A stretch of DNA of 64,000 bases from an uncultured Aquimarina sp. (GTDB taxonomy: Bacteria > Bacteroidota > Bacteroidia > Flavobacteriales > Flavobacteriaceae). The stretch spans positions 1-64,000 of the forward strand of contig CANMML010000003.1 of assembly GCA_947499005.1 (NCBI GenBank), written 5' to 3'. This document shows, piece by piece, positions 1-64,000 of this stretch. The position numbers were made by a program, and so were the translations under genes. The notes below the pieces were generated by a model that was given only the letters and a program-made list of their open reading frames with translations, ran no database searches and was not told where the DNA came from. The first letter of the stretch is position 1. Every line of letters begins with the position of its first letter.

Positions 1-32
1 AACTGACGTATCGAATGTACACTAGAACTAAA

Positions 33-75
33 TAAGCGATTGAGAATAGAATTACCTCTATTCAACAATCGCTTA
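33..75. repeat. Hairpin / inverted repeat at window start
   Basis: Two arms (33–49 and 58–75) of about 17 bases are complementary apart from a two-base bulge, with an 8-base loop. There is no clear T-tract on the plus side. It could be a terminator for a gene left of the window, or a REP-like palindrome. The latter is attractive because a REP-associated transposase remnant starts 140 bases downstream, but I cannot show that it recurs. Confidence 0.5.
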
Positions 76-213
76 TCCTTTAAATCTTCAAAATATCTCG
101 TCTGCAATTTTTAACTGAAAGTTAAAAAAATATTTGTGTCCAGACGGTAGCATCATTAAGAGTAGTTTTAATATTTTTATACTAATAACGCTATGCCTAT
201 ATTTACTTAAAAA

Positions 214-408
214 ATGTCAACAAAATATAAAGCAAAAGACAATCAATGTTACTTTATTACAATTACAACTGTTGGTTGGGTAGACTTATTTACACGTCTT
301 AGCCAAAAGAACATAATTATGAATGCCCTCAAATATTGTCAAGAAAACAAAGGATTAAAAATTTATGCATATTGTTTGATGCCCAGTCACCAGCTCCGCA
401 AAGAGTAA
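214..408 (+). pseudogene. REP-associated tyrosine transposase (RAYT, IS200-like Y1 family), N-terminal remnant
   Basis: The 64-residue ORF has the typical opening of RAYT proteins: a YFITITT strand, the VDLFTR segment, and 'YAYCLMPSH' leading into the HUH-type metal-binding motif. Homology stops at that His (about base 393), and the last residues (QLRKE) look unrelated. The normal protein is about 180–250 residues with a catalytic Tyr further on, so this is a dead fragment. RAYT proteins process REP palindromes. The break lies next to a truncated uvrC, so one or more deletions probably created the region. Confidence 0.7.
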
Positions 409-429
409 CTAAAATCTAAAAAGAAAGCT

Positions 430-460
430 GCGCGAATGTCTCACGACTTCGCGCTTTTTC
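430..460 (+). terminator. Intrinsic terminator after the RAYT remnant
   Basis: A GC-rich 7-bp stem (GCGCGAA at 430–436, TTCGCGC at 448–454) with an 11-base loop is followed directly by TTTTT. This is a textbook rho-independent terminator for plus-strand transcription. No intact gene precedes it, so it was probably left by a gene now deleted. Confidence 0.65.
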
Positions 461-502
461 ATGTCAACAAAACGCTTCACTCATAGATAAATTATTATCT
501 AG

Positions 503-601
503 ATGAAAGAAGGCTATATTACAAGAGTTGAGCTAGTAGACAATCCAATGGTTAATGTATTAGGTGAAATTGAAATTGACAACTACTTAGCGAAGAAGTA
601 G
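503..601 (+). other. Unassigned 32-codon ORF between gene remnants
   Basis: An ATG-started open frame (MKEGYITRVELVDNP..., ending LAKK) sits between the terminator at 430–460 and the uvrC remnant. It has plausible amino-acid composition, but I recognise no family and cannot say whether it is expressed. It may be a third gene fragment in this scar. A small imperfect hairpin (about 486–507) overlaps its start. Confidence 0.2.
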
Positions 602-629
602 CTTAAAGTCAAAAGACTTATCACAGCGT

Positions 630-926
630 GATGACAAATACCCTCTATATATCGACAAAAAATCAGAAAGTCTTAAGGTCATTCAACATATGCGTAATGA
701 AGCGCATCGTTTTGGGATTACGTTCCACCGTCAAAAACGCAGCAAAGCTGCGATCGAAACCGAATTAGAGAACATCCCAGGTATTGGTCAAAAGACTAGT
801 GTTGAACTTTTAAAGCACTTCCGCTCTGTTGCACGTATTAAAAAAGCCACTAAACAAGAACTAACTGAAGTAGTGGGTAATGCTAAGGCTGTTAAAATTT
901 TAGAATTTTATAACAGTCAACCTTAG
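630..926 (+). pseudogene. uvrC: UvrC excinuclease C-terminal remnant
   Basis: From about base 630 the frame reads DDKYPLYIDKKSESLK, then RNEAHRFGITFHR, then the tandem helix-hairpin-helix end (IPGIGQKTSVELLKHF ... VVGNAKA). This is the last ~99 residues of UvrC, the nucleotide-excision-repair nuclease subunit of about 600 residues. The UvrI N-terminal GIY-YIG domain, the UvrB-binding domain and the catalytic RNase H-like core are missing, and an in-frame stop lies at 588–590. The fragment is well preserved, so the loss looks recent, or this is a duplicated tail whose full copy lies elsewhere. The next gene (patatin) is a common neighbour of uvrC in Flavobacteriaceae, which suggests this was the native locus. 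Confidence 0.75.
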
Positions 927-971
927 TATAAAAAGAGTACATTTACTATTAAGAATCTCGTATTTTTTAGG

Positions 972-3233
972 TTGCAGCAATATTTAAAAATAAGCGTACT
1001 TGGACTTATATTTCTTTTCTTTTCAGGAAAGCAACCTCTTTATTCTCAAAAAACTACAAAAACCGAAGATATAAAAGTAGGTTTGGTACTTAGTGGTGGA
1101 GGTGCCAAGGGATTAGCGCATATAGGCGTTCTTAAAATGATAGATGAAGCTGGGGTGCGACTTGACTATATAGCTGGTTCTAGTATGGGAGCTGTAATTG
1201 GAGGCCTCTATGCTTCTGGTTACACTGGGCAACAAATCGATTCGCTATTCTACACGGTCAATTTTGATGACCTCATCCAAGATAAGCTCTCTAGAAGACG
1301 CAAATCATTTTACGAAAAAGAAGATTCAGAAAAATATGCCCTTACACTTCCTATAATTGATGGAAAGCCAAGTTTGCCTAAAGGGATTTCTAACGGACAA
1401 AATTTCTATAATTTCTATTCTCGAGTTACCGCTCATGTAAAAGACATTCGAGACTTTTCGAAACTCCCTGTTCCTTTCTTTTGTACCGCTACCAATATAG
1501 AAACGGGTGAAGGTGTCATTTTCGATAAGGGATTGCTACCTGACGTGATTGCAGCAAGTGGAGCTTTACCAACAGTATATAGCCCTGTTTTGTATGATAA
1601 TAAATTAATTACGGACGGAGGTGTTACAGACAACTACCCTGTAGATGAAATTCGAAAAAGAGGCGCCGAATTTATTATAGGAGTTGATGTACAAGATACG
1701 CTTATGGATCGTTCTCAACTAAAATCTGTTACTGATATCATGCTACAGATCAATAATTTTAGGACGATAAATGCAATGAAGACCAAAGCTCCTAAAACGG
1801 ATATGTACATTCGACCCGACATCAAAAGGTTTAGTGTGGTAAGCTTCGATAAAGGAAAAGAAATTATAACTGAAGGTGAAAATACTGCTGCTAAGTACTT
1901 CGAGACGTTACAACAAATAGCGAAAAAGCAAGGGAACGTTCCATCCAAAACGAAAGTGGTTTCAATCAAAGATATACACCTAGATGATTTAATTATTGAC
2001 AATACCGATTCGCATACCCGAAGTTATATTAAAGGAAAAGCAAGAATCAATACTCCGTCAACAATTTCTCTAGAAAAATTAAATGACGGATTAAATAATT
2101 TGTACAGCACCAAAAACTTTGAAAACATTCGATATTATATCAACTCGGATACGCTAACAAATAAGAATACACTGCACTTAAAACTAAATCCTACCAAGAC
2201 AAAAGGCTATTTGCGATTTGGCTTACACTACGATGATTTATATAAAACTGCCGCTTTAGTCAATTACACTCGAAAAAAATTACTTACCAAAAATGATGTA
2301 ATCTCCGTAGATGCTATCCTAGGAGATAACCCAAGATATAACATTGATTATTACATCGATGACAGTCATAATTGGAGTACCGGAATCAGTCATAGACTTT
2401 ATCGCTATGAACGTGATATCGATTTTCAATCCGCTCAGTCTAGACGTAATTTACCCAATTCTAATATTAATCTTTTCGAGCTTGAATATTTAGATATAAC
2501 AACGCAACTCTATTTTGAAACCATACTAAACAATGCTTTTTCATTTAGAATTGGAGCAGAACAGAAGTATCTTAATATTCAAACTCCAACTTTTGGTGTT
2601 GACGAAAATAATGTACCTGGTACTCTTTTAGATAAGGTAAATTATCTTGGACTTTTTAGCACAATCAAATTTGATAGCCTAGATGACAAGTACTTCCCTA
2701 CAAAAGGAGTGTTTTTTAATACTTCACTAAATGGATATCCAATATCTACAAATTTCGGAAGTGGCTTTAAAGAATTTGCTATCCTAAAAGGAAAACTAAT
2801 GTGGGCGAAATCTGCAGGAAAGCACTTTTCATTTTTAGGGGATATTAGTGGTGGTCTTCGAATAGGTAATACTGATGGAATTAACCCGCTTGACTTCTTT
2901 GTAGGAGGATATGGTTCAAAACAAATAAACAACCAAGTTGCCTTTTTTGGACGAGACTTTTTCGATCTAAGTGGTAGTGAATATTTAAAAGGAAGTTTAA
3001 CCATTGATTTTAAATTTTCAGAAAAGCATCACTTTAACACCACAGCCAACTACGCTACTGTTAGTGATAATATATTCAGGATTAATGATATTATAAAATT
3101 TCGAGGAGCTTCGGGTTATGCTATTGGATATGGGTACGAATCTATATTAGGCCCAGTGAATATTAAGTATAGTTTTTCTCCTGATGGTGGCCAAGAAGGA
3201 AGACTTCACATTAGTGTTGGTTATTGGTTTTAA
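972..3233 (+). CDS. Patatin-like phospholipase fused to an Omp85-type barrel (PlpD/type Vd-like)
   Basis: The 753-residue protein starts at a TTG followed by a signal peptide (residues 1–26, ending LYSQ); I see no better start after the uvrC stop at 926. The patatin domain (about 34–230) has the oxyanion motif GGGAKG (42–47), the nucleophile elbow GSSMG (Ser71) and the catalytic 'TDGG' Asp near 215. A POTRA-like segment (about 330–400) and a C-terminal bacterial surface antigen/Omp85 β-barrel (about 405–753, ending in an aromatic 'VGYWF') follow. This is the architecture of Pseudomonas PlpD and Fusobacterium FplA, in which a lipase is delivered through its own barrel. Expected role: A-type phospholipase at the outer membrane. 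The actual lipid substrate cannot be told from sequence. Confidence 0.88.
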   Translation: MQQYLKISVLGLIFLFFSGKQPLYSQKTTKTEDIKVGLVLSGGGAKGLAHIGVLKMIDEAGVRLDYIAGSSMGAVIGGLYASGYTGQQIDSLFYTVNFDDLIQDKLSRRRKSFYEKEDSEKYALTLPIIDGKPSLPKGISNGQNFYNFYSRVTAHVKDIRDFSKLPVPFFCTATNIETGEGVIFDKGLLPDVIAASGALPTVYSPVLYDNKLITDGGVTDNYPVDEIRKRGAEFIIGVDVQDTLMDRSQLKSVTDIMLQINNFRTINAMKTKAPKTDMYIRPDIKRFSVVSFDKGKEIITEGENTAAKYFETLQQIAKKQGNVPSKTKVVSIKDIHLDDLIIDNTDSHTRSYIKGKARINTPSTISLEKLNDGLNNLYSTKNFENIRYYINSDTLTNKNTLHLKLNPTKTKGYLRFGLHYDDLYKTAALVNYTRKKLLTKNDVISVDAILGDNPRYNIDYYIDDSHNWSTGISHRLYRYERDIDFQSAQSRRNLPNSNINLFELEYLDITTQLYFETILNNAFSFRIGAEQKYLNIQTPTFGVDENNVPGTLLDKVNYLGLFSTIKFDSLDDKYFPTKGVFFNTSLNGYPISTNFGSGFKEFAILKGKLMWAKSAGKHFSFLGDISGGLRIGNTDGINPLDFFVGGYGSKQINNQVAFFGRDFFDLSGSEYLKGSLTIDFKFSEKHHFNTTANYATVSDNIFRINDIIKFRGASGYAIGYGYESILGPVNIKYSFSPDGGQEGRLHISVGYWF

Positions 3234-3257
3234 CACACAATTATTTCTTGTTTTTTT

Positions 3258-3265
3258 TAACTTTG
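3258..3265 (+). promoter_or_regulatory. Bacteroidota −7 box TAACTTTG
   Basis: TAACTTTG fits the Bacteroidota primary-sigma −7 consensus TAnnTTTG and lies 42 bases before the DUF3108 ATG. No TTG −33 element sits at the usual 19–21-base spacing, so this is a tentative promoter. Confidence 0.4.
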
Positions 3266-3306
3266 GAATAGAAATTGGACTTCAATAAACACTCAAACTA
3301 TTTGTT

Positions 3307-4083
3307 ATGAAAAAAATCATCACATTGTTAGCTTTATTTTGTAGTGTTCTTGTTATAGTAGCACAAGATCAAGAAAGTGCTTTTTCAGAAAATGAATTCA
3401 TACGATTTAAAATAAAATACCTTGGTTTCAAAACCAGTGAAGCTACTCTAGAAACCAAAAAAGAGACCTTTAATGGTAAAGAAGTTATTCATGCTACAGG
3501 AAGAGGAGAATCTTCAAAATTCCTGAGCTTATTTTTTAAAGTACGTGATCGCTTCGAAACTTATTTTGATCATAAAACCCATATGCCGTATCGTTTCATA
3601 AGAAACACTTATGAAGGTGGATATACAAAAGACATTGTCATCGATTTTGACCGAGAAAAAAACAAGGCAACTGTTAATGATAAAAAACGTAAAACCACGA
3701 ATAGTTTTAGTACTCCAACAGACGTACAAGATATGATATCGGCCTTTTACTATTTACGTAATAATGTTAACGTAGAAGCATTAAAAGTCAACGAAGAGGC
3801 AAACATGAATTTATTTTTTGATAGTGAAAATTTTAAGTTCAAATTAAAATATTTGGGTACACAAACTCTAAAGACTAAATTTGGCATGATAAATTGCTTG
3901 AAGTTTCGACCTTTAGTGGTAGCTGATCGTATTTTTGATGAACAAGATGGTCTTACTATTTGGGTTAGTAACGACAAAAACAAGGTTCCTGTAAAGATAA
4001 CGGCAGATATTAAAGTCGGTAGTATCACTGCAAACTTAAGCGAATACAAAGGATTGAAATACCCACTTTCAAAAGTGAATTAA
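3307..4083 (+). CDS. DUF3108 family exported protein
   Basis: 258 residues with a clear signal peptide (MKKIITLLALFCSVLVIVAQ). The rest is β-rich with features of DUF3108: 'FKIKYLGFKTSEATLE' near the start, 'DRFETYFDHKTHMPYRF', and a C-terminal 'WVSNDKNKVPVKITADIKVGSI'. DUF3108 proteins are periplasmic or envelope proteins without an assigned reaction. It lies in the conserved flavobacterial run between the patatin-type protein and kynA (5-base gap to kynA), but this context does not reveal a function. The family call is firm; the function is unknown. Confidence 0.8.
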   Translation: MKKIITLLALFCSVLVIVAQDQESAFSENEFIRFKIKYLGFKTSEATLETKKETFNGKEVIHATGRGESSKFLSLFFKVRDRFETYFDHKTHMPYRFIRNTYEGGYTKDIVIDFDREKNKATVNDKKRKTTNSFSTPTDVQDMISAFYYLRNNVNVEALKVNEEANMNLFFDSENFKFKLKYLGTQTLKTKFGMINCLKFRPLVVADRIFDEQDGLTIWVSNDKNKVPVKITADIKVGSITANLSEYKGLKYPLSKVN

Positions 4084-4088
4084 TACCC

Positions 4089-5054
4089 ATGAATGAACCA
4101 TTAGCCCCAGAAATTGTAGCACGAATTAAATCTCTTGAAGAAAAGTATAAAAATTCGGGTCAAGATTTAGGCGCTTTTTTAGACGGACTACTCCACGATA
4201 GGTATTTAACATATTGGGATTATATTCATCTAGATACCTTACTAAGTCTTCAGATACCTTATACGCATTTCCCTGATGAAACCATTTTCATCACGTATCA
4301 CCAGATTACAGAATTATACTTTAAACTGGTACTACATGAAATCACACAAATCATTAATCATTCGAATTTGACTGTAAGGTTTTTCACGGAACGTATTAAA
4401 CGTATCAACCGTTATTTTGAAATCTTAGAAAATTCGTTTGATGTAATGGCTAAAGGAATGGAGAAAGAACAATTTCTTCAATTTCGTTTATCCTTAATCC
4501 CTGCAAGCGGATTTCAATCGGTACAATACCGCATGATCGAAGTATATACGACTGGTCTAGAAAACCTTGTACACGAAGATCGTAGGCATATGATCAATGA
4601 TTGGAGTAGCATTGAAGATAAATATCAATATTTGTACTGGAAATACGGAGCGACTGAAAAAGAAACAGGAGAAAAAACCTTAACGCTAAAGCAATTTGAA
4701 AAGCGTTACAATCCAAGGCTATTGCGTATTGCTAATCAAATTGAACACAGTACGATCTATGATTGCTATCGTAGGTTAAGTGTTTCGGATCAAAAGAATA
4801 TCGAATTGATAGAAGCGTTACGTGATTTTGACGTCAAAGTAAATGTCAATTGGGGGCTAGCACATTTAAAAGCTGCATTATATCACTTAAGCAAGAATAA
4901 AGAACAAGCCGTAGGTACTGGAGGTACAAATTGGAGGCAATTTCTCCCTCCCAGCTTCCAGCGCATTAGTTTTTTTCCAACATTATGGACCGAAGAGGAA
5001 CACAACGAATGGGGAAAATCATGGATAGAAGAATTATTTAATAACGATAAGTAA
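4089..5054 (+). CDS. kynA: Tryptophan 2,3-dioxygenase
   Basis: 321 residues. This haem enzyme opens the indole ring of L-tryptophan to N-formylkynurenine, the first step of the kynurenine route. Family signatures include 'FITYHQITELYFK' with the substrate-contacting His71, the distal helical segment 'NWGLAHLKAAL' carrying His259 as probable haem ligand, and the active-site loop GTGGTNW (276–282). The length fits bacterial TDOs (about 280–320). No other kynurenine-pathway gene is adjacent, but kynA next to an M23 peptidase and pgi is a familiar flavobacterial arrangement. The gene starts 5 bases after DUF3108 and ends 2 bases before the next ATG, so the run is probably one transcript. Confidence 0.93.
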   Translation: MNEPLAPEIVARIKSLEEKYKNSGQDLGAFLDGLLHDRYLTYWDYIHLDTLLSLQIPYTHFPDETIFITYHQITELYFKLVLHEITQIINHSNLTVRFFTERIKRINRYFEILENSFDVMAKGMEKEQFLQFRLSLIPASGFQSVQYRMIEVYTTGLENLVHEDRRHMINDWSSIEDKYQYLYWKYGATEKETGEKTLTLKQFEKRYNPRLLRIANQIEHSTIYDCYRRLSVSDQKNIELIEALRDFDVKVNVNWGLAHLKAALYHLSKNKEQAVGTGGTNWRQFLPPSFQRISFFPTLWTEEEHNEWGKSWIEELFNNDK

Positions 5055-5056
5055 CA

Positions 5057-6370
5057 ATGAAAAAATTCCTATTTTTTGGATTATGTAGTTTGATAGGGTT
5101 GTTTTCTGCTTGCAAAGAAAAAGAAGCTCCAAAAGTTGTGGAGTGTATCGAATACCCCGAAATCATTAAAAAATTTGGTTTCGTTCTAGACGATTATGAA
5201 GTTGTCAACGACACGATCAAAAATGGAGACAGTTTCGGAACCATAATGGACAATAATGGGGTAACTCGCTCGAAAGTATTCGAAATCTCGAATAAAGTAA
5301 AAGATAGCTTTAATGTCGCCCGTATTAACGCAGGTAAGCCATACACAATACTAAAGTCCAAAGACAGTCTTCATAAAGTAGAAGCCTTTATTTACCACCA
5401 AAATAAAGTAGACTATACGATTATCAACCTTACTGATAGCATTTATGCTCAAAACAAGCATAAAAAAGTCATTGTCAAACGCAAGGTGTTAAATGGAATC
5501 ATTGAATCTTCATTATCCGAAGCCATTCAAAAAGATCATGGATCTGCTTATTTGACACACTTAATTGCGGGTATTTACCAATGGAATATTGATTTTTTCA
5601 GAATTCAAAAAGGAGACCGCTTTAAAGTAATTTACTATGATAAATACCTAGAAGACGGCACTTATGTTGGTGTCAAAAGCGTTGAAGCCTCTGTCTTCGA
5701 ACACAATGGCACTCCTTTCTATGGGTTTGAATATGAAATCCCTGAAGATAAGAAAGAATTAACGTCCTACTACGACGAAAAAGCCAAGTCTTTACAAAGT
5801 TTCTTCCTAAAAGCACCATTGCAATTTAGCAGGATATCTTCACGTTTTTCACCTAGAAGATTTCATCCTGTACAAAAAAGATGGAAGGCTCATAAAGGAA
5901 CAGATTACGCTGCTCCACATGGAACACCTATTTGGTCTACAGCTAATGGAACTGTTGTAAAAGCTGGATATACCCGTGGAAATGGGAAGTATGTAAAAGT
6001 AAGACACAATAAAAAATACAGTACTCAGTATTTACACATGTCTAAGATTTTGGTTAAAAAAGGACAGGTTGTAAAACAAGGACAAGTTATTGGGCGTGTT
6101 GGTAGTACTGGTCTAGCTACAGGACCACATGTATGTTATCGTTTCTGGGTAAATGGTAGACAAACAGACCCTTATAGACATAAATTACCAAGTGCAAAAG
6201 ACTTGCCAGAAACCTATAAAGAAGCCTATTTTACATACATCAATCCTTTGAAAAAAGAATTGGACGATATTCCATTTAAAGAACTAAAAATAAATAAAGA
6301 AACAGATGAAATTACCATCACAGAACCCAACAGCAACAAAAGCTTGGCAGGCGCTACAACATCACTTTAG
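5057..6370 (+). CDS. M23 family metallopeptidase lipoprotein
   Basis: 437 residues. The N-terminus is a lipoprotein signal (lipid-attachment Cys19 in LFSAC). A LysM/OapA-like middle segment (about 40–250) precedes an M23/LytM domain (about 270–380). Zinc-site features are HKGTD (His and Asp ligands), 'QYLHMS' and 'TGPHVCYRF'. The last motif is normally GPHLHYEF; here the second His, usually a zinc ligand, is Cys. Cys can bind zinc, and I recall this substitution in flavobacterial relatives, so activity is plausible but not assured. Expected role: cleaving peptide cross-links of peptidoglycan from the periplasmic face of a membrane. The last 65 bases overlap pgi in another frame. Confidence 0.87.
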   Translation: MKKFLFFGLCSLIGLFSACKEKEAPKVVECIEYPEIIKKFGFVLDDYEVVNDTIKNGDSFGTIMDNNGVTRSKVFEISNKVKDSFNVARINAGKPYTILKSKDSLHKVEAFIYHQNKVDYTIINLTDSIYAQNKHKKVIVKRKVLNGIIESSLSEAIQKDHGSAYLTHLIAGIYQWNIDFFRIQKGDRFKVIYYDKYLEDGTYVGVKSVEASVFEHNGTPFYGFEYEIPEDKKELTSYYDEKAKSLQSFFLKAPLQFSRISSRFSPRRFHPVQKRWKAHKGTDYAAPHGTPIWSTANGTVVKAGYTRGNGKYVKVRHNKKYSTQYLHMSKILVKKGQVVKQGQVIGRVGSTGLATGPHVCYRFWVNGRQTDPYRHKLPSAKDLPETYKEAYFTYINPLKKELDDIPFKELKINKETDEITITEPNSNKSLAGATTSL

Positions 6371-7946
6371 CAAAATAGAAGGCCAAAGCTTAAAAAGCTT
6401 ATTTGCTGGTGATGAAAATCGTGGAGAAAATTTTTCTATCAAATGGGAAGATTTCTATGTAGATTATTCTAAAAACAGAATGGATGCAACCACAAAAAAA
6501 CTATTATTAGATTTAGCAGAAGAAGTAGGATTACCTCAAGCAATGAACAGCTATTTTGGAGGAGAAACTATTAATGCTACCGAGGGAAGAGCAGTACAAC
6601 ATGTCGCTTTAAGAGCACCTAAAGGTTTTGAAATACAAGTTGATGGTGTAAACATCGTTGATGAAGTAGCCGAAGTAAAATCTAAAATAAAAGAATTTAC
6701 TGAAAAAGTAATTTCTGGAGAACATAAAGGGTACACTGGAAAGGCAATTACAGATATCGTAAATATTGGTATTGGAGGTTCGGATCTTGGGCCTGTAATG
6801 ATTACCGAAGCTTTAGAGCATTATAAAAATCATTTAAATGTACACTTCATTTCTAATGTAGATGGAGATCACGTACACCAAAATTTAAAAAAGTTTGATG
6901 CAGAAACAACACTTTTTGTGGTAGTTTCTAAATCTTTTGGTACTCAAGAGACCCTTTCAAATGCGATAACAGCACGTAAGTGGTTTATTGAAAAAGCTGG
7001 AGGAAACGAAGGCGTTAGCAAGCACTTTGTTGCCGTTTCTTCGAACGTTAAAAAAGTTACGGAATTTGGAATCGATCCTAATAACATTTTCCCGCTTTGG
7101 GACTGGGTTGGAGGTCGTTTTTCTCTATGGAGTGCCGTTGGTTTATCTGTAGCACTTTCTATTGGATTTGATCAATTCGATGAATTATTAGCTGGTGCTC
7201 ACGCAATGGACGAACATTTTAAAAACACTCCTTTCGAAGAAAACATCCCTGTATTATTAGGCTTGTTAAGCGTATGGTACAACAATTTCTTTGAGGCTGA
7301 AACAGAGGCATTAATTCCATTTAATCAATACTTACACCGTTTACCTGCTTATTTGCAACAAGGTATTATGGAAAGTAATGGTAAAGGGGTAGATCGTAAT
7401 GGAGATGTAATCGATTATCAAACGGGAACTATAATTTGGGGAGAACCAGGAACAAATTCTCAACATGCATTTTTTCAATTGATTCACCAAGGAACAAAGA
7501 TTATTCCAACGGAATTTATTGGATTCAAAAAATCTTTATTTGGAGATAAAGATCACCATGATAAATTAATGGCCAACTATTTTGCACAGACAGAGGCTTT
7601 AATGAATGGAAAAACAAAAGAAGAGGTATTAGCCGAATTAAATGAGAAAGGCTTATCACAAGCAGAAATTGATGCTTTAGCGCCATTTAAAGTGTTTACT
7701 GGTAATAGACCAACAACTTCTTTATTGATCGAAAAATTAACACCTAAGTCATTAGGAAAACTGGTAGCAATGTACGAGCATAGAATCTTTGTACAGGGTA
7801 TCGTTTGGAATATTTATAGCTATGATCAATGGGGCGTAGAACTCGGAAAGCAATTAGCGTCTAATATTCTTTCAGAGATTACAGCGAATGCACCAGCAAA
7901 TCATGATAGTTCGACAACAAATTTATTAAACGAATTTTTAAACTAA
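6306..7946 (+). CDS. pgi: Glucose-6-phosphate isomerase
   Basis: 546 residues interconverting glucose-6-phosphate and fructose-6-phosphate in the cytoplasm (glycolysis/gluconeogenesis). The family blocks are all present: IGIGGSDLGP (about 154–163), 'SKSFGTQET' (phosphate binding, about 207–216), 'WDWVGGRFSLWSAVG', catalytic Glu near 355 (GIMESNGKGV), His near 386 (NSQHAFFQ) and the catalytic Lys near 515 at the end of 'YDQWGVELGK'. The start at 6306 is supported because 'MKLPSQNPTATKAWQAL' matches the usual N-terminus of flavobacterial Pgi, even though it lies 65 bases inside the M23 gene. Translation may therefore be coupled. A strong terminator follows. Confidence 0.95.
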   Translation: MKLPSQNPTATKAWQALQHHFSKIEGQSLKSLFAGDENRGENFSIKWEDFYVDYSKNRMDATTKKLLLDLAEEVGLPQAMNSYFGGETINATEGRAVQHVALRAPKGFEIQVDGVNIVDEVAEVKSKIKEFTEKVISGEHKGYTGKAITDIVNIGIGGSDLGPVMITEALEHYKNHLNVHFISNVDGDHVHQNLKKFDAETTLFVVVSKSFGTQETLSNAITARKWFIEKAGGNEGVSKHFVAVSSNVKKVTEFGIDPNNIFPLWDWVGGRFSLWSAVGLSVALSIGFDQFDELLAGAHAMDEHFKNTPFEENIPVLLGLLSVWYNNFFEAETEALIPFNQYLHRLPAYLQQGIMESNGKGVDRNGDVIDYQTGTIIWGEPGTNSQHAFFQLIHQGTKIIPTEFIGFKKSLFGDKDHHDKLMANYFAQTEALMNGKTKEEVLAELNEKGLSQAEIDALAPFKVFTGNRPTTSLLIEKLTPKSLGKLVAMYEHRIFVQGIVWNIYSYDQWGVELGKQLASNILSEITANAPANHDSSTTNLLNEFLN

Positions 7947-7956
7947 TATATAAACC

Positions 7957-7989
7957 AAAGGGTGCCTAATTTTTAGACACCCTTTTTCA
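7957..7989 (+). terminator. Intrinsic terminator after pgi
   Basis: AAAGGGTGcC at 7957–7966 pairs with the complementary arm at about 7975–7987 and runs into TTTTT. It closes the patatin-to-pgi run. Confidence 0.85.
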
Positions 7990-8015
7990 CTAAATAACAC
8001 TAAACCTTAAAACAA

Positions 8016-8444
8016 ATGGCATTTATTCACTCTTATTGGGCATACTTAGTTTTAGCCGTAATTATCGTTGCAACCGTAAATTCTATTATTGGTTTTGTTA
8101 CTAAAAGAGAATTCGGAGCTAAAGACTTTCGCTTAGCCCTTTTTGCATTAATCGTAACTCACTTACAGTTTGTTATCGGACTGATTACTTATTTCGTTTC
8201 TGACAAAGTACAATGGACTAATGAAGACTTGGGCATGAAGGATATCATGGGAAATCCCGATCTACGTTTAATTCATATAGAGCATCCTTTAATGATGATT
8301 ATTGCTATTGCATTCTTAACTATCGGATACTCAAAACACAAGAAACAATTGGTTTCTACACCCAAATTTAAAACCCTTTCTATCTTTTATTCAATCGCAT
8401 TATTAGCAGTATTATCAAGAATTCCTTGGAAATTATGGTTTTAA
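8016..8444 (+). CDS. Four-helix inner-membrane protein of unknown function
   Basis: 142 residues with four hydrophobic segments (about 8–28, 40–60, 88–105 and 118–138). Conserved-looking polar residues include H50 in 'VTHLQFVIGL' and the HIEHP motif at about 89–93 in the third segment. Small proteins of this kind occur widely in Flavobacteriaceae and are sometimes labelled cytochrome b-like because of the membrane histidines, but no haem-binding pattern is certain. It starts 26 bases after the pgi terminator, so it has its own promoter or depends on read-through. The gene call is firm; the function is unassigned. Confidence 0.8.
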   Translation: MAFIHSYWAYLVLAVIIVATVNSIIGFVTKREFGAKDFRLALFALIVTHLQFVIGLITYFVSDKVQWTNEDLGMKDIMGNPDLRLIHIEHPLMMIIAIAFLTIGYSKHKKQLVSTPKFKTLSIFYSIALLAVLSRIPWKLWF

Positions 8445-8476
8445 ATTATTAAATTGATAACCCCAAAGCCCCCTGA

Positions 8477-10405
8477 ATGAGAAGTTTATCTGTAATATTA
8501 ATTGTTGGAATGATAGGATCTGGCACTGCTAATGCGCAGGAAGCCAATATCTATCTAGACTTAGGAATTAAAAAATTCGTTGGAAAAGAAAGCACTTTAC
8601 AGCATCATAAATATTTTGGTGTTAAAACAGATGCTTCGAATACTGCATTTATTAATTCAATCAGTTTATTTTCTGATAGACCAGAAATGAAGCCTGCTTA
8701 CGTTTCTATTTCTAAACAATTTACAGGAAATTTTTCTGGAGGAGATCAATTCATTAATAATTCATTGCTAGCTACGGTAGAAGGAATAGATTTAGATACA
8801 AACCCTAATTCATCTATCATATCTAAAGGTGCTTCCAATTATTTCGAAAAACAATTGAGTACTCACAATGTATTTCTTGATGTACATAACCATAGCCTAA
8901 ATGCTATTACCCCTAGCACTGTTTCTAAATATGCTTTGTTTTACAAAAACTTAGGGAACAAAATCGATGAGCAACGCTCTGCTATTTTGCTTAGTAGTCC
9001 TTTGTTAGAAACCAGTCAACTAGAGCAAAGAAGCTTTGGTACATTTAAAACTATTTTAAAGCCATTTATTGATATTTCTGGTAAAGAAATAGATCAATAC
9101 ACCTTAGATATTACCGATGGCGTAGATACCGAAACCCAATCGATTGCCTATCGATCTGGATCCAATATCGAAGCAACAATCGATTTAATTAATACTTATA
9201 ATTTTTCTAAATACAACAAGGTAAAACCTATGTTGATTGAATCTTATGGGTTGAAATTTGACAATTGGTTAAGCCAAGAGCATTCTAATTACAATGATGC
9301 GCTTATTATTGAGTCGTTAAACAATCAAGTAATGTCATTATTGGATAAGCCCGATAATATTGCAAAGGCATTACCTAATATCTATGCTAATAAAAGAAAT
9401 ACACCTAATCCGTACACACTAATTACCACCACCAATGAAGGTGAGTATGTAACAACAGATCTTATTAAATTTTACGATTTCTGGAAAGATGTCGCAGGAG
9501 ATCGCACCTACATTACTAGTGACAATCCAGACATTCAGGTAAATGCCTTTAAAAATGGAGAAAAATGGATTAATGTATTCAACAATTTATCTGATAAAAC
9601 CCAAACTCTAAATCTTAAGTTTAGTGAGTACGATGCTGACCGCATTTCTAAATACAACCTGCGTCGTATATATACCAATGCCGAAGGAATAGCAGAAATT
9701 ACAGAAGCATATACCGATATTCATATCGACCAATTAGATATAGAGCCTTATGAAACTTTTATGCTCATCTTAGATGTGCCTGCTGATTCAGAATTTGCCA
9801 CTTCGATTGTCGAATACAACAATTATTCTAAATCGTATTTAAAAGACATAACGGCTAACGAAACAGTAACTTTTGCAATCAATAATACCGTAACTGGAAA
9901 AGGCCGCGCGAATATTCGCTTAAGCTTTGGTAGAAATAAAAAACTAAGCCGCTACCCTATTGTCAAACTTAACGATAATGTAGTACTTACCCCTGATAAT
10001 TGGGCTGGTTACGATCAAGCCAATAGAGATGCATTCTTCGGAACTCTGGTCATTCCAGTTCCGCTATCGTATGTAAAATCTACAAACAAAGTAGCTGTTA
10101 CCTTCCCTGATTCTGGAGGACATATTAGTTCTGTAGTAATCAATACCGAAATTTTTTCTAATGATGTAGAAAACAAAAATTATGTAGAAAAGAATGCTCC
10201 TATTTTTGTGAGCCATGGAGGAATTCTATTAAATGTGTCTAAAAAACTAGAATGTGTTAGTCCAAGAATACTAGATCTTAACGGGAATACCATTAAAAAA
10301 ATTAAAGGATATCATCCTGGAAGTACTGTTGATATTTCTACATTAAGAAGTGGAGAATACATTTTTAAATTAAAAAATGGTTCGGAATATCCATTTAAAA
10401 AATAG
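8477..10405 (+). CDS. Divergent GH86-like glycoside hydrolase (agarase/β-porphyranase family) with T9SS sorting domain
   Basis: 642 residues. A signal peptide (1–20, ending ANAQ) precedes a shortened (α/β)8-like region (about 25–320). 'YRSGSNIEATIDLI' and 'VKPMLIESYG' resemble the end of the GH86 catalytic barrel, followed by a stretch 'FYDFWKDVAGDRTY ... DPDIQVNAF' and a β-sandwich with 'WAGYDQANRDAFFGTL' and 'VTFPDSGGHISSVVI', both very like GH86 porphyranase/agarase accessory domains. Residues ~575–642 are a type A T9SS C-terminal domain, so the protein should be exported. The usual Asn-Glu acid/base site appears as 'DVHNHS' (Asn138-His139), and the nucleophile region reads I-E-S-Y-G (Glu255). 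It may be a divergent enzyme or a non-catalytic binder. Family membership rests on my recall of GH86 sequences. Confidence 0.65.
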   Translation: MRSLSVILIVGMIGSGTANAQEANIYLDLGIKKFVGKESTLQHHKYFGVKTDASNTAFINSISLFSDRPEMKPAYVSISKQFTGNFSGGDQFINNSLLATVEGIDLDTNPNSSIISKGASNYFEKQLSTHNVFLDVHNHSLNAITPSTVSKYALFYKNLGNKIDEQRSAILLSSPLLETSQLEQRSFGTFKTILKPFIDISGKEIDQYTLDITDGVDTETQSIAYRSGSNIEATIDLINTYNFSKYNKVKPMLIESYGLKFDNWLSQEHSNYNDALIIESLNNQVMSLLDKPDNIAKALPNIYANKRNTPNPYTLITTTNEGEYVTTDLIKFYDFWKDVAGDRTYITSDNPDIQVNAFKNGEKWINVFNNLSDKTQTLNLKFSEYDADRISKYNLRRIYTNAEGIAEITEAYTDIHIDQLDIEPYETFMLILDVPADSEFATSIVEYNNYSKSYLKDITANETVTFAINNTVTGKGRANIRLSFGRNKKLSRYPIVKLNDNVVLTPDNWAGYDQANRDAFFGTLVIPVPLSYVKSTNKVAVTFPDSGGHISSVVINTEIFSNDVENKNYVEKNAPIFVSHGGILLNVSKKLECVSPRILDLNGNTIKKIKGYHPGSTVDISTLRSGEYIFKLKNGSEYPFKK

Positions 10406-10432
10406 CACAAACTAGAAGTAATTTATTTTTAC

Positions 10433-10460
10433 ACCAATTAAGTTTTAAAACTTAATTGGT
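10433..10460. repeat. Perfect 28-bp palindrome after the GH86-like gene
   Basis: ACCAATTAAGTTTT followed by its exact reverse complement. It lies 28 bases after the stop at 10405 and could act as a transcription end. Its outer ten bases on both sides (ACCAATTAAG / CTTAATTGGT) equal the ends of the inverted-repeat element at 18530–18691, so it may be a collapsed copy of that element. The rest of the 311-base gap to the next gene shows nothing I can name. Confidence 0.7.
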
Positions 10461-10717
10461 ATTAGACCGAGCACTTCGATAAACGTAACTAGTCTCAGCA
10501 GAAGACTTCCACATTTTATTCCAACTTAAAAATCGACTGCTCACAATGTCACATATTCACTACATTTATTAAAAAATAAATATTAAGTTCTGTTTCAAAT
10601 CAACTTTTGGGTACATATACATAAGGAAATAGAACTGAAGGGTATAAATATCTGGTAATTCGGCCCACAATAGGGGATTAAATATTAATAAGCACTGAAC
10701 ATTCACAACAAGTAATT

Positions 10718-11758
10718 ATGCGTTTTCATTCCATTTTATGGCCTTTATTATTGGTTCTAATTACTTCCTGCAAAGAAAAAAAAGTAACTACTCCCGAAAA
10801 AATCGAACAACCGCTTTCATTTCATGAACGCATGATGCAAGAAATTGAAGGTATTCCAAAAAAGGCTACACCTTCGAAAGATGATATGATCCTAGTAGAA
10901 GGAGGTTCTTTTTTAATGGGAGCTACATCCGATCAAGCACGAGCAGATGAATACCCTGTTCACCAAGAAAACGTCGATAGTTTTTACATAGATGCTACAG
11001 AAGTTACGAATGCGGCATTTGCTAAGTTCGTTAAATCGACAGGTTATAAAACCTTAGCCGAGCGCCCAATCGACCCAAATCATATTGCCCAACTTACAGG
11101 GATGTCAAAAGAAGAAATCGATACAGCCCCTGTTGGACTAGTCTTTAATGGAAACCCTAATATGTGGTGGATTTCTAAAAAAGGAGCCGATTGGAAGCAC
11201 CCGAAAGGCCCCGAAAGTTCTATTGAAGGAAAGGAAAATTATCCTGTAGTACAAGTTTCTTGGTACGATGCTTTAGCCTACTGCAAATGGGCTGGAAAAC
11301 GACTTCCAACGGAAGAAGAATTTGAATATACTGCTCGAAATAAAGGAAAACGCATTAAATACTTCTGGGGGAATGATTTCGAAAAAGCGACAAAAAACAC
11401 CAATTTTCACCAAGGTACTTTTCCGACTAACAACCTATTGAAAGATGGTTTTGAAGGCTTAGCTGCAGTAAAATCTTTTGCTCCAAATGCATTAGGTATT
11501 TATGACATTGGTGGTAATGTTTGGGAATGGACTAGAAACAGTTACTTTGAAGACGCTTACCAACGTAAACTAAACTTCGAAAAACCTATTTACGAAGAAG
11601 ACAATAATATACATCAACGAAAGGTCATTCGTGGAGGCTCTTTTTTATGTAACGAAAGTTATTGTTCGGGCTATAGAGTTTCGGCTCGAATGAGCTCTTC
11701 TCCAGATACTGGATTGGAACATACTGGCTTTAGATGTGTAAGAGATATCGTGCACTGA
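10718..11758 (+). CDS. Formylglycine-generating enzyme (SUMF1/FGE family) lipoprotein
   Basis: 346 residues. The N-terminus is a lipoprotein signal with a lipobox at LITSC (Cys18). The FGE-sulfatase domain (about 50–344) begins 'MILVEGGSFLMGA' and ends 'HTGFRCVRD'. The catalytic pair of true FGEs is present as FLC-NES-YC (Cys311 and Cys316, spaced CxxxxC, followed by SGYR), so the enzyme should convert the sulfatase Cys/Ser motif to formylglycine with copper and oxygen. The location is probably envelope-facing. It follows the GH86-like gene on the same strand; sulfated algal galactans such as porphyran need sulfatases, which gives a plausible shared theme, although no sulfatase gene is in this window. 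It may instead act on unrelated targets, since the SUMF1 fold is used widely. Confidence 0.85.
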   Translation: MRFHSILWPLLLVLITSCKEKKVTTPEKIEQPLSFHERMMQEIEGIPKKATPSKDDMILVEGGSFLMGATSDQARADEYPVHQENVDSFYIDATEVTNAAFAKFVKSTGYKTLAERPIDPNHIAQLTGMSKEEIDTAPVGLVFNGNPNMWWISKKGADWKHPKGPESSIEGKENYPVVQVSWYDALAYCKWAGKRLPTEEEFEYTARNKGKRIKYFWGNDFEKATKNTNFHQGTFPTNNLLKDGFEGLAAVKSFAPNALGIYDIGGNVWEWTRNSYFEDAYQRKLNFEKPIYEEDNNIHQRKVIRGGSFLCNESYCSGYRVSARMSSSPDTGLEHTGFRCVRDIVH

Positions 11759-11855
11759 TCTATATAAACCATGCGTTAATCGAAATAGCAACAACACACA
11801 CTTCTCTTTTGTACACTTTTTGATATCTTGACGGTTATAACCTAAATTCAATCAA

Positions 11856-12356
11856 ATGAAAAAAATCATTTTTATCGCAGTACTATTATTAGGAACAATC
11901 GCGAGTCAAGCTCAAGTAAAACTAGGAGGTAAAATAGCTTACGGATCAGAAATCGAAAGTATTGGACTTGGTGCCAAAGGAGTCTATGAGCTTAATGATC
12001 AATGGGATCTTTCTGGAGAATTGGTATACTTCTTTGGAGACGATGAGACTATCGGCGGTGTTGAAGTAGAAACAAGTCTATTTACAGTAAATGCAGATGC
12101 TCATTATAATTTTGACATCAGTTCAGATCAATTTGGCGTTTATGCTTTAGCAGGTCTTAATATTTCTTTTGTTGAAGCATCTACTAACTTTTTAGGTGTT
12201 GAAACTGAAGTGAGTGATAGTGAAGTTGGTTTGAATATTGGTGGTGGTGCTACCTACGAGCTGCAAGATAATATCTCTCTATTTTCTGAATTAAAATTTA
12301 TCGCTGGAGACTTTGACCAAGTAGTTTTTAGCGTTGGGGTATTATTCGATTTATAA
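11856..12356 (+). CDS. Small outer-membrane β-barrel protein
   Basis: 166 residues with signal peptide (1–19, ending SQAQ). The mature part is an alternating hydrophobic/polar β pattern with glycine turns (VKLGGKIAYGSE, AKGVYELNDQWDLSGEL, GVYALAGLNISFVE, GLNIGGGATYEL) ending 'FSVGVLFDL', as in 8-stranded OmpW/OmpX-like porins of the Bacteroidota 'outer membrane beta-barrel' group. No catalytic motif is visible. It stands alone between an upstream FGE gene (97-base gap) and a strong hairpin. Confidence 0.8.
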   Translation: MKKIIFIAVLLLGTIASQAQVKLGGKIAYGSEIESIGLGAKGVYELNDQWDLSGELVYFFGDDETIGGVEVETSLFTVNADAHYNFDISSDQFGVYALAGLNISFVEASTNFLGVETEVSDSEVGLNIGGGATYELQDNISLFSELKFIAGDFDQVVFSVGVLFDL

Positions 12357-12362
12357 TTTATA

Positions 12363-12419
12363 AAATGTAATCTTTTGTCTGGACTTCGACTGCGCTCAGC
12401 CTGACAAAAGATTACATTT
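12363..12419 (+). terminator. Large hairpin with dispersed repeat in its loop
   Basis: A perfect 17-bp stem (12363–12379 with 12403–12419) starts 7 bases after the barrel gene stop. Its loop is part of a 30-base sequence (12377–12406) that recurs with 28 of 30 matches at 58231–58260 (core TTCGACTGCGCTCAG). It probably ends transcription of the barrel gene and may come from an inserted mobile repeat. The remaining 170 bases to 12590 contain nothing recognisable. Confidence 0.7.
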
Positions 12420-12589
12420 CAACTCGATAGCAACGATCTCATTCGTCACTAACAAACTACTATTCTTTATGATTATCTATAGAGGATCGATGTTCATTTT
12501 ATATTACGCCTTATAAACAATGGCTCGAGATTAGTCATTTACTTTGAAAAAAATGAGAAAGCTTGTATTATGCTAAACTCACAGAACCT

Positions 12590-13096
12590 CTAGGAAAATA
12601 AGGCCTTTAATTCTGTTGCATCATTGGGCTTCATTCTTCCCGCTAATACTAGGCTAAGTTGTTTTCTCCTTAAAGCAGCATTGTAATATGATTTTTCTTC
12701 TTTTGTTTCAGGAATCAGTTCTGTCACAGGAACAGGCTTTTTATCTTCATCTACCGCCACAAAAGTGTAAATGGCTTCATTTGCCTTGTATTTTTCGCCT
12801 TTTTTAGGATGCTCTACCCAAACTTGTATCACAACCTCCATAGACGTTCTAAAAGCTCGGGAAACTTTAGCAGAAACACTTACCACGCTATCTAACGGAA
12901 TGGGTTTATCAAAAGAAACATGATTTACCGAAGCTGTCACGACAATTTCGTTACAATGCCTACGTGCAGCAATACTTGCCGCTCTATCCATACGAGCTAA
13001 CAACTCGCCACCAAACATATGATTAAGAGAATTCGTTTCACTAGGCAGTACAATGTCTGTTAAAAGCGTGTAGGATTCACTGGGTGTTTTAGACAT
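12590..13096 (-). CDS. Acyl-CoA thioesterase, hotdog fold (YciA/BACH type)
   Basis: 168 residues. The single hotdog domain has 'NHMFGGELLARMDRAASIAARRHC', in which the N-H-x-x-F-G-G segment carries the catalytic Asn/Asp region, and 'VTASVNHVSFDKPIPLDSVVSV', both standard for acyl-CoA hydrolases that free fatty acids and CoA in the cytoplasm. The C-terminus (about 135–168) is a short helical extension. The chain-length preference is not readable. Its ATG lies 1 base after the stop of the HU/SPOR gene, so the two are cotranscribed. Confidence 0.88.
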   Translation of the reverse strand: MSKTPSESYTLLTDIVLPSETNSLNHMFGGELLARMDRAASIAARRHCNEIVVTASVNHVSFDKPIPLDSVVSVSAKVSRAFRTSMEVVIQVWVEHPKKGEKYKANEAIYTFVAVDEDKKPVPVTELIPETKEEKSYYNAALRRKQLSLVLAGRMKPNDATELKALFS

Positions 13097-13097
13097 C

Positions 13098-14054
13098 TTA
13101 TTGTGTTAAAATCCAAGCAGATTTATTCTCTTCTCGCTTAATCTTACTTAGAAAACGAACCGCTTCTACCTTACCGGAAAAGCTTTGATAAGCAACTTGA
13201 TGTAAACCAAACTTATTTGTTCCAAGATAAGTAGCTTCAAATCCTTTATTCGTCAAATTCGAAATGAGTTTTGTTGCATTCGCTTTTTCTCTAAATGCTC
13301 CTGCTATTACATGGAAAGGCTTTTCTAAGGCTTTAGGCGATTCCTTAGCCACATTCAAAGTAATGCTTGGTAGTGGATTCTTAATATCAATGGCAAAAGA
13401 AGCCTCTTGTATACGCTCTTGTACCAAACGACTTGTTTCTGTATACTGATCTGCTTTGGCTGTTTTATATTGATTCCAAAATAAATAGCCTCCAATACCT
13501 ATAAAAAGAGCCACCGAAGCTGCATATTTAGCTCCTTTGGAATAATCAAATCCTTTCGTTTCCGTAAGCACCATAGAAGTTGGTACTACTTCGTCAACAT
13601 CTGAAACAACAACTGCTTCCTCCTCTTCTCTTACAACCTCTTTTGTCTCAACGATTCCAAGACCAAAAGCTTCTTTTAAATAGTTGACCTCCTCATTAGG
13701 GTTAAAAACAAGGCTCCCTTCAGGGTTAGAACTAAAACTCCCAATCTTAGGAAATGTGAAAGAACTACGCTCTGAAATTTCTTTTTTAAGATCAAACACA
13801 AACGCTTGCAATGACTTATTAGCACTATCAAAATCAATTTCTTCTTTTGAGGCTATATAATTTGTAAGCAGACCGTCATTATTTGTAATTTGCTCGTTAA
13901 ATGAAAGTTGCTTTCTAGGTGGTACGATAACTTGTTTTTCATTATCGATTTGGGCAGGAATACGTTTACTAATAAATGCTCCAAAATCAGGAATGATCAC
14001 ACAATCGTAACGATATAATAGGTCAGTTATGTAGTTTGAAATTTGCATAATCAC
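13098..14054 (-). CDS. HU-CCDC81-like plus SPOR domain membrane protein
   Basis: 318 residues. The N-terminal ~130 residues have the two small HU-related units typical of Bacteroidota SPOR proteins (ISNYITDLLYRYDCVIIPDFGAFIS..., then 'SFNEQITNNDGLLTNYIAS' and 'FPKIGSFSSNPEG'). A single transmembrane segment follows at about 178–193 (YAASVALFIGIGGYLFW), and a SPOR domain (about 240–318, 'FHVIAGAFREKANATKLISNLTNKGF') ends the chain. SPOR domains bind denuded glycan at division septa, so the C-terminus should be periplasmic and the HU-like part cytoplasmic. This topology would link DNA- or protein-binding inside the cell with septal peptidoglycan, but no partner is known. Confidence 0.85.
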   Translation of the reverse strand: MIMQISNYITDLLYRYDCVIIPDFGAFISKRIPAQIDNEKQVIVPPRKQLSFNEQITNNDGLLTNYIASKEEIDFDSANKSLQAFVFDLKKEISERSSFTFPKIGSFSSNPEGSLVFNPNEEVNYLKEAFGLGIVETKEVVREEEEAVVVSDVDEVVPTSMVLTETKGFDYSKGAKYAASVALFIGIGGYLFWNQYKTAKADQYTETSRLVQERIQEASFAIDIKNPLPSITLNVAKESPKALEKPFHVIAGAFREKANATKLISNLTNKGFEATYLGTNKFGLHQVAYQSFSGKVEAVRFLSKIKREENKSAWILTQ

Positions 14055-14151
14055 AAAAATAAAACAAAAGTCATTTTGTTTTTTCAGTTTATCAAATAGT
14101 TATCAACACCCTCGATCAACCCAACGATAAGTAGCAGTTAATAAGATACAT

Positions 14152-15258
14152 ATGAATACAACAGAAGCTCTTTTAACATTAAAAAAAATGCCTAATCTAG
14201 GTGATATATCTATAAAAAAGCTTGTTCAAACCATTGGTAGCGCCGAAGGAGTACTTAAAGAGAAAAAAGAACATTTACTTACTATTCCCGGAATCGGCGC
14301 ACATAAAATTAAAGGCTTTGATGATACTAATATCTTAAAAGCTGTAGCACATGAAATGGAATTCATAGAAAAAGAACAAATCAAGTGCCTTCACTTTGAC
14401 AGCGAGGATTATCCTTTCTTATTAAAACAATGTATTGATAGTCCTGTACTACTTTTTACAGCTGGAAATTACGACTTACACGATCGAAAAATCATAAGCA
14501 TTGTAGGTACTCGAAAAGTATCAAAGCATGGTATTGAGTTTTGTGAAACCCTCATTGCACAACTGAAGTCTTATAACCCTATTATTGTTTCTGGATTTGC
14601 CTACGGAACCGATATCACATCGCATAAAGCAGCGATGGATCAAAATTTACAAACCATTGCTTGTTTGGGGCACGGACTCAACCAGATATATCCTAAATCT
14701 CATAAACGTTATATGGCATCACTTGAATCTAATGGTGGTTTCTTTACCGATTTTACAAGTACAGATAAATTTGTGCCTCAAAATTTCTTAAGGCGGAATC
14801 GAATTATCGCTGGAATGTCAGAAGCGACCATCGTGATTGAAAGTGCCGATAAAGGAGGTTCTTTGGCTACCGCACAAATGGCGCATTCCTATGATCGAGA
14901 AGTATTTGCTGTGCCTGGGCGCTACTCCGATTCACTAAGTACTGGATGCAATCAACTCATCAAAAATCATCAAGCGCATTTGTTGACGAATGTTGATGAT
15001 ATCATCACCAATCTTAATTGGGATTGTGATCACAATAATCCACCTCCGCAATTGGACTTATTCCCTACTTTAACTAAGGATGAAGAGAAAGTATATCAAT
15101 TTTTAAAAGAAAATCGTAGCGAACATATTGATAGCATTGCGATCGATTGTGATCTACCGATGTACATGCTATCCTCCCTCCTTTTAAATTTAGAATTGAA
15201 AAATGTGATACGCCCGTTGCCTGGGAAGTTTTTTGAATTAATCCAACTGATCCGATAA
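14152..15258 (+). CDS. dprA: DNA-processing protein DprA
   Basis: 368 residues. A helix-hairpin-helix-like N-terminus (about 1–75, 'LLTIPGIGAHKIKGF') precedes the Rossmann-type DprA core (about 85–300) with 'ISIVGTRKVSKHG', 'VSGFAYGTDITSHKAAM' (about 146–162), 'GHGLNQIYPKSHK', and 'RRNRIIAGMSEATIVIESADKGGSLATA'. A winged-helix end (about 305–368) is present. DprA protects incoming single-stranded DNA and loads RecA during natural transformation. The upstream 97 bases are shared with the divergent HU/SPOR gene. Its last 21 bases overlap the end of gpsA on the opposite strand. Confidence 0.93.
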   Translation: MNTTEALLTLKKMPNLGDISIKKLVQTIGSAEGVLKEKKEHLLTIPGIGAHKIKGFDDTNILKAVAHEMEFIEKEQIKCLHFDSEDYPFLLKQCIDSPVLLFTAGNYDLHDRKIISIVGTRKVSKHGIEFCETLIAQLKSYNPIIVSGFAYGTDITSHKAAMDQNLQTIACLGHGLNQIYPKSHKRYMASLESNGGFFTDFTSTDKFVPQNFLRRNRIIAGMSEATIVIESADKGGSLATAQMAHSYDREVFAVPGRYSDSLSTGCNQLIKNHQAHLLTNVDDIITNLNWDCDHNNPPPQLDLFPTLTKDEEKVYQFLKENRSEHIDSIAIDCDLPMYMLSSLLLNLELKNVIRPLPGKFFELIQLIR

Positions 15259-16230
15259 TTTTCTAAACGTTTTTTTAGCACTCTTACCTTGATACAATAC
15301 ATTATATACTGCTTCAATAATCGGTACTCTGGCACCACCATCGTTTAACAAAAAAGCGCTTTTAGTAGCATAGTACCCTTCAGCTACCATATTCATTTCC
15401 ATCATAGCACTTTTAACAGTATACCCCTTCCCTAGCATATTTCCAAACATTCTATTTCTAGAAAATGTAGAATATCCTGTTACTAATAAGTCTCCCAAAT
15501 AGGCCGAATTATTAATGTTCCGCTTCATTTTGTGACGTTTCTTGATAAAACGCTTCATCTCACGAATCGCATTACTCATCAATACACTTTGGAAATTATC
15601 TCCATAACCTAAACCATGTGCAATTCCAGCGGCAATGGCATAAATATTTTTTAATACCGCGGCATACTCGGTTCCGATAATATCGTCACTGGTTTTACAA
15701 GTGATGTAGTGGGATCTTAAATGACTCGCTAAAAACTCGGCTTTTACAGTATCACTACAAGCAATAGTTAAATATGAAAGTTTTTCTAGAGCTACCTCTT
15801 CTGCGTGACAAGGCCCTGTTATAACGCCTATATTTTCTATAGGAATTTCATAAATATTATTGAAATGCTCTCCAACAATCAAGCTAGTTTCTGGTACAAT
15901 CCCCTTAATAGCAGAAAAAATAACACGATTACTAATATCTATATTAAGCTTTGCCAATTCATCATTTAAAAAAGCAGAAGGAATTGCAAAAATGATATAG
16001 TCAACATTTTCTACCGCTTCGTTAATGTCTGCACTAATTGACAATTTGTTCATGTTAAATTCAACAGAACTTAAGTAGCGAGGGTTGTGCTTGTGTTCGT
16101 AAAGGTATTCTACCGTTTCTTCTCCACGGACATACCAATTAAGATGAGCTACATTTTCACATAACATCTTTACCAAGGCGGTACCCCAGCTTCCACCACC
16201 AATAACTGCAAAACGTGCACTATTTTCCAT
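15238..16230 (-). CDS. gpsA: NAD(P)H-dependent glycerol-3-phosphate dehydrogenase
   Basis: 330 residues from the ATG at 16230, chosen because 'MENSARFAVIGGGSWGTAL' is the usual distance to the Rossmann motif; an upstream TTG at 16260 would add ten residues. It reduces dihydroxyacetone phosphate to sn-glycerol-3-phosphate for phospholipid synthesis. Motifs include the GGGSWGTAL nucleotide-binding loop, 'FAIPSAFL', 'ITGPCHAEEVA', and 'EYAAVLKNIYAIAAGIAHGLGYGDN' with the catalytic Lys. The gene converges on dprA with a 21-base overlap of the two coding ends. Confidence 0.93.
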   Translation of the reverse strand: MENSARFAVIGGGSWGTALVKMLCENVAHLNWYVRGEETVEYLYEHKHNPRYLSSVEFNMNKLSISADINEAVENVDYIIFAIPSAFLNDELAKLNIDISNRVIFSAIKGIVPETSLIVGEHFNNIYEIPIENIGVITGPCHAEEVALEKLSYLTIACSDTVKAEFLASHLRSHYITCKTSDDIIGTEYAAVLKNIYAIAAGIAHGLGYGDNFQSVLMSNAIREMKRFIKKRHKMKRNINNSAYLGDLLVTGYSTFSRNRMFGNMLGKGYTVKSAMMEMNMVAEGYYATKSAFLLNDGGARVPIIEAVYNVLYQGKSAKKTFRKLSDQLD

Positions 16231-16383
16231 TGGAAATTCAATTTCCTCAAAAATACACAATCCTACTCAGCTGTTAAAACTTCGTGTTTTATTGTCATTT
16301 ATTTCAGTAAAATAATTTTTGGCACAGTTTTAGATTATTACTTTTCAGAATCATTTAGTTTAGTTAGTTGTTATTTTTTAAAG

Positions 16384-16416
16384 AAGTCGTCTCGTTATCT
16401 CGAGGCGACTTTTTTG
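16384..16416 (+). terminator. Orphan intrinsic terminator upstream of the Kbp-like gene
   Basis: An 11-bp stem (16384–16394 with 16401–16411, one G·U), loop TTATCT, then a run of T. It ends plus-strand transcription but no plus-strand ORF precedes it, since gpsA starts at 16230 on the other strand. It therefore marks the 3′ end of a short untranslated transcript or an attenuator in the leader of the next gene. Confidence 0.7.
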
Positions 16417-16443
16417 CTTAAAAAGGGTAGCATCGAATAGGTG

Positions 16444-16451
16444 TAATTTTG
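16444..16451 (+). promoter_or_regulatory. Bacteroidota −7 box TAATTTTG before the Kbp-like gene
   Basis: TAATTTTG matches TAnnTTTG, 38 bases before the ATG at 16490. No good TTG −33 element at 19–21 bases is seen, so it is a partial match only. Confidence 0.45.
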
Positions 16452-16489
16452 TAACTTCCACATCGTTTAACTATAAATCACACAAAATC

Positions 16490-16972
16490 ATGGGATTATT
16501 ATCTTTTATTAAAAATGCAGGTGCAAAATTAGGTATCGGAAAGTCAGTTGCAGAAGAGGCAGCTGAAGCAGCAGCGGCAACTGCAGCAGCTAACGAAGTA
16601 GCAGCTTCAAAAATGATCGAAACAGTTTCAGCTTTAGGTATTGAAATAGAAAACATGAATGTCGTAATTGATGGAGAATTGGCTACGGTAACTGGAGTTT
16701 CTAAAGATCAATCTTCTAAAGAAAAAGCAGTATTAGTTGTTGGTAACACTGAAGGAATTGCTCAAGTTGATGACCAAATCATCGTTGATAATCCAGAACC
16801 AGAAGCGACTTATTACACTGTTGAAAAAGGAGATTACTTAAGCAAGATTGCTAAAAAAGTATATGGTGACGCTATGAAATACCCTGTAATTTTTGAAGCA
16901 AACAAACCAATGTTATCTGATCCTGACAAAATCTATCCAGGTCAAGTTTTACGTATTCCACCATTGGCTTAA
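16490..16972 (+). CDS. kbp: Kbp/YgaU-like BON–LysM protein
   Basis: 160 residues without signal peptide. The opening MGLLSFIKNAGAKLG is followed by an Ala/Glu-rich stretch (about 20–45), a BON domain (about 45–95, 'VVIDGELATVTGVS') and a LysM domain (about 107–158) with 'YTVEKGDYLSKIAKKVYGDA' and 'IFEANKPMLSDPDKIYPG'. The same layout and wording occur in E. coli Kbp (YgaU, 149 residues), a cytoplasmic potassium-binding protein. The Ala-rich insert is longer here. I infer a potassium-related or stress role by homology only. Confidence 0.85.
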   Translation: MGLLSFIKNAGAKLGIGKSVAEEAAEAAAATAAANEVAASKMIETVSALGIEIENMNVVIDGELATVTGVSKDQSSKEKAVLVVGNTEGIAQVDDQIIVDNPEPEATYYTVEKGDYLSKIAKKVYGDAMKYPVIFEANKPMLSDPDKIYPGQVLRIPPLA

Positions 16973-16986
16973 TCAAAAGTTATATA

Positions 16987-17058
16987 GTTAGCAACTCCAT
17001 TTTGCTAACAGATACGAAGCGAAAGGGACAGATTCTATAGAGTCTGTCCCTTTGTGTG
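16987..17058 (+). terminator. Tandem hairpins after the Kbp-like gene
   Basis: A first hairpin (GTTAGCAA/TTGCTAAC, 16987–17009) is followed by an 11-bp stem AAAGGGACAGA (17022–17032) pairing with 17043–17053, ending in TTT. The second one is the likely terminator. Confidence 0.7.
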
Positions 17059-17100
17059 TTAAAAACAAGCCAAAGAAAAGATTGGACAATACAAAAATTA

Positions 17101-17130
17101 TTGCTATTAGCAAATAAAGTCTTAATTTTG
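17101..17130 (+). promoter_or_regulatory. Promoter of asd (TTG-N19-TAATTTTG)
   Basis: TTG at 17101–17103, exactly 19 bases, then TAATTTTG at 17123–17130. Both elements and the spacing match the Bacteroidota housekeeping promoter, giving a start near 17137 and a leader of about 25 bases. Confidence 0.75.
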
Positions 17131-17161
17131 CACTCCTTATTAAAATTAATAATTCATAGTA

Positions 17162-18154
17162 ATGAAAGTAGCTGTAGTAGGTGCTACCGGAATGGTAGGT
17201 ACCGTAATGTTAAAAGTATTGGAAGAGCGTAATTTCCCCGTAACAGAATTAATTCCTGTTGCTTCTAAAAAATCGGAAGGGAAGAAACTTGCTTTCAAGG
17301 GCAAAGAGTATGCTTGTGTAACATTGCCAACTGCAGTTGAAATGAAACCTGATGTTGCTTTATTTTCAGCTGGTGGTGATACATCTTTGGACTGGGCTCC
17401 AAAATTTGCTGAAGTAGGAACAACAGTAATCGATAATTCTTCTGCATGGAGAATGGATCCTACTAAAAAATTAGTAGTTCCTGAAATCAATGGAGATGTG
17501 TTAACTTCCGAAGATAAAATTATTGCAAACCCTAACTGTTCTACGATCCAAATGGTAATGGCGTTAGGTCCTTTGCATAAAAAATATAATATGAAACGTG
17601 TAATCGTTTCTACTTACCAATCCGTTTCTGGTACTGGTGTAAAAGCCGTTCAACAATTAGAGAACGAAATTGCTGGTATCGATGGTGAAATGGCTTACCC
17701 ATACCCTATCGGTAGAAATGCATTACCTCATTGTGATGTTTTCTTAGAGAACGGATACACTAAAGAAGAAATGAAATTGGTGAAAGAGCCTAAGAAAATC
17801 TTAGGGGACGAATCTTTCGATATTACTGCTACAGCTGTTCGTATACCTACAGCAGGTGGACATTCGGAAGCTGTTAACGTAGAATTCGAAAATGACTTCG
17901 AGTTGGCTGAAGTTCGCGAAATATTAAGCAATACTCCAGGTGTTATCGTTCAAGATAACCCTAATGCTAATGAGTATCCAATGCCAATGTTTGCACATGA
18001 AAAAGATGAAGTTTTTGTTGGTCGTATTCGTCGTGATGAGTCTAAACCAAATACTTTAAATATGTGGATTGTAGCTGATAACTTACGTAAAGGAGCAGCA
18101 ACGAATACCATTCAAATTGCAGAATATTTAGTAGAAAAAGGAATCTTAGCTTAA
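17162..18154 (+). CDS. asd: Aspartate-semialdehyde dehydrogenase
   Basis: 330 residues. It reduces aspartyl-4-phosphate with NADPH to aspartate semialdehyde, the branch point for lysine/diaminopimelate, threonine and methionine. The dinucleotide loop GATGMVG lies at residues 7–13, the catalytic Cys126 in 'NPNCSTIQM', 'YQSVSGTGVKAVQQLENE' follows, and the active-site 'RIPTAGGHSEAVNVEF' carries the catalytic His. Length and blocks are standard. It is monocistronic with its own promoter and a strong terminator. Confidence 0.95.
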   Translation: MKVAVVGATGMVGTVMLKVLEERNFPVTELIPVASKKSEGKKLAFKGKEYACVTLPTAVEMKPDVALFSAGGDTSLDWAPKFAEVGTTVIDNSSAWRMDPTKKLVVPEINGDVLTSEDKIIANPNCSTIQMVMALGPLHKKYNMKRVIVSTYQSVSGTGVKAVQQLENEIAGIDGEMAYPYPIGRNALPHCDVFLENGYTKEEMKLVKEPKKILGDESFDITATAVRIPTAGGHSEAVNVEFENDFELAEVREILSNTPGVIVQDNPNANEYPMPMFAHEKDEVFVGRIRRDESKPNTLNMWIVADNLRKGAATNTIQIAEYLVEKGILA

Positions 18155-18172
18155 GATTTTTTTATTTACTCC

Positions 18173-18218
18173 AATTACAAAAGCCTGATATCAAAATTGA
18201 TATCAGGCTTTTGTAATT
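18173..18218. terminator. Near-perfect 22-bp inverted repeat after asd
   Basis: Arms 18173–18194 and 18197–18218 are fully complementary with a 2-base centre and lie 18 bases after the asd stop. The stem ends are AT-rich and the middle GC-rich, so it can work as a terminator in both directions. Confidence 0.8.
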
Positions 18219-18529
18219 TAATAATTCTAATTAAACTAGTATACTTCGAAACGCAAGATCAAGCTGAAAGCTTATGGGATATTACGCTCATTTTGTATGT
18301 CATTCCACGTCCCGATGGCTATCGGGATTGAAAAAATTATAGTGGAGTCTCCTTCACTAGGAATTGTAAATCATTATTTTAAATTGAAAATTGTGTCTTT
18401 TGAGTAGGAGATTCCTGTCATTCACAGGAATGACGCTAGTATTGCTTGTCCATAACTTTTCGGGTTGACCCGATACCCATGGTACATTTAGAAAGATAAA
18501 ATAGCATCATGCTAAACTTATTCAGAATA

Positions 18530-18691
18530 ATACCAATTAAGCATTAAAAACGATATTTTAAAATGACATGATATTTTTCTAAGTACAAGACACTAAATTT
18601 TTGCATAGCAGAAGCTACGGAAACATTTCGTAACGCAGTAATTGGGAAAATAGCACTTATTTTTATGTCGTTTTTAATGCTTAATTGGTAT
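18530..18691. repeat. 162-base element with 24-bp terminal inverted repeats (MITE-like)
   Basis: The left arm 18530–18553 begins ATACCAATTAAGC and matches the right arm 18668–18691 as an exact reverse complement over 24 bases. The ~115-base interior has no ORF. This is the form of a miniature inverted-repeat element or a large REP/BIME hairpin. The outermost arm sequence also frames the palindrome at 10433–10460. No flanking direct repeat is obvious (ATA.. and ..TAA only). Confidence 0.65.
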
Positions 18692-18759
18692 AACTACTAC
18701 TTATGTTATTTTGATTGTAACAACAATCACATCGCTTATATTGAACGCTATCTTTATCA

Positions 18760-18793
18760 TAAAAAGTAAGGCGCACTTCCCCCAAAGTGCGCC
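18760..18793 (-). terminator. Terminator for the minus-strand lipoprotein gene
   Basis: A 9-bp GC-rich stem (GGCGCACTT 18770–18778 with 18785–18793) is followed, reading on the minus strand, by TTACTTTTT. It lies 155 bases beyond the stop of the lipoprotein gene at 18949. Confidence 0.5.
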
Positions 18794-18948
18794 GAAAATC
18801 AATATGGAATCGTTTAAAAATTCTTTTTTCAAGAACTTTTAAAAAATAACTCACTGGAAATGAGTAATCAGTAAAAAAAATCTACTGCGATTGATATCAT
18901 GTAATTTAAGAATATTCTGTAAAAATGTAATTAATTACTACTTTTTTA

Positions 18949-20514
18949 TTAATAAATTAATGTTGCCGATCCATTAATACATTCTATTCTGGTAGGTGCA
19001 GCGGCTATATCACAAGTACTTACAAAGCCAAATTTCGTATTACCTGCAGCTTCAAAAGAATTATAATTGTCTACTAGATTTATAAAATTTGTTGCTGCTA
19101 AAGCCTTTGGATATGCCATAAAACCCCAAGGACCTCCACAGGGTTTACTTCCGATCGCAATCCATTTCCAATCATCTGCATTATTGCAAGCCACGTTTAC
19201 TAATGCATCGATTTCATCTCGCTTTTGTTGCAACTGTTCCAGAAATGCTTCTTTAGTATCTGGTATACTGAATCCCGAATAGAAGACCCTATATTGTCCT
19301 ATACTTATATATCTTGGAGCGGTATAAAAATCACTAATATCAAAACCAACGGTGTACTCCTTTAATGAGGTATCTGTAAAAAAACCAGCAGAAAAAACAG
19401 GGACACTCGTAGGTGGTATTGCTTTTGTTTCTATTCCTCCATCAATTAATACAACATCGTTAAGATCAATAAATTTTGGAGCCTCGAAAGAAATATAAAG
19501 ACACTGATCTATAATTTCCACTTTAGTCGGCTCTGTAGGCGCAATATCAATGAGTGTTAGGTCATCTAGGATTGGTTTTTTTGTGCAATCACCAGGGTTG
19601 GGATTGTTTGAAATTCCTTTTTCTATAAGAACCTGTTTATTATAACCTTCAATATTCAAGTAGATTTTGTCATTTTGTGCTAAAATGGGACTCATATCAA
19701 AAGAATGTTCTTGTACTGGTAAAGCATCACACAATTCTTCATTCTCTAAAATCATTTTTACATTTCGTTGTACTGGAAATGATTCCATCACAACACCTTG
19801 GTCAATTAATCTAGTTACCCAAGTACTTCCATCGCAACCACCAGAACTAAAGTTAATCTTCAAACAAGTACCGTCCCAAGACACATCTAGTATAGTATAA
19901 TTTCTTTCTGTTGAGTTATCATATAAGTCTCCATTAATTTCTACTAGATTATCGCATGTATTAGTGATGATTCGATTGGTATATACAACTCTAGGGTTTG
20001 CTGCTTCTTTTAAAATATTTTCGCATTGTTCTGCTTCGGTACTATTCCCAAGATTACTTGAACAAATTCTTTCTCCTTGACAATTTAAAATTTCATATTC
20101 AGGAACAAAGCATTCTACATTAATACAATGATCGATTAAGAAAACTTGCCCCTCTTTATAATCATATAAAGTGATTTCTACTCCTGTCGTATTGGCCTTT
20201 GGGTCATTATACCCTTTAATAAGTGACTGTAACCAATCCAATTGGGAGATTGGGGTTTCGTTACAACTTAATGAGGATTCACAAAGGACAGCAGGTGAAA
20301 GAATCCATTTACCTTCTTCACATTTAAACGGTAAACTATTCACACAATTAGGAGCATCTATATCAGGATCACAGTCGCATCCCATATCACTGTCAAACTT
20401 CGCTAGTTCAATATTTTGTGTAGGGGAAAAACAAGCATCACCACTATCATCATCGTTACATGCTATGAGCGTTGCAAAAAGAAGGTACAAAGCCAACCAA
20501 AAAGAAGTTTTCAT
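18949..20514 (-). CDS. Cys-rich lipoprotein of unknown function
   Basis: 521 residues. A lipoprotein signal ends at LIAC (Cys19), followed by NDDDSGDA, an Asp-rich start common in surface-exposed Bacteroidota lipoproteins. About 20 further Cys residues are spread over the N-terminal 250 residues (e.g. GCDCDPDIDAPNC, FKCEEGK). Residues ~90–160 ('WLQSLIKGY ... LYDYKEGQVFLIDHC ... YEILNCQGERIC') resemble small domains found in other Bacteroidota lipoproteins (DUF6970-like), followed by β-rich repeats. Many disulfides are likely, fitting a cell-surface location. I do not recognise a catalytic site. It is divergently placed from the sigma factor with 100 bases between. Confidence 0.75.
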   Translation of the reverse strand: MKTSFWLALYLLFATLIACNDDDSGDACFSPTQNIELAKFDSDMGCDCDPDIDAPNCVNSLPFKCEEGKWILSPAVLCESSLSCNETPISQLDWLQSLIKGYNDPKANTTGVEITLYDYKEGQVFLIDHCINVECFVPEYEILNCQGERICSSNLGNSTEAEQCENILKEAANPRVVYTNRIITNTCDNLVEINGDLYDNSTERNYTILDVSWDGTCLKINFSSGGCDGSTWVTRLIDQGVVMESFPVQRNVKMILENEELCDALPVQEHSFDMSPILAQNDKIYLNIEGYNKQVLIEKGISNNPNPGDCTKKPILDDLTLIDIAPTEPTKVEIIDQCLYISFEAPKFIDLNDVVLIDGGIETKAIPPTSVPVFSAGFFTDTSLKEYTVGFDISDFYTAPRYISIGQYRVFYSGFSIPDTKEAFLEQLQQKRDEIDALVNVACNNADDWKWIAIGSKPCGGPWGFMAYPKALAATNFINLVDNYNSFEAAGNTKFGFVSTCDIAAAPTRIECINGSATLIY

Positions 20515-20614
20515 GATCTAAAAATTAAGAGTTTATACCTTTAAGAGTAAAATTTCACAAAAAGGTTGCTTTATTTTTTAAAAATTTACGCAACCTTTCT
20601 GTAATAAATACATC

Positions 20615-21202
20615 TTGACTTTGAACTTTAACCAAAGTCACTTACTTAAACCAAGTGTATTTTTGGAATTAGACCAACTGATACGTGAATGTCAACAAAA
20701 GGAACGTAGAGCTCAAAAAAGCCTCTACAAGATTCTTGCGCCAAAACTTTTCGGTGTTTGTTTCAAATATTGCAAAGAAAAAGCACTAGCCGAAGATTTG
20801 TTTCAAGAAGCCATCATTACCATTTTTAACAAAATAGATCAATATAAATTTAAGGGTTCATTTGAAGGTTGGGCTAGAAGAATAACGGTAAATACCATAT
20901 TAAGTTATTATAGAAAACATCAATTTTTTGAAGAACTCGATGAAAATCAAAATATAATACACGATGACGTAAGCGATACAAACGCTCAATTTACATTAAA
21001 CGAACTTTTAGAAATGATACACCATCTATCCCCCAAATACCGTATCGTATTCAGTATGTATGTCCTTGATGATTATAGCCACCAAGAAATTGCTAAATCA
21101 TTAGGTATATCTGTTGGCACTTCCAAATCGAACCTGTCTAGGGCTAGAGTTTTATTACAAAATGAAATTCTAAAAAGACAAAAAATCCTAAACCGTGGAT
21201 AA
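20615..21202 (+). CDS. ECF-family RNA polymerase sigma factor
   Basis: 195 residues from a TTG; the exact start is uncertain, as no ATG lies nearby and the conserved part begins near residue 20. Sigma region 2 is 'LFGVCFKYCKEKALAEDLFQEAIITIFNKIDQYKFKGSFEGWARRITVNTILSYYRK' in outline (residues ~45–105). Region 4 is the helix-turn-helix end 'LSPKYRIVFSMYVLDDYSHQEIAKSLGISVGTSKSNLSRAR' in outline (~130–175). It should direct polymerase to a dedicated promoter set. Its end overlaps the following gene by 8 bases, the usual sign that the next product controls the sigma factor. Confidence 0.9.
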   Translation: MTLNFNQSHLLKPSVFLELDQLIRECQQKERRAQKSLYKILAPKLFGVCFKYCKEKALAEDLFQEAIITIFNKIDQYKFKGSFEGWARRITVNTILSYYRKHQFFEELDENQNIIHDDVSDTNAQFTLNELLEMIHHLSPKYRIVFSMYVLDDYSHQEIAKSLGISVGTSKSNLSRARVLLQNEILKRQKILNRG

Positions 21203-22568
21203 AGAGAACCGACATATCGACCACATTTTTAAGGAAGGACTCCATGATTTTGAAATGCAGCCTACAGATAGTCTATGGGATAATATTGCTGATCAATTAC
21301 CTAAAAAGAAGAAAAAACGTAGAATCATTGTATTATTTCCTTTAGGAATAGCTGCTTCTTTGGCATTATTGTTTAGTATTTTTTACATCAATAAAAATGC
21401 TACAATTACCGATATTCAACATCAATGGACATTTGAAGAAGATACTCCTTGCCCTCTAATCATTAAAGAAAAGATTCTAGAAGAAGCCGTCGTAATTGTA
21501 GATAAATCGGCAAATGAAACTACTCGTAAAGTTCCGCTTTACACTAATCCATCTAAAAATAGCATCAAAAAACAGGAACGCTTTGCTAGCTACAAAAAAT
21601 CTGCATCGAATTCAAAAAACATTGCATACGTTCATCCAAAAGAGAACGAAACACCTGTTGCAATTACTCCATCCGAAAAGAAACTACATCCTCTTAATGA
21701 TATTGCACAAGAACCTGAAAAAATAATTGAACAACCATTCAACAATAAGCTTGTAGAAAACCCCTCTTTGCCCCCTCTTGATACACTACCTAAGATCAAA
21801 GAATCTTTAGAAAAAGAAAACATAAAGAAATGGAGTATTCAACCTCAACTAGCACAACTTAACTATGAAAGCCTTTCAGGGAATTCGACGTTCGGTGATA
21901 ATATTTCTACTCAAGAATTCAATACCTCATTAAGCTATGGAGTAAAGGTAGCTTATCACCCTACAGATCGACTGGCTATTCGAGGAGGATTAAGTAGCAC
22001 TCAAATAACTATTAACACCCCTTTACAGTCCTCTTTTGATTTCAGTTCGGTACAAGGATTTATAGACAACCCTACTATTCCCGATGCTTCGGAATCTCCC
22101 ACTCCTGTAGCAGAACCAGATCCTGACCCATTAAACCAGAATGATAATGATAACCCCGATACACCTATTGATAGAGAAGATAGTCCATCTACACCAACTT
22201 TTGTACAGGGAGAATTCGAGCAACAAATTAGTTATCTAGAGATTCCTTTGGAGGTTTCTTATAAACTAATAGATAAACGCTTTGGCCTTTCTATCATTGG
22301 TGGGGTAAGTACTTTTGTACTGGTCGAAAATAAAAGTAATGCGTCTTTCTTAAATGGATCGACTCAGGAATTTGATAATATGATTGATAATCTTAATCCA
22401 ACGGTTTTTTCTAATAACTTCGGAATTGGATTGCACTACAACATCAACAAAACCATAAAATTTAATGTAGAACCTACTGTTAAAGTTCAATGGAATGCCT
22501 TCAATAGCGAAACTAATTTTAGGCCTTATATTTTTGGTATCTATTCTGGAATTAGTTTTCAGCTTTAA
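21195..22568 (+). CDS. Sigma-linked membrane protein with one TM segment and a β-barrel-like C-terminus
   Basis: 457 residues starting at a GTG inside the sigma gene. Residues 1–38 form a short helical cytoplasmic piece (IDHIFKEGLHDFEMQPTDSLWDNIADQL), then a basic stretch KKKKKRR, a single transmembrane helix (about 43–66), and a low-complexity Pro/Glu-rich linker. From about residue 210 a β-rich part with outer-membrane-barrel character ('YGVKVAYHPTDRLAIRGGLSS', 'FGLSIIGGVSTFVLV', ending 'YIFGIYSGISFQL') contains an acidic D/P/N-rich loop near 295–335. The position after an ECF sigma gene suggests an anti-sigma role, but it lacks a recognisable zinc-type or FecR-type anti-sigma domain. A protein with both an inner-membrane helix and a barrel-like end is topologically puzzling, though this layout recurs in Bacteroidota. 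Confidence 0.75.
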   Translation: MDKENRHIDHIFKEGLHDFEMQPTDSLWDNIADQLPKKKKKRRIIVLFPLGIAASLALLFSIFYINKNATITDIQHQWTFEEDTPCPLIIKEKILEEAVVIVDKSANETTRKVPLYTNPSKNSIKKQERFASYKKSASNSKNIAYVHPKENETPVAITPSEKKLHPLNDIAQEPEKIIEQPFNNKLVENPSLPPLDTLPKIKESLEKENIKKWSIQPQLAQLNYESLSGNSTFGDNISTQEFNTSLSYGVKVAYHPTDRLAIRGGLSSTQITINTPLQSSFDFSSVQGFIDNPTIPDASESPTPVAEPDPDPLNQNDNDNPDTPIDREDSPSTPTFVQGEFEQQISYLEIPLEVSYKLIDKRFGLSIIGGVSTFVLVENKSNASFLNGSTQEFDNMIDNLNPTVFSNNFGIGLHYNINKTIKFNVEPTVKVQWNAFNSETNFRPYIFGIYSGISFQL

Positions 22569-22595
22569 GCCTATTTTTGTTAAAAATACAGAACT

Positions 22596-23564
22596 ATGCT
22601 GGTCGTAGAAGAAATTTCCTTCGCCTATCTAAATAATGTAACGTTAAATAAAATTTCTTTTAACCTTGAAAGAGGTCAACATTTAGCTGTTATGGGAGAA
22701 AGTGGATGTGGAAAAAGTACACTACTAAAAGCCATCTATGGATTATTAGATCTTAGCGATGGATCTATATTCTGTAACGACGAACAATTATTGGGTCCCG
22801 AGCATCACTTAGTCCCTGGACATCCTTTCATGAAATTTCTGACTCAAGAACTAAATATAATGCCCTACACAACAGTTTTCGAAAATGTTGCAGAGCATTT
22901 ATCTCGATTCTACATGCAAGAGCGAGAAGAAAGAGCTTTAGAATTGATAGAAGTAGTCGATTTAACAGCTTTTAAAGATGTAAAAGTCATAAATCTTAGT
23001 GGAGGACAAAAGCAACGTGTCGCTTTGGCAAAAGTATTAGCAAAAGAGCCCGAAATACTCCTTTTAGACGAACCTTTTAGTCAGATAGACCACTTCCGTA
23101 AGAATGAACTGCGTTATCGCTTATTTGGCTATTTAAAATCTAAAAACATCAGCTGTATTACAGCAACACATGATCGAAATGATGTGCTTCCTTTCGCTGA
23201 TGAAGTAATCATTATGAGAGATGGGAAAATTATATCTAAAAATACTCCTTTGGAAATCTTTAATACCCCCAAAGATATCTATACGGCCTCTTTATTTTCT
23301 GAAGTAAATGAAATACCGGCTAATTTATTTGATGAACGCTTACCTAACACCAAAGTAATTTTATACCCTAATGAAATTATTATCAACGACAACAGTGATG
23401 GAATTGATGGGATTGTTTCGAAATGCTATTACTTTGGAGACTCTTACGTTTTAAAAGTTGCTATTAAAGATCAAGAATTAACAATAAAAAACACTGTACC
23501 TATTACTGTCAATACAACAATCAAGATACAGTGTTCTTTAGATATTTTAAAAAGTCGTTTGTAA
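22596..23564 (+). CDS. ABC transporter ATP-binding protein (PotA/FbpC-like)
   Basis: 322 residues. The nucleotide-binding domain has Walker A GESGCGKST (36–44), the Q-loop at 'FLTQELNIMPYTTV', signature LSGGQKQR, Walker B 'ILLLDEPFS' and the switch His in 'TATHDRNDV'. A C-terminal ~85-residue β-rich extension (about 235–322) resembles the TOBE regulatory domain of spermidine/iron importers. No permease or binding protein is adjacent, so the substrate is unknown; it may serve a remote transporter. It begins 27 bases after the sigma-linked protein and ends 50 bases before a convergent gene. Confidence 0.88.
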   Translation: MLVVEEISFAYLNNVTLNKISFNLERGQHLAVMGESGCGKSTLLKAIYGLLDLSDGSIFCNDEQLLGPEHHLVPGHPFMKFLTQELNIMPYTTVFENVAEHLSRFYMQEREERALELIEVVDLTAFKDVKVINLSGGQKQRVALAKVLAKEPEILLLDEPFSQIDHFRKNELRYRLFGYLKSKNISCITATHDRNDVLPFADEVIIMRDGKIISKNTPLEIFNTPKDIYTASLFSEVNEIPANLFDERLPNTKVILYPNEIIINDNSDGIDGIVSKCYYFGDSYVLKVAIKDQELTIKNTVPITVNTTIKIQCSLDILKSRL

Positions 23565-23614
23565 AAATAGTTCCCTCTTCACAACTTCTTCGGGATAGAC
23601 TTTCAAAGTAAAAA

Positions 23615-25369
23615 CTACTTAATAATAATGTTTTTGACGACATTTTTATATCCTGTAGAAATTTTAAGAAAATACATCCCAGAATTAAGGTTTCCTAAGT
23701 CTATCCCATTTTCAGGAAACACTTCATTGTTCTCATATACCAAACTTCCTCTTGTTTCAAAAACTTGAACGGTAAAACTTGAAGAAAAGTTACTCATGCT
23801 AAAATTTATAATCCCTTCAGAAGGATTTGGGTAAATAGAAATATCATTCTCAATCTCGATATTATCATCTAAACTACTTAATGTAGGGCCATCTAATAAA
23901 TCAATTCCTAATGTTCTAGTAGTCGGACAACAGGTTCCATTTATTCCTCCATTAGCAACAATCAATTCAGTTCCTATAACTTTTGCTACCGGTGCAAGTA
24001 CTTTATCTGGAAGTGTACATAATTCTGTCCATTCATCATTAATAGGATCATACTCCGTGATTTCTTTAAAAAATTGCCCTCCATTTCTTCCTCCTACAAT
24101 AATAATTTTACCTTCATGAACTATAGTTCCAGGCTCAAAATGTGATCGATCTCCTACTAAATCTGCTTTTCTCGTCCAGGTATCATTGCCAGGATCATAC
24201 TCATGTAAAAATTTTTGATCATCAGTCCCCATATCATGTCCTCGTTGACCTCCAATAGCATAAATCTTTCCTCCTACAGCAGCTGCGCTATGGTGATTTC
24301 TAGGTTCGGGCATATCTTCTAATTGCTTCCATCCAGATAAAGGACTTTCTGTATCAAACATATAGTGCTCACCTACATCGGTAACACGATCTGGTAATAA
24401 TCCACCAATAATATGTATTGAATTACCTGTAGAAGCAGCAGCCAGAGAGCCTCTAGCATTTGGCAAATTCGTGCCTGTGCTCCAAGTATCTGTACCTATA
24501 TCATAAATTTGGACTACATCTGTAGCTATTCCTGGATGATCCCCTATAAAACCTCCTAAAATCCATATCTGGTTACCTACACTTACAATACCCATATGCG
24601 TGACTGGGGTTGGCATAGGTTCTAGAGTATTCCATTCATCTAGGAAAGGGTCATACGACTCTGTTAGCCCTGTTATTTTAAGTCCATTAGTAAAACCAGC
24701 AAAAACGTATAATAGATCATTGACGACTATACTTTGAGATTCTAATCTAGGCAAAGAACTATTAGCTAGTGTATCCCACTCACAAGCGGTATCTGGAGGT
24801 CTAGTTATAGTTCCTGATCCATAAATCTCTAATGCCGATATTTTTGGCTGATCAACTTCATCAATGAAATTAAGATTCATTTCGTTGTCACTCACTACGA
24901 TACTATGTTCTGAAACAAGTGCTGTTAATGTTCCTACTTGGTCATTTAGATCAATGCTAGATATAATTCTAACCCCTTCAGCATCTACACTAAACACTCT
25001 CTTTCCTGAGCCACCTGCCCCTCTCCCAGGTGCCCCGTGAAATATCTCAGCAAAATGAAGTCTTACAGTATAAGTCCCATTAGTAATAGGAATAGAATAT
25101 GAAAAACCACCATTCTGTGTCCGCTCTGTTTTATAAATTACATCCTCAGTAGTGTTTAAAATGTCATTATTATCAAAATTGCTAAATGTTCCTCCATTAT
25201 CAAAAAAAAGATCTTCTTCGTAAAATTTGGAATTTACCATAGTATCGTTTCCTCCACAGTTTACTCGAAGTAACAAGTCCGATTCTAATACTTGCGCTTG
25301 TAATGTTGGGATTGAAACCAATAATACACTTTTGATTATCCATTTCAAGGGGCTAATGTAATCTCTCAT
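23615..25369 (-). CDS. Malectin–Kelch secreted protein with T9SS sorting domain
   Basis: 584 residues. The signal peptide covers about 1–26 (ending LQAQ). A malectin-type carbohydrate-binding domain follows (about 32–190, 'LLRVNCGGND', 'YTVRLHFAEIF', 'GVRIISSIDL', 'ISALEIYG'). Five or six Kelch blades (about 200–490) form a β-propeller with 'GGxxG' and 'YDPxxDxW' repeats (e.g. 'VFAGFTNG', 'IWILGGFIG', 'IIVGGRNGG'). A type A T9SS C-terminal domain (about 510–584, 'SIYPNPSEGIINF') ends the protein, so it should be exported and cell-attached. It lies 110 bases downstream of the sprF-like gene on the same strand and may be the last member of that transcript. Sugar-binding adhesion is an inference. 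Confidence 0.87.
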   Translation of the reverse strand: MRDYISPLKWIIKSVLLVSIPTLQAQVLESDLLLRVNCGGNDTMVNSKFYEEDLFFDNGGTFSNFDNNDILNTTEDVIYKTERTQNGGFSYSIPITNGTYTVRLHFAEIFHGAPGRGAGGSGKRVFSVDAEGVRIISSIDLNDQVGTLTALVSEHSIVVSDNEMNLNFIDEVDQPKISALEIYGSGTITRPPDTACEWDTLANSSLPRLESQSIVVNDLLYVFAGFTNGLKITGLTESYDPFLDEWNTLEPMPTPVTHMGIVSVGNQIWILGGFIGDHPGIATDVVQIYDIGTDTWSTGTNLPNARGSLAAASTGNSIHIIGGLLPDRVTDVGEHYMFDTESPLSGWKQLEDMPEPRNHHSAAAVGGKIYAIGGQRGHDMGTDDQKFLHEYDPGNDTWTRKADLVGDRSHFEPGTIVHEGKIIIVGGRNGGQFFKEITEYDPINDEWTELCTLPDKVLAPVAKVIGTELIVANGGINGTCCPTTRTLGIDLLDGPTLSSLDDNIEIENDISIYPNPSEGIINFSMSNFSSSFTVQVFETRGSLVYENNEVFPENGIDLGNLNSGMYFLKISTGYKNVVKNIIIK

Positions 25370-25479
25370 AGTAAGTCTAAAAATACATGAATCTCATCCT
25401 TCTATTTTCGTAGGTAGGTAAGAAAAATAAGCATGCTTAACGTTATGTAATATCTTTTATATATTCTAATTTATACGGT

Positions 25480-26424
25480 CTAAAATGTACATCCACAGGT
25501 ACTCTTCTTACAACCAAAGTCAATACCAACTGTTATTAAATGAGAACCACCTGCTGTTAATGCTAGAGATTCATTGGTGTTGATTTGATACCCATATGCA
25601 AAATAGAATGTTTGCCTTTTGATACCCACTAATGGAGCAGCAGAAACGGGTTTAAAACTTTGATCTATTAAACCTCTCATAGAAATCCCTGCCCAGAAAT
25701 AACTATCACGATAAAACTTCCTTATTTTAAAATTTACATCCAATGTTGAACGTTCATCTCCCGCAAAACTTCGATATAGAATCGAAGGCTCGTATTGAAT
25801 TTCCTTGATCAAATTATCAAAAGTAAAACCAGTATACACATAATAATTTTGAATTTGAGCTGGCTCTAGATTATTAAAATCTAGAACATCTTTATTTAAT
25901 AAATTAATAGCATTAGCACTTATAAAAAAGGATTGATGACGATATAAAATACTAATATCAAAATTATTATCTGTCCGTTGAATGTCTCCGACAGGGCTAT
26001 TAGATAATGTCCTATTGAACTCAGAACTATCAATCGTAAATTGTTGCAACTTATAACTAATCCCAAATGAAAGATACTGTCTTCGATATTCTGATAAAGT
26101 AATATGGTGAGCAAAAGATAACTGAATTCCTTTTTGCTCCGTAAAACCATTACTATCATTAAATATAACAGCCCCTATACCCGTTCTATTAGCTATCCTA
26201 CCATCTATCGATAATGACTGGGTAGAAGGAGCATCGGATAAACCTACCCATTGTTCGAATCCTGTAAAACGGGCTTGCCAACAATCCCCAATACCTGCAT
26301 AAGCTGCTGATAACAAAAAAGGGTTATCTGCAATGTATTGATTAATTATAGGTAAGGTTTGTTCTTGCCCCGAGACTTGGTAAGCAAGACATAAACCCAA
26401 TAAAAATTTAACTAATTTCTTCAT
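25480..26424 (-). CDS. sprF: PorP/SprF family type IX secretion membrane protein (SprF-like)
   Basis: 314 residues with signal peptide (1–19, ending VSGQ). The mature part opens 'INQYIADNPFLLSAAYAGIGDCWQARFTGFEQWVGLSDAP', as in PorP/SprF proteins, followed by 'GIGAVIFNDSNGF' and a β-barrel running to the end with a Cys-rich tail (GCKKSTCGC). Family role: outer-membrane barrels of T9SS, each often paired with one giant cargo; F. johnsoniae SprF is needed to export and attach SprB. The gene begins 12 bases after the giant adhesin gene, exactly as sprF follows sprB. The terminal Cys cluster is unusual and might be a disulfide or metal site. Confidence 0.88.
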   Translation of the reverse strand: MKKLVKFLLGLCLAYQVSGQEQTLPIINQYIADNPFLLSAAYAGIGDCWQARFTGFEQWVGLSDAPSTQSLSIDGRIANRTGIGAVIFNDSNGFTEQKGIQLSFAHHITLSEYRRQYLSFGISYKLQQFTIDSSEFNRTLSNSPVGDIQRTDNNFDISILYRHQSFFISANAINLLNKDVLDFNNLEPAQIQNYYVYTGFTFDNLIKEIQYEPSILYRSFAGDERSTLDVNFKIRKFYRDSYFWAGISMRGLIDQSFKPVSAAPLVGIKRQTFYFAYGYQINTNESLALTAGGSHLITVGIDFGCKKSTCGCTF

Positions 26425-26436
26425 TTTTCTTACTTA

Positions 26437-29400
26437 CTAATTACCCGATTTACGATAAAGTGTAAAGTGACCTGTAAATTCTCTATTATCATTATCATTC
26501 AACTTAATTAAGAACCAATAATCTCCGCTAGGCAAATTACTACCTTCATAAGTTCCGTCCCAACCTTCTCCAATACTACGATCTTTCAAGCCTTTAAAAT
26601 CAGCAATTAATCTACCGTACCTATCAAAAATCATCACTTCTAGGTTTCTGAATTCCTCTAAGTTATTTCCTCCAGGCACATCATCAAACAAAATCTGATC
26701 TGGATACCATGTCGACTCTCCTATTTCTCCACTACCTGGGTAGAACACATTAGGTATTTCTAAATCAATAAACTTTAGTAATTCCGTTTCACTAACTCTA
26801 CATTCTTGAGGAATTAAATTTCCATCTGTTGCTTCAATATTTGTGTTACTTATAACAGTAAGAGTATATTCTGCCGTTTCAGTAATGGTAAACTGACCAT
26901 CGGAAGATACAGGAATATTACCCGTAACAGAATTTATTACCTCGTAAGAGTAAGAATTTGACCCAAAACCATCTCTACCTTGAATTCTATATTCATTTAA
27001 GCCAATAGCTTCTATATAAGGAGCATTCTCGATTAATGTGTTATTTGAAAGATCCGTTTCAAACATTAACTCATTAAAGAATGGAAGTTCCAAACGCTTT
27101 CCTTCAAAATTAATAGGGTTTATACTAAGGTTTTCGAATTCTGGTGTAATATTACCTCCATTCGTTTGGAAAGTATAGCATACCATTTCATCCCCTGCTC
27201 TATTTACATATTGATATCTTAATCCAATAAACACTTCTCCTGCTGGTACATTGGCAATAATATTATCATCTAAACGAGGATCAAAACCACTTTGTAACAA
27301 TATTTCATCTGCCTGACCCGCATTTAACCTATTCGTATAATTACCACTTCCATCATCTACAAATGCTATATAAGTTATATCCTCTTCATTAAGACCCGTG
27401 TTTTCTGGAATATTAACTCTAAGATTATAATTTAAAATGTCGCCTGGCGTTTCAGGGATACAATTCACAAAAGGTTCTACAACAAATTGATCTAGAATTG
27501 GAGCTGTAAATTCAAATGAAGTACTGAAAATTCTACAAACCATTTCTGGCAAAATTGTATCAGATTCATTTACATTATAATTGAAATTATCGTTAGTTGG
27601 ATCTGTATCATCAATAGTAGCTTGATCAAGATTTCTAACAAATCCATTACCTGTATCTATAACGAATAATTCGTATTGAGTATTCTCATCAATTAAATTT
27701 TGATCTATAGTAACATAGAAACCAGGCCCATTAGCATTAGTTCTATCAAAATCAACTTCATTAACAATACCCCACAAATTAAGCTCTGGATTTAAAGGCT
27801 CTTCAGAATTTGCTTCTATCAACTGATAAAAATAAGGAGGAGTACCGCCTTCAATTTCAAACGTAATATTATAATTATCACCTTGGCAAACATCACTTTC
27901 TCTGCTTCCTGTATCTAAGTTAATAAATACATCTATTGGCGTGCGAGATATTTCACGAACTACGAGTGGTTCTTTTGGCTCTATCCTTGTCTGTTCGACA
28001 ACCAAACAACCATCAGCACTATTAACTCGAATCAAATAATTTCCATCTAACAAGTTGTCAAATGTAACCGTTCTCGATTGAGATATATCATCTGTCAAAT
28101 TGAATAGTCTCGCTTCAGCATTTATCAATTCAAAATTACCTGATCCATCTGGTCTACTTTCACGAATTATGGTAATTGTATATTCCCCTGCATCGGCCAA
28201 CATAGGATTTGCAAAAGTAACAGCAATCGATGCATCTTCTTCATTGGCACAAGAAGGTCTAGTAGTTTCTATAGGTTCTAGGTTTATTAAACGCTCATTA
28301 TAGTCAAATGGCTCTATGAATACGGGACAACTACCCGATGTAATTTTATATCCATAAGTCATGTCTACTGGTAATCCATTACCTCCGTCTGCAACTGGTG
28401 TTCTATCGAATCTTAAACCTATTAAATCTGTAAATAAAGTAGAAGTTGGATTTTCAATCTCTCCCAAAATAACAGGAATCCTAGGTGAATCCGCAGCTGT
28501 TAACTCTCTAAACCCAGTTGGTTGACTATTATCTGGCACGATTAATACTACTTCATAAGTATAGTTACCTACACCTCCTCTAGCGTTTCCAACAATATTA
28601 ACTAGACCTGTAGTATCCTGACAAAGAACACCATCACTATCAGGTAACACTGTAATTGTAGCCTCAATAGGTAAAGGTGGATTACCTACTTGATAAAAAG
28701 TAGTTTCCGAACACCCATTGGCATCAGTTACTCTAATATAATTGAACCCAGGAATCAATTCAAATAAAGCTTCATTTGGATCTCCTGAATTAAGTGCTAG
28801 CGGTGTAATTGGGTTACCATTACTATCAAGGTCATTAAAGTTTAATGAAGAAGTAAGTACTTGTTCTGGTTCTCTGATTGATCCATCTTCATTAGCCGCT
28901 AATACTTCAAATGTCAATGCACCTGTACCACCTTCAGCTCTAAAACGTACTTGTTCTGTTTCACCTTGAGCTTGAATACGAATATCGCAACTCATAGGAA
29001 TTTCAACCTGCACCAATTGTATATCTAATGGTTGAGGTTGTCTAATAAAATCTATATTAGAAACCATAGTACAACCAAAGCGATCTTCAACTTCAACTTG
29101 ATAGAAAATTCTATCAGTTTCGTTAAATAGACCTGCCAATTGATCTTCAAAAATTTCTCGTGCAGTAAAGACTCCTGAAGCTAAAGTGGCATTTCTTCCT
29201 ATCACCGTTCTTGGGTTATCTCCTGCCGCATTATCTAACTGAAGTAATCGGTAAATAATTGGATTTTCTTCACCTGAAATACTATTATTTATGGTAGCAT
29301 CCACCACTATTGAACCTCTATCTCCAGGACAATTTGGTTGAACGGTAGTTATAGCAACATTTGGTAGACTTCTAAATTCTTCAATAACAATCTCCGTTGG

Positions 29401-32400
29401 CATTAATGCTTCACAATTTTTACTATCTCTAATACTTACCTCGTACGTACCAGGCTCTGTTATACCTGCGAAGACTCCAGTATCATTAATTGGTGTCATT
29501 CCGAATAATTGAATATCCGCTACTGTTGGGGCAATCCTTCTCAGTTGGAATTCGTATTGAGGATTACCAAATAATCCTTGAGCAACAATATCAACACCAA
29601 CTGATTCATTACTACAAGTAATAGGATCGACATCATTTACTCTCAACTCTACAGGAGTAATAGGGTCTCCAACTCTTACATCCATTCTAGTAGCAGTACA
29701 TTCCGATCTTGAACTTTGAGGTGTTCCAGAAATATCAGCAACAGCAGTAACGCTCAACACATAATCTCCTGCACCGAATATTGCAGGCGAACTGACCTCT
29801 CTGTTAGAATCTGTTATCGCAGCTGTATCGACTATTATAGGGAACGTACTTCCTGTTGGTCGTGGCGTAATATCATAAGCAAAGAATCCTTCAAAATTAT
29901 CAACTCTGAACGTTATTGCAGCATCTTCATCACCCACACAATCAACCATAGGCGCACCTATTAGACTTAGACCTAATTGCTCTACATTTTCAAAACTATA
30001 TGGATCAGAAACCACACTACAACCATTACCAGCAGTGTCCGTTGCTTCAAACACATAAGTCCCAGGTTCTGTTAATGTGAATTGTACTGTAAATTCATCA
30101 TCATTAGGAGCAACACTTTGAATCGCAAGTACTGATGGTATTGGTGTTATTAGAGTACCATCGGTTCTAAAAGCAGCTACTTCGTAGGTGGTAGTTCTAT
30201 TTCCTGTTACTACGATATCTACAACTTCATCACTTAAACAATCAAAAGCAGCTGACTGAGAAACCACAATTTCTGGAAGCCTAAACTCTGGAATTATTGG
30301 ATTCTCTTCACGTAATGGTCCAACAAAACAAATAGGGTTCACACTATCACTAAAAGTTATCGTATGCGGGCCTGGTGTTAAGTTAACATCTACTTCCAAT
30401 GGAGGAATAATCGTAGTATCATCAACCACATCAGTACCTGGTATTAAGATCCTTGGACCTCCATCGATTTGATAGAAATAGGGTTCGATACCTGCTACAT
30501 TATTTACGCTAATTCGATACACTGGGTTTCGATTTGGATTACAACTTCCCTCAATTACAGTTCCTGTAATATCAGCGACCACATGAGGATCTGGATTCAC
30601 CAGCTCAGCAGGTATTGGAAAAGCAGTGTAACAACTATTGTTAATCACGAAACCTACATACCAACCATCATCTAAGTTGCTAAAAAGATCACTCGATTGT
30701 ACGGTGCCAATTTGAGTACCCGTTGAAGGGGCTACTCCACTAGTTTGAACTTCAGCAATTGCTGCCAATGCATCTACCTCACTTGTGTAAATATATAATG
30801 CAAATTCTATTGGTAAAGCTGGACTAGTACCTAAGGCTGCATCCAATGCTAATCTTAATTCACCATCTGTATCATCTGTACATGTAATAGGTGAAATTTC
30901 AATGATTTCATCGGGTGTAGAACGCTCAATCGGTAGAATATTAATCGGTATTGTTGTAGCACTACATGCCGTTGCTAAAGGTGTACCATTTATAGTTTCG
31001 AATGTATCTCTTACCACAACTTCGTAATCTGCTCCTGTGATCAAAAGAGGAGAAGAAGCAAAGTTTGGAGAAGCTTGAGGTCCAACTATGGAAATTCCAT
31101 TTCTAAACAATTCATAAGTAACATTAGCTGGGTCAGCAGAACCACCAGATATGGTCACATTAATATCTGTAATCGTACCATCACAATTAGCCGTAGGAGT
31201 TGGATCAATCATTGCTGTTAATGCCTCACGAACTTCAAAGGTATTGCCGGCATCATTACAACCAATATTATCAAAAACGGTAATTGTAAAGTTACCTCTT
31301 CTAGGTAAACTAATTTCTGCCTCAAAAGTACCCTCATCAACGTTAAGGATTTGGTTGGTAATTTCCGTTCCTTGCTGAATTTCTACTCGATATGGAGCTC
31401 GTGTGTTTACATAATTATCAATACGTATGGTTACTGGGAAATTACTAGTACCATTACATTGATTACTACTTACAGGTGTTACAATTGAAACTTGCGGTTC
31501 TGGTGTACGGTTTATGGTAAAATTAGCTCCTCGAACAATACAATTATTTTCATCACGAACATATAGTTCGTACATCGCTGAAGTTGCCGGAGGAGTTATA
31601 GCTATTTCAAAAGAATCATCTTGAGCAAAAGGAAGTGAAGTTACTGGAGTAACATCTCCATCTAATCTTATAGCATACTGGTAAGGAACACCTGTATCGA
31701 AAGGATTTCCTCCTGAAGCTGTAACCGTTACTAAAGCATCTTCATTACAATTTGCTGGTGAATTACTAAGAACGGTTGGTGCTACTAATGGTGGTATTTC
31801 TTCTATAGTAAATGGGTCAGAAATGGTTCCACAACTTGATCCCGTCTCATAAACTTGTACTACATAATCTCCAGCTGGTAAATTCGTAAACGTAAAGTCT
31901 GTATTAGCTACTGTTGGCGCTATTGGATTTGCAGGTAATATCCCTCCTACAGGTGCAAATGTATCTGCATCTAATAAGGTCATCTCGAAATCAGTAGCTG
32001 TACTAGTACCTACTGTAAAGTTTACAATAGCCGAACCTAAAGTAATCACGCTATCGCTAGGGCAATTTGTAATCCCTGTAGGTGTTACTGTAATCGTATC
32101 AATTACATCGGTATCTCTTCTTAAAACAGCCTCACGCTCACAGCCTGTACCTCCTCGAGAAGTATCACTTGTAACAACCAATACATTATCTATTGCCGTT
32201 GGTAAGCCAGTTACGATATAGAATTCATTTTGCTCTGAAGCATCAGGTATTGGGAAAACTGATGGAATAACAGCAGGCGATACAGCAGCAGCTTCGGCAT
32301 ACGTGTAAAAATTATCATTAAGATCTGCTGATGGATCAATGTTAGGCCCACCATTTACACTAATTAAGAAAGGTCCAGGATCATTTCCTGGTACTGAGAA

Positions 32401-35400
32401 AATAAAAGTGGCACCTCCATCATCATCACAAGCAAATCCTCTGATATCCTCTATAGGATCTGTATTTTGTAGTAATTGAGCAGATCTTGTGCAGCCTGTT
32501 CCTCCTCTTGTACTATTATTCAAAATAATTAGATCGTGTTCTACACCAATTGGTAACCTCGTTACTACATAGAAACGTTCTCTCTGTGATGTGGAAATAT
32601 TAATCCCAGCAGGAACAATTCCTGCTGTATCAGCTTCATCAAAAGTGTAAAAATCATCTGTTAAATCTGCTGATGGATCTACAGGTGTTGCTCCATTTAT
32701 ACCTATTTCATAAGGTGCTGGTAGCGTAATTCCTGGCTCAAATACAGAAAAGATAAATGTTGCACCGCTTGCATCGTCACAAGCAAAACCAATAATATCC
32801 CTAATCTCGATATCTGAAACTGCTGCAACGCGCACCGTTTCTGTTTCTATTGAAGTAGGACAGCTATTGCCTGTATCTGTAATACGCACTAAATATTCAT
32901 CTGGTACTAAGCTTGTAAATACAGCCTGACGGTTATCAGTATCAGCAGGTGTTTTATTAATCGTCGCTATTGCAGGAAGACTCGTATCGTTAGGATCTAA
33001 AAGTTCGTATCTAAATGTTCCCGAACCTCTTGAAACATTAACTGTTACACTACCTGCATTAGCATTCAAACAAGTAACGTCTGTAGCCGTTATATTATCT
33101 GCTTGAACAGTGGTATCTGAAATGGCAATAGCGCTAGAAACAAATCGACAGCCTGTAGTCGTATCATCTACAACGTAAATAACATTTAACTGAATTGTAG
33201 TGCTGTATGATGGTACATTTGATGGGCCCTGAAGCGGTGTACTAGTAGCAACATCTACAAATAGATCAGCTTCATAAAATGTATAGGTAAATGCCCTTGA
33301 TCCCGTAGTTGGCCTATCAACTACTATCGAACCTGATTCGCCTTCACAAAGTATAGCATTGGTCATAAAACCAGCTGTTAAATTTTCAGGATATAAGGGT
33401 CCAAAACGTTCGGTGATTGACAAATTACAGGTTCCATCGACATTGCTGTCGTTAATAGTAATTTGAATCGTAGCACCGTTGAACATCGATCTATCGAATC
33501 CGAAAGTTGGGTTTGCATTTGTTCCTGAAATAGCAACATCTGATCTTGTCACAGGTGTTAAAATTTCATCACCATTGTTATCAGTAGTTACCTTATCAAA
33601 GGTGTATAAATAGCTACTTGTTCCTCCTGTAACCATAAATGATATCGTAGCTCCATCTCCAGGTACGTCTCCATCAGCCGTACAAGTAGGATTGAATCTA
33701 TTAACATTAGTTGTTGTTAAAGTTTCATTGATAATTACATCACCTAAAGAAAATATACAACCATCATCATTGGTTATATCTACTGTCCAAGTTCCTGCTT
33801 CATCAATATCTTGAATGTTGAATTGAGAAGTAGTCGTAGTGATAAGATTATCAAATGATGGAGGTGTAGTTCCCGATCGATAATAACGGTATCGTGTTGG
33901 ACGTGAACTTCCTGAAGCAATATCAACTCTTAAATCAGTATCTGGAAGACAAATATCCAATGGAGTAAGCGTAGCGTCTAATGGGTTTGGTAACACAATT
34001 GGAAAATCTGTAAGTGCACTACAAGGACCACCGGTTGTATTATCCGTTACTACTACCCTATAATTTCCATTGGTATTTACTGAAAAGGCCGTAGAAGTTC
34101 TTGCTACAGGAGTATCTGTTCCTAAAGAAGTTCCTAAAATAATATTATCAGGATCTGAATTGTCAACCACTGGGAAAAGCTCAAATGTAAATGGACCTGT
34201 ACCCAAACCATCAGGAACTCTTAATTCTAAACTTTCAGAATAAGCATTTCCATTACAAATAGGAGTAACATCTACTAAAGAAACGCTAAGTGGGTTCGGA
34301 ATAAATAGGTCTCCTGGTGACAATAATGGGACTGTTATAACATCTCTATTTTCTGAAAAAACGTAGTTATCAGGATCAAGAGATATCAACGTGATTTGAT
34401 AATCATCTCTATCATCTACACTTAAACCAGTCAAATCAACTTGATCTACAGTTATATTATTTCCTTGGTCATTTATAAATGGTGGACCACCAAATACGTC
34501 GTATGTAAATGGGAAGTTCGGGTCTCCCGTATCTGTAACCCTAAAGCTAATATCAAATAACTCTTCATCACTACAAGCTACTGCCGTAGGTAATACTTGA
34601 ATATCTACTTCTTCTGGATCAGGCACAAATTCTGGACAAGCAGTAAAAGTAACATCCTGACTACCTATCGATGCTTGAGGGCAGGTCGGACGACTATTAT
34701 CTGTAATGCTTACAGTATAGGTAAATATCTGACCATCAACCTCTGGAAAAGGAATATTCTCGATTAAAATAGGATTATCACTAGTATTATCAAAACCAAC
34801 ATCACCTGTATCAAAATTACCTGCTCTCACAATTCTATACACATAATCACCATCATCTGGTAACGTTGGGAAAGTGATACTAATACTCGCAGAACGCTCA
34901 CCTGTTTCTGTAGTGTTATCACAAACCTGATTGCCTGCTATGTTAAAGTCGGCAATAACAGGTAAAACAGGATCTTGTATTTCAAATCGAATACTAGCCG
35001 TAGAACAAACAGTACCATCAATAGTAGCTTCAGCAACATAGAATCCATCTTCCAAACCAAAGAAATCGGGTGTGCTTTGTCTTGTTACATTGGTTGATGG
35101 TGTTGTTGCATGATTATCGGCTGCAACAGCTGAGCTATAAAAGAACAATGCATATTCTGAAATTGAAACGGTGCCTGGAGAAACCGTAATCTCTACACTA
35201 CCCGTTGCTGTATCAGGACAGCTTGGTGAAACTGGAGTCTCATTTGCAACCGTTATAGAAGGGATCGCATCAACAGGAGCTACAGGGAAACTTCTTTCAC
35301 AAACTCTTGTACTTGAACCATTAGATGGATCAAAAATATCTCTTATTACTACCAAATAACTAGTAGCCGTTACTAAGCCTGTATTAAATGTAACAATGCC

Positions 35401-38400
35401 TGGATTTACAGCATTTACCGTTTGAGGGGTATCAATTACACCTCCAGAGGTATCTGTTCCTTGATACAATTCGTAAACAACACTTCTATTGGGGTTTATA
35501 AAACCATTATTCAATGCAGCAATACTAATACCTGTAATACTTCCGTCACAATTGGCATTTCCTGCGGTAACCGTAGTCGTAAATGGACTAAAAATAGTAA
35601 ACGATGCCGGTACGGTACAGGCAGTAGCGTTTCCTGATAAATTAATATCAAAATCTCCTCTATTACTAACTGTAAAAGTACCTGTTACCGTTGTTGCATT
35701 GACAGCGGTTAAAGATGCAGCGTTTATATTTTCACTGTAGGAACCTGATATACGATACGCTTGATTAGCATCATAGTTTCCTATTTGGTACGAAACATCA
35801 AAAGAGTTTCCATCACACTCATTAGCAATATCTAAAATTGTAAAACTTGGTGTATTTACTCTTCTTACTCCAACAGGTACAGGACCTGCAACACATAGAT
35901 TTGAATCTCTTACCCAAATATCTACTAATCCAAAAACAAACGGATCACTATCTATAACAGCTTGTTGCGCTGCGGTTGGACTTGAAATGTTCTCAACTAA
36001 GGTTATTCTACTATCTAAAGCAACTGCTTCGCTCGAGTTCATTTCAAAAGAACTCGTTCCTAAAGCCTCAAAAGTTCCTGGCACAGCAGCATTGATATTT
36101 GTAATAGAGAAACTATAATTACCACTACCACCACTAGCAGATAAACTTAAAACAGCATTGTCATTACAATTAGCTAAAGTTGAACCACCACTTGGACTTT
36201 CAAGCATTGGATTAACAGGTAAAGCTGGTGAAGGTGCCGTAGCTTCACAACTTCCACTGCTTACCACTACAGTAGCTGTAGTAATTTCGGGTAAACCTGT
36301 AATAATTAACGTTCCTGGAGAAGTCGTGATTACTCCACTACCAGGTGTTCCTAATGAAGTGGTTCCATCAAAAACTTCAGCAGTAAACGTTTCACCTAAC
36401 AGACTAGTATCACTAACCTCAAAAACAACCTCTAATGCTCCTGTATCTGCTGTACAAGCACCAGTTGGTGTAGGATTGACTTCGGTAATCGTGATGAAAG
36501 GATTAACTTCAGCTGGAAATTCTAACGTAGTAGGACAATTATTTAAGGTCCCCAATTCTCTTACTCGAATAACATATTCTTCTCCAGCCGTTTTAAATGG
36601 CAAGTTTGTAATTCTAAAATAACGTTCTTGAGCTTCTGGTGAGTTGGCAATACCTACACTAAAATCAATCCCTGTATCCGATGTAAAATCAGTATTTCCA
36701 AAACGAGCCACATCATCTGTAAAACTTGCTTCGGGACTTATAAAATTAGCTCCCTCTACCTCTATTTCTAATTGAGAAGCATCATTAGCATTATCCAACA
36801 CAAAATATAGTGATACTCCACTATTACAATCTGTTACCTCGGTTTCAAAGCCAATAGCATCAAATGATGGATTATTTGGTAAGGTAACTGGTCTTGTCAA
36901 CGTACATGAAGTCGGCACACCGCTATTAGTTAAAACAGTAACTGTTAACTGATAGGTAATATCTGCTTCAATATTGTTGAATATTGCTTGAGTAGTGGTG
37001 TTTTCTCTTCTTAAAGTAGCGCCATTACCTACTAACTCATAAGTATATCTAACAGCAGCTCCACCAAGAGCTCCACCAGAGGCTTGGGCCCTGATAATAC
37101 CATCACTTCCTGAACCTAAAGTATTACAAGTCACGTTTTGATTATCGAAAACTACTGCTATTTCACTGGGCTCTTCTATGTTAAAATCATCAGAAAAAAT
37201 ACAACCTAAGCTATTCCTTACTTGATACCTAAATACTCCTGCTTCAATACCATTAGCTACATTAGCACCAGAAACAAAAGCTAGTGCTTCTAAATCTGCC
37301 TCGGTACAATCTTCACCACAAAAACGATATTCTAACGTTTCAGAAGTAGGCGTTGCATTAATAGTGATATTGGTATTTCCGTTATTACATTCTATAGGGT
37401 CAAATTCTATTGTCGCACTTGGGAATTCGGGAACTTCTATACTAAAAGTAGTTGGCGTAGCTAGTTGACAATTTACTGGACTTGCATTATCTATAACTCG
37501 AATGCTAATCGCTCTTCTCGCATCTGTATCGAATGCACTTGTGAATAAAAACCTTGGAGTTGCGGTATCACGATCTGGAATACTTATTTGATCCGTAATC
37601 TCAGTCCCTGTCCCATCAAAAACTTCCAAATCATAAGGAGCACCAATACCTCCCATAATTGACAATGTAGCTTCATATACAAATCGATTTGACGGAATAT
37701 TTCCATCAGCATCACATCGAATAGGGGCATTAGCAGTTAAGCTCGCTGTTACAGGTGCTAAAATCTCGAAAGTATCCGTAACAGGACATCCGCTTGCTTC
37801 ATCTTGGACTTCAACTACATATATTCCTGCTGAAGTAATACCTGTATCGTTTATGAATATTGGGTTATCACTAGAGAATGGCGATGAAAATGCAGGTAAT
37901 AAAGAAGGATCTGTTCCTTGTGCATACCATCTGTATATATAATTTCCACCAGGAGCAATTCCAGATAGATCAGTAACATCTATTCTAACAGCTACAGGAT
38001 TAGTATTAGCAGCATTTGGAATACAACCATTCAATACTACTGCATCTATTTGTATTTCTGGAGGGAAGGTAACATTCAATGTATCCTCTGCCATACATCC
38101 ATTACCATCAGTAACTACTAAAGTATATGTGCCGTCTCCATTAGTACTATCGAAAGAAAAATTAGCTACTGGGTTTGTACTTCCAATTGTGGGGTTTGTT
38201 TGTCCAGATATCACACTAACCAGATCTCCGGCAGGATTTCTTAATTCAAAATTATATGGCGGTTGACCATCTAAAGATCTCGCTACTACATTTGCTGTTC
38301 TATTTCCTGACGGACAACTAAATAATGGCGTATTTTCTGTAAGGGCTGCTCCTGTTTCTTCAGGGTTTTCGACACTAAAATTAACAAGAGGCTGTCTTCT

Positions 38401-41400
38401 AGCAGTAGGATCTTCATTATTATTATCGATAACCGCTATCGTATATAGAATATCAGGTTGAAGATTAGAAACATTTATAGTTCCTGAGGTTTGGTTTGTT
38501 CCTGAAGAAGGGTTTGGGATTGCTACACTACCGTCATTAGGCGTAATGGTAAAATCATAATTTAAACTAAAAGCAGGTTCGGTATCTACTATAGTAATTG
38601 TAGCAGTACCATCTGGGTCAGTTCCTTCAAAACAATCTAAATCATTTGCTATAGCACTAATAGAAAGAGGCTGCTTTTCGAATGGCGTACAAGCATTGAT
38701 GGTTTGAGTATCTGTAAATACCCCACAATTTTCCGTAACTGTGTCGTATACTCTTATGGTATAGGTTAAATTAACAGCTTCATCAAATGGTACTGGACGT
38801 GTAATTGGCGAATCTCCCGCTGCTATGGTAATTGGTCCTATAACATCTCCATTAGCATCGATAATTTCATACACATAATTAAATAAAGATAAATCAACAG
38901 TGCCTTCAATAGTTATCGTTATACTTGACCCTGTACGATCAGCTGCTAAAGGTTCAAAACACCTGCTTTGTGTGGCACTTGTACTAATACCTGTAAAACT
39001 TGGTACTGCGGGTGCCCCTATTTGAGCTGGAGAACCAGCGACAAAACATCCACTACTAGTTTCTATAAAAGGCACATAATATGCTGGACTAGCTGATAAT
39101 TCTCTAAAGAATGGATCACTACTATCGCGATCGGCAATAGGGTTTGTAGAAGCTTCGTTTGGTACTAATCTACTATCTACAAAAGCACTGTAATCTCTGG
39201 CATTTGCTTGATTAAAAGCATTAGTTGCCGCAGCTAAATTTGTTGCATCATCGGCATCATCAAAACGATATAATCTGTATACTGGTGCAGGCGGTATTTC
39301 ACTTCCGTTGTTATCAATTACAATCCTTAAACTTCCATCAGCTTCTGTAGGACAGCTAACTTCATTTTGGGTAGTCGAAATCTGAGCAGGAACAATAGGA
39401 TCCTGAGGATCTACATTTAATAACACATCACAAGTTAAAGATGAAGAAATTGTATTGTTTCGTTCATCAAATATTTGAACAGTATACGCTTCTCCAGCCC
39501 TTAATGGAAAACTAGTTGCACCCGAAATAACATTATTAAATACTAAAGTAGGAGTACTATTATTTGAAGGTACCAAAAGAGTTTCAGTTGCTGTTCTACT
39601 CGTACTCGTTTCTGTAATTACTGCCGTAATTTCACGATTCGTTTCTCCTGCAAAACCACCTGTAATATTTACCGTAATCTCTTCGAATTCATTGAAACAA
39701 TCTACTCCTGAAGGTATCGCTTCAGCTTGTAGCCTTGGGAAGATCACAAAACTATCGGGGTCAGTACATGAAGGATTTTCATTACTCGAAACCTCTACGG
39801 TAAAACTACCTGGTGCATTTACTGTTAAAACTCCTGTCGCTTGAGTAGTACCGGTAACAAAGGTTAAATCTTGATCCGCAAGACCACTAGTACTACTATA
39901 AGTCGTTGGTGTGATTGCTCCAGAGGTACCCGTATCACGCAAGGTATATACTTGAGTTTCGTCAAAATTATCGATTCTAAAATCAACCGTAAATGGACCG
40001 TCATCGGTTTTACAATCTACCGTACTCGTAAATGTTAATTCTGGTAATCGCTCTAATTCTAGTGGTATATTTAATTGTTGTAAAGTACAACCTTGTGCAT
40101 CTACTATATAAGCGTCGATAAATCCAAAAATATCAGGATTAGCCGCTATTTCTAAGGCATCAGCAGGTCGAATACGATCATCGATTGGCGAAGTAGATGC
40201 TGGTAACGTTACCTGTACACTAGTCGAAGTAGCTGTTGGGGTCGTAATAGGATAAGTACTTGCGGCGTTTGGTGCTCCTAGCCCTTGACGTTGTATTAAG
40301 AATCGATAAGGAAGTGTACCTCCTTGTGCCCTTAAATCAATGGTAAAATCTTCGTTAGGTGCACAACTTGCAGTTGTTGGGGTTGCTGTAAAATTCTCCA
40401 ATTCAGGATCTCGACCGATATTGAACGGAGCTGATGGTTCACTACAAACAGTACCTTCAAATGTTATCCTTACAAAGGCACCCGTAACTTCTGGCAAACC
40501 ATCAATGATAATTTTATCATCAGGATCAGCTGCTGGGTCTAAATCGCCATAGGTACCTCTTCCGTCAGCATCTATTAAGACAGTATTACCTATTATTGTT
40601 TCTATTGAAAATTCTTCAATAATTACTTCAACTCTAAATTGATTACCCACTTGATCTATCGTATTGCTGATAGAAAAAGTAACGTCAATTGATCCCGTAT
40701 TTACATCATCACAGCCTCCCGTATTAGTTGCGTTTGCTGTATTTACTGCTAAAATTTCAGGCGCATCTTGTCCTCTTTCTGTTTCAAAAGGAGTTGAACA
40801 AGCGTCATCACCTTCTCTTGCTCTTATCAAATAGATTTCCCCAGGTCTTTGGCGTCGAATTCTAAAGTATCTTGATCTTAATTCAGGTATTGAGCTAATA
40901 CCTGAAGAACCTGGTAAATTATCTAAAATATCTTGAAAGAAATCGTTCTCACTCTGACCATCTGGGTCTAGTCTTTCATCAATTACCCTCTGTGGAATAC
41001 TCGTAAAATCAGTATTTCCTAATCGCTGGAATACGTCAAAAGGAGTTGGAGGCTCGTCTCTTTGAATTAAGCTAGGGTCAACAAAATCAGTGTCTACCAA
41101 TGCTAATCTAAAATCTGCAGGTTCAGTACCTCCTTCTATATAAAAATATATATCTACACCGTCTACACATGTTGCTGGTGTAGATAATATTGCATCACCT
41201 ATGGATATTTCGGGTATTCCTGAAATTACAAACGGTACAAATGTTTGGTCACAATCATTAACATCAAAAACAGTAATTCTATACCTTCCAATACTTAAAT
41301 TACTAAACAATGCTTCAATATTACCACCAACGACATTATTTACTGATGATGGTGTAATAGTCGTTGATTGGTATACAGATGGTGCTATACTAACTTCTTC

Positions 41401-44400
41401 TTCTACTAAAAACCTGTACGGCGCTGTAAAACTTTGTGGATTGAATGTAAGGGTATAAGAACCGTCAGACGTTGTTGTACCATCTGATAAACACTGAATA
41501 GAGGTTGGAACACCAGCTTCAAAACTAGCTCTCGTAAACACCGGAACATTTAAAGGCCCTCCTGAAACCGAACAACCTGTTGCAGTATTTCTAACGGTGT
41601 AATTTACCGTACCTGAAACAGGGAATGAATTGTTTGGATTATCGGCAGTAATTGTTCCATCAACATCATAAGTATATACATAATCTGCTGGATCTCCTAT
41701 AGAAGGAGTTAACACTAAACGATCCGAAGAACTACAATTAATTGTTTCAAGGGATTCTGAAACGGTAAACAATTCTGGGAAAACAGGGTTTAAAGTAATC
41801 ACATTAGAGGCACAATTAGGGGCACTACTATCTACAATTCTTATTTCTATTGTTTCTCTATCAAAACTATTATCAAATTCGAAGCGTGGATTGCTATTGC
41901 TTAATGTATCACCAGTATCTGGAGATGTTCCAGAAACTATTGTAGTTGTTGCGTCTCTAGGAGATACTTGATAAGAATAAATACCTGTTCCACCTGTAGC
42001 TCTGATTTCTACATAAGCTACTACTCCTGTCAAATCACCACTAGAATTACATTTAAGTATTTCTTCGGAATCAGTTACCACAGCTTCTATAGGTTCATTT
42101 ACAGTAAAAGTCACAATTGCAGGACATGATTCATGATTGCTATCGAAAACATTTACATCATAATCTCCCGCTGGCGTGGTACGTGGAAGGGTTATAGTGA
42201 ATGTTCCACTATTTCCTGTAAAATCAGTAACCGTTGTAGCACTTGTAAAAGAGGCTAGACTAGGTATGGTATATGAAAAATCTGCTGCTCCTGATACGTT
42301 TATACCTAACGTTATAGGGGCATCTGCTGTTATCCTAGGAATACATAAATTAGATGTAGCTTCAGTAGCTACTAAGTCGGGTATTGGATTAAATATCTGA
42401 TTCGTGGGGATATTTCCACAGCTATTACCATCGCGTACTAATAGTACAAAATTAGTATCGTCGCCTACTGAAGGCGGCACAATATTATTAAAAGTTGCAC
42501 TTGTTTGATATCCATAATCAGGATCTATTTCAGGAGTTCCTGGGTTTAAATCGGGCGTGTTAGGGTCGTCAATCGCATATTCATATTCTGGATCGCCTCC
42601 TCTACCAGGTGTTCCTCCAGCTCCTTCTAAGGTAACGGAATAGGTATTTGTTACACAATTGTACCTAGGACCATCAATTACAGATACTGTAGGTGGCGTT
42701 GGCCCTGCAGCAATGGCAAAAGCTTCTGATACACTAATACAATTAGATCTTCTGTCTGTCAAAATAATTCTATAGCGTAACGGATCTGCAATAAAGCTCA
42801 AGCCTTCAATAGTAAACGTATCTGGTCTGACTTCATTCGTTACCGTTCTAAAATTAGGATCAACTACTGTTGGTGGAGTTGTAGAAACATCTACAATTTC
42901 TATAACATAATCATACTGTGGTGATGTTGAAATTCTAGAGATTACTACGTTCACCGAAGCATCATCCGAATCAAAACAACTCAAGCGATTTCTATTCTGT
43001 ATATTTTGAATTCTAAGTCTTTCAATGGAAGGTACCACTATAGCAATATCCTCAATACAATTACTATCTACTGTTCTTGATTCAATAGTATATCTCCCTG
43101 GAGCAAGGTCAAACACTCCTGTAGTATTATTAAAAATAGCACTTGATGGTGTACTACCTCCTCCTTGATTTCTTGAAACTCTGTATTCTACATCAGGAAA
43201 TGGGGCAGCACTTGGGGTTGTAAATGTGGCTGAAATAGTAACCTCGACCGTAGGTTCTTCATCACCAGAAGCATTACAAGTAGGATTAGCAATTGCTTCA
43301 CTAAGCGTATAAACAGGTACAGGTTCAATTACAATTGTATTCGACAAAGGTGCAGGGCAATTGGTAACTCCACTATCATCTAGTACATTTACTCGATAAC
43401 TTCCTGCGGGTAAATCTTCGAATAATAATTGGGGATCGGATGTATTTCTTGGTGCTGTAGCAAATGGTGTTGTTCCTCCATCTCTAAATAATTGAAATGT
43501 ATAAGGGGGTGTACCTCCATAATCGGTACTCGAGCTATTGGCATCTACTACCTCGATAATACCTCCTGTTTCTCCTGTCGAAGTACATTCATTTTGCATT
43601 TCTAGCCTAATGACAGGTGCTGTTAATGCAGCTGGCTCTTCAATAGTGACCGAAACAGTGTCTGTTTCACATTGGCTAGTAGTACCATCAGCAAACGTAA
43701 TCGTCTCTAAAAGCTGTACGTCATAAGTACCTGCCTCTAAATTTGTAAAGGTTGAACTAGTCTGTAATAAAACTTCTTCCACTACAATACCATTTACCAC
43801 CCAATTAAGATCATTTGGAGCGGCGGTATCTGGATCATCGAACCTTAACGTTAAAATACCGTCATTTACTGAAGTGTAAAAGGTTTCTGGGTCTATTTGC
43901 CCTGCACCTCTATCAATATCACTTACCACACGCACGCCTTCGGCGTCAATGGTCATGTTGTCATGAGGGTTATCAAAATCACCTAGGGTTACTGTAACTC
44001 GATACGCCCCATTAGGTACGCTAATTTCGAAAGTTTCAGGATCTGGACTAAATATTAAATCTCTTTCTAATTCATTTACAATACCAGCACCGCTTGTGCG
44101 ATCTCTAGAATCGATACCCGTTGTTCCAGCAGCCCAACCAAAGTCATTACTTCCAGATTTTATTGTAGTCGTAGTTACTCTTTCAAAACCCGTTTGGATA
44201 TTAGAACTATTCGTACCAAAATCTAACTGATGTAAAGGGCTAGATGGAAGCTCGACGATATAAGATACATTGGTATCAGAAGGAACCGTTTCATTCGTAT
44301 TTATTGTAAATCTTCCTGTAGATTGCCCATTACATAATACATCCGTATGAGGAACAGGTTCTTCAATCGTTAGTGGACTGTATAGTGATAATGGGTTAGG

Positions 44401-47400
44401 AACCGTAAAAGATTCACTACAGTTATTTCCGTTGTTTAAAAATATAGTGAACGTAGGTGTACCATCAACATTGATAAACCTAATATCATTATTTACAATT
44501 GGTGAGGCGGTGTCTTCATCGATTGGAGGGTTAGGCGCATTGGCGAAATCATCTATATTAACTTCAAAAGCTCCATTATAAATCGTATTAGGAATACTTA
44601 ATGCAGGAATACTATAAGAAGTTACAGGTCCAGAAAATTCGAATCTGACTATGCTTGGTTCACATGTTAATCTTCTAACTACTGTTGGGTTTAACGTGCC
44701 AAATTCTTCAACATCATCTATTGTAAACTCTGCAGTTTCGACAACACAATTATCGTTAGGATCTACACTTTGATTTGGATTTACTGTTACTCCTTGTCCA
44801 TTAAAAAATACACGAATTTTGTACGTTGTACCTGGTAATAGATCATCAAATGCATGTGTATTATTTGAGCTATTTACTAATTGTACTTGACTATCAGGAG
44901 TAGCATCAACATTTATTAATTGATAGGTGTATTCTTCAAAACTTGATGGTGCTGTAATAGTAGCGGTACCTCTATTTTCCTGTACATCGTCAGATGGATT
45001 TTGGTCGAAAAAACAATTGGGTTGTCGTAGGCTTAGCGCATCATTGGTTAATTCAGCAATATTATATGTAACTACATCATCTCTAGAAATGTCACAACTA
45101 GTCCCAATAGTGGTCCCTGCAGAACCTGACACACTTGAATTTACTCGAGGTGTTGCTATTACCCTATAGGTGAAACTAGTCGTCGTTGTCAAGTTTGGTC
45201 TTTCAACTTCATAAGTACCGTAATCATCATCTGTAGGGTCTGTCTGAGGATTTAGGTTACCCGGACTACTCGGTAAAGAAACAAAATTAGTACCGTCGAA
45301 AACGAAATACTCTAAATCATAAATAACATTTGAAGCCGCACCTGGAAATCCTGAAGCCGCAATCACCACATCTTGATCACATCGTGGGTCTGCAGCATTA
45401 ATATCAAAAAGGCTATCATCAAATGGTATTACCCTGAAATAAGAAACAAAATTACATCCACCATTAGACAACGTAATACTCAGTTGGTAATCGCCTATCT
45501 CAGTTACTCTAAATGAACTGGTGCCTAAATCATTAGGGTTTGAAGTGTCTAAAGTTGTATTATCTCCAACAACGTCTCTATCCTCTAAAATATACCCACA
45601 ATTGGTGCCCGATACTGGACAAAGTTCACTATCGTTCATATCGCGAACACAAGTACTAGCGTCCACTTTACTCCAAATAAGCTCAGTCCCTGGTGGAAAA
45701 TTGGTTGGTATATCGAAACTATCTCCACAAAGTTCAAACAATACGACTTGTAAACCTGGATTACTAGGGCATTCACTTTGAAGAATTCCACCTAAATCTA
45801 AATCTCTCAAAGGTTGATTTTGAGCTGCTGATACATCAAATAAATCTACAGTAAAAGATTCATACTCATTGGCACATTCCATACCTGTTAAAGCACCCTC
45901 TAAGACATAGAAACCTGATTGATTTACGGTAAAGCTAGGGTTTGTTGTTGCTGTTTGCGCATTGAACGTTGCCGCTGTTTCATCAATTACGGAATCAGCA
46001 CTTGGCAAATCGCCAGGAAGACTAAAGCCACTAGGTTCATTATTGAAGAAGTATAGGTTATATTCATCAAAATCTCTACCCGCAGTTAACGCTACCGTTC
46101 CATTATTTTCACAAATGGTACGTTCTGCTGAATTACATTCTAAGCTTGGCGGTGTTAATTGAATTGTGGGACCTGGATCAAAATTAGGATTACATTCTTG
46201 AATGATTCCAAAAAAGCTTCCTTCAGGGAAACTTAATTCAAAGTCTATATTTTCTTCACCTTCATAATCGATTAAAGCAATATTTTGTACAATATTTGCA
46301 CAGGCATTGAGCGATGGTGCACACTCTTCTAAAACGGTTACTTGAAATCTTACTTTGATTTCTTGTATGTTAGAACAACCTGTCGCACAAGGGGAATACC
46401 CCAATGAAAAATTATTATTTGGATTTGCATCATCTGGTCTATTGTCATTGGCTTCTCCAGCAAAGGCATTAAACTCAAAACGTATTAATTCTGATTCGTA
46501 AGGAAATGGATTATCTGTAAAACCTAAAGGTGGCGTTGCTAAGCCTGTTCGAACTACCCTTGGTTCATTTCCGTCAGGTGCATCTGTACTTCCTATGGTA
46601 GAAAAAGAACGGCGATCTCCAGTTGTGCCTTCGAACTCAAAAAAATGTCCTCCTGAAAATGCAGTTAACTCCGTATTTGCAGGAATGTAATCTTCTAATA
46701 CTAAATTAATCGCATTGTCGTTTCCAATATTCGTCAGTGTCATTTCGTAAGTCAAAGTAGATCCGTAATTAATATTACCACTTTGATCTACTAAATCACC
46801 CATTTCATCAAAAGCTTGTTTCAACACAACTACTCTTGGCGCTATAACTTCTATGGCAAAGGCATTTACATAACTAATGATATTGTCTCTATCTGTAGTT
46901 AAAGTAAGGTCTACCCTAGTTTGGTTATTATCAATTAGTAGATTACCTGTATTATTAAGTATAAAATTATCTCCTTCAAACGTATAATTTTTTCCGTTAT
47001 TAGGAAATCTATCGGGTTGTGGCTCAAATTGTCTTATAGTAGTAGAAGTTGACAATAAATCTTCTCTTGTAACCGTTGCTATAGATCCATTGAAAAAATT
47101 ACCTCTAGGCTCATCAGAGCCATCATGAAATACATTTGGTTGTAAAGTTGCTCCAAAATTAGGATCGACTGTTACATTTTCTGGATCAGATGTTGATGCT
47201 GACAGGATTTGAAGAAAATCACCCTCTCTATCAGGGTCACCTTCAATTGCACCTACAAAAATATCTGCATTTACAGGGCCGAAAGGTATTGTTTGAATAT
47301 TATCGACTGTAAAGTTTACATCATCCCCACCCTCTATAATGTTTACTAAACCATCAGATATCGTAATAATACGCTCAGGTTCATTTTGATCCTCATAAAT

Positions 47401-48348
47401 CACGATCATATTCCAACCTGAAACGGCATCAACACCATCATTAGGTCCCGCATCTCTAGGAGGCCTATCTCCATTTGTTATGATTCCGTTTATATCTGCT
47501 ACCGTCCAAATCCCATCAGGATTGTCTAGTGATTGTACTAACTCTGTGATATCTGTACGACAAACAACAGGAGAAAATCTTCTAATATTTGCCGCTTGAT
47601 TATTGCTCAAACTAGTAGTTCTCGTTGCAGTTGTCCCAGGAAGTGTAAAAATTCCATCTTCTACCAGTATTGTTTCTAATCTAATTCCACCAGGGTTTAT
47701 ATTTACAGTAGCGTCAGGAAACAGCGAAATATTATAATATGTATCTCCACCCGGAGGCAAAATTTTAATTTCTGGAAATGATTGATCATCTCTATTACCG
47801 TCACCATCGGCATCAATAAATTCTCTATTACTTCCAATAATATTCAAATCTAAAGGCCTAGTTCCCCTACCAACACCTACATGATCTTCACTTGTAGTCT
47901 CTCTAGCATAAGCATATTGACCCGCCCAATATAAATAAGCTTGTACCACTTGTGCACAGCCTTCTCTACCTGTTTGATTAATTTTTAATTCTGCGGCACT
48001 TGATGAGAAAGTAGTATTTCTAGGGTTGGATCGATCTAAATTTGTAAATATTGGCGTAAATCTTGTATCGGAAGAGCTATCTATGTCAATATAGCCTGCT
48101 AAAACGCCATTATTACCCCTATCTCCTGTTTGAGGATTATAACCTTCTGTATTAGGATTTCTACCCCCTTGTGCAACACCTAAAGCAGAGTTACTAATCA
48201 CTTGCATACCCCCTTGTACCTGTTCTTGATATACTACACTAAAGTCTCTTACTACCTGAGCATTTAGACTAACAAGTGAAAAAAAGCAAAATAATATAAA
48301 TAAACCTTTGAGCGGAAAGCTTATCAAAATAGCGTAAATCTTCTTCAT
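26437..48348 (-). CDS. sprB: Giant SprB-like gliding adhesin with type B T9SS sorting domain
   Basis: 7,303 residues in one uninterrupted frame of 21.9 kb, longer than F. johnsoniae SprB (about 6,500). The signal peptide ends near residue 31 (SLNAQ). A head domain (about 32–520) includes a DADGDGNRDD calcium-type loop near 180. A DUF11-like β-domain (about 525–690, 'TYEMTLTNIGND') follows. From about 750 to 7,150 there are dozens of SprB-type β-sandwich repeats, each with a Cys near its start and motifs like 'GGTPPYTFQLF' or 'YxVxVxDxxxC'. A malectin-like domain is inserted at about 1370–1525. Residues ~7,200–7,303 are a type B C-terminal domain ('VMIFDRYGRLIADFKGL ... GWDGTYEGSNLPSGDYWFLI'). 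The protein is very rich in Thr, Asn, Asp and Pro. SprB moves along the cell surface as gliding adhesin; the operon context supports the same role here. Confidence 0.9.
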   Translation of the reverse strand: MKKIYAILISFPLKGLFILFCFFSLVSLNAQVVRDFSVVYQEQVQGGMQVISNSALGVAQGGRNPNTEGYNPQTGDRGNNGVLAGYIDIDSSSDTRFTPIFTNLDRSNPRNTTFSSSAAELKINQTGREGCAQVVQAYLYWAGQYAYARETTSEDHVGVGRGTRPLDLNIIGSNREFIDADGDGNRDDQSFPEIKILPPGGDTYYNISLFPDATVNINPGGIRLETILVEDGIFTLPGTTATRTTSLSNNQAANIRRFSPVVCRTDITELVQSLDNPDGIWTVADINGIITNGDRPPRDAGPNDGVDAVSGWNMIVIYEDQNEPERIITISDGLVNIIEGGDDVNFTVDNIQTIPFGPVNADIFVGAIEGDPDREGDFLQILSASTSDPENVTVDPNFGATLQPNVFHDGSDEPRGNFFNGSIATVTREDLLSTSTTIRQFEPQPDRFPNNGKNYTFEGDNFILNNTGNLLIDNNQTRVDLTLTTDRDNIISYVNAFAIEVIAPRVVVLKQAFDEMGDLVDQSGNINYGSTLTYEMTLTNIGNDNAINLVLEDYIPANTELTAFSGGHFFEFEGTTGDRRSFSTIGSTDAPDGNEPRVVRTGLATPPLGFTDNPFPYESELIRFEFNAFAGEANDNRPDDANPNNNFSLGYSPCATGCSNIQEIKVRFQVTVLEECAPSLNACANIVQNIALIDYEGEENIDFELSFPEGSFFGIIQECNPNFDPGPTIQLTPPSLECNSAERTICENNGTVALTAGRDFDEYNLYFFNNEPSGFSLPGDLPSADSVIDETAATFNAQTATTNPSFTVNQSGFYVLEGALTGMECANEYESFTVDLFDVSAAQNQPLRDLDLGGILQSECPSNPGLQVVLFELCGDSFDIPTNFPPGTELIWSKVDASTCVRDMNDSELCPVSGTNCGYILEDRDVVGDNTTLDTSNPNDLGTSSFRVTEIGDYQLSITLSNGGCNFVSYFRVIPFDDSLFDINAADPRCDQDVVIAASGFPGAASNVIYDLEYFVFDGTNFVSLPSSPGNLNPQTDPTDDDYGTYEVERPNLTTTTSFTYRVIATPRVNSSVSGSAGTTIGTSCDISRDDVVTYNIAELTNDALSLRQPNCFFDQNPSDDVQENRGTATITAPSSFEEYTYQLINVDATPDSQVQLVNSSNNTHAFDDLLPGTTYKIRVFFNGQGVTVNPNQSVDPNDNCVVETAEFTIDDVEEFGTLNPTVVRRLTCEPSIVRFEFSGPVTSYSIPALSIPNTIYNGAFEVNIDDFANAPNPPIDEDTASPIVNNDIRFINVDGTPTFTIFLNNGNNCSESFTVPNPLSLYSPLTIEEPVPHTDVLCNGQSTGRFTINTNETVPSDTNVSYIVELPSSPLHQLDFGTNSSNIQTGFERVTTTTIKSGSNDFGWAAGTTGIDSRDRTSGAGIVNELERDLIFSPDPETFEISVPNGAYRVTVTLGDFDNPHDNMTIDAEGVRVVSDIDRGAGQIDPETFYTSVNDGILTLRFDDPDTAAPNDLNWVVNGIVVEEVLLQTSSTFTNLEAGTYDVQLLETITFADGTTSQCETDTVSVTIEEPAALTAPVIRLEMQNECTSTGETGGIIEVVDANSSSTDYGGTPPYTFQLFRDGGTTPFATAPRNTSDPQLLFEDLPAGSYRVNVLDDSGVTNCPAPLSNTIVIEPVPVYTLSEAIANPTCNASGDEEPTVEVTISATFTTPSAAPFPDVEYRVSRNQGGGSTPSSAIFNNTTGVFDLAPGRYTIESRTVDSNCIEDIAIVVPSIERLRIQNIQNRNRLSCFDSDDASVNVVISRISTSPQYDYVIEIVDVSTTPPTVVDPNFRTVTNEVRPDTFTIEGLSFIADPLRYRIILTDRRSNCISVSEAFAIAAGPTPPTVSVIDGPRYNCVTNTYSVTLEGAGGTPGRGGDPEYEYAIDDPNTPDLNPGTPEIDPDYGYQTSATFNNIVPPSVGDDTNFVLLVRDGNSCGNIPTNQIFNPIPDLVATEATSNLCIPRITADAPITLGINVSGAADFSYTIPSLASFTSATTVTDFTGNSGTFTITLPRTTPAGDYDVNVFDSNHESCPAIVTFTVNEPIEAVVTDSEEILKCNSSGDLTGVVAYVEIRATGGTGIYSYQVSPRDATTTIVSGTSPDTGDTLSNSNPRFEFDNSFDRETIEIRIVDSSAPNCASNVITLNPVFPELFTVSESLETINCSSSDRLVLTPSIGDPADYVYTYDVDGTITADNPNNSFPVSGTVNYTVRNTATGCSVSGGPLNVPVFTRASFEAGVPTSIQCLSDGTTTSDGSYTLTFNPQSFTAPYRFLVEEEVSIAPSVYQSTTITPSSVNNVVGGNIEALFSNLSIGRYRITVFDVNDCDQTFVPFVISGIPEISIGDAILSTPATCVDGVDIYFYIEGGTEPADFRLALVDTDFVDPSLIQRDEPPTPFDVFQRLGNTDFTSIPQRVIDERLDPDGQSENDFFQDILDNLPGSSGISSIPELRSRYFRIRRQRPGEIYLIRAREGDDACSTPFETERGQDAPEILAVNTANATNTGGCDDVNTGSIDVTFSISNTIDQVGNQFRVEVIIEEFSIETIIGNTVLIDADGRGTYGDLDPAADPDDKIIIDGLPEVTGAFVRITFEGTVCSEPSAPFNIGRDPELENFTATPTTASCAPNEDFTIDLRAQGGTLPYRFLIQRQGLGAPNAASTYPITTPTATSTSVQVTLPASTSPIDDRIRPADALEIAANPDIFGFIDAYIVDAQGCTLQQLNIPLELERLPELTFTSTVDCKTDDGPFTVDFRIDNFDETQVYTLRDTGTSGAITPTTYSSTSGLADQDLTFVTGTTQATGVLTVNAPGSFTVEVSSNENPSCTDPDSFVIFPRLQAEAIPSGVDCFNEFEEITVNITGGFAGETNREITAVITETSTSRTATETLLVPSNNSTPTLVFNNVISGATSFPLRAGEAYTVQIFDERNNTISSSLTCDVLLNVDPQDPIVPAQISTTQNEVSCPTEADGSLRIVIDNNGSEIPPAPVYRLYRFDDADDATNLAAATNAFNQANARDYSAFVDSRLVPNEASTNPIADRDSSDPFFRELSASPAYYVPFIETSSGCFVAGSPAQIGAPAVPSFTGISTSATQSRCFEPLAADRTGSSITITIEGTVDLSLFNYVYEIIDANGDVIGPITIAAGDSPITRPVPFDEAVNLTYTIRVYDTVTENCGVFTDTQTINACTPFEKQPLSISAIANDLDCFEGTDPDGTATITIVDTEPAFSLNYDFTITPNDGSVAIPNPSSGTNQTSGTINVSNLQPDILYTIAVIDNNNEDPTARRQPLVNFSVENPEETGAALTENTPLFSCPSGNRTANVVARSLDGQPPYNFELRNPAGDLVSVISGQTNPTIGSTNPVANFSFDSTNGDGTYTLVVTDGNGCMAEDTLNVTFPPEIQIDAVVLNGCIPNAANTNPVAVRIDVTDLSGIAPGGNYIYRWYAQGTDPSLLPAFSSPFSSDNPIFINDTGITSAGIYVVEVQDEASGCPVTDTFEILAPVTASLTANAPIRCDADGNIPSNRFVYEATLSIMGGIGAPYDLEVFDGTGTEITDQISIPDRDTATPRFLFTSAFDTDARRAISIRVIDNASPVNCQLATPTTFSIEVPEFPSATIEFDPIECNNGNTNITINATPTSETLEYRFCGEDCTEADLEALAFVSGANVANGIEAGVFRYQVRNSLGCIFSDDFNIEEPSEIAVVFDNQNVTCNTLGSGSDGIIRAQASGGALGGAAVRYTYELVGNGATLRRENTTTQAIFNNIEADITYQLTVTVLTNSGVPTSCTLTRPVTLPNNPSFDAIGFETEVTDCNSGVSLYFVLDNANDASQLEIEVEGANFISPEASFTDDVARFGNTDFTSDTGIDFSVGIANSPEAQERYFRITNLPFKTAGEEYVIRVRELGTLNNCPTTLEFPAEVNPFITITEVNPTPTGACTADTGALEVVFEVSDTSLLGETFTAEVFDGTTSLGTPGSGVITTSPGTLIITGLPEITTATVVVSSGSCEATAPSPALPVNPMLESPSGGSTLANCNDNAVLSLSASGGSGNYSFSITNINAAVPGTFEALGTSSFEMNSSEAVALDSRITLVENISSPTAAQQAVIDSDPFVFGLVDIWVRDSNLCVAGPVPVGVRRVNTPSFTILDIANECDGNSFDVSYQIGNYDANQAYRISGSYSENINAASLTAVNATTVTGTFTVSNRGDFDINLSGNATACTVPASFTIFSPFTTTVTAGNANCDGSITGISIAALNNGFINPNRSVVYELYQGTDTSGGVIDTPQTVNAVNPGIVTFNTGLVTATSYLVVIRDIFDPSNGSSTRVCERSFPVAPVDAIPSITVANETPVSPSCPDTATGSVEITVSPGTVSISEYALFFYSSAVAADNHATTPSTNVTRQSTPDFFGLEDGFYVAEATIDGTVCSTASIRFEIQDPVLPVIADFNIAGNQVCDNTTETGERSASISITFPTLPDDGDYVYRIVRAGNFDTGDVGFDNTSDNPILIENIPFPEVDGQIFTYTVSITDNSRPTCPQASIGSQDVTFTACPEFVPDPEEVDIQVLPTAVACSDEELFDISFRVTDTGDPNFPFTYDVFGGPPFINDQGNNITVDQVDLTGLSVDDRDDYQITLISLDPDNYVFSENRDVITVPLLSPGDLFIPNPLSVSLVDVTPICNGNAYSESLELRVPDGLGTGPFTFELFPVVDNSDPDNIILGTSLGTDTPVARTSTAFSVNTNGNYRVVVTDNTTGGPCSALTDFPIVLPNPLDATLTPLDICLPDTDLRVDIASGSSRPTRYRYYRSGTTPPSFDNLITTTTSQFNIQDIDEAGTWTVDITNDDGCIFSLGDVIINETLTTTNVNRFNPTCTADGDVPGDGATISFMVTGGTSSYLYTFDKVTTDNNGDEILTPVTRSDVAISGTNANPTFGFDRSMFNGATIQITINDSNVDGTCNLSITERFGPLYPENLTAGFMTNAILCEGESGSIVVDRPTTGSRAFTYTFYEADLFVDVATSTPLQGPSNVPSYSTTIQLNVIYVVDDTTTGCRFVSSAIAISDTTVQADNITATDVTCLNANAGSVTVNVSRGSGTFRYELLDPNDTSLPAIATINKTPADTDNRQAVFTSLVPDEYLVRITDTGNSCPTSIETETVRVAAVSDIEIRDIIGFACDDASGATFIFSVFEPGITLPAPYEIGINGATPVDPSADLTDDFYTFDEADTAGIVPAGINISTSQRERFYVVTRLPIGVEHDLIILNNSTRGGTGCTRSAQLLQNTDPIEDIRGFACDDDGGATFIFSVPGNDPGPFLISVNGGPNIDPSADLNDNFYTYAEAAAVSPAVIPSVFPIPDASEQNEFYIVTGLPTAIDNVLVVTSDTSRGGTGCEREAVLRRDTDVIDTITVTPTGITNCPSDSVITLGSAIVNFTVGTSTATDFEMTLLDADTFAPVGGILPANPIAPTVANTDFTFTNLPAGDYVVQVYETGSSCGTISDPFTIEEIPPLVAPTVLSNSPANCNEDALVTVTASGGNPFDTGVPYQYAIRLDGDVTPVTSLPFAQDDSFEIAITPPATSAMYELYVRDENNCIVRGANFTINRTPEPQVSIVTPVSSNQCNGTSNFPVTIRIDNYVNTRAPYRVEIQQGTEITNQILNVDEGTFEAEISLPRRGNFTITVFDNIGCNDAGNTFEVREALTAMIDPTPTANCDGTITDINVTISGGSADPANVTYELFRNGISIVGPQASPNFASSPLLITGADYEVVVRDTFETINGTPLATACSATTIPINILPIERSTPDEIIEISPITCTDDTDGELRLALDAALGTSPALPIEFALYIYTSEVDALAAIAEVQTSGVAPSTGTQIGTVQSSDLFSNLDDGWYVGFVINNSCYTAFPIPAELVNPDPHVVADITGTVIEGSCNPNRNPVYRISVNNVAGIEPYFYQIDGGPRILIPGTDVVDDTTIIPPLEVDVNLTPGPHTITFSDSVNPICFVGPLREENPIIPEFRLPEIVVSQSAAFDCLSDEVVDIVVTGNRTTTYEVAAFRTDGTLITPIPSVLAIQSVAPNDDEFTVQFTLTEPGTYVFEATDTAGNGCSVVSDPYSFENVEQLGLSLIGAPMVDCVGDEDAAITFRVDNFEGFFAYDITPRPTGSTFPIIVDTAAITDSNREVSSPAIFGAGDYVLSVTAVADISGTPQSSRSECTATRMDVRVGDPITPVELRVNDVDPITCSNESVGVDIVAQGLFGNPQYEFQLRRIAPTVADIQLFGMTPINDTGVFAGITEPGTYEVSIRDSKNCEALMPTEIVIEEFRSLPNVAITTVQPNCPGDRGSIVVDATINNSISGEENPIIYRLLQLDNAAGDNPRTVIGRNATLASGVFTAREIFEDQLAGLFNETDRIFYQVEVEDRFGCTMVSNIDFIRQPQPLDIQLVQVEIPMSCDIRIQAQGETEQVRFRAEGGTGALTFEVLAANEDGSIREPEQVLTSSLNFNDLDSNGNPITPLALNSGDPNEALFELIPGFNYIRVTDANGCSETTFYQVGNPPLPIEATITVLPDSDGVLCQDTTGLVNIVGNARGGVGNYTYEVVLIVPDNSQPTGFRELTAADSPRIPVILGEIENPTSTLFTDLIGLRFDRTPVADGGNGLPVDMTYGYKITSGSCPVFIEPFDYNERLINLEPIETTRPSCANEEDASIAVTFANPMLADAGEYTITIIRESRPDGSGNFELINAEARLFNLTDDISQSRTVTFDNLLDGNYLIRVNSADGCLVVEQTRIEPKEPLVVREISRTPIDVFINLDTGSRESDVCQGDNYNITFEIEGGTPPYFYQLIEANSEEPLNPELNLWGIVNEVDFDRTNANGPGFYVTIDQNLIDENTQYELFVIDTGNGFVRNLDQATIDDTDPTNDNFNYNVNESDTILPEMVCRIFSTSFEFTAPILDQFVVEPFVNCIPETPGDILNYNLRVNIPENTGLNEEDITYIAFVDDGSGNYTNRLNAGQADEILLQSGFDPRLDDNIIANVPAGEVFIGLRYQYVNRAGDEMVCYTFQTNGGNITPEFENLSINPINFEGKRLELPFFNELMFETDLSNNTLIENAPYIEAIGLNEYRIQGRDGFGSNSYSYEVINSVTGNIPVSSDGQFTITETAEYTLTVISNTNIEATDGNLIPQECRVSETELLKFIDLEIPNVFYPGSGEIGESTWYPDQILFDDVPGGNNLEEFRNLEVMIFDRYGRLIADFKGLKDRSIGEGWDGTYEGSNLPSGDYWFLIKLNDNDNREFTGHFTLYRKSGN

Positions 48349-48409
48349 AACACAGACATTTAGTAATTAGGGTAATATATAGTAGGTTTGTTTGGGTCTC
48401 TTCTTAAAA

Positions 48410-51400
48410 TTACTGATTTTCAGAGGTACGAATACTCTTTAATTTAGTTTTTAACACTTTACGATTTTTCTTATTCAAATCAATCGTTTTGGTTTCTTCT
48501 ATCAAATCAGATACTTCATCTGAGTTTACCAAAGCATTAACCAATTGTACAAATGGTATTTTGGTCAACTCAAGCTTTGGGTTCAAGTGCAATTCTTTTT
48601 CAAAGAATTCTCTTTGTAGTTCTAAAATATTTCTTGGCTTTCTATCGATATTTCCTTGTTTGTTAGGATCTATCTTAATTGTTCTTTTCAGTCGTGCTCC
48701 AGAACCGTTAGTTCCATCATTCGACTTTATTACTTTCGTTGTTCTTTTCAGCTCTGCTTGTACAGCTTTACGGCGTTCTTCTTTTTCTTTTTCATCTTGC
48801 AACACTTTGCTTACTCTTTTTAACTCAGCAGATTTTCTCTTCTCTTCTTGTTCAACAACGGTTGTACTACGTGATAATGAAGAATTCTTTTTACGAGCCA
48901 ATCGTTCTTGCTCTATACGTGCTTCTTCGGCAATACGAGCCTCCTCTGCTAAACGCGCTTCCTCTGCTTTTCTAGCTGCTGCTTCAGCAACACGTCTTTG
49001 TTCAGCAATACGTGCTTCTTCAACTCGTCTTCTTTCTTCTTCTTCTCTACGTAATTGATCTATACGAGCCTCCTCTGCTCTCTTTCTCGCTTCTTCTTCT
49101 CGTTTGATCTCTGCTTCTTTGTATCCAATTTCTGCATCGATTTGTACTAATAAATCTCTCTTTTGAGCATTATCTAGATTTTGATCATTGTTAAGCACAT
49201 CTCTTTGCTTTTTTAAATCTTGTAATGTACCTGAGCTTAATATATTTTGAGTTTCAGACAATACTTGCTGTCTTTCTCTTTCTATTGCTGCTAATCGCTG
49301 CTCTTCGGCGATACGTGCCTCTTCTGTCAAGCGCTTCTCCTCTGCAATACGTGCTTCTTCGGCTAGTCTCTTTTCTTCAGCAATACGAGCCTCTTCTGCT
49401 AATCGTTTTTCCTCAGCAATGCGAGCCTCTTCTGCTAATCGCTTTTCTTCAGCAATACGAGCCTCTTCTGCCAAGCGATTCTCCTCTGCGATACGAGCTT
49501 CTTCAGCTAATCGTTTTTCCTCAGCTATACGTGCTTCTTCTGCTAATCGATTCTCCTCAGCTATACGTGCTTCTTCAGCCAAACGCTTCTCTTCGACAAT
49601 GCGAGCCTCTTCTGCTTCTTTACTAGCTATACTAGATTCTAAAGCATTTATCAATTCTTGCTTTTTAGAAGCACTTAATAAATCATTTGCTTGAATATCT
49701 TCAATAGCAGAACGCTGTTGATCTATAGAACCACTAGCTATTACACCTTCTGCTTTGTTTATTGCTACAGCTTTTTGTTCTGCTTCTAATGCTAAACGAG
49801 CTTCTTCTGCTCTCTTTTCTGCTTCCTTATTTTCTATAGTAGTTGTTATACGTTGTAATAATGCTTGCTTTTGTGCTGTAGGAATTATTGTACTACTTCT
49901 TAATAAAGTCGATTGACGCTTTAACGCTTCAACATCTCCATCATCCAGGGTATTTTCAACTACTGCAATTTCTTCTTCACGTTTCTTAACAACTTCTGCT
50001 TCTTTAGTCTCAATTGTATTTTCTACCCGTTCTAATAAGTCTCTTTTTTGTTCTGCTGGTATTATTGTACTACTTCTCAATAAGGTAGCACGACGTTGTA
50101 ATGCCTCTACATCTCCAGCATCTATAGTACTTTCAATTGCAGCGATTTCCTCTTCTCGTTGTATTGTATTTGTAAGACGTTGTAATAACGCTTGCTTTTG
50201 CGGTGCAGGGATTAGTGTACTGCTTCTCAATAAGGTAGCTTGACGTTGTAATGCCTCTATATCTCCAGCATCTATAGTATTTTCAACTGCTGCGATTTCC
50301 TCTTCTCGCTGTTTAGCCTCCTCAGTTAATCTCGTCTCTTCTGCTATACGAGCTTCTTCTGCCAATCTCTTTTCTTCGGCGATGCGGGCCTCTTCTGCTT
50401 CTTTATTAGCAATACTCGAATTTAATTTTTCTAGTAAAGATTCCTTTTCATCAGCAGGGATTAACGTACTACTTCGTAATAATGTAGATTGACGTTGTAA
50501 CTCTTCTATAGTACCCGTAGCAATTACATTCTCCGCTGAGGTTATTGCTTCTTCACGCTGTCTTGTTTCCTCTGCAATACGTGCTTCTTCTACTTCTTTA
50601 TTTGCTATAGTCGTAGTGATACGCTCTAATAAGCTTTGTTTTTCTGCTTCTGGAATCAGTGTACTGCTTCTTAACAATGTAGATTGACGCTTCAATGCTT
50701 CAACATCTCCTGCATCTAAAGAGTTTTCAACTGCGGCAATTTCTTCTTCACGTTGTTTAGCCTCCTCAGCTAATCGTGTTTCTTCTGCTATACGAGCTTC
50801 TTCTACCAATCTCTTTTCTTCGGCGATACGGGCCTCTTCTGCTTCTTTATTAGCAATACTCGAATTTAATTTTTCTAGTAAAGATTCTTTTTCATCAGCA
50901 GGAATTAATGTACTGCTTCGTAATAATGTAGATTGACGTTGTAACTCTTCTATAGTACCTGTAGCAATTACATTCTCCGCTGCGGTTATTGCTTCTTCTC
51001 GTTGTCTTGCTTCCTCTGCAATTCGTAACGTTTCTTGATTTCTTCTATCAATCTCATTATCTATCTTATTATTAAGATCTTGTTTTTCTGAATCAGCTAA
51101 AAAAGTATTGTTTTCCAATAAGCTCTTTTGGCCCTCAAGGTCTTCTATACTACCATTAGCAATAAGATTGTCAACACCTGCAATAAGTGCTGCTTTCTGA
51201 TTCGCTATTTCAGCTAATCTAGCTGCTTCCTCTGCTTTACGCTGTTCTTCGGCTAGCCTAGCTGCCTCTTCTAAACGTAAACGTTCTCCTTCTATATCAT
51301 TAATCTTATCGTCTATTTCTTCTAATAGCGCTTGCTTTTCTTCTTGTGGTATTAAATCTTGATCGTTTAAGAAATCTTTCTGAGCTCTTAATTCCGATAC

Positions 51401-54094
51401 ATCATCGGTATTAGTAATAGATACCTGAGCTTGATTAATAGCTTCAACAATTAAATCTTCTTGTGTTTTTGTTAATGTAGTAGAACGAAGTAGCTTACTA
51501 AGCTTTTTCTCGTCTCCTTCTTCTTGAGCAATTTTAATTTCTTCCTCTTTATTTTCTATAAATGAAGAGATTTTCTGAAGAATCGCTTTTTTCTGAGGTT
51601 CTTTTAAGAAACTAGCAGTACGCACCAATAATGATTGACGTCTTAATTCTTCTAGACTTGCTTCTTCTAATTTATCGTCTTGAGTGGCAACATTAGAAAT
51701 CTCATCTACTGTTTTTCTGTAATTGCTAACGCTAGTTATTCGATCTAATAATGAACCTTTTCTTTCTGCTGGAATAAAAGAAGATGCACGAATTAGAGAA
51801 GATTTCTTTTCTAAATCATCCAAATTGGCAACAACTAAACTTTCCTCAATTTCTTTTTCAAAAACGTCTTGTCGATCTTTATTTTCCGATTGCTTCGTAA
51901 TTACTCTTTCCAATAAAGCTTGCTTTTGCGCATCTGAAAGCAACGAAGAAGTACGGATCAATTCGGATTGCTTTTCTAAACCTTCAACATCGGCTGCAGC
52001 AATTGCTGTTTCGGATATCGCAAAAAAGTCGTTTGATGATCTTTGTTTATCTTCTAGTGTTCTAGTTATTCGAGATAATATAGACTGTTTTTCGGTATCA
52101 CTTAATAATTTAGAATTACGAATAAGACTTGCCTGAGCTTGTAATTCCACAGGGTCTCCATTTACTATTTTAGTTTCAGCTTTTTCTAAGAAAGCCAATT
52201 TCTCTTCATTCCTTTTTGCTGTTATCTGAGTACTAATACGCTCTAAAGTGGAACGCTTCTCATCATCATTTAGTAAGGTTGTACTCTTTATTAATTCAGA
52301 TTGTATTTCTAAATCAGAAAGACTTGTACCTGCTACCAATAATCTATCGACATTAGCCAATAGTGATATTTTGTCAACTTCTCGTTCTTGTGTTTCTTCA
52401 TTCAATTGAACCAATCTAGATAAAAAAGCCTTTTTCTCTTCTCTCGTTAGAAACTTACTTTCACGAATCAGTTTTGCATTAGTTTCTGCTTGCGCTAAGT
52501 TTCCATCATCTAACAGTGTAATACTTACGCGAAGTAACTCACTGTCTGCTCTTCTATTTTTAGCTTCTACTTCTACTACTTCTGCTTCTGCTTCTAATTC
52601 ATAAGTCAGTTTATCTAAGCTTGCTGATAATGCCGCTTTCTCTTCTACTGTGGCATATTTGCTAATATTGATACGCTCTAATAAAGCGCGAGCCTCTCGT
52701 TCATTTCCTTCAGCTATCAGCTGGTTAAATCTTTGTAAAGCAGATCTAGTTTCATTTTTAGCACGCGTTTCTTCTGCAATACGTAAATTTTCCTCTTCGA
52801 TATCGTTTTGTAGTCCTGCTACTCTTGTAAATCTGCTATTGATTGCTTTCTTGGTCTCGTCATCAATATATTGACTGTTTAAAATACGATCTAGATTTGC
52901 ACGTGCTCCATTTATATCATTACCGTCTAATTGCTCTTCAATAGTTGCTAGCAATTGCTCATCCGCTGCTTTTTGCTCTTCTTCGAGTAATTTTTGATTA
53001 CGTAGTAACGTAGCTTTTTCTCTAGCATCTTGTAATGCTGCTAATTTATCTTGTTGTTCTTCTCTAGCTTTTTTCAGTGCAATTAACTGTTCTGCCTTAG
53101 ATAATTCTTCTCTTTCAGGTAATTCGCGAGCTGGTTTCTGTGGTTGTTTCTTTCTTTTCTTTGCTTTTCTTCTTGGCTGGGTAATGTTATACGCTAATAC
53201 AATCTCATGACTAGATCCAAACGATCCTGTATCTCCAATACCTCTTTCTATCGTATATCCAATGGTAGCAAATGGTGCTACGTTAAATCCTAAGCCTAAA
53301 GAAACTCCAAATACTTGATTGTAACCGATTTGAGCGAAACCGTATTTCTTATTTTTTATAATTCCATTAAGTCCATAAATGGTCGTTCCATTGATGATCT
53401 TTTCTAGATATAGCATTCCTCCTACTATATTATCTGATCTTCTACGAATAGGTTTTGCCAGCATGGTATGGACCACTATGGTCGGAGTATCAAAAATAGC
53501 TGGGTCTCCAGCTAATGCCGTATTAAGTAAATTTCGACCAGCTACACCAAAATCAAAGTTTTTATATTTTAAATTGGCTCCTAAACTCCCTCTTAATAAG
53601 GTTGCGTTTTCAAATGAATTAAGGGATTGACCATTATCAATTGGCTCGAATGAATTAATACCAGTTATCGAAGAAGATTGAAATCTAACATTAGTACCAA
53701 AAGCTAAAGAAACATCTTTTTGAATATCTACACTGTAGGCGTAATTTAAAACTCCTCCAAAATTTGAGAAAATACCTATAGATTGTTGCAATAATGCAAC
53801 TCCAAAACTCATATGTTCATTGAATGTTTTAGTATAAGTACCTCCAAAATTACTAGGCCCATCTTCAAATCCAACCTTTTCTAATTTTCCGAAAAAGGAA
53901 AAATATCCATTGGTATCATTATAGTAAGCGGCTTCTTGGTTGAATGATGTTGCGGGATTGAATAAAAATTGATTGTATTGTATGTACGTGTGTGTAGTGG
54001 CTTGAGGAATACCCGTAAAGCTTTCTTCTTGTGACCACAATAATTGAGCTATTGCGCAGAAACATAATGTAATGACATGTAATTTTCTATTCAT
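48410..54094 (-). CDS. sprD: PorP/SprF barrel fused to a ~1,580-residue helical repeat region (SprD-like)
   Basis: 1,894 residues. A signal peptide (1–21, ending LLWSQ) and a PorP/SprF-type barrel (about 22–305, 'YIQYNQFLFNPATSF', 'GGTYTKTFNEHMSFGVALL') are followed by a basic linker (RRKAKKRKK). From about 378 to 1,660 come some 19 copies of a unit of ~40–80 residues with the pattern [helix]-hinge-E-L-x-x-Q-S-x-L-L-R-S-S-T-L-I-P-x-x-E-K-x-x-L-L-x-R-I, several spaced by EAR-IAEEKRLAE coiled-coil stretches. A 12-residue tandem array lies at about 1,494–1,602. The last 230 residues are highly charged, with four short 'LKRTTKV'-like motifs. The position between sprC-like and sprB-like genes matches sprD. 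I know of no named domain for the repeat, and no OmpA-type peptidoglycan domain is visible. The tail is presumably periplasmic. Confidence 0.85.
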   Translation of the reverse strand: MNRKLHVITLCFCAIAQLLWSQEESFTGIPQATTHTYIQYNQFLFNPATSFNQEAAYYNDTNGYFSFFGKLEKVGFEDGPSNFGGTYTKTFNEHMSFGVALLQQSIGIFSNFGGVLNYAYSVDIQKDVSLAFGTNVRFQSSSITGINSFEPIDNGQSLNSFENATLLRGSLGANLKYKNFDFGVAGRNLLNTALAGDPAIFDTPTIVVHTMLAKPIRRRSDNIVGGMLYLEKIINGTTIYGLNGIIKNKKYGFAQIGYNQVFGVSLGLGFNVAPFATIGYTIERGIGDTGSFGSSHEIVLAYNITQPRRKAKKRKKQPQKPARELPEREELSKAEQLIALKKAREEQQDKLAALQDAREKATLLRNQKLLEEEQKAADEQLLATIEEQLDGNDINGARANLDRILNSQYIDDETKKAINSRFTRVAGLQNDIEEENLRIAEETRAKNETRSALQRFNQLIAEGNEREARALLERINISKYATVEEKAALSASLDKLTYELEAEAEVVEVEAKNRRADSELLRVSITLLDDGNLAQAETNAKLIRESKFLTREEKKAFLSRLVQLNEETQEREVDKISLLANVDRLLVAGTSLSDLEIQSELIKSTTLLNDDEKRSTLERISTQITAKRNEEKLAFLEKAETKIVNGDPVELQAQASLIRNSKLLSDTEKQSILSRITRTLEDKQRSSNDFFAISETAIAAADVEGLEKQSELIRTSSLLSDAQKQALLERVITKQSENKDRQDVFEKEIEESLVVANLDDLEKKSSLIRASSFIPAERKGSLLDRITSVSNYRKTVDEISNVATQDDKLEEASLEELRRQSLLVRTASFLKEPQKKAILQKISSFIENKEEEIKIAQEEGDEKKLSKLLRSTTLTKTQEDLIVEAINQAQVSITNTDDVSELRAQKDFLNDQDLIPQEEKQALLEEIDDKINDIEGERLRLEEAARLAEEQRKAEEAARLAEIANQKAALIAGVDNLIANGSIEDLEGQKSLLENNTFLADSEKQDLNNKIDNEIDRRNQETLRIAEEARQREEAITAAENVIATGTIEELQRQSTLLRSSTLIPADEKESLLEKLNSSIANKEAEEARIAEEKRLVEEARIAEETRLAEEAKQREEEIAAVENSLDAGDVEALKRQSTLLRSSTLIPEAEKQSLLERITTTIANKEVEEARIAEETRQREEAITSAENVIATGTIEELQRQSTLLRSSTLIPADEKESLLEKLNSSIANKEAEEARIAEEKRLAEEARIAEETRLTEEAKQREEEIAAVENTIDAGDIEALQRQATLLRSSTLIPAPQKQALLQRLTNTIQREEEIAAIESTIDAGDVEALQRRATLLRSSTIIPAEQKRDLLERVENTIETKEAEVVKKREEEIAVVENTLDDGDVEALKRQSTLLRSSTIIPTAQKQALLQRITTTIENKEAEKRAEEARLALEAEQKAVAINKAEGVIASGSIDQQRSAIEDIQANDLLSASKKQELINALESSIASKEAEEARIVEEKRLAEEARIAEENRLAEEARIAEEKRLAEEARIAEENRLAEEARIAEEKRLAEEARIAEEKRLAEEARIAEEKRLAEEARIAEEKRLTEEARIAEEQRLAAIERERQQVLSETQNILSSGTLQDLKKQRDVLNNDQNLDNAQKRDLLVQIDAEIGYKEAEIKREEEARKRAEEARIDQLRREEEERRRVEEARIAEQRRVAEAAARKAEEARLAEEARIAEEARIEQERLARKKNSSLSRSTTVVEQEEKRKSAELKRVSKVLQDEKEKEERRKAVQAELKRTTKVIKSNDGTNGSGARLKRTIKIDPNKQGNIDRKPRNILELQREFFEKELHLNPKLELTKIPFVQLVNALVNSDEVSDLIEETKTIDLNKKNRKVLKTKLKSIRTSENQ
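49289..49612 (-). repeat. Nine 36-bp tandem repeats (12-residue unit EARIAEEKRLAE)
   Basis: Inside the sprD-like gene, nine near-identical 36-base units encode EARI[AV]EE[KNQ]RL[AT][EA]. Differences are mostly synonymous third-base changes. The unit size is a multiple of three, so gain or loss of units keeps the frame and alters the length of a charged single α-helix or coiled coil. Confidence 0.9.
50160..51010 (-). repeat. Recent 444-base tandem duplication of two helical repeat units
   Basis: The segment starting at 50401 recurs at 50845 (444 bases, 148 codons apart) with only scattered single-base differences over about 160 bases. Each copy carries one RSSTLIPADEKESLLEKLNSS unit plus the following unit. 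The much higher identity than between other units indicates a young duplication. Confidence 0.8.
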
Positions 54095-54098
54095 TTTG

Positions 54099-56117
54099 CT
54101 ATCTCAATATTGTGATTGTTCCTTTTTTCAACTCTTCTCCATCATTAGTGATGATGTAGTAGTAAATTGATTCTTCTAAAACTGTTCCAGATGCTGGCCA
54201 ATTATTTTGATAATTTGTTTGGCTTAAAACTTCCTTTCCATTTGGATCTATTATCGTTACTAGTATACTATTGCTTGAAAATTCGAAAGGTAATTCCCAC
54301 AAATTATTACTAGTTAATGTTGGAGTGACAATATTTGGAATAGGGATATCAGATGAAGATTCTACTCTTACTACAATTTCATCTAAACTAGCTGCATTAC
54401 ATTCATCAGTATCTATACGCACCGAATAGCTTCCTGGTCTAGTTACTTCCAATGTTGGATTTTCACCATTTTCTGTAATATCAATTCCATTTCTTGTCCA
54501 TTGATATGTTGGTGAAGTTAAAATATCTGATATATTGACACTAAGTCTAATTGTCTCTCCTAAGTTCAATTCATTTGTAGCACTCGATGATTGTATTTCT
54601 ACACTATCTAGGCTTAAAATAACTTGCAAGCTATTTGATGGTTGTTCTCCTATTATGGCTTGATAACTTCCATTTTGGTTTGCATTATTTATGACTAAAG
54701 ATCTAGAGTTTTGGCCTTCAACTATTTCTCCTTCATTTGACCAAACTATCGGAAGTGAAGAAATTATATTTTGATCTGTAATAGTTACATTACCACCAGA
54801 TACATTTGTTGCAGTTACTGAAATAATGTCTAATGAAATTTCACTAACAGAACAATTTGTATAAAGTTCGTCACTGTAAACAATTGTAATTGATTCTATT
54901 TCAAAAGGAACTACTTCAATTTGCTCATCGGACATGATTGTATTTTGAGAACATCGTGAAGTTCCTGTAACTTGTGCAGTATATATTCCGGGTGCATTAA
55001 CGTCTAAAAATTCATTATTGCTATTGGGTATAGATATGCCATCTTGGAACCACTCAATTGAAGTATTTTCTCCTGATACTTCAGCAAAAAGTCGTGTAGT
55101 ATTACCTGGAATAAGTATTATTTCAAAAGGCTCTTGTAGTTTTATTGTAGGATTTAGCAAATCTACTTCAATTCTGTTTTGAGATGTTGAAGTTCTACAA
55201 TCACTATCAAAACCAAACTCAGAATTTGTGATATCTAATCTATAAGACCCTTCTGCTTTTATACCTGTAACCAAAAAAGTTGAGGTATTCGCTCCTTCTA
55301 TTAATTGATCATTTAAAAACCATTGATATTCAAAATCAGGATCATCGATACTACTTGTCAGTGTTAAGCTTTCTTCAGCACATATCGTATTTGAATTACT
55401 TGATGAAGTAATTTGAAAATCAACAGCATTAGCACTCATCCCATCATCTACAATTGCATCATTGGATCTAGCCTGACTTAATAAAAGCTGGCATCTACCA
55501 AGTCTTGGTCTAAAAAAGTACCTTCCAGGAGCTTCTGGAGTAAATGTATTTGTAGTTGTAGTCTTTAAAAGAATCTCCCCAGCCATTGGGTCAAATAAGT
55601 ACCAGTTATATTCTTCTAAATCATTAGGCTCTGCTGTGATTGTTGTTATGGAACAATTACTTCTAGGTAAAAGTATCAATGGTCGATTATCATAAATAAA
55701 AACAGAAAAGGCATCTGAAACCAAACCCCTCTGGCCTGTAGACCTTACAAAAACTCTAGCTCTATAGTCATCACTTCCAAAAGGAGTCCCACTTCCATCA
55801 TTGAATGGATAAATTACATCAAAATTAATTGTTAGTAGCTCACCTGATGTTAGACTAGATTCTAATACCTGCGTATCTAATTCTAATGCACCAACAGAAA
55901 AGCTTCCAGATTTATTTGAAATCTGAAGCACAAATTCTGTTCCTATATCGAATGGCCCATTTAAATCAACGGATGCATCAAATTCGGATGTTTCATCTAT
56001 AGTACTACATGCATTTCCTATCATCAATTCTCCAATCGTTTGCGCTTTCACACAAATTGAAGTGAATAATAAACAGCAAATGCTGAATACACTAAGTAGG
56101 TTTTTTTGCCTTTGCAT
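54099..56117 (-). CDS. sprC: SprC-like Ig-domain T9SS cargo
   Basis: 672 residues with signal peptide (1–25, ending CVKAQ). The mature chain has an N-terminal β-domain (about 28–140), then four or so Ig-like/PKD-like modules recognisable by 'YQWFLNDQLIEGANTSTF', 'IEWFQDGISIPNSNNEF', 'IVWSNEGEIVEGQNSRSL' and 'YQWTRNGIDITENGENPT'. It ends with a short gliding-associated (type B-like) C-terminal domain 'PNIVTPTLTSNNLWELP ... IYYYIITNDGEELKKG'. It lies 4 bases upstream of the sprD-like gene and is the first gene of the operon, matching sprC of F. johnsoniae. Expected to be secreted and surface-bound; SprC has no known biochemical activity. Confidence 0.8.
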   Translation of the reverse strand: MQRQKNLLSVFSICCLLFTSICVKAQTIGELMIGNACSTIDETSEFDASVDLNGPFDIGTEFVLQISNKSGSFSVGALELDTQVLESSLTSGELLTINFDVIYPFNDGSGTPFGSDDYRARVFVRSTGQRGLVSDAFSVFIYDNRPLILLPRSNCSITTITAEPNDLEEYNWYLFDPMAGEILLKTTTTNTFTPEAPGRYFFRPRLGRCQLLLSQARSNDAIVDDGMSANAVDFQITSSSNSNTICAEESLTLTSSIDDPDFEYQWFLNDQLIEGANTSTFLVTGIKAEGSYRLDITNSEFGFDSDCRTSTSQNRIEVDLLNPTIKLQEPFEIILIPGNTTRLFAEVSGENTSIEWFQDGISIPNSNNEFLDVNAPGIYTAQVTGTSRCSQNTIMSDEQIEVVPFEIESITIVYSDELYTNCSVSEISLDIISVTATNVSGGNVTITDQNIISSLPIVWSNEGEIVEGQNSRSLVINNANQNGSYQAIIGEQPSNSLQVILSLDSVEIQSSSATNELNLGETIRLSVNISDILTSPTYQWTRNGIDITENGENPTLEVTRPGSYSVRIDTDECNAASLDEIVVRVESSSDIPIPNIVTPTLTSNNLWELPFEFSSNSILVTIIDPNGKEVLSQTNYQNNWPASGTVLEESIYYYIITNDGEELKKGTITILR

Positions 56118-57079
56118 ATTTGGGATTTGAGGCGACTAACAAATTGTTAGCAAACAGTTGATAACTTGTTTTAACACACTAAAATACTAAGATTTTTGAT
56201 AGATAAAAACTTAAAGGGCATTATTTAATGCTAAAAGTGTGCATTTATCAACAATTCGACCCGAAAAATTAACATTTTAACGATAAAATGATCTTTGTCC
56301 TTGCTTTAAAACAAGGTGTTTGAGCTAAAAAAACATGCTGATTTTAACAATTTTATGGAGTAAAAATTCTTTAAAAAACAATCTACTATTTTTTTAAAAT
56401 TGATTTTCAAATGAGAAAAAACTTACGTCGAACACGTTTGACTTTAATTTTCTATTGTTTACAAAATATTCCTCTTAGAAATGACAGTAAATGAAATCTT
56501 GCCAGCAACTATAAAACTCATTCAAAATATTGTGTAGGAGGAATCATTTAATCTTAAAGATACCATTCCTAAATTAGAAAAACACTAGTATTTATTATAA
56601 ATCAAAACATCATGATGGAGTTCTAATATCTAAATCGAGTTTAAAGAATATCATTACGTATATGCATGGAGTTAAAATTGGTAAATAGAAATTTTTCGAA
56701 GAAATCTAATATTCCCTATTAACTATAAAATTCTCCTTTACGCTAAAGCAAATTTTAAAAACAAAAGTCTGGGTTTTCGTTTTTAGAATCTTCTATTTTG
56801 ATTTAGTCTAGTAACATCATTTTACTTTTTAATTAAATTTTCACTAAGTGAAAAATAGCTTCGAAAATGAAAGTATCGAAAGTACGCTAGAGGTGAAGTA
56901 TTTTCTATTATTTGTCGAAGTTAAACATTGAAAACAAACCATAGATAATAACTATTTAAAAACAATAAATCAATAGTTGTTATCGATTATTTTAAGTTAA
57001 AAACAAGGCCTTTTAAGCTATTTTCTAAAAACAGACAGCAAAATATACGAATGGGAAGCTAAAACATCCTTAGAAGCCT
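56118..57079. other. 962-base gene-free region upstream of the spr operon
   Basis: Very AT-rich. It must hold the operon promoter, but I find no minus-strand match to TAnnTTTG at good spacing. A short palindrome CTAACAA-A-TTGTTAG (56136–56150) lies 19–33 bases before the sprC-like start and could be an operator or an mRNA leader hairpin. Short open stretches around 56480–56700 look weakly coding-like but are broken by stops and match no family I know. Confidence 0.6.
56136..56150. promoter_or_regulatory. Short palindrome before the sprC-like start
   Basis: Seven-base arms with one central base, 19–33 bases upstream of the first ATG of the 30-kb operon. A regulator site is possible, but chance is not excluded in AT-rich DNA. 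Confidence 0.3.
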
Positions 57080-57913
57080 TTATTTGTCTTTTTTAAGGAT
57101 ATAAATCAAAGACGAAGTGTCTTTTTTTCTTAAAGCCAATATATTTGAGAGAAAACCTACAAAAATCCCTTTTACAAAACCTAAATTCGATTTTTTATAT
57201 TTTTCGGATAACATAGAAACATAAATACTATCTAACCACATGGGAGATATTTTTTCTATGCTATATCCATGTAGATCTGATATGGTTTTTATAGAAGTTT
57301 TTGAAAAATGCCATACGTGTCTTGGAACATCATAAGCTGCCCAAAACTTTCCATAGTATGTTGCATCGAAAGATTCGTGATTGGGTACAGCTATAATAAT
57401 TTTACCATCCTTTTTTAATAAACGATCAAAAGTCTTAAACTGTTTTTCTAAATCTGGAACATGCTCTAGCACATGCCACATGGATATTAAATCGAATTGA
57501 TCTTCTATATCTAAATCGGAAGGCTTACACGTGATATTTTTTTGTGATGCTAAGATTCGAGCTGAATCATTGGGTTCTATTCCAAATTTAGAATATGTAC
57601 TTGGTAATGCTTTTAAAAAATCACCTGTACCACAACCAATATCTAATACTTTTAAATCTGTCTTACCTGAAAAAAGCTGACGAACTAGTTGTCGCTTATT
57701 GGCCAACGTAAAATTTTTAGCCAATTGGTATAAGGATTCAAATAACCCCTTTTTCCCATCGGTATGAGAAATGTAGGCCTCACTTTCGTAGTATTTTTCG
57801 AGATCCACAGGTATTGGATCTGTTTGATAACATTGGTACGTAGAATTAAAACTTAATCCGAATGATTCCTGTGTTAAAAAGTAATCCTTTGTATTTGTTG
57901 GTACTTTCCCCAT
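57080..57913 (-). CDS. Class I SAM-dependent methyltransferase
   Basis: 277 residues from the ATG at 57913; an ATG at 57934 would add seven. I prefer 57913 because a degenerate second copy of this start region (ATG at 58044) aligns from the same point. The N-terminal part has 'YYESEAYISHTDGKKGLFE', and the Rossmann domain has motif I 'VLDIGCGTGDFLKAL', 'FGIEPNDSARILA', 'LISMWHVLEHVPD' and 'DGKIIIAVPNHESFD'. These features are typical of UbiG/COQ3-like methyltransferases that sit beside mnmG in Flavobacteriaceae. The substrate is unknown. A hydrophobic stretch near 245–265 may associate with the membrane. Confidence 0.87.
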   Translation of the reverse strand: MGKVPTNTKDYFLTQESFGLSFNSTYQCYQTDPIPVDLEKYYESEAYISHTDGKKGLFESLYQLAKNFTLANKRQLVRQLFSGKTDLKVLDIGCGTGDFLKALPSTYSKFGIEPNDSARILASQKNITCKPSDLDIEDQFDLISMWHVLEHVPDLEKQFKTFDRLLKKDGKIIIAVPNHESFDATYYGKFWAAYDVPRHVWHFSKTSIKTISDLHGYSIEKISPMWLDSIYVSMLSEKYKKSNLGFVKGIFVGFLSNILALRKKDTSSLIYILKKDK

Positions 57914-58080
57914 TGTTCCGTGTGACTGCAACATGTGCAGGTATAATTATTATCCTTTAAAACTTTAATGCATTAGACTATATAAAAGCTTAAAATATTT
58001 CTGTCAAAATAGAAATCCCTTGTATTTACTAGTGCTTCCCTCATTGTTCCACGTGAAACCAGCGCGGTGATGGTAAATAT
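57868..58080. repeat. Degenerate direct repeat of the methyltransferase 5′ end
   Basis: Bases ~57868–57950 (live gene start and upstream) and ~57999–58080 align with the shared core TTGTATTT…TTCCC.CATTGTTCC. The second copy reads M-R-E-A-L-V-N-T-R-D-F-Y-F and soon loses its frame. It carries a good parS-like site directly before the ATG, whereas the live copy has a decayed one. Confidence 0.65.
58045..58060. promoter_or_regulatory. parS-like site TGTTCCACGTGAAACC
   Basis: It matches the bacterial parS consensus TGTTnCACGTGnAACA at 15 of 16 positions. It lies between the methyltransferase gene and mnmG. ParB dimers bind such sites near the replication origin. Confidence 0.7.
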
Positions 58081-58230
58081 TTTTAGACTTCTTGGCATAA
58101 GTTCTAGTAAACTACCTCGGGTCAAGCCCACTAGGCATTTATATGAAATAAAATTCTAATTTCAAGGCAAGCCTTCGGGTATTATACCCTTTGACGGAGC
58201 CCATAAAACATAGAGACCGTTTAAAGTTAT

Positions 58231-58260
58231 GTCTAGACTTCGACTGCGCTCAGTCTGACA
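58231..58260. repeat. Dispersed 30-base repeat, second copy
   Basis: 28 of 30 bases equal those at 12377–12406, with core GACTTCGACTGCGCTCAG. It lies 7 bases beyond the mnmG stop. It is probably a genome-wide intergenic repeat often found at gene ends. Confidence 0.7.
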
Positions 58261-58266
58261 TTGAAT

Positions 58267-60138
58267 CTATCTACCCAAATGCACTAATAAAACAGAAATA
58301 TCACTTGGCGAAACTCCACTTACTCTTGAAGCCTGCGCAATAGTAACCGGTTTAATTTTTGAAAGCTTCTCCCCTGCTTCGTATGAAAGAGATTTTAATT
58401 GTTTATAATCGAAATTATCTGGAATGCGTACATGTTCTAATCTCGACAATTTATCAGCGTTATTTTTCTCTTTCTGAATGTAACCCGAATATTTAATTTG
58501 AACCTCTGCTTGTTCTAGTACTTCTTTATTCAGCTCTTCTTTTTCGATATACTCTTTAATCGCATCGACTTCTAACAAATCATCCAAAACCAATTGCGGA
58601 CGGGAAAGTACTTTATATATTTTATCGCTATGCTTCATTGGGGAAGAGCCATTAGCTTCTAAAATCGGATTTGCTACTTTCTCGGAAATGCTAGTATTCG
58701 TTAAGAAACTAACAAAACCATCCGATTTTGCCTTTTTATGCTCCATCTCACGAAGACGTTCTTCTTTGGCTAAACCAATTTTATATGACATCGGTGTTAA
58801 ACGGAAATCTGCATTATCTTGACGTAATAGCGTACGATATTCTGCACGAGAAGTAAACATACGATAAGGCTCTTCTGTTCCTTTAGTAATTAAATCGTCA
58901 ATTAAAACACCGATGTAAGCTTCACTTCTAGTTAAAATAAATGGATCCTTTTCTTTAACCTTTAATGCTGCGTTTACACCAGCCATCAATCCTTGCGATG
59001 CTGCTTCTTCGTATCCTGTTGTTCCGTTAATCTGGCCAGCAAAGAATAGATTATCGATAAGTTTTGTTTCTAAAGAATGTTTTAATTGAGTAGGCGGAAA
59101 ATAATCGTACTCTATGGCGTAACCTGGTCTAAAGAATTTTACTTTTTCAAAACCTACTACTGAACGAAGTGCCTTAAATTGTACTTCTTCTGGTAATGAT
59201 GTAGAAAAACCATTTACGTATACCTCGCAAGTATTCCAACCTTCTGGCTCAACAAATATTTGATGACGATCCTTATCTGCAAAACGATTGATTTTATCTT
59301 CTATAGATGGACAATATCTAGGCCCTAAACTTTTAATAGATCCATTAAACATTGGAGAACGATCAAAACCTTCACGTAATAAATCGTGCACTAAAGAAGA
59401 AGTATAGGTTTGGTGACAAGAACGCTGATGCGATAGTGGTTTTGTTTTGCTCGAATAACTAAACTTCACTGGATTTTCATCTCCTGGTTGTTCTATCATT
59501 TTCGAATAATCTAATGATCTACCATCTACACGCGGTGGTGTACCCGTTTTCATTCGTCCCGATTCGAAACCAAGATCTACTAATTGCTCGGTAATACCTG
59601 TAGCTGCTTTCTCTCCTGCTCTACCTCCACCAAATTGTTTTTCTCCTATATGGATCAATCCATTCAGGAAAGTTCCATTTGTCAATACAACAGATTTCGC
59701 TTTTACTTCGATTCCTAATGTAGTGCGAACACCAACTACTTTACCTCCTTCTATTACCAATCCAGAAACCATCTCTTGATAAAAATCGAGATTTGGAGTT
59801 CCTTCTAATAACAATCTCCAGTCTTCAGCAAATCGCATACGATCGGATTGCACACGTGGACTCCACATAGCAGGTCCCTTTGACTTATTCAACATTTTAA
59901 ATTGAATGGCAGAGGTATCACTGACAATACCACTATACCCGCCTAGTGCATCAATCTCACGAACAATCTGTCCTTTTGCAATACCACCCATAGCAGGATT
60001 GCAACTCATCTGGGCAATGTTTTGCAAATTCATTGTTATCAACAATGTTTTGCATCCCATATTGGCAGCGGCAGCGGCAGCTTCACTTCCAGCATGGCCT
60101 GCTCCAACAACTATAACATCATAAATCGAATCGAACAT
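58267..60138 (-). CDS. mnmG: tRNA uridine 5-carboxymethylaminomethyl modification enzyme MnmG (GidA)
   Basis: 623 residues. With MnmE it adds the (carboxymethyl)aminomethyl group to U34 of tRNAs reading NNA/NNG codons, using FAD and NADH. Signatures include FAD loop '[19 protein letters not shown]' (8–26), '[22 protein letters not shown]', '[11 protein letters not shown]', 'GGRAGE', '[15 protein letters not shown]', the second family signature near 270–280 ([10 protein letters not shown]), and '[23 protein letters not shown]'. The C-terminal helical domain contacts MnmE and tRNA. Length is normal (about 620–630). mnmG is often close to oriC, in line with the parS-like sites on both sides. Confidence 0.97.
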
Positions 60139-60152
60139 ATGCTAATACTATT

Positions 60153-60168
60153 TGTTCCACGTGGAACA
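60153..60168. promoter_or_regulatory. parS-like site TGTTCCACGTGGAACA
   Basis: A perfect 16-bp palindrome matching the parS consensus at every fixed position, 15 bases upstream of the mnmG start. Confidence 0.8.
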
Positions 60169-60208
60169 TTATATACTATAATCTCTATTACTAACTTCAA
60201 AACTCATT

Positions 60209-60230
60209 ATATGTTCCACGTGGAACATAT
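60209..60230. promoter_or_regulatory. parS-like site in a 22-bp perfect palindrome
   Basis: The core TGTTCCACGTGGAACA (60212–60227) is extended by three further symmetric bases each side. It is the second of three sites within 111 bases between mnmG and ybeY. Confidence 0.8.
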
Positions 60231-60243
60231 ACATTAGGCAACA

Positions 60244-60663
60244 CTAGCGTTCCACGTGGAACAATTGCATTGCTTCATCTTCTTTTACTCTCATTAAGGA
60301 AGCCTCATCATCTGTCTTGTCCTTGTATCCACACAAATGTAATACTCCATGAGCCATAACTCGGTGTAACTCTTCCTTCATTGAAACCTGAAACTCTTCT
60401 GCATTTTCTTTAACTCTTTCCAAGCTTATGAAGATGTCTGATATTAATGTTCTACCAAGAGAATTATCGAAAGTAATGATGTCTGTATACGTATCATGAT
60501 TTAAAAATTTTACATTCAAATCGTATAGGTATTCATCAGTACAAAATATGTAATTGACCTCTTCTATAGTACACTCTTCTTTAGAAGCTACTTCATTAAT
60601 CCATGTACTATATAGATTCTCATCTAATGAAAAATCAACATCAATAAAATTATAGGTTATCAC
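60244..60663 (-). CDS. ybeY: Endoribonuclease YbeY (16S rRNA maturation / ribosome quality control)
   Basis: 139 residues starting at GTG. Signatures include 'LNVKFLNHDTYTDIITFD', 'GRTLISDIFISLERVKENA' and the metal motif 'HRVMAHGVLHLCGYKDKTDDE'. The usual H-x3-H-x5-H has its first two His, while the third-ligand region reads GYKD rather than GYDH, as I recall for other Bacteroidota YbeY. It acts in cytoplasmic 16S rRNA 3′-end processing. The start overlaps the DUF4175 stop by 4 bases (GTGA), indicating coupled translation. The last codons contain a parS-like palindrome. Confidence 0.92.
   Translation of the reverse strand: MITYNFIDVDFSLDENLYSTWINEVASKEECTIEEVNYIFCTDEYLYDLNVKFLNHDTYTDIITFDNSLGRTLISDIFISLERVKENAEEFQVSMKEELHRVMAHGVLHLCGYKDKTDDEASLMRVKEDEAMQLFHVER
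60248..60263. promoter_or_regulatory. parS-like site inside the 3′ end of ybeY
   Basis: CGTTCCACGTGGAACA differs from the perfect palindrome at one outer base. It overlaps the last codons of ybeY, so the protein ends in FHVER, the translation of the site. Confidence 0.75.
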
Positions 60664-63600
60664 TTTAGGAAATAAGATTTAACGCGTTTCTTGTAATCGG
60701 ACTGCAAAGGTAATACTTGTCTGTTTAATATCTCTGTACTGTTATAATAAACCTTTCCTGACTCTGTCTTATCAATATTAGATTCGAAATTCTTTTTTGA
60801 ACTTTCAGACTTACGTTTATCATCTTTCCCTTGTTCAAATTGGGCTTTTTTTAGTTTGAACAACTGATGTTTTAAGTTCTGCATTCGCTTGGTGGTTTCA
60901 GTATCAAATCCATTTTCTATAAGTTCATCTTCTACTGTTTTCATCTGATCAAGAATTCTTTTTTCATCAGGAGAAATACCATCTTTTGAAATAGCATCTT
61001 CTAATTGATTTCTTAAGTCTTGTTGCTGCTTATAAATCTCGAAGATCTGCTGGAGATCATTTTCATCATCATAACTTCCATCGCCTTCTCCATTGCCTCC
61101 TATCTTTTTTCCTTTTCCTTTATCAGACTTACCTCCTTTAGATTCTCCATCTTTTCCTTCTTCTCCTTCGCCATCGCCTTCTCCCTTTTTAGATCCATCA
61201 CCCTGCTTTTTTCCTTCTCCTTTTTTTCCGTTTTCGCCTTGCTCACCTTCTTTTCCTTTTCCATTTTTTCCCTTGCCAGGTTTTTCTCCTGGCTTATTTC
61301 CAGACTTATCACTTGGCTTTCCGTTTTCTCCATTTTTATTACCTGCTTCTTTAGACTGACCAGAGGAACTGTTTCCTTGCTTACCAGACTCTCCCTCTCC
61401 GCTTTTCCCTTCTCCACTTTTAGATCCTTTCTCACCTTTTTCTCCATCTTTTCCCTCTTTGGATTCACTTCCTTTTTCGCCTGGCATGGGCTTGTCCGAT
61501 TCACCTTTCTTTTTAGAGTCACCACTTTTTTGCTGTTGCGTTTTCAGTAACTGCTCAATAGCCTTTTGAATGGATTCTTGTTTCTTAATGATATCTGGTA
61601 GTTGAAATTCGTCCTTTGGCTTCCCCTGACCTTTTTTAGGCTTACTTGCTTTATCCATTTCTAGAATAGACTCTGAAATCATTAGTCCTAATTCATTCGA
61701 AGAAGCAATAGCATACTGCATATTCACAGCACCAAGTACAGATTTGTTATCAGTGATTCTTGTTATGGAAGATTCTATGTTATAATTGACTTCCTCTATT
61801 AATTTATTTATCGTTAGATCAATTTTAGGATTACGGCTTGCAATAGCAAATAAACTGTCATCAATATGGGCAAAGTTTTCTTTAAGACTATGTTGTTTTT
61901 TTACATAACTAGAGTAACTAGGATTATTACTATTGGATCCATTAATGAGGTTCATGTTGTCTTCTTGATCTAAAGAATACACTACTAAATTATCCAATAC
62001 TTTACGCAGCATCTCTTTGTCCTCTTCTAATTCTTCCATGCTCATACCTCCACCGCCACCAGGTGACTCACTCATTTTTTTAGCTAGGGTTCTCAACATA
62101 GCTGCAGCAGATATTTGTCCCTTATTAGTAGCTGGAATGTCTTTCTCTTTTATATGCTCCTTTATAGATTCAATCTCTTTCCCAATGGTACGCTCCTTTA
62201 GTTTATCGTCGTCTAAAACCATAGGTCTACGTAAGGCATTGTTTCTCCTTCTTAGTTCATTCAATTCTTCCTGAATATCATTCCAATTATTACTTAACTT
62301 TTCCTGCTCGATTTTATTAAACTTCAAGTCATTATTTACAGATAAAGAATCATGTTGAACGGCAAGCAACTCTAATAATTGAATTATCGTTGCGTGCTTT
62401 TCGATCACATAAAAACGCTTTGTTAAATCAAGAATTTGCTTGAGGCTTTTCTTTGAAGAAGCATTATTCTTATTCAATTCGTCCATCTTCTTCTTAGCTT
62501 CTTTTGGCTTTAACTCACTAAGTGCTTTTTTAATTTCATCGATTAGTTTGTTATTTCGCTCTAGCTCTTCTTTCATTCTTTCGAGAGCTTCAACAGATTT
62601 TTTGGTATCTTGATTCTTATCTAAATTCTTAAGTGTATTCGTTAATTTATCATTTAACTTTTTAAGCTCTTTTTGCTCTTCCTTTTGCTTTTCTAATAAA
62701 TTCTGAAGCTTCAGTTTATCTTTATAATCAAGATTTGTTTTTTGTTTTTGCAGCTTATTGAATTCATCAAATTCCTTCTGAGTAGCATCTAACTTTTCTA
62801 AGCTATTATCGAAATTTGAAATATTACTGTCATCCGCATTTTGATTTTTCACTAGTTCATCTACTACAGAATTTTTCTTAATTCTGAAGGTTTCACTCTT
62901 AGCAGATTTAGCCCCATTCACTTGATCATTATCAAATATTTCAAAATAAAAACTGTAATCTCCAGAGTTTTTAAAAACATCATTTTTGTCTAAATCAATT
63001 TCTATTACATCAAGAATACCTCTTGGTCTCTTCAATGGAATTCTACGAATTACTTTGTCATCACCTGAAGTCTGAACAACTTCGATTTTAGAAAAACCAT
63101 AGTCATCCCCTACCTCAATTTTGAAAGCATTTACTAGAATAGCTGTGCTATCTTTTCCTTGTTCTGCTTTGATAATTGGTGATCGATCTGGCAAGATATC
63201 TATGTGATAATTTAACTTTTCAAAATCTTTTACATTTTTATTAGAAGAAAGTATGGTGTAATCTGAAGCAGTAAGAAACCTCTTTTTATATTCGAAAATA
63301 TCTTTATTCTTATTAAATGAATCTTGAATACTATCAATAATAATATCTATGCTAGATGCCTTAGGACTATCAATAAAAAACTTTAAACTACTCCCAACAG
63401 GCACTTCTAAATTTCCTTGATCACTGTACTGAGAAGATTTTACTTTTGTGTATGACGGAGGAAAAACTTTTATTTTAAAATCACTAATACTTGGAGCATC
63501 TAAAACATTTATCTCAAAAACAGCACTTCTAACATTTCCCGATTTTAGAAAAAAGGAAGCATTGCTATCAACAGATTTTAATAGGTACGAAAAGTTTGAA

Positions 63601-64000
63601 GTTCCTTCTTTATTCAAGAAAAACTCTTTGTCCTCTAAAACAATTTTTACATTTTCTGGAATTGTTTTACCAACGGTTGTAACTTTAATATTGGCATTAT
63701 TCCCTTCTAAAACATCTAAAGAATTTTGATCAACTACAAATTTAAAAGGAGCTGGTGGTGTATAAGCCGTATTATAATTTACTACTCTATCTAAAGGAGA
63801 TTTAAACCAATTGAATCCGAATATAATCGCAGCAATTAAAAATAGAACTACGGGTATACTTAGCCACTTAGAAAATTTAAATGTCGATTTGAAATCAACC
63901 GCCTTGACGAAACTAAATGGTGATAGATTTTTAGCCCTTTCTTCAATAGCAGCAACTACTAAATCTGAAGATGTATTAGTATCAAATTGCAGAAGATTAA
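60660..64000 (-). CDS. DUF4175 family membrane protein, N-terminus beyond the window
   Basis: At least 1,113 residues. The frame is open from the stop at 60660 to the window edge, so the start codon lies outside; the TTG at 63617 is internal. One transmembrane helix is visible near the left end of the available protein (WLSIPVVLFLIAAIIFGFNWF, + bases about 63800–63870). β-rich domains with 'PPAPFKFVVDQ' and 'FPPSYTKVKSSQYSD' follow, then long helical/coiled-coil stretches (about + 62100–62850). A striking Gly/Lys/Glu/Ser low-complexity segment of ~145 residues (+ about 61090–61530) precedes a final helical part. This is the layout of DUF4175 proteins, large envelope proteins of unknown role in Bacteroidota. 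It is translationally coupled to ybeY. Confidence 0.85.
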   Translation of the reverse strand, partial: NLLQFDTNTSSDLVVAAIEERAKNLSPFSFVKAVDFKSTFKFSKWLSIPVVLFLIAAIIFGFNWFKSPLDRVVNYNTAYTPPAPFKFVVDQNSLDVLEGNNANIKVTTVGKTIPENVKIVLEDKEFFLNKEGTSNFSYLLKSVDSNASFFLKSGNVRSAVFEINVLDAPSISDFKIKVFPPSYTKVKSSQYSDQGNLEVPVGSSLKFFIDSPKASSIDIIIDSIQDSFNKNKDIFEYKKRFLTASDYTILSSNKNVKDFEKLNYHIDILPDRSPIIKAEQGKDSTAILVNAFKIEVGDDYGFSKIEVVQTSGDDKVIRRIPLKRPRGILDVIEIDLDKNDVFKNSGDYSFYFEIFDNDQVNGAKSAKSETFRIKKNSVVDELVKNQNADDSNISNFDNSLEKLDATQKEFDEFNKLQKQKTNLDYKDKLKLQNLLEKQKEEQKELKKLNDKLTNTLKNLDKNQDTKKSVEALERMKEELERNNKLIDEIKKALSELKPKEAKKKMDELNKNNASSKKSLKQILDLTKRFYVIEKHATIIQLLELLAVQHDSLSVNNDLKFNKIEQEKLSNNWNDIQEELNELRRRNNALRRPMVLDDDKLKERTIGKEIESIKEHIKEKDIPATNKGQISAAAMLRTLAKKMSESPGGGGGMSMEELEEDKEMLRKVLDNLVVYSLDQEDNMNLINGSNSNNPSYSSYVKKQHSLKENFAHIDDSLFAIASRNPKIDLTINKLIEEVNYNIESSITRITDNKSVLGAVNMQYAIASSNELGLMISESILEMDKASKPKKGQGKPKDEFQLPDIIKKQESIQKAIEQLLKTQQQKSGDSKKKGESDKPMPGEKGSESKEGKDGEKGEKGSKSGEGKSGEGESGKQGNSSSGQSKEAGNKNGENGKPSDKSGNKPGEKPGKGKNGKGKEGEQGENGKKGEGKKQGDGSKKGEGDGEGEEGKDGESKGGKSDKGKGKKIGGNGEGDGSYDDENDLQQIFEIYKQQQDLRNQLEDAISKDGISPDEKRILDQMKTVEDELIENGFDTETTKRMQNLKHQLFKLKKAQFEQGKDDKRKSESSKKNFESNIDKTESGKVYYNSTEILNRQVLPLQSDYKKRVKSYFLK

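Follow-up and report, generated by a model that had tools for sequence, protein, structure and literature searches.

Type B cargo of the type 9 secretion system (T9SS) is anchored by PorP-like barrels that are usually encoded nearby (PMC9143113 and PMC10202324, in the parts accessible to us). For one such barrel, SprF, the accessible part of Liu et al. 2025 (PMC12635249) describes how the carrier rides the gliding track, namely by a disulfide between its CxC tail and Cys343 of GldK, and an RGCF motif surrounds the equivalent cysteine of PorK. The same text holds, in a statement that cites a thesis and in a figure legend, that SprC moves on the gliding track, and its accessible part mentions SprD only within a reference title. 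SprD figures in the title of Rhodes 2011 (PMC3021240) as part of the sprB operon, and the available excerpt of PMC11885536 describes it as required for gliding.

The window analysed here is a stretch of 64,000 nucleotides from an uncultured Aquimarina sp. (contig CANMML010000003.1, positions 1 to 64,000). Its gene order is sprC-sprD-sprB-sprF, the same as in Flavobacterium johnsoniae, with the gene of 1894 residues in second place (Table 1). A Malectin and Kelch protein with a type A T9SS sorting domain (23615-25369, minus strand) lies directly after sprF. The F. johnsoniae reference was obtained by scanning 398 genomes of a related genus with 22 bases of the sprD 3′-end primer given in PMC9870892, which gave one match (G493), and stretches of that genome (L182/L183) supplied SprC (483 aa), SprD (1588 aa), SprF and both ends of SprB, the gene of which was read at both ends with the middle left out. 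Read from an upstream Met, this SprF has its cysteine pair at 324 and 326, as numbered in PMC12635249. The window barrel aligns with F. johnsoniae SprD at 34% identity over 314 columns (E 1e-41) and has no match at E 1e-3 among three other F. johnsoniae proteins, and the window SprF matches its F. johnsoniae namesake at E 2e-101. The F. johnsoniae SprD also has a long tail (∼1285 residues, against ∼1590 in the window protein) and sole cysteines at 12 and 16, and on these traits together with the homology the window gene was filed as sprD; by gene order and homology it corresponds in Aquimarina to sprD of F. johnsoniae. In 78 of 80 loci the sprD start lies no more than 8 bases from the end of an SprC-like frame, and for the remaining pair, L094 and L110, just 38 and 447 bases of upstream sequence are available. 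The link to gliding made by the sequence-only reading is thus borne out by a known gliding gene, although the partnership with SprB that it proposed is not, as position pairs SprD with SprC, and SprB adjoins its own SprF with a CxC tail.

Table 1. Coordinates of the sprC-sprD-sprB-sprF region in the window and of the features within its products
Feature	Position	Strand	Evidence or remark
sprC-like gene, 672 aa, Ig-like domains and CHU_C sorting domain	54099..56117	(-)	Pfam, homology
sprD-like gene, 1894 aa	48410..54094	(-)	signal peptide, PorP/SprF barrel, helical repeat tail
PorP/SprF barrel, residues 35-303	53186..53992	(-)	Pfam and 14 strands in model
Repeat array, 17 units (traces up to ∼20), ∼46 residues each, residues 381-1656	49127..52954	(-)	unit HMM
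Charged stretch, EEARIAEEKRLA repeats, residues 1490-1611	49262..49627	(-)	sequence
C-terminal segment, residues 1815-1894	48413..48652	(-)	conserved in the window's clade; relatives continue into SPOR-like domains
sprB-like adhesin, 7303 aa, TIGR04131 type B sorting domain	26437..48348	(-)	profile match
sprF, 314 aa, 48% identical to F. johnsoniae SprF	25480..26424	(-)	Pfam, homology
Cys-Gly-Cys pair in SprF C-tail	25489..25497	(-)	GldK disulfide motif, role from the accessible part of PMC12635249

The sprD frame is a single open reading frame from ATG to stop. Pfam PorP_SprF (PF11751) covers residues 35-302 (E 2.5e-23; 83.4 bits against a cut-off of 22.3), whereas the NCBI model TIGR03519 scores 77.7, under its own cut-off of 90.55. 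An AlphaFold2 model of residues 1-800, calculated from 46 aligned sequences, places 14 strands between 64 and 303, in agreement with the outer-membrane barrel proposed from the sequence. In VIA comparisons FadL (2r88, Z 24.8) and chain F of the T9SS entries 8gl6 (Z 24.8) and 6h3i (Z 24.6) are tied, and Foldseek ranks 8gl6_F first; as FadL scores equal to the T9SS chains, the barrel match is to be read at superfamily level. Chain F, which we take to be PorV, the general carrier of the T9SS, shares the fold at these scores but presumably has no such tail. PDB sequence searches with the barrel, the repeats or the SPOR pair of relatives (see below) gave no match apart from a weak one to an uncharacterised protein (E 0.051). 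No OmpA-like domain was found by Pfam up to E 0.1, as the sequence-only reading had it, and an OmpA-type end of the PorP-OmpA fusion kind was rejected. Compared with the SprF and PorP carriers, the window SprD has the same Pfam family and barrel, but is without the CxC tail of SprF, without an adjoining PorE-like gene, and extended by its tail.

The tail is predicted to be helical as far as it was modelled, with helices only from residue 340 to 800, and from ∼550 onwards long helices (35-36 residues) and short ones (12-13 residues) follow one another in turn at a pLDDT of 78-91 (blocks of ten). AlphaFold2 tends to render such sequences as helices, and the tail model rests on few sequences (ten to ∼residue 560, three beyond), which counts against the explanation favoured below. 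A unit HMM trained on the tail itself and read at a threshold of 15 bits finds 17 stretches, 16 of them above 44 bits and one at 21 bits; with a sub-threshold trace at 354-376 (11 bits) and two further traces seen by eye (about 445-500 and 845-884), the earlier count of ∼19 units was a fair one. In 500 shuffled tails no stretch passed 15 bits (maximum 9.3), which rules out a chance repeat. Neighbouring unit starts lie ∼50-85 residues apart where charged stretches intervene, and wider at both ends, and the underlying DNA is partly in tandem repeats, those of 36 and 444 bp among them (36 bp at 49288-49615). Beyond the barrel nothing exceeds a curated Pfam cut-off, also when the pieces 300-800 and 965-1425 are searched separately, so that the unit is, as had been noted, tied to no named domain. 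Spectrin repeats are likewise units joined by continuous helices, but with ∼106 residues per unit against ∼46, and the protein has no spectrin match in Pfam up to E 0.1; TolA domain II, a long periplasmic helix, offers a further comparison.

The same architecture recurs in two further assemblies, L067 (1869 aa, 18 units) and L068 (1931 aa, 19 units), and an assembly artefact was therefore rejected. Unit matches occur in 26 of 61 genomes of the genus, and those listed fall inside sprD frames by a by-eye comparison of coordinates, the one addition being a 441-aa frame further along the same contig of G057 that was taken as the second piece of a broken sprD; units occurring in other proteins were hence rejected. 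Unit number among relatives ranges from 0 to 19, with 17-19 in some members of the window's clade, the window protein included.

A long tail had been regarded as an oddity of this protein. In 14 Aquimarina genomes, however, 138 PorP/SprF matches (E 1e-12) include just one frame above 380 aa per genome, which is sprD by coordinates (647-1897 aa, some cut or broken), whereas all others have at most 370 aa. Across the order an SprD-like barrel is present in at least 60 of 296 genomes (E 1e-15; up to seven candidates scored per genome), always in a frame of at least 402 aa, the frame of 402 aa being cut by a contig end. From 218 relatives 80 named loci were retained, in which 59 SprD are complete and unmasked, the 21 cut or masked ones being omitted from the length counts. 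Lengths are 709-1931 aa in the window's clade with the window protein set apart (n = 7), 983-1665 aa in the main Aquimarina clade (n = 32) and 748-1089 aa in other genera (n = 20); two short Aquimarina frames (709 and 951 aa) look broken or shortened, and with these set aside complete Aquimarina SprD spans 983 to 1931 aa. A long-tailed SprD is the rule, not the exception. A new kind of fusion was accordingly rejected, as the comparison with F. johnsoniae SprD called for earlier finds the same plan there, with the same operon position, barrel and long tail. The tails differ in that the F. johnsoniae one consists of Ala/Lys/Glu-rich low-complexity sequence and one SPOR-like domain, whereas the window tail has at least 17 units and no SPOR.

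The cysteines separate SprD from SprF. The window SprF ends in KSTCGCTF, and GldK of the window's genome carries the RGCF motif. The window SprD has only C11 and C13, with no cysteine after residue 13 and no CxC in its C-tail, and none was found in the mature part of 82 of 82 SprD, within the sequence available for each and with the signal peptide removed by a simple rule before counting. A disulfide of the SprF-GldK type can therefore not be used by SprD. Two more PorP/SprF barrels of the window's genome (G000) end in CxC motifs, SCFC in L005 (C7:34813-35685) and ACNC in L006 (C18:73243-74139), and the strain may thus have three disulfide-linked carriers. A barrel fragment with an internal stop (L008, C19:13009-13233) is likely a decayed copy. 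In the window, a 346-aa protein (10718-11758, plus strand) matches the GldK model below cut-off at 96 bits and is presumably another formylglycine-enzyme-fold protein.

The ends of SprD from relatives appear to contain SPOR-like domains, an assignment drawn jointly from Pfam, strand-helix order, Foldseek probabilities and cross-models. The modelled end of one main-clade SprD (L089) shows two beta-alpha-beta-beta-alpha-beta domains. Pfam SPOR matches 31 of 34 isolated main-clade ends (best E 1.2e-5; the first member scores 20.3, just below the curated cut-off of 21), with DUF4070 also matching 32 of the 34 weakly, and Pfam finds no SPOR in whole main-clade SprD, in 21 end pieces of other genera or in F. 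johnsoniae SprD. Foldseek returns CwlC, DedD, RlpA and FtsN at probabilities of 0.91-1.00 (E 0.02-0.05), although unrelated folds of lower probability stand above them and E 0.001 is not reached by any entry. The VIA scores for DedD (Z 6.9) and RlpA (Z 6.2) fall in the range below 8 that may reflect merely a common arrangement, and lie beneath a Burkholderia exported protein (6ozd, Z 8.2). In other genera the end consists of a single domain, which aligns to the second main-clade domain (hhalign E 1.5e-9, probability 96%), as does that of F. johnsoniae SprD (E 1.4e-9). When a model built on one group is applied to the other, it detects a SPOR-like end in every one of the 32 complete Aquimarina SprD of the main clade and in 19 of 20 from other genera, the remaining one at E 0.0011.

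In the window's clade neither model finds this end in any of eight proteins, the window protein included (best E 0.81). A search for the SPOR pair in the window's own genome gave no match, with 52 other genomes as positive control; of 66 genomes across the genus, 52 have the pair and 62 the barrel. Twelve genomes have the barrel but no SPOR. One of them, G024, is truncated by a contig end, with a score resembling those of the main clade, and the other 11 (G021 also cut) have barrel scores of E 1e-109 to 1e-141, a range shared with five SPOR-bearing genomes, so that the tree places only those barrel-only genomes that are among the named loci. The ten SPOR-less rows of the tree, two of them cut before the end, lie on one side of a branch with support 100/100, in an unrooted tree that carries a warning that long branches meet. 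We read the pattern as loss of SPOR, not gain elsewhere, from the position of the SPOR-less group inside Aquimarina and not from the tree. Homology of the window C-terminus to the segment preceding SPOR is only suggestive (hhalign E 0.0013, probability 7.4%). L050 (G011) was rejected as a further SPOR-less SprD, as its SPOR pair stands in a separate 478-aa frame that by calculation overlaps the sprD end, and the gene is probably frameshifted.

SPOR-like ends also occur outside SprD. Six Flavobacteriales PorP/SprF proteins of 470-546 aa (L186, L187, L188, L189, L190 and L191) resemble the window SprD in having a barrel, a linker and no cysteine beyond residue 24, but end SPOR-like where the window's clade does not; this subgroup is a grouping made here and no published family, and we found no paper naming the architecture in the literature searched. 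Two Aquimarina membrane proteins (L184:2948-5050 and L185:1195-3300), which by eye look like M56/BlaR1 peptidases, carry at the C-terminus a domain related to the second SPOR-like one of SprD and so exemplify domain shuffling.

Taken with the fold and gene order, which support a carrier role, these data lead us to propose that SprD is a carrier barrel anchoring SprC, the tail of which links it non-covalently, on the periplasmic side, to the gliding track or the wall (probability roughly 0.5). The barrel, of the T9SS carrier type, would most likely receive and anchor the type B surface protein of the gene directly upstream, SprC. The tail would be an extended periplasmic rod of long helices joined by short ones, in a spectrin-like arrangement; helices were expected from the sequence and agree with the model, and a periplasmic location, expected likewise, is supported by homology to the SprF C-tail, which the accessible part of PMC12635249 calls periplasmic. 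This rod would tie the SprC-SprD complex to the gliding machinery without a covalent bond, most likely through the moving GldJ/GldK/GldN track, and relatives may also bind peptidoglycan via the SPOR-like end. As that end is missing in the window's clade, where its absence suggests that it is dispensable, the rod and the conserved last 80 residues would have to bind alone. From helix lengths each unit would advance, by rough estimate, 3-4 nm, giving a rod of several tens of nanometres that would more likely run along the membrane than across the periplasm.

Two points count against a link to the moving track. A SPOR-like end indicates peptidoglycan, hence a static anchor, and argues for the wall instead of, or besides, the track; this conflicts with a moving SprC, and the movement itself is given by the thesis-citing statement and figure legend of one paper (PMC12635249, in its accessible part). 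SprD could accordingly be a static wall anchor that joins in cis the barrel and peptidoglycan-binding tail that PorP and PorE provide as two proteins, a reading we hold to be rather unlikely. The SPOR fold in relatives (31 of 34 ends in Pfam, the DedD and RlpA scores) and the similar ends of the six other PorP/SprF proteins favour it, whereas the reported motion of SprC, the retention of the gene without a SPOR end in the window's clade, and the F. johnsoniae domain, which Pfam does not recognise and for which sequence does not establish glycan binding, speak against it. Its corollary, that in the window's clade the wall-binding end has disappeared and the rod is a spacer or the wall is bound otherwise, can be advanced only as tentatively. 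A tail that organises the track, lying as a long rod along the GldJ/GldK/GldN filaments and setting path or spacing without carrying SprC, appears doubtful: relatives do differ greatly in tail length and unit number, as would suit a scaffold, and rail-like structures beneath the outer membrane of F. johnsoniae are described in the accessible part of PMC9870892, but these rails were recovered from sprB deletion cells, and adjacency to sprC suggests a carrier. The ruler or tether between the SprB export site and the motor, the function originally proposed, has become very improbable. The predicted helical tail and its periplasmic side by homology would suit it, but SprB has its own carrier in SprF, total SprD length varies ∼twofold within one genus, the extended tail is probably longer than the periplasm as its width is usually given, and a range of 0-19 units suits a scaffold or multi-contact rod better.

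That SprD is a gliding gene was already known; the present analysis adds the SPOR-like ends of SprD, in F. johnsoniae too, the cysteine-free mature protein, and a SPOR-less clade with 17-19 units in some members. No paper treating SPOR and SprD together was found in a search that mostly left aside subscription papers and preprints, and the SPOR end recognised here may be known from such sources or a thesis. As a speculative extension of the carrier-and-link reading, the SprD class might constitute a third, cysteine-free T9SS cargo attachment beside the SprF disulfide and PorE, a long rod riding the moving track, with the window's clade having lost the wall-binding end, multiplied its units and being held by many weak track contacts alone. 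Since SprC is said to move and its likely carrier SprD has no cysteine, SprD would allow the driving of a second surface protein to be tested directly, and the SPOR-like end, present in relatives and absent in one clade, provides two natural versions for comparison.
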